Program-made: the position numbers and the translations under genes
Shown: positions 1 through 40,543 of the stretch, in pieces
Layout of the letters: each line of letters starts with the position of its first letter
Position numbering within the stretch: position 1 is the first letter of the stretch
IMG/VR virus record: IMGVR_UViG_3300021368_002493
Span: 1-40,543 of that record
Length of the DNA stretch: 40,543 nt
Direction: 5' to 3' (one strand)
Source of the DNA: a virus
Notes under the pieces: model-generated
The model's input: only the letters and a program-made list of their open reading frames with translations
Told to the model about the DNA's origin: nothing
The model's database searches: none

Positions 1-1
1 A

Positions 2-223
2 CAGCGCGTAAATGATCTCATTGATCAACAAGGACCAGACGCACCTGCTGCTTACTGGATCTACACCAATGAAGACATTTTTACAATCGATGATAACGGT
101 GACGAAGAATATCAACCCATTGATGTGTGTGAAGAAGTCCTATCTGACATTCAAGATGTTGACTACATTCACACTGTAATTGTTGATGCCATTGAAGATT
201 CACTCAGAGACTGTGCCAAATGA
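2..223 (+). CDS. Unknown acidic cyanophage-type protein, C-terminal part
   Basis: An open frame enters from the left edge and ends at TGA 221-223, giving 73 residues of an incomplete protein. It is strongly acidic and has a YWIYTNED segment followed by an acidic turn (DDNGDEEY) and the phrase DVDYIHTVIVDAIEDSLR. I recall similar small acidic proteins with a YW-YTNED motif in marine cyanomyoviruses, but no function is known to me. Its stop overlaps the start of the next gene in an ATGA arrangement, which suggests translational coupling. The start codon is outside the window, so full length is unknown. Coding status is well supported by the frame and the overlap; function is not. Confidence 0.75.
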   Translation, partial: QRVNDLIDQQGPDAPAAYWIYTNEDIFTIDDNGDEEYQPIDVCEEVLSDIQDVDYIHTVIVDAIEDSLRDCAK

Positions 224-369
224 GACTTATCTTAGGTGGACTTGTTATCATCCTTGCAACAACACCACTATACCAAATTGAAGGATTTCTGAATTCTAAC
301 TTACAACAACTCTGCAAACAACTCCCATCAAATCAATCCTATGAACAAATGTGCAATGACTTCCGATGA
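220..369 (+). CDS. Small single-pass membrane or secreted protein
   Basis: This 49-residue frame starts at ATG 220, overlapping the previous stop (ATGA), and ends at TGA 367-369. Residues 1-18 (MRLILGGLVIILATTPLY) form a hydrophobic N-terminal segment after one Arg, which looks like a signal anchor or an uncleaved signal peptide. The remainder is polar, with two Cys residues (LCKQLP and QMCNDF) that could pair outside the membrane. No Shine-Dalgarno site is evident, so coupling to the upstream gene is the likely way it is translated. Function is unknown. The call rests on the overlap, the sensible membrane topology and the lack of a better frame. Confidence 0.6.
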   Translation: MRLILGGLVIILATTPLYQIEGFLNSNLQQLCKQLPSNQSYEQMCNDFR

Positions 370-493
370 CATCATCAAACGCTATTCACACATCGAAAGT
401 GATGGTGATTGGGATGATATTCTCTCCCCTGATGATTACGAAGAGTATCTAGAAAGGAGACAATACGAACGAATGATGCGTCGTTCTTACTAA
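341..493 (+). CDS. Small charged unknown protein
   Basis: A 50-residue frame starts at ATG 341 inside the end of the preceding gene and ends at TAA 491-493. An alternative start at ATG 356 gives 45 residues beginning MTSDDIIKRYSHIE and may be the true one. The protein is acidic in the middle (DGDWDDILSPDDYEEY) and basic at the C terminus (RRQYERMMRRSY). This looks like a family of very small cyanophage proteins with a DGDWDDIL core, recalled but not checked. It overlaps its upstream neighbour by 29 bases (14 with the alternative start), typical of the packed accessory cluster. Function unknown. Confidence 0.6.
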   Translation: MNKCAMTSDDIIKRYSHIESDGDWDDILSPDDYEEYLERRQYERMMRRSY

Positions 494-508
494 CTAATTC
501 AACAACAC

Positions 509-517
509 TTTTCCACA
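509..517 (+). promoter_or_regulatory. DnaA-box-like sequence
   Basis: TTTTCCACA is an exact match to the DnaA-box form reported for cyanobacterial replication origins. It ends one base before the ATG of the 86-residue gene at 519, where a ribosome-binding site would normally sit. Two further copies occur 220-260 bases downstream. Binding by host DnaA is an inference; a chance match of a single nonamer would be unremarkable, but three copies in 261 bases are unusual. Confidence 0.4.
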
Positions 518-518
518 G

Positions 519-779
519 ATGGGTAGATTCTACAAAGGACAAATTGTCATCTACAAAAACACTCAGGGATACATCAATTTTATCTCTGAGTATTACATCA
601 CTGTCTGTATCAAAGAGTATGCAAAACCCCCTGAAGAAGCGGAACATAGTAAACAACCAGTTAGACAAGTTTGTATATGTGTCCCCCCTAGTCAATGGGA
701 TAGCATATTAGAAACTCAACAAACAGTTGTTAACAAGTTTTCCACAGATAATGCGGAGATTGTGGAAAACCTAAAATAA
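519..779 (+). CDS. Conserved small cyanophage protein, unknown function
   Basis: This 86-residue protein starts at ATG 519 and ends at TAA 777-779. The N terminus MGRFYKGQIVIYKNTQGYI is a short basic beta-rich segment followed by FISEYYITVCIKEYA, a pattern I recall from small cyanophage proteins (KGQIV...GYI.FI...YITICI). It may form a small SH3-like or KOW-like barrel, but this is a guess from the alternating hydrophobics and the G-x-I-V-x-Y opening. Three Cys residues are present, one in ITVCIKEY and two in RQVCICVPP. No Shine-Dalgarno site is visible; a DnaA-box-like nonamer lies directly before the start, and an inverted pair of the same box lies within the last 15 codons. Confidence 0.7.
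   Translation: MGRFYKGQIVIYKNTQGYINFISEYYITVCIKEYAKPPEEAEHSKQPVRQVCICVPPSQWDSILETQQTVVNKFSTDNAEIVENLK
737..770. repeat. Inverted pair of DnaA-box-like sequences
   Basis: GTTTTCCACA at 737-746 is followed after 14 bases by its exact reverse complement TGTGGAAAAC at 761-770. Each arm contains the cyanobacterial DnaA-box nonamer. The repeat lies inside the last codons of the 86-residue gene and ends seven bases before its stop. It could also fold as a 10-base-pair hairpin with a 14-base loop in RNA, but it has no U tract after it and so does not look like a rho-independent terminator. Confidence 0.55.
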
Positions 780-866
780 ATCTATTTGTGTTCTTTATCT
801 CTCTTAAATGTCTCCAGGTATTGTACTCTTAGCACGCTTCCTATCATCACACAACCCCTCTGTAAT

Positions 867-1145
867 ATGAGAGATTCTTATCAACAACCAACACTTGACA
901 AAGTAACACAAACATGGTACAATGACCTTGTAGAGGTTCAGAAACACATGCAGTATCTAGTGTTCAACAATGCAAAGGAAATTGTAGGAACTTTTGAGTC
1001 AATTTATGACATGGAAGTTTTCCTTGATGGTGTTAGAGAGGGTAGGGGAGAGAGTTATCCTAACACCGATAGAATGTCTCCCTTTGATTATCTCAAACAT
1101 ATTGGATGGTTTATGACAATTAACGATCAACATATGCGTGCATAA
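867..1145 (+). CDS. Unknown cyanophage-type protein, 92 residues
   Basis: The frame is open further upstream, but I chose ATG 867 (MRDSYQQPTLDKVTQTWYND) because the extra N-terminal sequence from 786 is Cys- and Ser-rich and does not look like protein. The protein has a helical, mixed-charge N-terminal half and a C-terminal part reading GESYPNTDRMSPFDYLKH and IGWFMTINDQHMRA. I recognise no domain. No strong ribosome-binding site precedes it. A good sigma70-like promoter lies inside the first third of the gene (895-923), so either that promoter serves the next gene or the match is accidental. Function unknown. Confidence 0.6.
   Translation: MRDSYQQPTLDKVTQTWYNDLVEVQKHMQYLVFNNAKEIVGTFESIYDMEVFLDGVREGRGESYPNTDRMSPFDYLKHIGWFMTINDQHMRA
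895..923 (+). promoter_or_regulatory. Sigma70-like promoter inside a gene
   Basis: TTGACA (895-900), a 17-base spacer and TACAAT (918-923) match host-type sigma70 elements. It lies within the 92-residue gene, so the transcript would begin near 930 and could express the gene at 1272. Being inside coding sequence it may be chance, but it shares the 17-base spacing with two other promoter-like sites in this cluster. Confidence 0.4.
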
Positions 1146-1183
1146 CAAAGAGAATTCAGACAGTCTACGAAGTGTCACAGAGA

Positions 1184-1229
1184 CCCTTCCATATGCCCTC
1201 TGATCGTGTATTCTATAGGAGTGGAAGGG
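1184..1229. repeat. Inverted repeat in the gap between two small genes
   Basis: The 126-base gap between 1145 and 1272 contains CCCTTCCA (1184-1191) and its exact reverse complement TGGAAGGG (1222-1229), separated by 30 bases. There is no T tract afterwards. It may be an operator, an RNA stem in the leader of the next gene, or chance. No Shine-Dalgarno site is seen in front of the gene at 1272, so a structured leader would be of interest. Confidence 0.35.
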
Positions 1230-1271
1230 AAACACACCTGACACACTCTAAACCCTCTCTAATCGTCTCTC

Positions 1272-1619
1272 ATGCGTAAGATCGAATCCCAAATGTGTGC
1301 AGCAGTTCAGAAGAACATTGATTGGCAATCTGCTAACACTTCTGTTCATTTTGATGCTGAAACTGGTGTCTCTGTTGTTCGTCTTCATGGCAACAAAATT
1401 GCCGAGATTGATGATACTTCCATGACCATCTTTGATGGCGGTTGGCAGACTAATACAACTAAGAGTCGTTTGAATGCACTTTGCCAGGAATTCTGCATTG
1501 CTGGTGAAGGTGTATTTCAGAAAAACTTCACTTGGTTTGTTCGTAAGTTTGCAGGACAAAATGGCACTGAGAAAGTGTTTGTAACTGAAGAATTCGACAA
1601 CGGTTACATTTTTGCTTGA
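1272..1619 (+). CDS. Conserved cyanophage protein, unknown function
   Basis: This 115-residue protein starts at ATG 1272 (MRKIESQMCAAVQKNIDWQS) and ends at TGA 1617-1619. Key phrases are VVRLHGNKIAEI, DGGWQTNTTKSRLNAL and GVFQKNFTWFVRK, which I recall as strongly conserved in small proteins common in marine cyanophages and also seen in some cyanobacteria. The pattern suggests a compact alpha/beta fold: a beta hairpin around LHGNKIAEI, a helix after TTKSRLNAL, and a final aromatic strand ending FDNGYIFA. No catalytic motif is evident and the function is not known. A near-perfect promoter overlaps its stop codon, so it is the last gene of its transcription unit. Confidence 0.75.
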   Translation: MRKIESQMCAAVQKNIDWQSANTSVHFDAETGVSVVRLHGNKIAEIDDTSMTIFDGGWQTNTTKSRLNALCQEFCIAGEGVFQKNFTWFVRKFAGQNGTEKVFVTEEFDNGYIFA

Positions 1620-1644
1620 CACTTTGAGGGTCTTCGAGTATACT
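1616..1644 (+). promoter_or_regulatory. Strong sigma70-like promoter
   Basis: TTGACA (1616-1621), a 17-base spacer and TATACT (1639-1644) form a near-consensus host sigma70 promoter. It starts one base before the stop codon of the preceding gene. Predicted transcription start is about 1650, giving a leader of about 190 bases before the gene at 1838. Confidence 0.7.
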
Positions 1645-1668
1645 GAGGGGGAACACACATCCCCCCTC
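1645..1668. terminator. GC-rich hairpin, possible terminator of the upstream unit
   Basis: GAGGGGG (1645-1651) pairs with CCCCCTC (1662-1668) across a 10-base loop, a seven-base-pair stem directly after the -10 element of the promoter at 1616. RNA coming from upstream could stop here, whereas RNA started by the promoter would lack most of the left arm. There is no U tract, so it is at best an atypical terminator. Confidence 0.4.
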
Positions 1669-1699
1669 TAAGTAACACTCACTAGGACAGTTATTAATT

Positions 1700-1733
1700 A
1701 TTAAATAGACAGTTAAATTGGCCCCCTTAAATA
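1700..1733 (+). promoter_or_regulatory. Two weak late-promoter-like motifs
   Basis: The 218-base gap between 1619 and 1838 contains ATTAAATA (1700-1707) and CTTAAATA (1726-1733), each one or two bases from the T4-type late element TATAAATA. Later in the gap is an A/T run (AAAAAATTTTT) followed by a clear ribosome-binding site CGGAGG before the gene at 1838. Nothing else is recognisable in this stretch apart from the promoter and hairpin at its start. Confidence 0.3.
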
Positions 1734-1837
1734 TTAAAAACGGCCACTACCCTAACCTACAAAGGTTCCCCAGAGCGATCGATATATTATTCAATAAGTA
1801 ATTCACCCAGGATTAAAAAATTTTTCGGAGGTATAAA

Positions 1838-2053
1838 ATGGACGCCAAGACTCGCGTAGAGCGCCAGGAAGATCGTGTATGGTGCTTAGAGCAATTAATA
1901 CGATTAGAGGGGTGTCTAGACCCTCGTATGTACGAATGTGCGGACTATGCAACCAGTGCAGGGTTAGTGAAAGATCAGAAAGATCTATATACATTATGGT
2001 CTGAGTGGAAAGTAGATAATCCGACAGATAATCCTCAGGTAAATCGATTATAG
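1838..2053 (+). CDS. Unknown 71-residue protein
   Basis: A frame from ATG 1838 to TAG 2051-2053 follows a good Shine-Dalgarno site, CGGAGG, eight bases before the start. The protein begins MDAKTRVERQEDRVWCLEQL and looks mostly helical, with charged heptad-like spacing in the first 30 residues and a second helix around LVKDQKDLYTLWSEWKVD. I do not recognise the family. It is the first gene of a short series (1838, 2062, 2219) spaced by a few bases or overlapping, downstream of the strong promoter at 1616. Coding status is well supported by the ribosome-binding site and spacing. Confidence 0.7.
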   Translation: MDAKTRVERQEDRVWCLEQLIRLEGCLDPRMYECADYATSAGLVKDQKDLYTLWSEWKVDNPTDNPQVNRL

Positions 2054-2061
2054 GAGAAGAT

Positions 2062-2226
2062 ATGTCCAATAGATTCACAGTCACTATTGAAGAAGATGAA
2101 TTTGGGGAATATATTCTCCCTATTCCCGATGAAGTCTGTGAGGAACTTGGATGGAATATAGGAGATACTTTACAGTATGAGTTACAGGACGATTCATTTA
2201 CATTGAGGAAAGTACAAGATGAGTGA
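2062..2226 (+). CDS. AbrB/SpoVT-fold-like small protein
   Basis: A 54-residue protein from ATG 2062 to TGA 2224-2226, preceded by AGGAGA. The sequence YILPIPDEVCEELGWNIGD followed by TLQYELQDDSFTLRKV has the swapped-hairpin AbrB/MazE pattern: a strand ending in IP, a short helix with ELGW, then GD-x-L and two strands. Proteins of this fold bind DNA as dimers, commonly as autoregulators or antitoxins. Cyanophages often carry such a small gene, usually without a toxin partner. None is obvious here, since the next gene is a small coiled-coil protein. A regulatory or DNA-binding role is an inference. It overlaps the next gene by eight bases. Confidence 0.7.
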   Translation: MSNRFTVTIEEDEFGEYILPIPDEVCEELGWNIGDTLQYELQDDSFTLRKVQDE

Positions 2227-2398
2227 TAATATTCTCAATCATGCCGATAATATTGCTGATTATGATCCATGGGCAGACAATGAGGAAGCACACACAGTAT
2301 TACAGCAATGTGTGCAACAGATTGCTGAGAGATTGTTTGTGTTAGAGACGATGATGAATGATTTAAGTCAGAGAGTTGCGAAGATCGAAAATAAGTGA
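2219..2398 (+). CDS. Small coiled-coil protein
   Basis: A 59-residue frame begins at ATG 2219 inside the end of the AbrB-like gene and ends at TGA 2396-2398. The N-terminal 25 residues are acidic (ADYDPWADNEEAH); residues 26-59 (VLQQCVQQIAERLFVLETMM and on to IENK) form a continuous amphipathic helix likely to be a coiled coil. Small proteins of this DPWA-plus-helix type occur near the structural cluster of marine T4-like phages as far as I recall. No function is known. The overlap with the upstream gene suggests coupled translation. The next promoter begins inside its last codons. Confidence 0.65.
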   Translation: MSDNILNHADNIADYDPWADNEEAHTVLQQCVQQIAERLFVLETMMNDLSQRVAKIENK

Positions 2399-2404
2399 TA
2401 TAAT
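2376..2404 (+). promoter_or_regulatory. Sigma70-like promoter with extended -10
   Basis: TTGCGA (2376-2381), a 17-base spacer and TATAAT (2399-2404) preceded by TGA form a strong host-type promoter with an extended -10. It overlaps the end of the coiled-coil gene, and transcription from about 2411 would give a leader of only about 20 bases before the small basic protein at 2433. Confidence 0.7.
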
Positions 2405-2432
2405 AATGTGAATCCACTATTAGAGGAAATCT

Positions 2433-2570
2433 ATGGCACTTTATGGAAAAGGTATTGAACATGTACCGGCAGCACCGAAGAAAACTCGTCAGGGGCGTTC
2501 CACAAATACGAAGTTGAGCCCTACGGCACGAAATGGACGGAAGAAGGCATATCGAGGTCAAGGTCGCTAA
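2433..2570 (+). CDS. Small basic cyanophage protein
   Basis: A 45-residue protein from ATG 2433 to TAA 2568-2570, with an AGAGGAAA ribosome-binding site in front. It starts MALYGKGIEHVPAAPKKTRQ and continues GRSTNTKLSP and ARNGRKKAYRGQGR. I recall this MALYGKG...KKTRQG...KLS...NGRKK...RGQG pattern from marine cyanomyoviruses, where it lies next to gp25. It is extremely basic (11 Lys or Arg) with almost no hydrophobic core, so it is probably disordered alone and may bind nucleic acid or an acidic protein surface. Its own sigma70-like promoter lies directly upstream, and its stop codon is embedded in the late promoter for gp25. Confidence 0.8.
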   Translation: MALYGKGIEHVPAAPKKTRQGRSTNTKLSPTARNGRKKAYRGQGR

Positions 2571-2573
2571 ATA
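2567..2573 (+). promoter_or_regulatory. T4-type late promoter for gp25
   Basis: CTAAATA, followed by ACT, matches the late-promoter motif of T4-like phages, recognised by the phage late sigma (gp55 type) with the sliding clamp. It overlaps the TAA stop of the small basic protein and lies 30 bases before the GTG of gp25. Three other copies of a TAAATAA motif head late units in this window. Confidence 0.65.
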
Positions 2574-2603
2574 ACTATACTTTGAGTATCAGGTTCTTTA
2601 GCA

Positions 2604-3023
2604 GTGTCAAAAACAGTACGGAGGAGGGATTTTACAGTCCCCGTAAAACAGTATAAAGACATTGATCTTTGTTTTCGTATCAATCCTGTTACAGGAGATA
2701 TTGCTACGAAATCAAATGAGGAAGCAATTAAGCAAGCATTAAAGAATCTGATGCTTACAAAACCAGGTGAAAAACCATTTAATCCTAATATTGGTAGTAG
2801 GATTCATGAATTATTATTTGAACCGCTTGATGATTTTACTGCTGATGCCTTAGAAGCTGAGATTAGAAACAATGTTGCTCAATTTGACGCTCGGATCCAG
2901 ATTATTGACATTGATATAGTAACATTAATATATGATAATGCTTACAGTGCTACTATGGAATTCCGAATTATCGGATCGCCAGTGGCACAAGAAATCAATT
3001 TTGTCCTTAAGAGACCCGAATAA
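2604..3023 (+). CDS. 25: Baseplate wedge subunit gp25
   Basis: A 139-residue protein of the GPW/gp25 family, the lysozyme-like core of the baseplate that bundles gp6 and the sheath initiator at the tube. The start is GTG 2604, giving MSKTVRRRDFTVPVKQYKDI. The family signature is the N-terminal region with DIATKSNEEAIKQALKNLML and then GEKPFNPNIGSRI (residues about 56-68) and HELLFEPLDD. T4 gp25 is about 132 residues, so length fits. The Shine-Dalgarno site is weak (AGG near 2591). Its stop TAA and the gp6 ATG share one base (TAATG), so the two proteins that contact each other are translationally coupled. The late promoter at 2567 drives it. Confidence 0.95.
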   Translation: MSKTVRRRDFTVPVKQYKDIDLCFRINPVTGDIATKSNEEAIKQALKNLMLTKPGEKPFNPNIGSRIHELLFEPLDDFTADALEAEIRNNVAQFDARIQIIDIDIVTLIYDNAYSATMEFRIIGSPVAQEINFVLKRPE

Positions 3024-5038
3024 TGCAACCTAATAATCTTACACAACTAGATTTCGTCGATATTCGTGCGTCTATTGTTGCGTATCTACAAACTAGACCA
3101 GAATTTAGCGATTATGAGTTTGAAGGTAGTACCCTATCATATCTGATTGATATTTTAGCGTACAATACCTACTACAGCGGGTTCACTGCTAATATGGCAA
3201 TGAACGAAGCATTTTTACAAACAGCAACTATAAGAGATAATATTGTAAAACATGCCAAATTATTAAATTATGTACCTCAATCTGTTACTGCAGCAAGAGC
3301 AGATTTAAGTGTAACGGTACAAACAGAGTTATTCGGAGGAATTTATCCTTCTACGGTTACATTTCCAAGAGGACTTGCTTATACTGGTGGCGGTTATGTT
3401 TGGAATTGTACCCAAGCAGTAACAGCAACTGTAAATCCTTCGACAGGAATTGCTGAAATTCCACTGTTATCTGTAAAAGAAGGCAGTTTAATTGATTTTA
3501 GTTACACTGTTAATACATTTACAACAGAAAAATATGAAATTCCTTCACCAGATGCAGATATTAACACTTTAAAAGTTACTGTGAAGGCGAATGAGAGTGC
3601 TACGCAGTCAGATATTTACAATAGAGCAGATAATATTACTGGTTTAACTGCAACTGATAGGGTATATTTTATTCATGAAGGTGAAGATCAGCGATTTGAA
3701 ATTCAGTTTGGTGATAATACCTCAGGTAGAGCACTGAGAGATGGTGAAGTTGTTTCCTTACAATACATCATTGCCAATGCTGAGACACCAAATGATGTTC
3801 AAACCTTTGTTTATGCTGGAGGTTTATTTGATAATTTGGGTAGACAGATCCTGGCATCCAATATTCGTACTACTGTTCTTCAAGCAGCATATGGTGGACA
3901 ACCTGCAGAAACGGTTGAATCTATCAAATATAACGCTCCGAGGTACTATTCTGCCCAATATAGAGCAGTTACAGCAGAAGATTATGCAATTATCACGAAA
4001 AAAGTTTATGATAATGCAAATGCTGTCGTTGCATATGGTGGAGATTTGTTAAATCCTCCTCAATACGGTAAAGTTTTCATCTCAATTCGCACAAAAACAG
4101 GTTCAACACTTAATGATGCAACCAAAAAGGCAATTTCTGCGGATTTGAGAAAGTATGCAATGGCATCTATCGACCCTGTGATCGTAGATCCGGACGAAAT
4201 GTTCATTTATACTAAGGTTTTTGCGCTTTACGACACTGGTTGCGGAGATGATCCTTCTACAATCAAGACACAAATCTCTGATGCGATTCAATCTTGGGGT
4301 CAACAGGCAGGAATTAACGCATTTAACTCCTCATTTAGAGCACAGCAGTATGAAAAAGCAATTATTGCTGCAAATAAGTGTGTTCTTGATGTTTCTGCAC
4401 AAATTTCTATCCTAAAATATATGAAACCAGACACAGGTGTAACTAATTCTTACACAATTACTGTCGGTCAACCTCTTTATGACTCTGCACCATCACAAAC
4501 TCAGTCCACTGCGGCAACAAAAGAACCTATTTTGCTGTCCGGTAAGTTCAGAACTGCAGATAGACCCGGATTAGATCAACAATTTGAAGATGATGGGTAT
4601 GGAAATATTGTTAGTTTCTATGATACTGGTACAAAAAAGGTTATTACCAACAAATCTATCGGAAGAGTTGACTATACCACTGGCACTATTGTTTTAGGAC
4701 CCATTAATATCATTGCGACAGGAGGTAATTTGCCTCAGGAGGGTGCTACTTTAATAACTGATGCTGTGACGGGTGCTGGTAGTGTATTGAATGAATCATT
4801 ATTGCCAACATCTCTTCAGATACCTGTTCAAATCATTCCATTAAACCCTGCAATCATTGTTGCAGCAACTCCTGGAACTACTCTTGACATTGTTGCACCG
4901 GATGTCACAGTTCAACCGAATGGCACTACTCCACCACCTCAAATCCCTCTAAATAGTTTGACACCAACAGTGTTTGACCAGACCGAAACAATCATTAATT
5001 TTAATGCAGTTAACAACGGCGGGTCATTAAATTCGTAA
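3023..5038 (+). CDS. 6: Baseplate wedge subunit gp6
   Basis: A 671-residue homologue of T4 gp6 (660 residues), the baseplate J-like protein that forms the ring of the inner baseplate. Evidence includes LSYLIDILAYNTYYSGFTAN near residue 40, the RDNIVKHAKLLNYVP signature (residues 73-87), DGEVVSLQYIIANAE in the middle, and APRYYSAQYRAVTAEDYA (residues about 305-322), typical of gp6/J proteins. Near residues 360-390 come NDATKKAISADLRKYAM and PVIVDPDEMFIYTK. The C terminus has a Pro/Thr/Asn-rich tail (NGTTPPPQIPLNS), probably a linker. It overlaps gp25 by one base. Residues 520-560 (GKFRTADRPGLDQ and GYGNIVSFYDTG) resemble the strand-turn-strand arrangement of other cyanophage gp6 proteins. Confidence 0.95.
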   Translation: MQPNNLTQLDFVDIRASIVAYLQTRPEFSDYEFEGSTLSYLIDILAYNTYYSGFTANMAMNEAFLQTATIRDNIVKHAKLLNYVPQSVTAARADLSVTVQTELFGGIYPSTVTFPRGLAYTGGGYVWNCTQAVTATVNPSTGIAEIPLLSVKEGSLIDFSYTVNTFTTEKYEIPSPDADINTLKVTVKANESATQSDIYNRADNITGLTATDRVYFIHEGEDQRFEIQFGDNTSGRALRDGEVVSLQYIIANAETPNDVQTFVYAGGLFDNLGRQILASNIRTTVLQAAYGGQPAETVESIKYNAPRYYSAQYRAVTAEDYAIITKKVYDNANAVVAYGGDLLNPPQYGKVFISIRTKTGSTLNDATKKAISADLRKYAMASIDPVIVDPDEMFIYTKVFALYDTGCGDDPSTIKTQISDAIQSWGQQAGINAFNSSFRAQQYEKAIIAANKCVLDVSAQISILKYMKPDTGVTNSYTITVGQPLYDSAPSQTQSTAATKEPILLSGKFRTADRPGLDQQFEDDGYGNIVSFYDTGTKKVITNKSIGRVDYTTGTIVLGPINIIATGGNLPQEGATLITDAVTGAGSVLNESLLPTSLQIPVQIIPLNPAIIVAATPGTTLDIVAPDVTVQPNGTTPPPQIPLNSLTPTVFDQTETIINFNAVNNGGSLNS

Positions 5039-5046
5039 ATTAAATA
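5039..5046 (+). promoter_or_regulatory. Possible late promoter before the giant gene
   Basis: ATTAAATA begins directly after the gp6 stop, 21 bases before the ATG at 5067. It differs from the TATAAATA consensus at two positions. The gap is only 28 bases, so read-through transcription from gp25/gp6 is also likely. Confidence 0.35.
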
Positions 5047-5066
5047 CCAACTTAGTGTTTAAGTAG

Positions 5067-7523
5067 ATGAGCAGAATTTCGGAAATTATCAGTAGTCAAG
5101 TCCCTGTGTTCATCAGGGAATCTTGTGGCGGAAATGGAAAAGACAATGGGGGAGCATTTGTTGCCTTCCTGAAGTATTACTATGAAACGCTTGAGAGAAC
5201 AGGATCTTCTATTGATATTCTGTTGAATCTTTTAGATTACTTGGATATTGACAAAATTGATACTAATGTAATTAACGGAAGAACTCACCTTGTCGAAGAC
5301 TTAAGTTCAACTTCCAATACTATTGTTGTTGAAAGTATTGACTCCTTTTTACTTAATAATGGTACGATTCGTATTGGTGATGAGATTATCACTTATGAAT
5401 CTACTACAAATTCCCCGAATATTTCGTTCAAACCTGGTGTTTCTTGGGAACAGGTTAAACTTAAGTTTATTGATCTAGCATCTATCATTGATCAGTTTGA
5501 CGGTGTAACAAGAGTTTTTCCTCTAGTTTCGCAAAACACTCCTGTCGCTCCCCCTTCTCCCTGTCATTTAATCGTCAAGGTTTATGACGAATATTTGATG
5601 CCAGGAATTGATTTTACTGTCAATGGAACCAATATTGCTTTTACTGAAGCACCTCGTACTCGGGTTCCTGCTGATGATGATGTGTCTACAACTATTACTT
5701 ATTTGAATGGTTTTGTAGAAAATGAAATTTTAGGTCTCACAGACATTTCTGGTCAGTTTGGTGACGGAAAAACTATCTTCTCGTTAACTACAGGACCTAT
5801 CAGCGACCCAACTAGTTACGAACCAGTTGCTCAGGAATATATCCTCGCAGTATATGATGGAAAACAATTAATTCCTGGAATTGACTTTTTTGTTAATAAT
5901 GACACTATTATTTTCAAAACAGCACCAGCAACCGGCAGAATTCTTCATATGTGCGCTATAGAAGCGCCTGTACCGAGTTTTGGTAGTGGTGCAGTAGGAT
6001 ATGCTAAGATCGATGATGATGGAGGCATTACAGGCGTTTCAGTGTCGAACACTGGATCTGGATATAGATATGATTATCCTCCAGCAATTTCAGTATCTTC
6101 TGAAAATGGATCTGGCGGTAGTGTTACTGCTTTAATCAATGGACTTAAAGATCTTTCTCTTCTTAGTGGAGGACTAGGATATAGTGATACTAACCCTCCG
6201 ATTGTCAAGATTGAAGCACCTACTGCACCAGGATCCAGCATTGCTCAAATTACAGCAACTGTTGTTAATGGTAGTGTTGTTAACCTTAATCTTGACAATT
6301 CTGGTAGCGGATATACATTTACCCCAAGAATTACTTTCCAACAACCTGGCGGTGCTCAAACTCCAGAGTTGACTATTGTTAACGGTTCTATTGTAAATAC
6401 TACAATTGCCGTAACAGAAGGCGGTAGCGGATATACAACTGCACCTGAGGTTTATATTGATGAACCAACTGGAGTGAATGGTATTCGTGCTAATTTAGAA
6501 GCAGTTATTGAAAATGGGGTTGTAGTTCAGATTAATGTTCTTAATCCTGGTCAAGGATACGAAACTACACCCAGAACTGCAATTATTGATCCTGCAGGAG
6601 CACAAGTTCTTGATGTTCAGGTAGATGGAACTGGTAGAGTTATTTCTATTGAACTGTTAACTGGTGGTGATGGTTATCTCGATGTGCCTTCGGTTTATAT
6701 TATCGACAATAGAGAAAATGGTGGAACTGGAGCAACTGCAGTAGCATCTATTTTCAATGGTAGAATCACTGATATTAATGTCACGAATTTTGGAACGGGA
6801 TATAGTGCAGATAATCCTCCCACTATCGTTATTCAGTCTCCTCCGCAAGCAGTTGCAGCAGGTTCTGTTGGACTGAATGAAGTTACCGGATTTAATGTTG
6901 ATAGTCCTGGAGAAGGATACTCAAAAGCGCAATTCTTAGGTGCTGCAAGGGGATCTAGCGGAATTACTTCTTTTACCGAGGAAGGAAATGCGCGTTATAC
7001 TAACAATACGATTGCTACGGCGCATTCTGATGAATCTGGTGTCACATGTTTAGATGCTTTGTTCCTTGAGCAGATTCTCGAAAAGTATAAAAATCAATAT
7101 TTACCCAATGTTCCGCAATTGAGTTATGATAAACTCAATGTTAGGACAGCATTTAAGACAATTCGCGACTTTTATCAAGCGAAAGGTACGTCTTTTAGTA
7201 TCTCATATCTCTTCAAACTTCTTTATGGTGAAACTGTCAGCATTTCTTACCCTAAAGACCAAATTATTAAACCATCTGCTGCAACATGGTCAACAGACAC
7301 CATTCTTCGTGCTACTCTAGTTAGCGGCAATCCTGATAATATTCGGGATGGACTTATTGAGCAGATTGCAGATATTGCGGATCCAAATGTTAGAAATGCT
7401 ACTGCATTGGTCGAAAACTTTATTTCTATCAGAACTTCGGATACAGATATTTACGAATTGGTTCTTTCTGAAGAAACGATTAATGGATCTTTCACTGTTC
7501 CATACAAAACGAAACTCGCATAA
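5067..7523 (+). CDS. Giant virion structural protein, N-terminal part (gp7 position)
   Basis: An 818-residue frame in the place of T4 gp7, ending at TAA 7521-7523. Residues 1-60 (MSRISEIISSQVPVFIRES...FVAFLKYYYETLERTGSSID) and 660-735 (EQILEKYKNQYLPNVPQ, then TIRDFYQAKGTSFSISYLFK and LLYGETVSISYP) form a helical domain recurrent in cyanophage baseplate proteins. Between them lie a beta module at residues 85-125 (ESIDSFLLNNGTIRIGDEI), two copies of a YD...PGIDFTVN strand module (about 173 and 262), and roughly eight GGSGY-type repeats (312-612). Wedge location is inferred from position and from the helical domain. The reading frame continues open past the TAA without any frame change, and the flanking sequence looks homologous, so this is probably the N-terminal part of a 6404-residue protein. 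Confidence 0.85.
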   Translation: MSRISEIISSQVPVFIRESCGGNGKDNGGAFVAFLKYYYETLERTGSSIDILLNLLDYLDIDKIDTNVINGRTHLVEDLSSTSNTIVVESIDSFLLNNGTIRIGDEIITYESTTNSPNISFKPGVSWEQVKLKFIDLASIIDQFDGVTRVFPLVSQNTPVAPPSPCHLIVKVYDEYLMPGIDFTVNGTNIAFTEAPRTRVPADDDVSTTITYLNGFVENEILGLTDISGQFGDGKTIFSLTTGPISDPTSYEPVAQEYILAVYDGKQLIPGIDFFVNNDTIIFKTAPATGRILHMCAIEAPVPSFGSGAVGYAKIDDDGGITGVSVSNTGSGYRYDYPPAISVSSENGSGGSVTALINGLKDLSLLSGGLGYSDTNPPIVKIEAPTAPGSSIAQITATVVNGSVVNLNLDNSGSGYTFTPRITFQQPGGAQTPELTIVNGSIVNTTIAVTEGGSGYTTAPEVYIDEPTGVNGIRANLEAVIENGVVVQINVLNPGQGYETTPRTAIIDPAGAQVLDVQVDGTGRVISIELLTGGDGYLDVPSVYIIDNRENGGTGATAVASIFNGRITDINVTNFGTGYSADNPPTIVIQSPPQAVAAGSVGLNEVTGFNVDSPGEGYSKAQFLGAARGSSGITSFTEEGNARYTNNTIATAHSDESGVTCLDALFLEQILEKYKNQYLPNVPQLSYDKLNVRTAFKTIRDFYQAKGTSFSISYLFKLLYGETVSISYPKDQIIKPSAATWSTDTILRATLVSGNPDNIRDGLIEQIADIADPNVRNATALVENFISIRTSDTDIYELVLSEETINGSFTVPYKTKLA
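5980..6920 (+). repeat. GGSGY-type beta repeats, block 1
   Basis: About eight imperfect repeats of some 36-40 codons encode the pattern GSGY-(T/D)-x2-P-x-(I/V), then a Gly-rich turn, then an (I/V)-x-NG-x-(I/V) strand, for example GGSGYTTAPEVYI, PGQGYETTPRTAI and FGTGYSADNPPTIVI. They are degenerate in DNA sequence, so they are protein-level repeats rather than recent tandem duplications. Similar blocks recur at 8455-9110, 14110-14830, 24020-24180, 25610-25780, 27890-28330 and 30397-30650. Confidence 0.85.
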
Positions 7524-7760
7524 CCTCTTGACACAACTACTAGTGTTATTACCGTAGACTCTACTATTGGTTGGCCGGAAAGAAACGGCGAAATCGTCAT
7601 TGGGGGCACGGAAATTGTTCGTTATAAGGAAAAATCCCTTAACCAGTTCATCGAATGTACTCGTTCTATTAATGATGTTGTTGAAGATTGGGATTCTGCA
7701 ACACAAGTAACCTCTAACTTCCAAGTTTATATTAACAGAGGAACCTCTACTGAGGTTATT
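7521..7760 (+). other. In-frame stop followed by coding sequence with no start
   Basis: The TAA at 7521-7523 is followed by 79 codons in the same frame without another stop, reaching the first ATG at 7761. The translation opens PLDTTTSVITVDSTIGWPER, then NGEIVIGGTEIVRYKEKSLN and FIECTRSINDVVEDW. The same module, (V)-x-S-x3-F/W-x3-G-x-I-x-I-x3-I-x-Y followed by F-x3-TR, occurs at residues 85-125 of the preceding frame and near 28430-28550 in a later gene, so this stretch is protein sequence. One base change, for example CAA for TAA, would make a single 6404-residue gene. An ATG at 7761 with a GAGG site five bases upstream could allow separate translation. Confidence 0.85.
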
Positions 7761-10700
7761 ATGAATGTTTTGGGTATTGTTGATGCCCAACAGACGGTAT
7801 TGACAGATACTGGATCTTATTATCTTCCCGGAGACAAACTTTCTGTTTCTAAATTGGGGGGATCTGGCGAACAACCTCAATTGACAACATGGTTGTATAA
7901 TGTTAAAAAATTAATCGAAGTATCCGGAATCACTTTCGGTGGAATTAACAATCAGTCTGCTACTGTTACATGTAATAATCCTCATGGTCTTTTGGTCGGT
8001 GATCAGGTCACAGTATATGGTGCAAATCCAATCATTTACAATGGCACCTTCCTGGTAACTTCTAGAGATAGTGAGACGATATTTCAGTACAGACTTGATC
8101 AACCCGCTGTCATTGAACCTCAAGGCAATATTTTAATTTCGGTTGACCTTAATAAAGGTAAATCTGATAACAACGCAGTAAATAACTCCATTAGTCCTTA
8201 TACGACTAATGTTCAGAACTCATTCTTTAATGATGATTATGTATATGTTGCATCTACAGGTATTCCCAATTACAAAATTGGACCATTTCCTGAATCTGCA
8301 CTTCTCCCCGGAAATCAGAGAAAGTTAAATCGATTCCCTCTTGCTCCTACAACTATTTCGGCAAAAGATGAAATTACCCCAGGTCCAATTGGAACATGGG
8401 TAAATGGTGTTTCTATTTGGTCCTATAAATCTTCTACTGCAAAGTTATTTGGTGCTGTTACTGGCATTGACATTATTACAAGAGGTTCTGATTATGATGC
8501 TGCAAACCCTCCTGTAATTAGTATTACTGGTGGAGGCGGAGTTGATGCTGCAGCATCTGTTATTGTTGATGGATCTATTACAGAAATTACTGTAACTGAA
8601 GGTGGTGAGGGATATACTTCATCTCCTCTGGTTTCTATTGTTGGTGGCAATGGGTCAGGTGCTGCTGCAACTGCGATTGTAACCAAAGGAAGGTTATCTA
8701 GAATTTTGATTAATTCTGGAGGCACAGGATATACCACAAAACCAACTATTACGATTGTTGGTGGTGGTGGAATAGGTGCAACAGCAGAAGCGGTTGTTCG
8801 TGGTCCTATTAAAGAAGTTAATATTGATAATGGTGGCGAATCTTATATCGCATTGCCACAAATTACATTGAGTTCGGGTTCGGGTGCTGTTGCACAACCC
8901 ATTGTGAATACGGATGGTAGAATTATTTCCGTTGCTATTATTGATGGCGGATCTGGATATACATCTGCTCCAGAGGTTGCTGTTAGTGGTGTTGGATTTG
9001 GTGCTGTATTGCGTGCTCAAATTGCAACTGATGGCGAAGAAGCTGGGACTGTTACCGGAATTGAAATTGTCAATAGAGGTATTGGATACGATCAGGGAAC
9101 AACATCTTTAGCATTGACTTCTATTGGTGAAGGAGCAACTTTCGCTCCAAAAGTTTTTGAATGGACTTATAACTTACAGGAGTCTACATCTTTTGATGCT
9201 CCTTTTGGGTCTGTTTTCCAAGGATTTAATACTCAATATGGTGGTGAATATGCTCATTTATCGAATCCGCAAAAATTAAGATTTATTCTTGGTGACAATC
9301 TATATGAAAACACTTCTGGTCAAATTTTAGAGCAGGAATCATCTATTGAACACTCTCCGATCATTGGATGGGCATTTGACGGAAATCCAATTTATGGACC
9401 GTATGGATTCCAAGATCCTACTGATCAAGGATCTTCAATTATAAGACTTGGAAGTTCTTATCAATTGAAATCAAACCTTGTTTATGATGAGGTTACTAAT
9501 CCAGTTCCGGTGAGAATTGCTGGACCTCTTTTAACAGAAGAACCTGCAGGCACTTTTGTTGAAGATTATGTTTACACCTTTGGATTGGGTGATTTGGATC
9601 AATATAATGGTCGTTTTTGCAAAACTCCAGACTTTCCAGAAGGCAGATATTGTTATTTTGTAACTATTGACGCTGCAGAGCAAGGAAATGCCATTTTCCC
9701 ATATGTTCTAGGACCTAGTTACAATTCTGTCATTGATAAGTGGAATATTAGTCCTGATGCAGTTCAGCAAAATATTCCTACCGGAGTTATTCGGTATAGA
9801 GACCCTTATGAAAATGTAGATATTGATGTTGAGAGGAATCCAAACGCATCTACGAATGGATTGACTCTTGAAAATGGAGATTTGTTGTTATTTGAAGTTG
9901 AAGATGAAAATAGGGATGGTCTTATCACTCAAGATGAGATTGATGATCCTGATCAAATTTTTGAAGAACCTCCTCTTCAACTTTATGACTATTTCCCAGT
10001 AGTTAAATTTGATTCTAAGGTCGATATTGAAGTTGACACTATTACCAAGTTTAAAGATGCTTCTGTAACTTCATTCAACATTGAAAATCCGGGTAGAAAC
10101 TACCAGGTTAATGATAGACTTGTTTTTGATGATCAAGATACTGATGGATCTGGAGTTTCGGCAAGAATTTCTAAAATTAAGGGAGAAACTGTATCTTCTT
10201 ATAGTTTTGAAAATATTAGCGGCAATAGTTTTGGAGTATTACAAACAGATGTTCCTCATAACTTAGTTATTGGCGATAAAGTTTTTGTTGATTATACGCC
10301 AACAATGGACAACACAAATAAAGAATTTGTTGTTCGTCAATACAGGGGAATTGAAGAGATTGTCATCAATCAGACTGGTTCGGGATATAATGAAGATATT
10401 CCTCCCACAATTATTATCGATGGTGATGGTGTTGGTGGTGAGTTGCAGGCACATGTTGATAGTGTTGGTGCGATTTCAATTGTTAATATTATCAACTCAG
10501 GGACAAATTATACATCCAATCCTAGAGTCATTCTTTCACACCCTCAAATCTTCAAAAAAGCAGATTATTACATTGCTCCGGTGAGAAGTAATGATTTTGT
10601 TGTAATTAATGATACTTTTGTTACGGAAGATAAGTCTTCATACATTTGTGGTGTAACTAAGAAATCTGACGGCACTGAAGTTGCATTTGTAGCGAAACTC

Positions 10701-13700
10701 TCTGCAACTGGTGTGAAACAGTGGGAAAAAACTTTAGAATCTATAGATGGATTGGATTATGCAGAGTTCAAGAATATTAATGTGTATGAAAATCAGATTT
10801 GGGTATCTGGTATTGTAAATTCTAATGTTTTGGTTCTAGATGCATACAATCCTGATATCATTCTGTGCAAATATACAGAATCTATTGATGGTCTTAGTGC
10901 AACACTTTCTTTCCAAAAGGCATATGCCGGTATTTCCGGTTCTACTAGAGAGGATGTTCCTACTGTATTGAAGAGATACTCCGATAACCGAGTTATTCTT
11001 GCAGGATATACAAATACTAACTCTTCTGTACCTTATGATGCATTTTTGTCTACTATTGATGCTGAAGGAAACTTCTCGATTAAGAGAAAAATTGCAACAT
11101 CTAATAGATCTGAAAAATTAATCGATGTTGTAGTTTCTGGAACAAATATTTACTTTACTCTAGAACTTTCAAATACTAGCACTCCAAATACTATCAATTT
11201 GGGATTAGGTAAGGCAACTGTTGGAGCGACATCTATTACAATCGACTGGGTTAAAGAATATACTTTGTCCGGATTCTCCTTAGTCAATCCTTCAATTGTA
11301 ATTGATGAATTTAATGAACTTTATATGGTTGCAGGAAGTTTTGTGACCTCCAATCCTAGCAATAAAGACTCCATTTTTGTCGTTAAATCCAATACAGATG
11401 GTGATGTTATCTGGTCTAAGAGATTCTTAGAAGATACTAGGTTTGAGAGTCTGGAAGTTGTTGGAAACTCCAAAATTGATATTTTTGGAGATCTTAGAGT
11501 TGCTTATAATTGTGTTGATACTGATAACGATAACCAGAAAGTCACCAAGGTTCTTGAAATTGATTATAAGGGAAATAATAAGTCTCACTATAGCATTTCT
11601 TTAGATGGTAATAGATCTAATCCAATTGAAGGATGGGATGTAAATGCTTTGTCTACGGATGTTTCTGGAGACACCTTCGTTGTAGGTCATTCTTATAAAA
11701 ACCAGAATGAATTCATCTTTGACTTCGCTCAAACTGATAGTGCTACAGATAAGACTGGGCATTATACTCCAACTTTGATTGGTAATGATGCTACAGACTC
11801 TCTTACTCTTCTTGGAGATGGTGTAGCAAAATTATTCGGTAAAGATGTTGCAACTCCAGCAAACTGGGAAAATGCAGCAGTTAAAATTCTTGGAACTGAA
11901 TTATCTGGTAAGTTAGATGAGGAATGGACCTTAGAATTCATGTTATACCATGATTCTGCGAATTCCGACACTCATGGACAAACGCAGCAAACTCTAGTTT
12001 CTATTGGAGATGCTACAGACACTACAGGTGGTCTTTGGTTGTATTATGATAGAACGCAGTCCGGTCCTAGTGGTCCCCTTGAGTTGATTGTAACTTCTAA
12101 TGGAACTACTATCAATTCAACCTCTAGTGGGGCAACTTCAGTCTCTACTTCCTTGTTTGCAGATGATACTTGGCAATTTGTATCTTTGAGAAGGTCTGGT
12201 AGTACATTTACCGTTTACATTAACGGTATTCAGCAGATTACCGGTACAGTCGGAAATGTTACCTTGGCAAACAAAGATCTTTATATTGGTAATATACCTG
12301 GAAGAGATGGTACTGCCGGAACATTCAGATCTAATGAGCAAGGTCAATATTACATCGACAATCTTAGACTTCGGAGTGAGGCAATTGCCGTTACTGTTCC
12401 TTCTGATGTTCTTACAATTCCTACTAATGGGGCGTTTGGATTAACATATGATTGGTCTGATGATGCCTGGTTTACCGGTTATCTTGAAAAGTATTCTTAT
12501 ATCTCTGATGATGGATTGGCAGGAAAATTTGCTCGATTAAATGGTTCTACCACCATGATTGGTTCTGGTAGTGCTGCAAATTCAAATCTAGTTGTACAAG
12601 TAACTTCTTTCTCCAATATTACTCCCACTAACGCTGTATTTACTATAACTGGTGTAGAATTGGGTGATATTGGACTCCAAACCTTGGATTATGACGATGC
12701 AGATGCTGGTTTGACGCAAGATCCTATCACTATGTCTTTTGTTAGTGATATTATTGGATCTAGAACTGCTACCGTCCCTTCACCAGGATCTCAAAAATTA
12801 ATTGCGACAGCCGTTGTTAAAGATCGTTATTTCTTTAAAGTTACTAATACTCTCAAGATTGACAATGTTCAAGAGTTGACCCTAAATCAATCTGCTAACT
12901 TTACCCCAGGAACTAATTTAGTTCTTAGTGATGCAGATGGATTGTTTATCAATAGCGGTTATATTATTAGTGTAGATGTAGAAAATAAAAAAGTATATAC
13001 TGCTGTCAATAATAACGCATGGAGTGATGATCTCAACACTGGAGAATTGGCAACTGCACAATTTAATGAACTCTCCACATATGGAATCCAAGGTCAAATT
13101 CCAGATGATGTGAACGAGATTGAGAGATTTACTTTCCCAGAAATTGCTGCAACAACTTCAGGTGTCTTTGACATTGATTTAGCGACATATGATAACCCTG
13201 AAGGCGGAACTAACAATTTAGATGAGTTTGCCAAGTTTAAACCTTGGGAAGACGGTCTTTACAGTGTAAGAATTGATGAAGTATCGACATCTGAGTTTAT
13301 CGTTGGATCTGTTGTAAGTGTCGGTAGTTCTGATGTATCTTTTAACGCTGAATATAGTACGATTCAAATCGGAACTCTTACTGGTGTAGAAAAAATTACT
13401 CTTATCACCAATTTGAAGAAGATTGTTCAGGTAACTTCTGCTGCTAATAGTGATACCGTATATGTTATCACTGACACTAAGCATTATTTAAATGCTGGGG
13501 AAATCATTCTTATCGATGGAAATCCATCTGAAGAAATCGGTGGTATTGTATATGATGAATATGATGGAGCATTCCCAGTCGATTCCATCGTATCTCCCCT
13601 CGAATTTACATATAAGTTAAATCAAGTTGCAGTTACAAGTCCTGCCACATCTGCAAGTTCTGTCAACATTTTCGTTAAGTCTCCTACTTTGAAAATGTAT

Positions 13701-16700
13701 TATGGACACCAGTATCTCTTTGATTTGAGTCATTCTTCCATGCTTGGAGGAAATTTATCTTTCTCTAAAGATAATCTTTATAAATTGGAATATTCTTTCA
13801 ACTCTATCAATAGAGTTGGAACTCCTGGTATCACTGGGGAGGGACAACCAACTCCAACCGTTATTTTGAAGGTTGATAGAGAAGTAGTCACTAACATTTC
13901 ATATTACTTTGATCCTTCTAGACCCGGTGAAAATTCTCCTGTTATTGCGGGTAGTTATCTTGATGTTGTTAATTCTCCTTATGTTGGCGAATTCACTATT
14001 TCGTCAACTGCGGGAGCAACAATTACTACTGGAGCAGATACTTTTAAATTCCCATTGATCAACGAACCCGAGGGTGCTGCAGAAGTTGCAAATACAACAT
14101 ATAGCACAAGTTCTCAGAAAGCAGTTGGTTCTATTTCTGATATTAGAATTGTTAACCCTGGAGGATTCTATACAAAACTTCCGGTTGTTTCTGGAATTGA
14201 ATCCTCTCGTCAAATTGAAAGAGTTCAAATCAATGATCCTGGAACTGAATATGCTGTTGGTGAATATACTGGAATACCTATTTCCGGAGATGGTGAAGGT
14301 GGTCTTGTAACGATTACGGTTGCTGATGGTACAGATGATGAGGGTATTACAGTTCCTGGTCAAATTCAATCAGTAGTCGTAACATCTCCTGGTAAGGGAT
14401 ACACAACCGCTACTATTGATTTAGAATCTATCGATGGAATTCTTGGGGCGGGATTGACTGGTTCTGGTGCTGACTTACAGGTTGTTATTCCTCCGTTTGG
14501 TAGTGATGCTTCTATTTTTACCAAAGGAACTAATGTTGGTAAGATTAAGAATCTTAAAAATAATAATTTTGGATATGATTATCCCCATGACTATACTCTG
14601 CGTCCCGAAATCACATTCCCAATCAACGCTCAACTGACTTCTACCAGTATTCTTGATAGCATTACTGTTACAGATCCTGGTTCTGGTTATTCGCAGGCAC
14701 CCGCTGTCGTTATTACTGGTGGTGGCGGTTCTGGAGCTGTTGCAGAGGCACTTGTAAGAAACGGAAGATTGGACCAGATTCTCGTTAAGGATCCTGGAGC
14801 AGGTTATTCTTCCGAACCTGCTGTTGAACTGAAATCCTCCTTCAATTATGTTATTAACCTTGATTTAGGTCTTTTGCAATTCGCTTTCCCACACGGAATT
14901 GTAAATGGTGCAGAAGTTACCCTCAATGTTGTTGATACTGGTGATGGTGCAGATTTCCCTGTCGCAGCAGGTGCGATTGGTAGACTTAATGGCAATACCA
15001 CATATTATGCTATTTCTGGCAATGCAAATTCTCTTGACGATGATCAGTTAAGACTTGCAATCACTCAAGAAAACGCAGAACTTGGTGATTACATCACATT
15101 CAGTAATACTGGAGAAGGAAGGCAGCAAGTTCTTACATCTTCTTTCGGCGGTGCTGCTCAGGCAAATGTTGTCACTTCTACATTCCTTCAAGGTGAGCAA
15201 GTTTATCAAGGAGACTCGATTGAAAATGCAACTGCTACTGGATTTATTTCTACTAACAATGGATGGCAGATTGGACCCAGAATCGTAAAAATTGTTGACT
15301 ATTCTGGAACATTCAATATTGGTCAGAGAATTACTGGCGTAGTTTCTAAGTCTTCAGGTTTAATTAGTGATATTTCTATCGCTAAAGGCGTTCTTGAAAT
15401 TGGTTCTATTACTAGAACTACAGGTCAATTTATTGATGATGTTGGTAAACCTTCTGAAATTATTCAGAAAATTCAAGACTCTTATTATTATCAAGATTTC
15501 TCATATGCAATTAAATCTTCCGTATCTATTGAAGAGTGGAAGCAAATTCTCTATAACAATGTTCACCCAGCATCATTTAAGATTTTTGGAGAACTTTCGT
15601 TTAATGAATATGCATTTGTTCCTAATAAAGAAACTGCATTCCAATTAACGAAATCGGTTCAATTGGCACAAGAGGCAGTTGTTCCAAATATTCAGAGTTT
15701 TGCTCTTGTCGAACCTATTTACTCAGAATTCAATAATACTGAGGTCTTGTTCCGTCAAAAGAGACTGACTTCTTCTGAGAATATTTTGACTTCGGTTGTT
15801 CAGCGTCTTGATGATATTTCTAATCTCTTTGATGGCGAAAGAATTGCTTTCCCATTAACAGTTGATGGAAGCACCGTTGTTGCCAACCAAAATCAGTTGA
15901 TGATTATTCTCAACGGCGTTGTACAAAATCCTGGTTTAGCATTTACCATTCAAGGCGATTCTGTTGTCTTTAGTGAACCTCCTCAACCTCCCGCTAGTGT
16001 CAAGTATGTTGACATTGAATTTGAAGAAATTGCTACCGTTAGATTTACATTCGACAACATTAGTGGAATTTTCCCTCTTGTCGGCAATACTCTACTTGGA
16101 ACTGAGTCTCAAGCAAGACTCACTGTAACTAGTGTTGAAGGCAATGATGTACTTGGATATATTACCCAAGGAACATTTATTCCTGGAGAATTAACTACCG
16201 TTAGTGCTACTGGATTTAACGCAAACTATAATTCTTCCACTGCAGTTACAACAACGGGATTATTCATTTTTGGAGAACAGATTACAAACTTCTCTGGTGA
16301 TACTGCTAAAGTTGAAGTAATTAACCTTGCTACTGAGGGTGAAGGTGCCCAAGGACAACTTCGATACTCTATTGGTACTAGTACAACTTCTTTTGAGGTT
16401 ATTGGTGTTGATGGAACAGAAATTGAGGCAGGAATCTTTGTTGTTGGTGAAAAATACCAGATGGCAGCAGAAGTATTTGAAGTTACTGAAATTTCTGTTG
16501 GAGAAGAGTCTACAACCCTTACTGTTATCAGAGGGCAAGATGCTACTTCGGCAGGACCTCAGCAAGAAAATACTCCTATCTACAGAACAAACATTGCTCT
16601 CAATACAGAGTTAACTCTTAGCAAAACTGCAGGAACATATCAGTCTACTCCTGGATTGTTTAGTATTGATTTAGATGATATCATTATCTCTGCTCAAAGT

Positions 16701-19700
16701 GGAATTGTTGCTAGAGTTGTATCCGCCAATGTTTATTCCGATCCATTTACTGGTGCTGAAGTACCTCAGGTTAATATTTCGGATGGATCCTCGTTCTTTG
16801 GACTCTTATTCAATAGAATTGCATCTACAACATATCCGAATGTTGTCCTCGACAATATTGCTGCTTCTACTGTAAATCTGGTAAGATATGATGACAATAC
16901 TACTGCGTTCAACAACAATTTCCCTGCAAATGAACAAATTAGTAATTATATTCTTCCTTATGATAATGAAACTGGAGATTTCCAAGATGGAGAATCGATT
17001 CGTAACTATAAGTTGGAATATGGAAGCGCAAGTGGAGAATTCGTTGCTGGAGAACCTGCTGTTGTTAGAAAACTCTCATTCAGAGACATTAGTGGAACTG
17101 GATTCTTTGGTATTGGACAAGTCGTTAGAACTTTAGATACCAAGGCAGAAATTCTTGGATTTGATCAAGCAAATGCTACATTGTATCTTGGAAAGATTGG
17201 CAGATGTCTCTCCACAGGTGAAGATGTACATTCGGTTACCTTTAACAATGAAGCAGAATTGGATTCTGCCCAATCTAAATTTGGAAATACTTCCTTAGAG
17301 TTAAGTGCTGCTACTACCGATTATATTTCTGTAGGTTCTTCTACAGAATTTGGATGGGGAACTGCCGCATACACAGTTGAGTGCTATGTTCGAGCAACAA
17401 CTACTGGATTGACAGGTTCTACTACTCTAATCGATTTTAGAGACGATCTCTCCGATAATTCACATGGAGTTCTATATCTTTCTGCCGGTCAAATTAGATA
17501 TGATGTTGGTGGAGTAAATATTGTCAACTCTGGACTGGTTGCTCTTAATAATGATACTTGGTATCATGTAGCAATTCAGAGATCCAGCACAGGCACTAAC
17601 GGAGTCAGTTTGTTAATTGATGGTGCTCAGGCAGCACAAGGAACCGATGCTACAAACTACCCATCCAGAGGTGTTCGTGTTGGTGCAAATGCTGGTGCTG
17701 CACAACCATTTGACGGTCACATTGATGAACTTAGATTGTCTGGTTCTAGCAGATATTCTACTATTCCTTTTGTTCCACAACCAGGAATATTCCAAGGTGA
17801 CGCAAATTCCAAACTGTTGCTGCACTTTGATGGTGCAGATACTCAGAGATATGACTATGATTGGTCTGGCGGAGAATCTTTCACTGTAGGAGAGGACTTT
17901 AATAATGATGCAATCTTAGCAACTACTACTGCTAACTCTGGAAACGCGGTTTCTGGATTTGATGGAAAAACGCATCGATATTACGATGCTGGCGATCTTA
18001 TTACAGCAAACCGTGATTATATTGCAAATGAAGTAGTTTATCTCTTGAAGAAGAAGTTCCCATATTTCACTGTTCCTGGTGGAGAAATTGCTTGTGAAGA
18101 TGATATTAGGGATATTCTTGATGCGTTGATTCAAGATATTCGTAGTGGCAGTAACTCAAATATTTGGGATGCATCTGCTCTCTATGTCGATAGAACTGTA
18201 AATCCGGTAACCTTAAATCATGTAGAACCTGAGATTAGAGAAACTATTTTTGCTTATGATAAACTCAAGGAAATCCTCAAGTATATTGTTAACAATGAAC
18301 TTTGGTCAACCAAGGGAGATCATGGATTAACACAGTTCACTGATGTCACTATTACCGATTCGTCCACAAATACATTTACGCAATTAACACCGACTAATGC
18401 AACATATGATCCTGCTACAGGAGACATGGTTGTAACGGTCTCTGGACATGGTTTGGTCGGTCCTACGACACATACCCCTACAGCAGCAAACTATGCGCCT
18501 TCTACGGGCATTATGACGCTGACAGTGAATAATCATGGATTCGTTGCAGGAGATAAGATTCAGATCAATGAGAATGCTCTGACATTTACTTGTGCAATGG
18601 ATGGATACACTGCCCAGAAGACATATCCTAGATCTAATGATCCTGGTGCTCTGGGATGGTTAGAGATCACTAACATCACCACAAATACTTTTGATGTTAA
18701 TGTTGGAGAGTCCCTGCTTGAATACTATACGGTAACTGCTTTAGATTATGATCCCACTAACAATAAAGCAGTGTTGACCATTGGTGACCATGAATTAAGA
18801 CCTGGAACTTCCATTAAACTTCAGAACGAGTCCCTGACACTTACTTGTGCAACTGACAGTCATGGTAGTGAGCACTCCTATCCGCGATCTGGAGATGGAA
18901 ACTATGATACTGCGATTGAAATTGTCAATAATGGATCTAGTCACACTCCTACAAATGTTTCTTACAATCCTCAGGACGGAGAAACTGTATTTACTATTGC
19001 AGATCATGGTTGGGCAGTTGGTGATAAGATTAGAATCGAAGACAATAGTCTTACATTTACTTGTTCTCAAGATGATAACAATTCTGAGCACACATATCCA
19101 AGATCTACTGATCCTGCTAGTGGAAGATGGTTAAGAATTACTGCGGTTACCACAGATACATTTACAGTCAATACTGGAGATGCTGGAACTGCAAAACAAT
19201 ATGATCATACTTTTGTGAGTGCTGCAGCAAATGCAATTACTTACAGAGATGGCACAATCACTATTAACCTTCCTGCTACTACTGATGTATCGGATCACAT
19301 CTTCATTCGTGATGAGTTAATTGGCGGCAATGGTGCTGTTGTTGCTGGTGGTAATTATGCACATGCCTTTGTAAGTTCTCAGGCAGATTCGCTTATCCTG
19401 AAAGGTGATTCTATTACTTTTGCTGATGAATCTATCGTCTTTACTTGCACTAGTGACAATAACGAGAGACAACTGGCACATCCTCGTTCTTTCAACGATC
19501 GTCCGTATAGAGCGGTTCTTGACCTTAAGTCCCATACTTCCAATACATTTACTCTTGATGTTGGAGAGTCTGCCCCAGATGCTCAGTTTGCACATACATT
19601 TGTAAGTGCAGAAACTAATGCGATTACTGTAGTTGACTACAATACCTTAGATTGTGCGGATGTATATGCAACAACATCTAACCTGGTAGAAATTCTTACG

Positions 19701-22700
19701 GATACCCTTAGAGAGGCAAACTCTCCTAACAATACTGCCGATGGAGATCATTTAGCAACTATTACTAAAGTTTCTCCTGCTTATGAGTTTGTTGGTGGAA
19801 CGGTAGATGCTTTCTATGAAGTTGGGTTTAATGTTGATTATCATGATACCAATAATGATATTGTTTATAGTAATCAAATTGATTCTGATGGAAGATATAG
19901 ATTTAAGGATGCTGCAGGTTTAATTCGTGCTAACCGTAAGGTTATCGTCGATAAAACATCTGCCGATCTTCTGACCAAGTATCCCGATCTTGCTCAGGAT
20001 ATGCCATTGAATGAAAATGGTGGAAGCACTGCAGGAACTGATCGTTGTAAGACCGATCTAGGATTACTGTTAGATGCTGTTGCAAATGACATTGAAAATG
20101 ATGGAAACGAAAATATCGTAGATGCTACAAGATTCTATCTTGGTACAAATGATGTTCTTGTTCAGATCAGATTCCAAGTTCATCAGTCGGTATATGCTCA
20201 TGAAAGACTTGGTTACTACATGAAGCAAGCCATCAACGGTGATCTTACATATGATAATACTGATGGAATTATTGTTGGTGATTGGGGCATCACTGATGAT
20301 CCTGGTGAGTGTGCAGATGTTCAAAATGCTATCGATACTTTAATCACGACTTTGAATGACATTCTCGCTCCTACTGGTAGTGATTATGCAGTTGCAGCTG
20401 ACAGACTCTACTTCAATAGACAATACATCGCAGAAGAATCGACTGGACTTACCACAAATCAATTCACATATGATTTGAATGGTGTTACCTATAGCGCATT
20501 TGTATATCCTGAAGGAACAAATGGCGAAATCAAGTGTCAAAGAGACCTGAAACTGATTCTTCTTTCTATTATTTCCGACCTTCAAACTGGTGGAAGTAAT
20601 AGTACGATTGATGCAATTGAAAGTTATTTGACTGCTACTGGAGCAATTGATCATGTTGAAAGTGAACTTCTCGCTACGGTATATGCTATTGAACAACTTA
20701 AATTCCTTGGAGAAAAAGCACTTGATAATAGACTCTATGAGTTTAATTCTGGATTTACCGATCCTGATTATTCTGCTGTTTATACTGATGAGCAACCATA
20801 TAGAGATAGTGAAGTAACTACAAATATCTCTGAAGTTATTTCTCGATATAAAGAATTAGTTGACATCGCTGTTAAGATGCTTTCGCCTGGAGGAGAACCA
20901 TCCAGAAATGCTGGTGAGTTGATCCTGTATAATGAAAATTACTACAGTGAGCAGATCACTCAATTGGTCAATACGCAATTTGGAACAAATTCCTGGCAAT
21001 ATGATACTTTCTTGGAAACTGTTGTAAACGATACAGTTCACGATCTGGTTACTACCGATATTAATGATAAGTCCTTAGCATATGCTATTGATTTTAGTTC
21101 AGTTACTTCTGAGGAAATTGCCGTTGGATCTGCTTTATACCTGCCCGGTACACCCAATTCATATGCACTTGTGTATGAATATGATTCTGTTAATGAGACT
21201 GCAGTCGTTGGAACCATTTCGGATACCTTATGGGTTGCAGGAAATACAATTAGTTCTTATGATGAATCGGGATGGTCTGGTGTAATTAATACTATTACTG
21301 CTTTTGATTGGTATAATTCTCCAAGCAATCTCAGGACTATTGAACATGCTAAGACAATTTTATCCGATGTTAGCGGTGAATTGTCTTCCCTGAACCTCTA
21401 CACCAATCCTGAAAACTTTAATACTGCTGCATGGTCTCAAAATAATATTAGTTCTATATCGACCTTGGTTGATGGACCTGAAGCAGGTGACTATGCAACA
21501 GCATATCAAGTAACTCCAGATTCTACTGCTGGTCAGCATTATATCGAAAGAAACTACAACCTTGCTTCTTTCGAGACATTTGATACTGATACTGATACAT
21601 TTGACACCGATACAACTCGTTTTGATGAAGGTCCTACTAACCAGACTTTGGATCAAACATTGACGGCATCCGTATTTGTAAGATCTGATAATGCTCCATC
21701 CATAAGGTTTGAGATTAGACTTGACAATGGGTCTCAAAGACTCTTCTTCGATACAAATCTTGTAGATGGTAGTGTCGGATCTCTGTTCATTCCTGCCGGT
21801 GGTGCAACTGGAGTTTATGGAGCAATTCCTTATGGTAATGGTTGGTATAGACTTTTCATTAGTGCAACCTTTGCATATGGTTTCAATTCTTTACAAAGTC
21901 GTGTTTACTTTAAAAATTCCTCAGGTTCTATTGACTACAGCACCGGTATTGTTCCCTCTTCGGTATATGGTGCAAAACTGAACAAAGGCGGTATTGACGC
22001 ATATACTAGTGTTCTTGGTCAGGTATTCTATTCCAATGCCCAATACAATATCCAAAAATTTGCTCTCGATACCTTAGAAGAGTATATGTATGCTGCTTTA
22101 AAAAATCAACTGGTTTCTCCAGCAGCAGAATCTGGATTCTATGAGTATGAAAATACTACTGCCACAACTAAGTTTGACTTCCTCTCAATTCAAAGAGTAG
22201 TTAAGGAGAATATCAATATTATTCGACAGCAAATTCTCACTGGATCTTACTACACTCAGGTCACCGCTTATAATGGTATCACTATTCCTACTAGGACATA
22301 TGGAACTAGAAATAAACCTGTTGGTATTGCTGGTGGAGTTAATGAGGCAGAATACTTCTATGGAACTTACAGCGATAGATATGCCGAAGTTAACACTTTA
22401 AGTGTTAATGAAGGATATATTGCAAAAGTCTATAAGAGATTCCGAATTGATGGTGATATCACTGACGGTCCTTACACAATGAATGAAACTGTTGCAAAAC
22501 AGGGTGCTCCTTCTATCACTGGAATTGTTTATGGATTCAGTCAAGACGAAAACTTCAAATATCTTGATGTTGAAGTTACCGCTGGTCCTTGGGCAATCAC
22601 AGATACGGTTATTGGCGCTGAAAATAGCACTTCTGCTCAAATCAGTGGAATTGAAAATAGATTGCAAATCATTGATCTGAGTGGTGAGTTTATTGCCGAC

Positions 22701-24281
22701 ATTCCTTTCAAAGGATATACCGGAGGATATACTGCAACTCCTACAACCTTCTTGAAAAATCAGGCATCTGTAACAGAAAATACTGGTGGTGTATTGAATG
22801 TAGATACTGCTACTCTGTTAGGTAGTTTTGAAGTAACATCTGTTGTTTATCCTGAAATTTCCAGACAGTACATTGATGTAACCAGATTTGGAGGTCTTCC
22901 TTTACAAGTTGGATCTAGAATTGCTTCTGCAGGACACATTAGACTTAATGTTGCTGTTTCTTCTGGGTTGGAAGATTTCACTGTCGGTAACTTTGTTTAT
23001 AAGTTAGTTGGTGGTATCCAAGATCAAAATAATTATGGAATTATCACTGAACTCGATCTTGATAATAATTTCATCTATGTCGCTCCTGTTCTTGGATCTT
23101 TTGCAAATAATGATTCTATTGGCGACTATGGATTGGCAGGATCCTTCCCTGTAGGTCAAGCAATTATCCTGACTGCAACTACAGTTTCTGGTGCTGGATC
23201 TGCAATTATTCAAGATATCAGAGATGTTGGAATCAATAAGAGATTGTATCTCACCGATATTGTGGGAACATTTAATCTCACCGATTACATTATTGGATCT
23301 AATGATCATAAGTCAATTGTTCTTGCAAAACAAGACTTGGTTGCTAGAGTTAAGAGATCTTCCCGAGGATTTGATGGAGTTCAATCTACATTTGATCTTA
23401 CTATCGATAATGGAACTACCTATTTGCCAGATCCTGAAGGTCATATGCTCATCTTTATCAATGGCATTCTACAACCTCCTGGAGCAACGAATGCATTTAC
23501 GGCATTCTCCAATCAAATTCAGTTCAATGAGGCACCTGAATTAGGAGCATCCTTTACCGGATTCTATCTTGGTAAGTTAAGGCAACTTGACGACATCAGT
23601 TTCGAGTTCGACTCTTTGCGTCAATCGTTTAACCTTAAGCGTGATGAAGTCTTCTATTCACTCACACTAACAGAAGGTACTCAATCTAGTACCATTAGAC
23701 CTGAAAATAATATCATTGTTTCTCTGAACGGTGTTGTTCAAGAACCTGGAGTCGGTTTTGAAATTGTTGGTTCGAGAATCATCTTCTCAGAAATTCCTCG
23801 CGTAGGATCGACATTTGTCGCATTCTCGTATGTTGGTTCTGAAGCAGATGTTGACGCTGCAGTAGTTGTTCCTCCGGTAGAAGTTGGTGATCTTATTGAT
23901 ATTGAGGGCGAGACTGAAGATCGTGAAGTTGCTGTTATTGAATCTTCAAACTCTTTGATCACATTTGATTATCTTGGATCTGTCTTTGGTCAAGGTGCGA
24001 TTGCTCAAGCAGCACTTACCACCGGATATATTGATGAAGTAACGGTTACTGCCGGAGGATCTGGTTACATCGCTAGACCGGTTGTTAAACTTGAATCTAT
24101 CAGCGGTTTTGACGGTCAGATTCGTGCTTTGGTTGGTGTTGCTGGTATTGAAATGAATACTGCTGGATCTGGATATCAAAATCCAGAGATTGAGGTCGAA
24201 ACATCAGTTCCTGATGATTGGACTGCTCCTAACCTTGCAGATTATGGGGAAGAACTCATTGATCCAGAGGTTCTTCCCTGA
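7761..24281 (+). CDS. Giant modular virion structural protein, main part
   Basis: A 5506-residue frame from ATG 7761 to TGA 24279-24281, continuous in frame with the gene at 5067 except for one TAA. Modules in order by residue: conserved opening with GSYYLPGDKLSVSKLGG (1-60); GGSGY repeats (232-450); YHYH-type domain with GWAFDGNPIYGPYG (about 533) and GRFCKTPDFPEGRYCYF (about 617); an EF-hand-type loop DENRDGLITQDE (715-726); a propeller-like region with KLSATGVKQWEKTL (933-1330); LamG-like lectin fold 1 (1334-1547); a second GGSGY block (about 2117-2357); LNGVVQNPG modules; LamG-like fold 2 (3154-3342); three helical repeats (3407-4334) separated by four TFTC...YPRS repeats; a jelly-roll-like domain (4545-4744); and closing LNGV(V/L)Q-PG modules and GGSGY repeats. 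Probable role is peripheral baseplate or fibre surface. The true start may be 5067 rather than 7761. Confidence 0.85.
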   Translation: MNVLGIVDAQQTVLTDTGSYYLPGDKLSVSKLGGSGEQPQLTTWLYNVKKLIEVSGITFGGINNQSATVTCNNPHGLLVGDQVTVYGANPIIYNGTFLVTSRDSETIFQYRLDQPAVIEPQGNILISVDLNKGKSDNNAVNNSISPYTTNVQNSFFNDDYVYVASTGIPNYKIGPFPESALLPGNQRKLNRFPLAPTTISAKDEITPGPIGTWVNGVSIWSYKSSTAKLFGAVTGIDIITRGSDYDAANPPVISITGGGGVDAAASVIVDGSITEITVTEGGEGYTSSPLVSIVGGNGSGAAATAIVTKGRLSRILINSGGTGYTTKPTITIVGGGGIGATAEAVVRGPIKEVNIDNGGESYIALPQITLSSGSGAVAQPIVNTDGRIISVAIIDGGSGYTSAPEVAVSGVGFGAVLRAQIATDGEEAGTVTGIEIVNRGIGYDQGTTSLALTSIGEGATFAPKVFEWTYNLQESTSFDAPFGSVFQGFNTQYGGEYAHLSNPQKLRFILGDNLYENTSGQILEQESSIEHSPIIGWAFDGNPIYGPYGFQDPTDQGSSIIRLGSSYQLKSNLVYDEVTNPVPVRIAGPLLTEEPAGTFVEDYVYTFGLGDLDQYNGRFCKTPDFPEGRYCYFVTIDAAEQGNAIFPYVLGPSYNSVIDKWNISPDAVQQNIPTGVIRYRDPYENVDIDVERNPNASTNGLTLENGDLLLFEVEDENRDGLITQDEIDDPDQIFEEPPLQLYDYFPVVKFDSKVDIEVDTITKFKDASVTSFNIENPGRNYQVNDRLVFDDQDTDGSGVSARISKIKGETVSSYSFENISGNSFGVLQTDVPHNLVIGDKVFVDYTPTMDNTNKEFVVRQYRGIEEIVINQTGSGYNEDIPPTIIIDGDGVGGELQAHVDSVGAISIVNIINSGTNYTSNPRVILSHPQIFKKADYYIAPVRSNDFVVINDTFVTEDKSSYICGVTKKSDGTEVAFVAKLSATGVKQWEKTLESIDGLDYAEFKNINVYENQIWVSGIVNSNVLVLDAYNPDIILCKYTESIDGLSATLSFQKAYAGISGSTREDVPTVLKRYSDNRVILAGYTNTNSSVPYDAFLSTIDAEGNFSIKRKIATSNRSEKLIDVVVSGTNIYFTLELSNTSTPNTINLGLGKATVGATSITIDWVKEYTLSGFSLVNPSIVIDEFNELYMVAGSFVTSNPSNKDSIFVVKSNTDGDVIWSKRFLEDTRFESLEVVGNSKIDIFGDLRVAYNCVDTDNDNQKVTKVLEIDYKGNNKSHYSISLDGNRSNPIEGWDVNALSTDVSGDTFVVGHSYKNQNEFIFDFAQTDSATDKTGHYTPTLIGNDATDSLTLLGDGVAKLFGKDVATPANWENAAVKILGTELSGKLDEEWTLEFMLYHDSANSDTHGQTQQTLVSIGDATDTTGGLWLYYDRTQSGPSGPLELIVTSNGTTINSTSSGATSVSTSLFADDTWQFVSLRRSGSTFTVYINGIQQITGTVGNVTLANKDLYIGNIPGRDGTAGTFRSNEQGQYYIDNLRLRSEAIAVTVPSDVLTIPTNGAFGLTYDWSDDAWFTGYLEKYSYISDDGLAGKFARLNGSTTMIGSGSAANSNLVVQVTSFSNITPTNAVFTITGVELGDIGLQTLDYDDADAGLTQDPITMSFVSDIIGSRTATVPSPGSQKLIATAVVKDRYFFKVTNTLKIDNVQELTLNQSANFTPGTNLVLSDADGLFINSGYIISVDVENKKVYTAVNNNAWSDDLNTGELATAQFNELSTYGIQGQIPDDVNEIERFTFPEIAATTSGVFDIDLATYDNPEGGTNNLDEFAKFKPWEDGLYSVRIDEVSTSEFIVGSVVSVGSSDVSFNAEYSTIQIGTLTGVEKITLITNLKKIVQVTSAANSDTVYVITDTKHYLNAGEIILIDGNPSEEIGGIVYDEYDGAFPVDSIVSPLEFTYKLNQVAVTSPATSASSVNIFVKSPTLKMYYGHQYLFDLSHSSMLGGNLSFSKDNLYKLEYSFNSINRVGTPGITGEGQPTPTVILKVDREVVTNISYYFDPSRPGENSPVIAGSYLDVVNSPYVGEFTISSTAGATITTGADTFKFPLINEPEGAAEVANTTYSTSSQKAVGSISDIRIVNPGGFYTKLPVVSGIESSRQIERVQINDPGTEYAVGEYTGIPISGDGEGGLVTITVADGTDDEGITVPGQIQSVVVTSPGKGYTTATIDLESIDGILGAGLTGSGADLQVVIPPFGSDASIFTKGTNVGKIKNLKNNNFGYDYPHDYTLRPEITFPINAQLTSTSILDSITVTDPGSGYSQAPAVVITGGGGSGAVAEALVRNGRLDQILVKDPGAGYSSEPAVELKSSFNYVINLDLGLLQFAFPHGIVNGAEVTLNVVDTGDGADFPVAAGAIGRLNGNTTYYAISGNANSLDDDQLRLAITQENAELGDYITFSNTGEGRQQVLTSSFGGAAQANVVTSTFLQGEQVYQGDSIENATATGFISTNNGWQIGPRIVKIVDYSGTFNIGQRITGVVSKSSGLISDISIAKGVLEIGSITRTTGQFIDDVGKPSEIIQKIQDSYYYQDFSYAIKSSVSIEEWKQILYNNVHPASFKIFGELSFNEYAFVPNKETAFQLTKSVQLAQEAVVPNIQSFALVEPIYSEFNNTEVLFRQKRLTSSENILTSVVQRLDDISNLFDGERIAFPLTVDGSTVVANQNQLMIILNGVVQNPGLAFTIQGDSVVFSEPPQPPASVKYVDIEFEEIATVRFTFDNISGIFPLVGNTLLGTESQARLTVTSVEGNDVLGYITQGTFIPGELTTVSATGFNANYNSSTAVTTTGLFIFGEQITNFSGDTAKVEVINLATEGEGAQGQLRYSIGTSTTSFEVIGVDGTEIEAGIFVVGEKYQMAAEVFEVTEISVGEESTTLTVIRGQDATSAGPQQENTPIYRTNIALNTELTLSKTAGTYQSTPGLFSIDLDDIIISAQSGIVARVVSANVYSDPFTGAEVPQVNISDGSSFFGLLFNRIASTTYPNVVLDNIAASTVNLVRYDDNTTAFNNNFPANEQISNYILPYDNETGDFQDGESIRNYKLEYGSASGEFVAGEPAVVRKLSFRDISGTGFFGIGQVVRTLDTKAEILGFDQANATLYLGKIGRCLSTGEDVHSVTFNNEAELDSAQSKFGNTSLELSAATTDYISVGSSTEFGWGTAAYTVECYVRATTTGLTGSTTLIDFRDDLSDNSHGVLYLSAGQIRYDVGGVNIVNSGLVALNNDTWYHVAIQRSSTGTNGVSLLIDGAQAAQGTDATNYPSRGVRVGANAGAAQPFDGHIDELRLSGSSRYSTIPFVPQPGIFQGDANSKLLLHFDGADTQRYDYDWSGGESFTVGEDFNNDAILATTTANSGNAVSGFDGKTHRYYDAGDLITANRDYIANEVVYLLKKKFPYFTVPGGEIACEDDIRDILDALIQDIRSGSNSNIWDASALYVDRTVNPVTLNHVEPEIRETIFAYDKLKEILKYIVNNELWSTKGDHGLTQFTDVTITDSSTNTFTQLTPTNATYDPATGDMVVTVSGHGLVGPTTHTPTAANYAPSTGIMTLTVNNHGFVAGDKIQINENALTFTCAMDGYTAQKTYPRSNDPGALGWLEITNITTNTFDVNVGESLLEYYTVTALDYDPTNNKAVLTIGDHELRPGTSIKLQNESLTLTCATDSHGSEHSYPRSGDGNYDTAIEIVNNGSSHTPTNVSYNPQDGETVFTIADHGWAVGDKIRIEDNSLTFTCSQDDNNSEHTYPRSTDPASGRWLRITAVTTDTFTVNTGDAGTAKQYDHTFVSAAANAITYRDGTITINLPATTDVSDHIFIRDELIGGNGAVVAGGNYAHAFVSSQADSLILKGDSITFADESIVFTCTSDNNERQLAHPRSFNDRPYRAVLDLKSHTSNTFTLDVGESAPDAQFAHTFVSAETNAITVVDYNTLDCADVYATTSNLVEILTDTLREANSPNNTADGDHLATITKVSPAYEFVGGTVDAFYEVGFNVDYHDTNNDIVYSNQIDSDGRYRFKDAAGLIRANRKVIVDKTSADLLTKYPDLAQDMPLNENGGSTAGTDRCKTDLGLLLDAVANDIENDGNENIVDATRFYLGTNDVLVQIRFQVHQSVYAHERLGYYMKQAINGDLTYDNTDGIIVGDWGITDDPGECADVQNAIDTLITTLNDILAPTGSDYAVAADRLYFNRQYIAEESTGLTTNQFTYDLNGVTYSAFVYPEGTNGEIKCQRDLKLILLSIISDLQTGGSNSTIDAIESYLTATGAIDHVESELLATVYAIEQLKFLGEKALDNRLYEFNSGFTDPDYSAVYTDEQPYRDSEVTTNISEVISRYKELVDIAVKMLSPGGEPSRNAGELILYNENYYSEQITQLVNTQFGTNSWQYDTFLETVVNDTVHDLVTTDINDKSLAYAIDFSSVTSEEIAVGSALYLPGTPNSYALVYEYDSVNETAVVGTISDTLWVAGNTISSYDESGWSGVINTITAFDWYNSPSNLRTIEHAKTILSDVSGELSSLNLYTNPENFNTAAWSQNNISSISTLVDGPEAGDYATAYQVTPDSTAGQHYIERNYNLASFETFDTDTDTFDTDTTRFDEGPTNQTLDQTLTASVFVRSDNAPSIRFEIRLDNGSQRLFFDTNLVDGSVGSLFIPAGGATGVYGAIPYGNGWYRLFISATFAYGFNSLQSRVYFKNSSGSIDYSTGIVPSSVYGAKLNKGGIDAYTSVLGQVFYSNAQYNIQKFALDTLEEYMYAALKNQLVSPAAESGFYEYENTTATTKFDFLSIQRVVKENINIIRQQILTGSYYTQVTAYNGITIPTRTYGTRNKPVGIAGGVNEAEYFYGTYSDRYAEVNTLSVNEGYIAKVYKRFRIDGDITDGPYTMNETVAKQGAPSITGIVYGFSQDENFKYLDVEVTAGPWAITDTVIGAENSTSAQISGIENRLQIIDLSGEFIADIPFKGYTGGYTATPTTFLKNQASVTENTGGVLNVDTATLLGSFEVTSVVYPEISRQYIDVTRFGGLPLQVGSRIASAGHIRLNVAVSSGLEDFTVGNFVYKLVGGIQDQNNYGIITELDLDNNFIYVAPVLGSFANNDSIGDYGLAGSFPVGQAIILTATTVSGAGSAIIQDIRDVGINKRLYLTDIVGTFNLTDYIIGSNDHKSIVLAKQDLVARVKRSSRGFDGVQSTFDLTIDNGTTYLPDPEGHMLIFINGILQPPGATNAFTAFSNQIQFNEAPELGASFTGFYLGKLRQLDDISFEFDSLRQSFNLKRDEVFYSLTLTEGTQSSTIRPENNIIVSLNGVVQEPGVGFEIVGSRIIFSEIPRVGSTFVAFSYVGSEADVDAAVVVPPVEVGDLIDIEGETEDREVAVIESSNSLITFDYLGSVFGQGAIAQAALTTGYIDEVTVTAGGSGYIARPVVKLESISGFDGQIRALVGVAGIEMNTAGSGYQNPEIEVETSVPDDWTAPNLADYGEELIDPEVLP
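8455..9110 (+). repeat. GGSGY-type beta repeats, block 2
   Basis: Six repeats of about 36-38 codons, among the most regular in the window: GGEGYTSSPLVSIVGGNGSG, GGTGYTTKPTITIVGGGGIG, GGSGYTSAPEVAVSGVG and neighbours. Each pairs a GY-x3-P strand with a Gly-rich turn and a strand of the type ATAIVTKGRLSRILI. A beta-helix or a chain of small beta sandwiches is plausible, but not shown. Confidence 0.85.
17979..20760 (+). repeat. Three copies of a helical module in the giant protein
   Basis: Copies lie at 17979-18303, 19893-20262 and 20395-20760. Each starts with a (R/A)YYDAGDLITANRDYIANE type helix, then a Pro/Gly turn, a cysteine-bearing segment (EIACEDDIRDILDALI, TDRCKTDLGLLLDAVA, EIKCQRDLKLILLSII), a Gly-Asn turn (IRSGSNSNIWDA, IENDGNENIVDA, LQTGGSNSTIDA), and a final helix with H-x-E/Q...YA-x-(D/E)-(K/R/Q)-L. 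The copies are about 30% alike by eye and differ in DNA, indicating old duplication. Confidence 0.8.
18540..19620 (+). repeat. Four TFTC...PRS beta repeats
   Basis: Between the first and second helical modules are four related units beginning near 18550, 18805, 19021 and 19405. Each has GD-x-I-x-I-x2-(N/E)-S-L-T-F-T-C, a polar loop, (Y/H)PRS, and in three of them a strand close to ITNITTNTFDVNVGES. One Cys per unit is kept. The spacer units have the pattern TPT-x2-YDP-x-TG-x-M-x-L-T-(I/V)-x2-HG. Confidence 0.8.
21576..21617 (+). repeat. Two-copy 21-base repeat inside the jelly-roll-like domain
   Basis: ACATTTGATACTGATACTGA(T) at 21576-21596 is followed by a close copy at 21597-21617 that diverges toward its end. 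The encoded stretch reads FDTDTDTFDTDTTRFDEGP and is acidic and of low complexity, unlike the sequence around it. It looks like a recent slippage expansion inserted in a loop of the domain at 21394-21990. Confidence 0.8.
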
Positions 24282-24284
24282 GTC

Positions 24285-24293
24285 CTATAAATA
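24285..24293 (+). promoter_or_regulatory. T4-type late promoter before the 405-residue gene
   Basis: CTATAAATA is a perfect late-promoter element, three bases after the stop of the giant gene and 21 bases before ATG 24314. The sequence downstream (AACTAAAAATCGTATAAAGT) closely resembles that after the tail-fibre late promoter at 39047. Confidence 0.8.
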
Positions 24294-24313
24294 ACTAAAA
24301 ATCGTATAAAGTA

Positions 24314-25531
24314 ATGTCCAGACAAATAGTAAATGTTGGCGCAGTTGCTAATGATAATACCGGCGATACTTTGCGAGCGGGCGGAATTAAGGTAAACGAT
24401 AATTTTACCGAAGTTTATACCGCTCTTGGTAATGGAACGGATTTGTCTATCAGTACCGCGAATGCATCTAGCAATCAGGTCTTAAGATATAATGGGTCAA
24501 CTTTTGTCCCTTCTGATTACAATAGTTTAACATCCAACTTAGATGTTGCATCTCATAGCATTGTTTCTACGGGAGATGGAAATATTACATTCAATCCCAG
24601 TGGAGCGGGTCAAGTTCAAATTGTAACTGGATCTATTATCAATACTTTTGACAATGCGACAGGAATTGTTGATTTTCCGACAAGAGTCAAATTTAAAAAT
24701 GAGTATGGTGCTATAGGAGATGCTCCATCTGCATCTACATATGGAGGATATTATTACACAGTTGATGGTGATGATAATCCATATGTAAACATTAACATCA
24801 CATCTGGTGGTGTTGGTGATGTAAGAGCGAAACTTGTTACCGAATATTCCAGCATTGGATTACTAGGTGATGTTGATCTGACAAATGCACCGACAAATGA
24901 TCAGGTTTTAAAATGGAATGGTACGAATTGGGTTGCTGGAGATGATGCTGCTGGAGTAAGTGCAATTAATACTTTTGCCAATATTACGGCAGATACTGGA
25001 AGTACGACAGCTGATCAGCAAGCAGATTCCTTAACTATTACTGGAGGAACTAATATTGCCACTTCTATTGCTGGCGATGTGGTGACTATTGATTTTAATG
25101 GAACTCTTACTACTACCTTTGCTGCTTTAACGGACACCAATGTTGCTGGTGTCACCGCTGGAAGTAGTCTTTATTTCACCGGAACTAATTGGGTGCCATC
25201 TGCTTCCCCTACCGTTTGGTGGACTGTTAATGCGAATGGAAATGCAGATTATACATTCCAAGGACCTGGATTCTCTGGAACTGCAAATGACCCGGCACTC
25301 TATGTTTATAGAGGATTTACTTATGCCTTTGACAATAGTGTTCAAGGTGCAGGACATCCTTTTAGAATTCAATCTACTCAAGGATTGACTGGAACAGCAT
25401 ATACTTCTGGACAATCCGGAAGCGGGTCTAGTATTTTGTATTGGACTGTTCCTTTAGATGCTCCTAACACACTGTACTATCAGTGTACACTTCATGCTTC
25501 GATGCAAGGCACTATTAATGTTGTAGGTTGA
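24314..25531 (+). CDS. Virion structural protein with cupredoxin-like C-terminal domain
   Basis: A 405-residue protein. Its N terminus MSRQIVNVGAVANDNTGDTL...GGIKVNDNFTEVYTALG follows the N-x-G-x2-ND-x-TGD-x-LR-x6-(K/V)-N-x-NF-x-E-x-Y pattern of phage fibre and virion proteins. Residues 210-300 are Thr/Asp-rich beta repeats. The C-terminal domain (about residues 305-405) has ALYVYRGFTYAFDNS, then GHPFRI with His348, and LYYQCTLHASMQG with Cys391, His394 and Met397. These are the four ligands of a type 1 copper centre in cupredoxins; the C-x2-H-x2-M loop equals that of amicyanin, and the His-to-Cys spacing of 43 is in the usual range. Function on the virion is unknown; copper binding is a prediction. 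It follows a late promoter and has no strong ribosome-binding site. Confidence 0.85.
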   Translation: MSRQIVNVGAVANDNTGDTLRAGGIKVNDNFTEVYTALGNGTDLSISTANASSNQVLRYNGSTFVPSDYNSLTSNLDVASHSIVSTGDGNITFNPSGAGQVQIVTGSIINTFDNATGIVDFPTRVKFKNEYGAIGDAPSASTYGGYYYTVDGDDNPYVNINITSGGVGDVRAKLVTEYSSIGLLGDVDLTNAPTNDQVLKWNGTNWVAGDDAAGVSAINTFANITADTGSTTADQQADSLTITGGTNIATSIAGDVVTIDFNGTLTTTFAALTDTNVAGVTAGSSLYFTGTNWVPSASPTVWWTVNANGNADYTFQGPGFSGTANDPALYVYRGFTYAFDNSVQGAGHPFRIQSTQGLTGTAYTSGQSGSGSSILYWTVPLDAPNTLYYQCTLHASMQGTINVVG

Positions 25532-25534
25532 TAA

Positions 25535-28500
25535 ATGGCAAGAACAGTACCCGGATCCGGCGCAATTATCAAACCGCTTTTTGATGACTTTTTTGGTGTT
25601 CGTGCCGTTAAAGTTTTAGATGGCGGTAGCGGATACGATCCCTTAGATCCTCCAAGACTAACAATAACTGGATGTGGAACTCCAACATCCGAAGCGTTGT
25701 TGTACCCTATCATTGATGGGGATTCTGGTAAAATTGTTCATGTTAGGGTTTTAGCAAGAGGTAGAGGATATGACCCATTGCGGTTGCAGGTAACCCCTCT
25801 TCAAGAAACACCAAATATCATATCTTCATTTGACATTAACAGGATTTGGCAAAGCACTTCAAATTCGCAAACCCAGGCAGTTTTTGTTGTCACTGGTGGA
25901 GATGTTACAGATAGACTTCGTATTACATCTGATAATGATCCGAAACCTTCAAATCACATCCCTGGAGAAAGAGATCCTGGAGGAATTGCAACTATAAATG
26001 ATAGGAATTTTGTAAACACTATTGTTTATAGAGGAGGCAAAAATGTTCCCTTCCCTGCAACTGAAGGCAATCCATTCCAGCAAAATAAGAATGTAGCAAT
26101 TCTTGCTAATGGAGGTCTTTTACATACTCCTGATTGGGGACAAATAGGTTCTATTCCAGTAGGTCTTAATGTTGATCATGTAAAGTATCCCCATTTAAAA
26201 AATACTAATGTCAATTACGACACCATTATTTCAAATAACATATATCATTATCAAACTAGTAAATTAATTAACGAGTTTAGTTATACGAATGGTGTTTTTG
26301 AATGGGGTAAGGTTCAACCCTTTGTATGGAAAATTAAAGTTGAGTTTGATAATATTCTTATTCCAGTTACTGGCATTGATGAAACTTTATCGCCAGTTAG
26401 TGTAGGAAGAATTGTAGAAGTTGCTGGTAAAACTATTCGAGGCAGCATTGCAAAAATTGTCAGAGACAATACGAATAGTATTACAAAAGTATATCTTAGA
26501 GCAATTGGGGGAACGGGGGAATTTGAACCTGGAGATTTGTGTTTAGGTGACACAGGATTTACTTTTAAGGTATCTGGTTCTCAAATTGACTTCCCTAGTG
26601 GCATTTTTTATATTGACTTTGGTGATGATGCTGAAGAATTTGGAAACTTTGCTCCAAATACCTGGTATTTTTCACCGGAAAACATTAGAGTACAGAGAAA
26701 TTATCAAATTATTTGGGACCAGTCAGATCCTTCAAATGCTTCTACTAATGTTCATCTTAATGGACATCCAATGCAGTTCAGCACAACTCAGGATGGTTTG
26801 TTGAATGGAGGAACTCTGTACTATAACAGCACAGGTGTTACTCAGGCACCGGTTGTTGATTATGAAAATGAATTCCAACCGACTTTCATAATGAGTCCTG
26901 ATGAAAATAATAGAATTTACTATTATTGTAAATATCACCGATATATGTCGGGATACACAGGTGATGAAGGGTATATGGTATTAGATCCTGAGGTTGAAGA
27001 TGAACCTCTATCTAATAATTATTACTATGAAAATTACTATCAAAGTGATAGTGAAGATCCTAATACCATTGACAGATCTAGGCATCCTGATGGACATTCT
27101 AAAATAGTCGGTGTTTCTTTTGACGGTTATCCAATTTATGGACCCTATGGATACGATGATAGTGGTAATGTAATTAAGCAGACATCTTCTTACAGGTATA
27201 AGACTACTATTGAACTTCCTGGCAATCGTCCTATAGTTACCACTGAAGGACTAGTCACAAAAGTATTGACTATTGCAGATTCGAGATTAAATGTTGATGG
27301 CGTCGTTCCAGCGTTCTTACAGATGGAACGAGGAAAAACATATGTTTTTGATGCTAGTGATGCATCAATGGAAAACCAGATTGCACTTTTGTCAATTACT
27401 GAAGATGGATGGCACGCTGAGGGAGGAACTGTAGGTGATGTATCTGTTCCTTATGGTGGAATAGGTGTTGAATATAGAATTGATGGCGATATTGTCGAAT
27501 ATCAAACCTACCTATCATTGTACGCCGGAGCAACTAGTAGAGAACTTAGAATCACTCCATCCGTAGACTCACCCGGACTATTATTCTTATTCACATATCA
27601 ATCTGCTGGGAATAGTGTCCGAAATGTTATTTCTGGTAATCTTATTGGCGATTTTATTGAAGACTATATTTACGATAGTGCTGTTGGAACCTTAGATGCA
27701 TTTAACGGTAAGTTTGGCGTTACTCCCGAATATCCAAATGGAACATATGCATACTTCCTGAGTGAAGACGGTAGTGGTAATCCAACATATCCATATGCCA
27801 TCGGTCCAAAGTTTTATGGTGTACCAGTATTTGAAGGTGAAACACCACCAGAACCTGCTTCTGTTTTCCCCACAGAAGTTGATGGAGATGTTGTTCTTGA
27901 CGAATTGGGAAGAGTTTCTTATGTCAAAATGACTAGGAAGGGTGACAATTATTTTGGTCCTGCAGAGGCAAAAATTCTTGGAGGAGAAGGATCTGGAGCA
28001 ACTGCAACTCCTATTGTACAGACTGTTACTGGTTTAACCCTCCTAAATTCCGGTAGAAGTTATGAGAGACCCCCCACACTTGTTTTTGAAGGCGGTGGTG
28101 GAGAAGGTGCAAAAGGTGCTGCATCTATTGATACTTTAGGAAGACTTACCAATATTTCTATTGTAGATCCTGGTGAGTTCTATCAATCTGCACCTTACAT
28201 CTTAGTTACTGGTGGCGGTGGAATTGGTGCTAAAGCAGAAGCAATTGTCAATCAAGGACAAATTACTGCTATCAATATTTTGGATGAGGGAACCGGATAT
28301 ACAAGTCCACCAAATATTATCTTTACTCGATTAGTAAATCTTAAGAGGAAGACTCGTTCTAGGCAGGCATTCAACTCTTCAAATATCTATCTTACTGGAT
28401 TGGTCAAAACTGTTGACCCATCAGACACTAACATTTATGTAAATTCTACAGATTCATTCCCTGGATCTGGAACAATATTCTTAAATAATGAGACCATTGC

Positions 28501-29722
28501 ATATACTGCAAAAAGTGCCGGAAGGTTTTTTGGATTGACCAGGGGGGTTAACTTTAATTATGACCAAAGAGTTATTTTAGATGATGGTCAAGATATTAAT
28601 GGAGTTTCCACATATGAATATAATGTAGGAGACAGGGTAATTCGTCGAGTTGATAATGCGAGTAACAAAGTTGCTAAAGTTTATGATTGGAATCCAGCAT
28701 CAAAAGAATTGTTGGTAACTTTTGAAGTTGATGAACTGGCATTTATTGATGCCGGAATTCCATCTACCGAAGATGCAGTTGTTCAATTTGATGCTGGCGT
28801 TGCAGGATCTACTGGTACAGGTGTTTTACCTCACACGGTAATTGAACAAGATGGATCTTCTATTCCTTTGCTTACAAATCCAGTAGGATCTCTTGCAGAT
28901 AGTGCTTTTGAAGATGATGATGAATTAGAAGGAGTTGGAAATGGTATTCCAGATCTTATAAACACATCTACTGATTTTGAGAATCAAATTAATTTAGAAG
29001 GTGGAATATATAATTCTCTTTATGGTATTGAAGAGACTCAGGGTGGTCAGAATACTACACTGTTTCAAGTTGGAGACAGTATTAAAGATGCTAGTTTGCC
29101 ATTTAAATATGCTACTGTCATCTCCGCAGGCGGTCTTAGTGATGGTGTAGACCATGAAGCTGCTCTTGATATATACCTTGATGCTGTTACTGGTAATGGA
29201 CTTAATTTTGCTGTAAATGAGATTGTCACCGGAGCAATTTCTGGGGTAAGAGCAACTGTAGTTTCTTGGAATCCTGTAACTGCAGTTCTTAGAGTGAACA
29301 ATGTTGTTCCTTATAACACAGGTAATGTCAACATTGGTATCGCTGGATATTTCTACAAATTCTCGGAAAATGGTAGTGTTATTGGATCGATTATTCACGC
29401 TCCAGGAACAAATTACACTTCTGCACCAACAGTGACCATTGAAAATAATGGATTTATTGAAGCAACAGCAACTGCAGTTATGACTTCTGCAGGAGACCAG
29501 GTTCAATCCTTATCTATTACTAATGGAGGATATGAACTTGCTCAAAATGTAGACAATGCATATCAACTCCATCCTACAATTACTTTCACTCCTGCAGTGG
29601 GAGATACTACAGGTTCAGGAGCATCTGCCCAAGCAATTTTGGGCGGAGAACTATTAAATGGTGCTGGAGGGGGCATCTATAGAATTAAGAGAATCGATTA
29701 TCAAACAATCGTTCGCTCGTAA
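25535..29722 (+). CDS. Virion structural protein with cupredoxin-like and YHYH domains
   Basis: A 1395-residue protein starting four bases after the previous stop. Order by residue: GGSGYDPLDPPRLTITGCG repeat (about 30-80); a cupredoxin-like domain (about 350-480) with NGHPMQF (His411) and YYCKYHRYMSG (Cys465, His468, Met471), the complete type 1 copper ligand pattern; a YHYH-type domain with VGVSFDGYPIYGPYGY (about 524-540) and GTLDAFNGKFGVTPEYP (about 718); GGGG and GGSGY repeats (about 785-930); a beta module TNIYVNSTDSFPGSGTIFLN (about 966); and further Gly-rich repeats to the end. Probably a baseplate or fibre component made together with the 405-residue protein. Copper binding and the exact location on the virion are inferred. 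Confidence 0.85.
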   Translation: MARTVPGSGAIIKPLFDDFFGVRAVKVLDGGSGYDPLDPPRLTITGCGTPTSEALLYPIIDGDSGKIVHVRVLARGRGYDPLRLQVTPLQETPNIISSFDINRIWQSTSNSQTQAVFVVTGGDVTDRLRITSDNDPKPSNHIPGERDPGGIATINDRNFVNTIVYRGGKNVPFPATEGNPFQQNKNVAILANGGLLHTPDWGQIGSIPVGLNVDHVKYPHLKNTNVNYDTIISNNIYHYQTSKLINEFSYTNGVFEWGKVQPFVWKIKVEFDNILIPVTGIDETLSPVSVGRIVEVAGKTIRGSIAKIVRDNTNSITKVYLRAIGGTGEFEPGDLCLGDTGFTFKVSGSQIDFPSGIFYIDFGDDAEEFGNFAPNTWYFSPENIRVQRNYQIIWDQSDPSNASTNVHLNGHPMQFSTTQDGLLNGGTLYYNSTGVTQAPVVDYENEFQPTFIMSPDENNRIYYYCKYHRYMSGYTGDEGYMVLDPEVEDEPLSNNYYYENYYQSDSEDPNTIDRSRHPDGHSKIVGVSFDGYPIYGPYGYDDSGNVIKQTSSYRYKTTIELPGNRPIVTTEGLVTKVLTIADSRLNVDGVVPAFLQMERGKTYVFDASDASMENQIALLSITEDGWHAEGGTVGDVSVPYGGIGVEYRIDGDIVEYQTYLSLYAGATSRELRITPSVDSPGLLFLFTYQSAGNSVRNVISGNLIGDFIEDYIYDSAVGTLDAFNGKFGVTPEYPNGTYAYFLSEDGSGNPTYPYAIGPKFYGVPVFEGETPPEPASVFPTEVDGDVVLDELGRVSYVKMTRKGDNYFGPAEAKILGGEGSGATATPIVQTVTGLTLLNSGRSYERPPTLVFEGGGGEGAKGAASIDTLGRLTNISIVDPGEFYQSAPYILVTGGGGIGAKAEAIVNQGQITAINILDEGTGYTSPPNIIFTRLVNLKRKTRSRQAFNSSNIYLTGLVKTVDPSDTNIYVNSTDSFPGSGTIFLNNETIAYTAKSAGRFFGLTRGVNFNYDQRVILDDGQDINGVSTYEYNVGDRVIRRVDNASNKVAKVYDWNPASKELLVTFEVDELAFIDAGIPSTEDAVVQFDAGVAGSTGTGVLPHTVIEQDGSSIPLLTNPVGSLADSAFEDDDELEGVGNGIPDLINTSTDFENQINLEGGIYNSLYGIEETQGGQNTTLFQVGDSIKDASLPFKYATVISAGGLSDGVDHEAALDIYLDAVTGNGLNFAVNEIVTGAISGVRATVVSWNPVTAVLRVNNVVPYNTGNVNIGIAGYFYKFSENGSVIGSIIHAPGTNYTSAPTVTIENNGFIEATATAVMTSAGDQVQSLSITNGGYELAQNVDNAYQLHPTITFTPAVGDTTGSGASAQAILGGELLNGAGGGIYRIKRIDYQTIVRS

Positions 29723-29725
29723 CCC

Positions 29726-29734
29726 TCATAAATA
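29726..29734 (+). promoter_or_regulatory. T4-type late promoter before gp8
   Basis: TCATAAATA lies three bases after the stop of the 1395-residue gene and 24 bases before the gp8 ATG. A strong AGGAGG (29738-29743) follows it, but is 15 bases from the ATG at 29759, longer than the usual spacing of 5-9. Confidence 0.75.
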
Positions 29735-29758
29735 AACAGGAGGACAATTGTACCTAGC

Positions 29759-31291
29759 ATGGCAGCGTTACTTACTGATCAATTTAGAATATTTTCTGCT
29801 CAGAAATTTATCAAATCTCTAGAAGGTCCAGATCCTCTACAGAGTGATATTTCTGCAGGAGCAGCGAGAGATAGACTGTATTTGTTTATCGGCAGACCCC
29901 AATCATGGGATAACGAAAATTCTCCGCCGCAGGCGGTAGATTCGTTCTTTGAGTTTTCGGACTCATTTGACGATATGGTTTCATTGAAGCGTGTTCTGGC
30001 ATCTGATACAATTCAGGTTGTGCGTCGAATTGATTGGGTTTCTCCCGAACAGACCACTGGTGGTCTGGGTTTCACTTATGACATGTATCGCCATGATTAT
30101 TCACCGAGTAAGACCGCTTCTTCAGGTGCAACTAAACTGTATGATTCCGACTTTTATGTCGTTAATTCGCAATATCAGGTTTATAAATGCATCTATAACG
30201 GTACTTCCCCTTCTGATCCCAACGGTAAGCCTTCTACTGTTGAACCTACTGGTACTTCAACTTCCATTATCACAACTGGTGATGGTTATCGTTGGAAGTA
30301 TATGTATACGATCCCTGTTGCTTCGGTTCTAAAATTCTTCTCTAATGATTATATGCCAGTGTTTACTAACACTGCAGTTAAAACAAACGCTATTGGAGGA
30401 GAAATTGATACCGTAGTCATTAACGCTGCGGGTTCCGGTTATAATAACGGATCGTATGATAATGTCTCTATTAATGGAGACGGTACTGGTGGTCGTGTTT
30501 CTATCGTTGTTGATGGCGGTAAAATTGTTTCGGCAACAGTTACTTCCGGAGGAACTGGATATACATTCGGTAAAATTAGTATTGATCAGATTACCGGAAT
30601 TGGTACTGGAACTAGTGGACAAGTTGATGTTATTGTTCCTCCTCCGGGCGGTCATGGATTTGACTCTGTTATTGAACTTGGTGCATTCCGAGTTATGATT
30701 AATGCCAAACTTTCTTATGACGAAGGTGCTGGCGACTTCCCAATTGATAATGACTATCGTCGAATTGGTCTTGTAACAAACCCTCTTAAGTTTGGAACTG
30801 AAGAGTTGGTTTCTGATCTTACTGTATCTGCAGCAAAGGCAGTTATTTTTTCCCCAACATTCCAAGGAAATTATGTTCCTGATGAAATCATTACTCAAAT
30901 CAGAGTTGTTGGAGGACAAAATGTTACTGCAAGAGGTAGGGTTATTTCTTGGAATCCCACCACAAAAGTTTTAAAATATTATCAAAATTCTGTAGACGGG
31001 ATTTTCCCAGAAACTACAGGAACACAAAATGAGTTTGATGGTTCTAATGTTATCAGTGGAGGCACTTCTGGTGCAGCAGGACAACCGGATATTAACTTCC
31101 CTTCGGTTCCAAACTCTTCATCTAGAACAATCAACAATACCGAATATGACTTGGGTATGAAGTTTAATAACGGATATGCGAAAGCTGAAATTAAATCAAA
31201 TAGCGGTCAGGTTGTGTATATAGATAATAGGAGAGCAATTAGTCGTGCAAACGACCAAGTAGAAGACATCAAAATCGTAATCGAATTCTAA
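29759..31291 (+). CDS. 8: Baseplate wedge subunit gp8
   Basis: A 510-residue homologue of T4 gp8 (334 residues), the dimeric wedge protein that contacts gp10 and gp7. Conserved matches include RLYLFIGRPQSWDN (about residues 40-53), VVRRIDW (about 88-94), QYQVYKCIYNG, GDGYRWKYMYTIP (about 176), DNDYRRIGLVTNPL (about 328), and GQVVYIDNRRAISRAND near the end, equal to T4 MIYMENRPPI. The extra length comes mainly from an inserted block (about residues 213-297) of two GGSGY-type repeats, the same module as in the giant neighbour, and from a Gly-rich insert near residue 420. I keep ATG 29759 because other cyanophage gp8 proteins begin MAALLTDQFRIFSA. It overlaps the next gene by one base (TAATG). 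Confidence 0.93.
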   Translation: MAALLTDQFRIFSAQKFIKSLEGPDPLQSDISAGAARDRLYLFIGRPQSWDNENSPPQAVDSFFEFSDSFDDMVSLKRVLASDTIQVVRRIDWVSPEQTTGGLGFTYDMYRHDYSPSKTASSGATKLYDSDFYVVNSQYQVYKCIYNGTSPSDPNGKPSTVEPTGTSTSIITTGDGYRWKYMYTIPVASVLKFFSNDYMPVFTNTAVKTNAIGGEIDTVVINAAGSGYNNGSYDNVSINGDGTGGRVSIVVDGGKIVSATVTSGGTGYTFGKISIDQITGIGTGTSGQVDVIVPPPGGHGFDSVIELGAFRVMINAKLSYDEGAGDFPIDNDYRRIGLVTNPLKFGTEELVSDLTVSAAKAVIFSPTFQGNYVPDEIITQIRVVGGQNVTARGRVISWNPTTKVLKYYQNSVDGIFPETTGTQNEFDGSNVISGGTSGAAGQPDINFPSVPNSSSRTINNTEYDLGMKFNNGYAKAEIKSNSGQVVYIDNRRAISRANDQVEDIKIVIEF

Positions 31292-34200
31292 TGGCACAGA
31301 ACACTAACCTTAATGTAACCCCTTATTACGACGATTTCGATAAGGACAAGAATTTTTATAAAGTTCTATTTCGACCCGGATTCCCTATTCAGGCGAGAGA
31401 ACTTACTACGATGCAATCTGTTCTGCAGAATCAGATTGAGAATCTTGGAGGGCACCTATTTAAGGATGGTGCCATGGTTATTCCTGGTCAAGTAGGTTAT
31501 GATTTGACTGTTGACGCTATCATGCTTCAAGAGTCTTTTCTTGGTGCAGATGTTGAACTGTATCGTACCCAACTCAATAATTTAATTATTGAAGGTTTAA
31601 CTTCTGGAGTAAAGGCAAAGGTTCTATTTTCAATCTCAGAAACTGAGTCAGAAAATGGATATATTACACTGTATTTAAAATACATTGAATCTGGAACGGA
31701 AGAAAACGCAGAAGAAGATAACACAAGACAAACATTCTTGAATAATGAGCAACTCGTTACCAATGTACAAATTACATTTGGCACGACTCTTATTGAAGTA
31801 GGATCTCCGTTTGCTCAACTATTGCCTACAGACGCAATCAAGCAGGGTTCTGTTGCATATATTCAACCCGGAGTATACTTTTTAAGGGGATACTTTGTAG
31901 ATGTTCCGTATCAGTATATTCTTCTTGATCAATACGGAACAACCCCGGCATATCGAATTGGATTAAATGTTAGAGAGTCTATTGTGACTCCGGAAGATGA
32001 TCCCAGTCTGAACGATAATGCAGCAGGAACATCAAACTATGCTGCGCCAGGTGCTCATAGATTTAAGATTACTGCAGATCTCGGTAAAAAGACTATTGAT
32101 GATGATGCAGATAAAGATTTCTTAGAACTTCTCCGTATTGAGAGTGGAGAAGTTAAGAAGATTGTAGATCAAAGTGCATATAATGAGATTGAAAGATCCC
32201 TCGCTACTAGAACTTATGAGGAGTCTGGAGATTATGCTGTAGAAGCATTTGATATCACGGTGAGAGAATCTTTAGAAGAAAATGATAACGATGGTGTATA
32301 TGAAGCAGGAGAAACTACTGCTCAAGGGAACGCGGCTGCAGAAAATTTATATGCAGTAGAATTTGGTCCTGGAACTGCATATGTAAAAGGATATAGAATT
32401 GCTACATTAAGCAATACATATGTTGATTTGGAGAAACCGAGAGACACTAATTCTCTTCAAAATACTAATATTCCTTTTACTGCTGGAAACTACATTAATG
32501 TAACAAACATTTATGGATTCCCAAATATTTCTGGAGAAACTCTTACTAATGCATATCAAGTAGTTGAACTGAGAGATGCGAAAACTACAACTCCTGGAAC
32601 TGCTGCGGGAAATGTTATTGGATATGCCCGAGCATTTGCATTTCAAAAAGACAGCGATCCTGATGGAGTATTTGGAAATGCTGATGATATTTACAAGTTG
32701 CATCTCTTTGATGTGCAGATGTTTACTGCACTTAAACTTGATGCCTCAAAGTCTATTGCAAAAGGATCGGTATTAATTGGCAAGAATTCTGGCGCTAAGG
32801 CATATATCACTCAGGCATATTCTAATGCCGATGAAATGTTTGTTTATGAGGTTGAGGGAGAATTCGATAAAGGGGAGCAATTAGTTCTTAATGGACTTGA
32901 TTTTGCAGTTCTTGATGAGTTCCACTCTTACAGTTTTGGTAATGCTAGATCCTGTGCATGTAAGGATGAATCTACTAGCAACACTGAATTCACATCAGAT
33001 GTAATTTTAGAAGACACCTTGATTCTTCAAGGTAGTTCCTTTACTTATGATGCAACTGGAGGAAGTGAGACTATCACCGGAATCCAATCCAATTTCAAAC
33101 TTGATTTGCGTCCCGGAGATAGAATTTTCTTTGACGAGACAAAATTTGTCGATGTTTTATCAGTGCCTCCGGGTTCTTTAGACACTCAAAACACCGATGA
33201 CATCTTTAATTACATTGCACAAACAGTAAAGGTTACTCCTGGATCTGCCGCCCCTACTGCAGGATCTTATACTAATCTTTTAAGATATAGAACTGGAATG
33301 CAAGGAGTTGACAATCAAAGTCTCCTTAGCGAGATGCCTAAGAAATATGTCAAGAATGTTAGTGATGAATCTGTTGTTGTTCGTAGAACATACGATAGTC
33401 AATCGGTTGTTTCTAGTACAGTTTCTGTATCTCTTGCTGAAGGTGAGCAATTCCAAAGCATTAGTGATGCAAACTACACTGTAGTAGCTCTTGCTAGCAC
33501 GAATGGTAGTTATCCGGTAGGATCTGAAATTCCTTTATTGACTGGTAGCAGCAATTCAGGAAGTCTTGGATATGCGACTTTTGGAAGTGCTGAGAGAACA
33601 ACCATTCAAATTGAGAATTTAACAAATATCACATCAGTTAAGATTACAGCAACTATTTCTAAAAATACTGCTACTAGAAAAACAAAATCATCTAATGAGA
33701 TGTTTGTTCTTAATGTGAACAAAACTGTTGAAGATTTGGTAACGCCAAAATTTAACTTGGCATATTCCAGCATTTATGGAACTAGAATTGAAGATACTGA
33801 TATTTCTCTCGGTATTAAAGATGCATATCGTTTACATGCTGTTTATGAGTCTTATGACGGAAATGATCCCGTAATCCCCTCGATTACACTTGTAGAACCT
33901 ACATTCTTTGCTACTGGTACAATTGTTAAAGGTAGAACTTCTGGCGCTGAAGCAAAAGTTGTAGATTTTAACAGCGGTTCATTAAAACTTACGATTGTTT
34001 ATCTTGAAGACACATTGTTCCAAATTGGAGAAACTGTAGAAGGATTTGATTCTGCTGGGGAAGCGATTTCGGCAATTATTAATGATGCTGATGGATCGGT
34101 TGTTGAAGGATCTAGAGTAGTTACCGATAACTATTATCTTGAGGTCAATCAGACAGACTTCATGTATAACATTTCTAAGATTGTTCGTAAAAAAGATGTT

Positions 34201-37200
34201 AGTTCTCCAATTAGAAAAATCAAAGTAGTATTTGATTATTACACTCATAATGCCAATGGTGATTACTTCGGTGGACAATCTTATTTGAATACTGCATATA
34301 AAGACATCCCCTTCTATGATGCTTTCTATCTAACTGATTTTATTGATTATAGACCTGCTGTTGCTAACAAATTTACTGGTGCTGGAACAGTGAATTCTCC
34401 CGCATCGGTTATTCTCGATAGTTTAGATTTTAACTCCCGTAAGTTTAATTTGGCAGCAGATGCTGAAGCAAATGGTCTCGCTACAGTATTTGATATTCCT
34501 CAGGTAGGAGAAAACTTTAAGTGCGACTTTGAATGGTATCTTCCTAGAGTTGATAAGGTATTCCTTACTCCAGATGGCGATTTCCAAATCATTAAAGGCA
34601 AATCTTCAGAACTTCCTGAAGAACCCGATGATCTTTCTGAGGGCATGTTAGTTGCGGTTCTCAGTCATAGACCTTATGGTTTTGATCCGGATGAAGATGT
34701 TGCTATTAGAAAGTCTGACAATAAGAGATATACGATGAAAGACATCGGATCTCTTGAGCGTCGTCTTGATCAGGTAGAATATTATACCTCTCTTAATATG
34801 TTGGAGAGCGATACTTTAAATACTAAAATCACCGATGCAAACGGTAAGGATCGTCTTAAGAATGGATTTATCGTTGATGACTTTACCGATCACGGCAAAT
34901 CTGAAGTATCTAACGAAGACTTCAACGCTGCCTTAGATTTTGAAGAGGGTAAGTGTCGTGCGTCTCATTATACTGCCAATGTATCATTGGAGGTTAATGA
35001 TACTCTTTCCACCAACATTCAAAAGAGCAATGGTGGTGGTGATGCATCTGATATCATTACTCTACCATTCACTGAAATTGCAATTGCATCTCAACCATAT
35101 GCATCCAGAGTAGAAAACATTAACCCATTTAATGTTTTTGCATACATTGGCAGAATTGACTTAGTTCCTTCTTCTGATGATTGGGTTGATACTGAAAGAC
35201 TTCCAACTAGAGTTACTCAAATTGAAGGTAACTTCAGTGCAGTTGCTTCCGAAATGAATGTCGATCAAAACGGATTCCTTCCTATTCAGTGGAATGCATG
35301 GAGAACAAACTGGACTTCTAGAAGAGTAATCAGTTCCCGAGTCGTTCGTAACAGAGGTTGGTTGCGTCAGGATATTGGTAGATCTCCTAGACCTAATGTT
35401 TGGAGAGGTCGGGGTATGCGTCGTGTTAACCGTGTGAGGCGGATTGAAGTAAGAAGACGCCAAACCAGAACCGGTATCAGAACAAGAGTTGTTCCCAGAA
35501 TTGAGCGTAGAAGTCAAGGGGATCGTATTGTTTCTTCTTCTGTTGTTTCATGGATTAGGTCCAGAAACATTAGAATCACTGCACAAAGACTCAAACCCAG
35601 GACAACATTCTATACTTATTTTGATAAGAGAAATATTAACGCCTACATTACTCCTAAGATTCTTGAACTAATTAAGGATCCTACAGTCGATAGTAGAACC
35701 AATGCAACTCCTTTCCAAAATGGAGAGGTTGTTAGAGGCTTGTCTTCTGGTGCAAGAATGCAGATTACTAGACCAAATGGTTGGTATGAATTCAATCCTT
35801 ATGATGATACTGAACTGCCAGAATCGTATTCTGCAACTACCAATTTTATTAACTTGAATGTCTATAATTCTGCTTTACAGACCAGAGGAAGATTTTTCGG
35901 CAACTTCCAAGTTGGTGAAGTTATTGTAGGATCCTCTGGTGCCAGAGCAGTAGTTCGACGCAGAAGAATCATTACAGATAGGTTTGGTAAATTTAGAGGA
36001 ACATTCTTCATTCCCCCTCCGAGTAGAAGAAATCCTCGCTGGAAAACAGGATCCAGAACTCTCAGAATGACTTCTGAAAAGGGTGATGGCAGGATTCCAG
36101 GAGCAGTCGCATCTTCTGCTGAAGTTACATATGAAGCAAGAGGAACTCTTAATAGAGTTCGTGAAAATGTCCTTGCTATTCGTAATGCAAGAGTTGTCAG
36201 AGATACTGTAACTCAGCGTCGTACTATCAGGTCTGTTAGAACTGAAATCCGTCAGATTGGTTGGTATGACCCTCTTGCACAATCCTTCATTTCGGATGAA
36301 CAAGGTGGTGTATTCATTACTTCAGTAGATATCTACTTTAGAACAAAGGACCCCACTATTCCAGTTTCTATGCAAATTAGAACCATGGAAAATGGTTATC
36401 CAACTACCAATATTCTTCCGTTCTCTGATGTTACCTTAGAACCTGATCAAATTCAGTTGTCGGAAACTGGTGCAATTGCAACCAAATTTACATTCCAAGC
36501 ACCGGTTTATATTAGTCAGTCTGTGGAACATTGCTTTGTTCTTCTTTCCGACTCCAATTCCTATCAGGTTTGGATCTCCAGAATGGGCGAGATTGATATT
36601 ACTGGCGACAGAACAATCTCAGAGCAACCTTATGCAGGTGTTCTGTTTAAGTCACAGAACGCATCTACATGGACTGCTGACCAGTATGAAGATCTTAAGT
36701 TTGTCATTTATCGTGCAGAGTTCGATCGTTCAGGAACAAGTAGATTGGTTCTTAACAATACAGATCTTGAACTTGGTAATAAAGGCATCCTTCAACTCAG
36801 AAAAGATCCTATCCAAACATTCTCTCCTGAATTGAATATTACTTTAAATACTAACAATCCTCTTTCAGTTGGATCTAGAATTTATCAAAAGACTACTCTT
36901 GCTGAAGCTACTGTTACTGCTGTAGACACTGCTCCAGTTGCAGGAACTTTGATCACGGTCGGAGATATTAGCGGAACTTTTGCCCAAGGTTCTGGAACTG
37001 GTGGTAATATTGTTAACCGAATTGTTTCTTCAAACACTTTGGCGACAATTGTATTGTCCGGTGCTCCTACAACAGACTATCAGGTAGGAGAAACTATTAC
37101 TGGTAATTCTTCAAATGCTCCTACAGCAGAAGTTGTTACTTGGACAACTGGAACAAATACATTGACTGTTAGATATGTTTCTGACGAGTTTGCTGCAGGA

Positions 37201-38574
37201 ACAGAGTTGATCACTGGAGGAGTCAGTGGTGCTGAAGGAACAGTTAATACTATTACATACAGTGGTGACACTGTAGTAGGCGGAGTTCCTGTCGATACTT
37301 TCCCCGATCAGGCACCAACATATGCCTCTACACAGAGACATATCAAAGTTCTCCACTCCAACCATTACATGCATGATGGTAAGAACAATGTAACTATTGA
37401 AGGAGTTACATCGGAAGTTTCTCCAACATATTTGACATCTTCTATTTCAAATAGTCAATTGACACTTCCTGTTAATGATGCTAGTGCTTTCCATACCACC
37501 ATCAATGGTTCAGCGGTAAGTCCTACAAATCCTGGATACGCAAGAATTTATAATGCTACTGAAGACCTTGAAGATAGTGCCGAAATCATTAAGTATTCTG
37601 CTATCTCTAATGATGGCAAAGAGATTACTGTTCTTGAAAGAGGTGTCGATAGTACAGCAATTGCACATACTGATGAGACTGTAGTTGAATGTTACAACTT
37701 GGATGGCATTCCTCTCGTTGAAATTAACAAAGATCATACGGCAGTAGCTACTCCTACATTTGACTCCTATGAAATTTCTACTACATCTATTGCCAGACAG
37801 GGAATTATTTCTGGTGGAAGCAATGTGACCGCAACTCAAAATATTCAGTTTGAAATTCTTGCTCCCCAAATTGAAAAAATGCTTCTTCCCCAAACAGATA
37901 TTGAAGCATCTTTCAATGGGATTACAGGAACCTCTATTAATAATGGAACTAGTTTGCCTCAGGAATCGTTCTCTAATGATGGGGTATTTAGAGACATTAC
38001 ATTGAGTGAGGATAACTACTTCGATGTTCCATACTTGATTGCATCTAATATTAATGAGTCATCTGAACTTAGCGGTGCTAAATCATTCAGAATGGACTTG
38101 ATTCTTAAGAGTGAGCAAAACAATCTGTCTCCAGTGATTGATACGGACAGACTGTCTGTTACATGCATTAGTAATAGGATTAATAACCCAACTAATGTTA
38201 ATAGTGCTCTATTGCCGAAGGGAGACGAGCATTCTGCTGCATACATTACTAGAGTTGCTAACTTAGCAAATCCATCAGGATCTATTAAGGTTATGTTTAC
38301 GGGATATCGTCCACCAGGGTCTGAAATTAAAGTCCTATATAGAGTACGACCTGTAGGAACTTCAGACTCGATTGAAGAATTGGGTTATCAGTTCTTCCCA
38401 ACCGAAGGATCTGTTGTTCCCGCACCTACAGAAACTGAGTTATATCAAGATTTTGAATATGAAGTTTCTGGATTAGATTTTGATCAGTATCAAATTAAGG
38501 TCTTGTTTGTATCTCCTAATCAGGCATATTCCCCGATTATTTCTGATATTCGCTGTATTGCTCTTGCTGTATAA
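31291..38574 (+). CDS. gp10-like baseplate protein, DUF4815 family
   Basis: A 2427-residue protein placed after gp8, as T4 gp9/gp10 are. The N terminus MAQNTNLNVTPYYDDFDKDK...PGFPIQARELTTMQSVLQNQ is the start of the DUF4815 domain, a trimeric baseplate and receptor-binding connector in many cyanophages and other phages. Residues 1341-1437 form an extremely arginine-rich stretch (about 31 Arg in 100) that includes SQGDRIVSSSVVSWIRSRNI and then LKPRTTFYTYFDKRNINAY, a known family motif. At about 1658 is GWYDPLAQSFIS followed by GGVFITSVDIYFRTKDP, a gp10-type beta domain. The C terminus has SPVIDTDRLSVTCISNRINN (about 2281) and GYRPPGSEIKVLYR. It overlaps both gp8 and the next gene by one base (TAATG). 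Confidence 0.88.
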   Translation: MAQNTNLNVTPYYDDFDKDKNFYKVLFRPGFPIQARELTTMQSVLQNQIENLGGHLFKDGAMVIPGQVGYDLTVDAIMLQESFLGADVELYRTQLNNLIIEGLTSGVKAKVLFSISETESENGYITLYLKYIESGTEENAEEDNTRQTFLNNEQLVTNVQITFGTTLIEVGSPFAQLLPTDAIKQGSVAYIQPGVYFLRGYFVDVPYQYILLDQYGTTPAYRIGLNVRESIVTPEDDPSLNDNAAGTSNYAAPGAHRFKITADLGKKTIDDDADKDFLELLRIESGEVKKIVDQSAYNEIERSLATRTYEESGDYAVEAFDITVRESLEENDNDGVYEAGETTAQGNAAAENLYAVEFGPGTAYVKGYRIATLSNTYVDLEKPRDTNSLQNTNIPFTAGNYINVTNIYGFPNISGETLTNAYQVVELRDAKTTTPGTAAGNVIGYARAFAFQKDSDPDGVFGNADDIYKLHLFDVQMFTALKLDASKSIAKGSVLIGKNSGAKAYITQAYSNADEMFVYEVEGEFDKGEQLVLNGLDFAVLDEFHSYSFGNARSCACKDESTSNTEFTSDVILEDTLILQGSSFTYDATGGSETITGIQSNFKLDLRPGDRIFFDETKFVDVLSVPPGSLDTQNTDDIFNYIAQTVKVTPGSAAPTAGSYTNLLRYRTGMQGVDNQSLLSEMPKKYVKNVSDESVVVRRTYDSQSVVSSTVSVSLAEGEQFQSISDANYTVVALASTNGSYPVGSEIPLLTGSSNSGSLGYATFGSAERTTIQIENLTNITSVKITATISKNTATRKTKSSNEMFVLNVNKTVEDLVTPKFNLAYSSIYGTRIEDTDISLGIKDAYRLHAVYESYDGNDPVIPSITLVEPTFFATGTIVKGRTSGAEAKVVDFNSGSLKLTIVYLEDTLFQIGETVEGFDSAGEAISAIINDADGSVVEGSRVVTDNYYLEVNQTDFMYNISKIVRKKDVSSPIRKIKVVFDYYTHNANGDYFGGQSYLNTAYKDIPFYDAFYLTDFIDYRPAVANKFTGAGTVNSPASVILDSLDFNSRKFNLAADAEANGLATVFDIPQVGENFKCDFEWYLPRVDKVFLTPDGDFQIIKGKSSELPEEPDDLSEGMLVAVLSHRPYGFDPDEDVAIRKSDNKRYTMKDIGSLERRLDQVEYYTSLNMLESDTLNTKITDANGKDRLKNGFIVDDFTDHGKSEVSNEDFNAALDFEEGKCRASHYTANVSLEVNDTLSTNIQKSNGGGDASDIITLPFTEIAIASQPYASRVENINPFNVFAYIGRIDLVPSSDDWVDTERLPTRVTQIEGNFSAVASEMNVDQNGFLPIQWNAWRTNWTSRRVISSRVVRNRGWLRQDIGRSPRPNVWRGRGMRRVNRVRRIEVRRRQTRTGIRTRVVPRIERRSQGDRIVSSSVVSWIRSRNIRITAQRLKPRTTFYTYFDKRNINAYITPKILELIKDPTVDSRTNATPFQNGEVVRGLSSGARMQITRPNGWYEFNPYDDTELPESYSATTNFINLNVYNSALQTRGRFFGNFQVGEVIVGSSGARAVVRRRRIITDRFGKFRGTFFIPPPSRRNPRWKTGSRTLRMTSEKGDGRIPGAVASSAEVTYEARGTLNRVRENVLAIRNARVVRDTVTQRRTIRSVRTEIRQIGWYDPLAQSFISDEQGGVFITSVDIYFRTKDPTIPVSMQIRTMENGYPTTNILPFSDVTLEPDQIQLSETGAIATKFTFQAPVYISQSVEHCFVLLSDSNSYQVWISRMGEIDITGDRTISEQPYAGVLFKSQNASTWTADQYEDLKFVIYRAEFDRSGTSRLVLNNTDLELGNKGILQLRKDPIQTFSPELNITLNTNNPLSVGSRIYQKTTLAEATVTAVDTAPVAGTLITVGDISGTFAQGSGTGGNIVNRIVSSNTLATIVLSGAPTTDYQVGETITGNSSNAPTAEVVTWTTGTNTLTVRYVSDEFAAGTELITGGVSGAEGTVNTITYSGDTVVGGVPVDTFPDQAPTYASTQRHIKVLHSNHYMHDGKNNVTIEGVTSEVSPTYLTSSISNSQLTLPVNDASAFHTTINGSAVSPTNPGYARIYNATEDLEDSAEIIKYSAISNDGKEITVLERGVDSTAIAHTDETVVECYNLDGIPLVEINKDHTAVATPTFDSYEISTTSIARQGIISGGSNVTATQNIQFEILAPQIEKMLLPQTDIEASFNGITGTSINNGTSLPQESFSNDGVFRDITLSEDNYFDVPYLIASNINESSELSGAKSFRMDLILKSEQNNLSPVIDTDRLSVTCISNRINNPTNVNSALLPKGDEHSAAYITRVANLANPSGSIKVMFTGYRPPGSEIKVLYRVRPVGTSDSIEELGYQFFPTEGSVVPAPTETELYQDFEYEVSGLDFDQYQIKVLFVSPNQAYSPIISDIRCIALAV

Positions 38575-38801
38575 TGGATCAAGTCCCAGTCAAAAATCAT
38601 GAAAATTGGTTTAGGGATCCGACTTCTGGATCCCTGTCCTGTTCGGATACTTCCGAATATGATAAGTACATGAAATCGTATAGAGCAGAACAGAGAAAGG
38701 AAAAGGAAATGCAGACTTTACAAAATGAGGTTTCTGAGTTAAAATCAGAACTGGGTGATATCAAATCCCTTTTACTAACGTTAGTTCAAAAAGATAGTTA
38801 A
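38574..38801 (+). CDS. Small coiled-coil protein after the gp10-like gene
   Basis: A 75-residue protein whose ATG shares a base with the previous stop. The N-terminal half (NHENWFRDPTSGSLSC, then TSEYDKYMKSYRAEQRKE) resembles small proteins commonly found after cyanophage structural genes, and residues 38-72 (EKEMQTLQNEVSELKSELGD and on) are a clear leucine-heptad coiled coil. A chaperone or small virion assembly role is plausible given its location but cannot be shown. Function unknown. Confidence 0.75.
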   Translation: MDQVPVKNHENWFRDPTSGSLSCSDTSEYDKYMKSYRAEQRKEKEMQTLQNEVSELKSELGDIKSLLLTLVQKDS

Positions 38802-38803
38802 TT

Positions 38804-39013
38804 ATGGAAAAAGTTTCCCAAGAAGAAATGTTGTCCCAGTTTAAAGAGCGACTTACGGGACTGGTTACTGAGAATCAAAAACTTAGTGCGAAGATTAAAG
38901 AAAATGAAGTTACTGCATTGAAACTTCAAGGTGCTATTGAAGCATTGGAATATTATACTGCTACGGAGGAAACTGCTTCACATCCTCCAGATGAAGCAGA
39001 AATTGAAGAGTAA
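38804..39013 (+). CDS. Small coiled-coil protein, end of operon
   Basis: A 69-residue protein separated by two bases from the previous gene. Residues 5-47 (EEMLSQFKERLTGLVTENQK and on to LQGAIEALEYY) form a continuous amphipathic helix likely to be a coiled coil; the tail is acidic (HPPDEAEIEE). It ends just before a rho-independent terminator, so it is the last gene of the gp8 late unit. No family function is known to me. Confidence 0.75.
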   Translation: MEKVSQEEMLSQFKERLTGLVTENQKLSAKIKENEVTALKLQGAIEALEYYTATEETASHPPDEAEIEE

Positions 39014-39016
39014 TTT

Positions 39017-39040
39017 AGGGGGACAATAGTCCCCTTTTTT
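39017..39040 (+). terminator. Rho-independent terminator
   Basis: GGGGAC (39019-39024) pairs with GTCCCC (39029-39034) across the four-base loop AATA, followed directly by TTTTTT (39035-39040). It sits a few bases after the stop of the last small coiled-coil gene and before the next late promoter. Confidence 0.93.
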
Positions 39041-39046
39041 ATTACG

Positions 39047-39054
39047 CATAAATA
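39047..39054 (+). promoter_or_regulatory. T4-type late promoter for the tail-fibre gene
   Basis: CATAAATA follows the terminator by six bases and precedes ATG 39088 by 33 bases. The downstream leader AACTCAGAAGCGTATAACAGT parallels that of the promoter at 24285. Confidence 0.8.
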
Positions 39055-39087
39055 ACTCAGAAGCGTATAACAGTGTTGTCGTAAAAA

Positions 39088-40543
39088 ATGGCAAATAGAA
39101 TTCAATTAAGGCGAGGGAACGCTCAGGAATGGGCGAATGTCAACCCCACACTAGCACAAGGTGAACTTGGAATCGAACTCGATACGGGTCGATTTAAGTT
39201 TGGAGATGGTGTTTCTGCATGGAATACGCTTAAATATGAGCGTCCTGTAGAATCGGTTTCTAATACTCCATCTACTCTTGTTCAAAGAGATAGTGATGGA
39301 AACTTTGCTGCAGGTACAGTTACTGCAACACTGATTGGTAATGCTTCTACTGCATCGAGACTTGCATCTCCTCGCCAAATTCAATTGGATGGAGATGTTC
39401 AGGGTTCTGCTATTTTTGATGGATCTCAAAACTTAGTTATCAGCACTCTTACTGCATTAGTATCGACACTTCCTCACTATGATGGTACTAGCACTTCTTC
39501 TGGCACATATACAAAGGTAACAGTTGACGCAAAGGGTCTTGTTACAAACGCTTCTAACCCAACATCTCTCTCTGATTATGGTCTGGATGGAACTGTAGAG
39601 GGTCAATCAGCACAACCATACGATTCAGATCTCGCTTCTTTTTCAGGATTAACTACTACAGGTATTGTTACTAGAGTAAGTGGTGGTAATATTCAAACAA
39701 GAACTATTGTCGGTACTGCTACAAGAATTAATGTTACCAATGGTAATGCGGTTGCAGCAAACCCAGTTATTGATCTGATCACAACTGCCGTTCAAGCAGG
39801 TGATTACAATACAGAATCTTTAACATCCGTATCTGCTGTTGGTGGTAACAATGAACCTTTTGGCACAGAAACTGTAAACGCTACGAAATTTACGGTTGAT
39901 GATTATGGTAGATTAACAAGCGCAACAAATGTACCTATTGCTACTGCTACTGAGGGTAGTAAGTACGCTAGCTATAATGCAGGTACTACATATGCTCGCT
40001 ATGACATCATTGCTAATGCATCGAAAGTTTACCAAGCAATTGCACCAATTAGTGCTGGTGCTGGTGCTCCTACTCATTCCAGTGGTGATACTGGATCATG
40101 GCGTTACCTCGCGGCTGAAGCAACGGAACAGAAGGGACTGGCTTCATTTGCACAGGAAGATTTCGATGTTGACAGCAACGGGCATGTCACAATCGCCGCA
40201 CTAGGTGTAGATAACACACAATTACAAAACAATCGTATTGGTTTCGCTGACGGTAATACCGTAGAGAATTTTGAACTTGATCAAGAACTTACTGCAACCT
40301 CTGGATACAGAGGATTCAATTATCTTAACTATATTAAAGTTAATGATACGAGCGGCAATCTTCTGTTTGGCGCTAATAATACAGGGGACAGTGGCGCTGG
40401 TGAGATTGATGTCAATGTCCGTTCCTATTTTTCTGATCCTGATATTACTCTTGATGGAGCAACTGCTCAGACACTGGATAAGACTGGGGATGGTAACCTT
40501 ACCTTCCAGTTAACTCAAGATTCTTCATCTGCTAGAAACCTTA
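39088..40543 (+). CDS. Tail fibre or receptor-binding protein, N-terminal part
   Basis: An open frame of 485 complete codons starts at ATG 39088 and runs off the right edge. The start MANRIQLRRGNAQEWANVNP, then LAQGELGIELDTGRFKFGDG and VSAWNTLKYE, is the attachment domain seen at the N terminus of many phage tail fibres (Mtd-N type). Residues 50-250 are Thr/Ser-rich with repeated fibre motifs (GSAIFDGSQNLVIST, VTVDAKGLVTNA). Near residues 291-341 the segment YNAGTTYARYDIIANASKVY, followed by GAGAPTHSSGDTGSWRYL, resembles CBM5/12 chitin-binding modules (Y-x-x-G-x-x-Y-x2-x-D-x-V...V-Y-x-A...P...W). No strong ribosome-binding site. Separate promoter and terminator make it its own unit. Function in adsorption is inferred. 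Confidence 0.85.
   Translation, partial: MANRIQLRRGNAQEWANVNPTLAQGELGIELDTGRFKFGDGVSAWNTLKYERPVESVSNTPSTLVQRDSDGNFAAGTVTATLIGNASTASRLASPRQIQLDGDVQGSAIFDGSQNLVISTLTALVSTLPHYDGTSTSSGTYTKVTVDAKGLVTNASNPTSLSDYGLDGTVEGQSAQPYDSDLASFSGLTTTGIVTRVSGGNIQTRTIVGTATRINVTNGNAVAANPVIDLITTAVQAGDYNTESLTSVSAVGGNNEPFGTETVNATKFTVDDYGRLTSATNVPIATATEGSKYASYNAGTTYARYDIIANASKVYQAIAPISAGAGAPTHSSGDTGSWRYLAAEATEQKGLASFAQEDFDVDSNGHVTIAALGVDNTQLQNNRIGFADGNTVENFELDQELTATSGYRGFNYLNYIKVNDTSGNLLFGANNTGDSGAGEIDVNVRSYFSDPDITLDGATAQTLDKTGDGNLTFQLTQDSSSARNL

Follow-up and report, generated by a model that had tools for sequence, protein, structure and literature searches.

Fourteen sequenced phages have a single gene annotated just after gp6, with a length of 13.4-21.4 kb where the record is complete. 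In WH25-B, P-SSM7 and S-RIM8 this gene runs without interruption for 18.8, 21.4 and 19.2 kb, respectively, and eleven more records also have one gene right after gp6 (QB2, S-CAM8, S-RS29, S-MbCM100, Syn19, S-MS29, S-RIM12, ACG-2014d, S-SSM2, P-HM2 and S-M1), although the S-SSM2 record ends inside the giant gene. The family protein is about 6,000-7,000 aa in close relatives. The suspicion that a shorter family, phrog_19630 (1266 aa), showed natural gene splits was not borne out by two candidate isolates, P-RSM1 and S-SSM2, whose records proved to be truncated within the gene. Both records were linearised within the giant gene and carry an annotated cut copy (for P-RSM1, L099 1992-5547, corresponding to HQ634175.1 1-3556; for S-SSM2, L096 90-4675, corresponding to JF974292.1 1-4586), which may explain the existence of this separate 1266-position family.

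The stretch of DNA analyzed here, referred to as the window, is an IMG/VR virus record of 40,543 bases, an assembled metagenomic contig. Its ORF list contains an ORF of 818 aa at 5067-7523, ending at TAA 7521-7523, and another of 5506 aa in the same frame at 7761-24281. Read through from 5067 to 24281, the frame comprises 6404 codons, of which codon 819 is the only internal stop; the first-pass annotation had described a frame opened at 5067, closed by this TAA and then open again to 24281, and its coordinates were right. Both pieces, which are on the + strand, matched the phrog_701 profile (6136 positions). The N-terminal 818 codons (5067-7520), lying directly after gp6 as in the isolates, aligned with positions 4-813 (E=0), and the remainder of the gene (7524-24281, open to TGA at 24279-24281) matched over 7524-9000 (E=5.6e-296), its first 492 codons corresponding to positions 815-1305. 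The stop therefore takes up the single profile position between 813 and 815, and the profile has no gap there. By tblastn, the proteins of WH25-B, P-SSM7 and S-RIM8 could be followed on the window gene up to about 24260-24275.

The neighboring genes agree with those of the isolates: upstream is the baseplate wedge gene gp6 (3023-5038, + strand; PF21379, phrog_219), downstream is a gp9-like gene for a baseplate wedge or tail fiber connector protein (24314-25531, + strand; PF07880, phrog_677), and the order gp25, gp6, giant gene, gp9, wedge gene, gp8 in the window equals that of WH25-B, P-SSM7 and S-RIM8. Judged from homology and gene order, 5067-24281 is one gene, predicted to encode a giant virion structural (baseplate-region) protein of a T4-like marine cyanophage (Kyanoviridae), and the copy in the window belongs, though interrupted, to phrog_701, its homology not being in doubt. 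No Pfam domain was found in either piece of the gene, and a sequence search of the PDB returned chance matches only. An AlphaFold model of residues 601-1080 was mediocre (mean pLDDT 58, pTM 0.34) and placed the stop position in a loop after a strand; a Foldseek search with it gave no match below E=0.001, the T4 baseplate chain 5iv5_BJ being listed at E=0.054. Elsewhere in this region, at 2226-2433, the window was without homologues of an ~828 aa baseplate wedge protein (phrog_719) and of a PAAR-motif protein (phrog_281), both of which WH25-B has just upstream of gp25; the PAAR protein matches 278 phage records.

In relatives, the codon matching 7521-7523 was never a stop. Across 84 loci, taken from IMG/VR and from four isolates, it was GAA in 58, GAG in 22, CAA in two and CAG in two, and in ten further isolates it was GAA (seven), GAG (two) or CAA (one). 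The alignment of homologues across the stop that the first-pass annotation had proposed as a check thus gave a sense codon in 94 of 94 loci (Glu in 89, Gln in five, a stop in none). Among the 61 distinct sequences, 58 had Glu and three had Gln at this near-invariant position, within the stretch FxVPYKTKLAEPL...ITVDSTIGWPERNGE. The alignment indicates that the ancestral codon is Glu, not Gln, and the suggestion that the TAA lay one base from an original CAA is not borne out, given GAA or GAG in 89 of the 94 loci. An exact-pattern scan of IMG/VR for the 48-base stretch with the stop found it in no other contig among the records searched. Within the DNA fetched for each of the 84 loci, one locus alone had an interrupted frame; the other 83 showed the single continuous reading frame that is a trait of phrog_701, which in the window is broken by the TAA at codon 819.

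The one exception is also the nearest relative of the window, IMGVR_UViG_3300032182_000851 (hereafter L006), which is 93% identical to it in DNA over 2524-9949 (7.4 kb) and 98% identical in the protein just after the stop. L006 has GAA where the window has TAA, a difference of G to T at 7521. L006 has, in turn, its own one-base insertion at about its position 6211 (window 8734), which breaks the giant gene ~1.2 kb after the stop of the window. At the insertion, L006 reads ATACCCACAAA versus ATACCACAAA; all other loci keep an open frame at this site, within the DNA fetched for them.

The codons that follow the stop have been constrained as protein. Between the window and L006, dN/dS was 0.146 for 5067-7520, 0.038 for 7524-7760 and 0.064 for 7524-9948, and the 79 codons before ATG 7761 were among the best conserved of the region. 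When changes on the window branch were polarised with six outgroups, the ratio of nonsynonymous to synonymous changes was 13:40 after the stop versus 16:40 before it. These comparisons indicate that the codons after the stop are under purifying selection as strong as those before it, the window branch included, and the likeness of the ratios on the two sides implies that coding constraint lasted until very recently or still lasts. Because the post-stop sequence evolved as protein nearly to the present, the stop would have to be very recent, read through, or absent from the real genome. The proposal that 7524-7760 is protein-coding is thereby confirmed by the continuity of the profile, the dN/dS to L006 (0.04 when rounded) and the conserved residues. 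It had been put forward because the stretch resembles a module seen elsewhere in the window; that resemblance exists, but taken alone it is weak (33% identity over 49 aa to 28412-28552, E=0.010; 38% identity over 34 aa to 5301-5399, E=0.093). The module, which is short and beta-rich (ITVDST..GWPERNGEI.IGG.EI..Y), shows weak recurrence across two genes, at 5301-5399, 7527-7680 and 28412-28552, and it may serve these baseplate proteins as a repeating structural unit.

We consider it very probable that the frame is one gene apart from the TAA, and that the TAA reflects either a consensus error from sequencing or assembly or a nonsense allele that is rare in the population sampled. Codon 819 would have arisen by a solitary, very recent one-base change of G to T, from Glu to stop, in this metagenomic contig only. 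Such a nonsense variant or sequencing error was among the options offered by the first-pass annotation, and it is strongly supported by the uniqueness of the stop to this contig, by the ancestral Glu and by the absence of other lesions from the main genes of the window. On the side of error are the metagenomic origin of the sequence, the uniqueness of the stop, and the one-base lesion in the giant gene of the closest contig, L006. Counting against a generally poor sequence, the window shows no deviation over the first 1600 codons at the 328 residues that are invariant elsewhere, and no excess of oxidative-type G-to-T changes was seen relative to L006 (24 of 507 differences). About 3.9% of random single substitutions in the giant gene yield a stop, a figure which makes a lone nonsense error somewhat unlikely and so leaves room for a true allele; in a scan of many contigs, however, one nonsense change comes as no surprise. 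In a genome that truly has the TAA, translation would stop after 818 residues, and without the action of a suppressor the virus could probably not produce the complete protein. We found no literature on nonsense codons in the giant baseplate gene.

A stop with a function was also weighed. Programmed read-through, in which the TAA would terminate an 818-residue protein and sometimes be passed to give a 6404-residue protein, is very improbable in our view, and we give as little credence to a real allele recently fixed in one cyanophage population, with read-through or a suppressor tRNA yielding short and giant baseplate proteins. In favor of read-through, the frame beyond the stop remains open and shows purifying selection, and the stop is followed by a C; the stop also adjoins the recurrent beta module, such that a truncated product can be imagined. 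However, a deliberately used stop should be common to relatives, and it occurs in none of the 94, not even in L006 at 93% identity; the stop is flanked on both sides by near-invariant residues, among them FxVPYKTKLAE and ITVDSTIGWPERNG, the 120 nt downstream (7521-7640) fold no better than shuffled sequences (z=-0.73), and there is no tRNA within the 40,543-base window. Being unique to this contig, the stop gives the read-through option no support.

Equally hard to sustain is a true split into proteins of 818 aa and 5506 aa, the second of which would be started anew at ATG 7761 (7761-7763, + strand) from a GAGG site. The GAGG was correctly placed five bases before that ATG, but it is formed by the codons of a conserved Glu-Val pair, and the 79 intervening codons, conserved as protein (dN/dS 0.038, with many invariant residues), would go untranslated. 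The proposed restart is an ordinary Met codon of the long protein: of 61 distinct homologues, 32 have Met there and the others have Leu, Val or Ile. No relative divides the giant gene here, leaving the split unsupported. That TAA codes for an amino acid in this phage, as one in-frame TAA at a Glu position might suggest, can be dismissed as the least probable reading of all, since TAA occurs once in 6404 codons versus 251 GAA codons, no suppressor tRNA was found within the window, and TAA ends eight homology-supported genes there (2433, 2604, 3023, 25535, 29759, 31291, 38574 and 38804). That TAA is a normal stop elsewhere in the window had been anticipated correctly, but the count of at least ten genes was slightly high, there being these eight and one doubtful gene (519).

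We infer that the stop has no programmed role. As the claimed functional split or read-through site is unsupported, it was judged not to be a real feature, though the TAA is present in the sequence as given. What remains is an unremarkable interruption, in one contig, of a known gene, and it does not argue for recoding, read-through or a gene split. Caution is warranted with gene prediction, which will divide the locus into proteins of 818 and 5506 aa, although the family has a single giant protein. Should the allele be real, it would represent a nonsense mutation arisen naturally in a tail gene that is probably essential, and its interest for population genetics would be modest.

In phages with stop-codon reassignment, the recoded codon is present in many genes. 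The crAss-like phages read TAG as Gln (PMC9523058), and they resemble the window to the extent that an in-frame stop codon lies within a phage gene. The window differs from reassigning phages in having one TAA in one gene, with TAA ending other genes. Much closer are the phrog_701 relatives, such as WH25-B (XLM56117.1) and P-SSM7 (ADO99013.1, annotated T4-LIKE GC 643), whose proteins hold the same position between gp6 and gp9 as the window gene and belong to the same length class (6280 and 7124 aa, respectively, versus 6404 codons). Protein identity between these relatives and the window is about 51-64% over the longest stretches, and the profile match spans the stop; at the matching codon the relatives have GAA or GAG, whereas the window has its one internal TAA, at codon 819.
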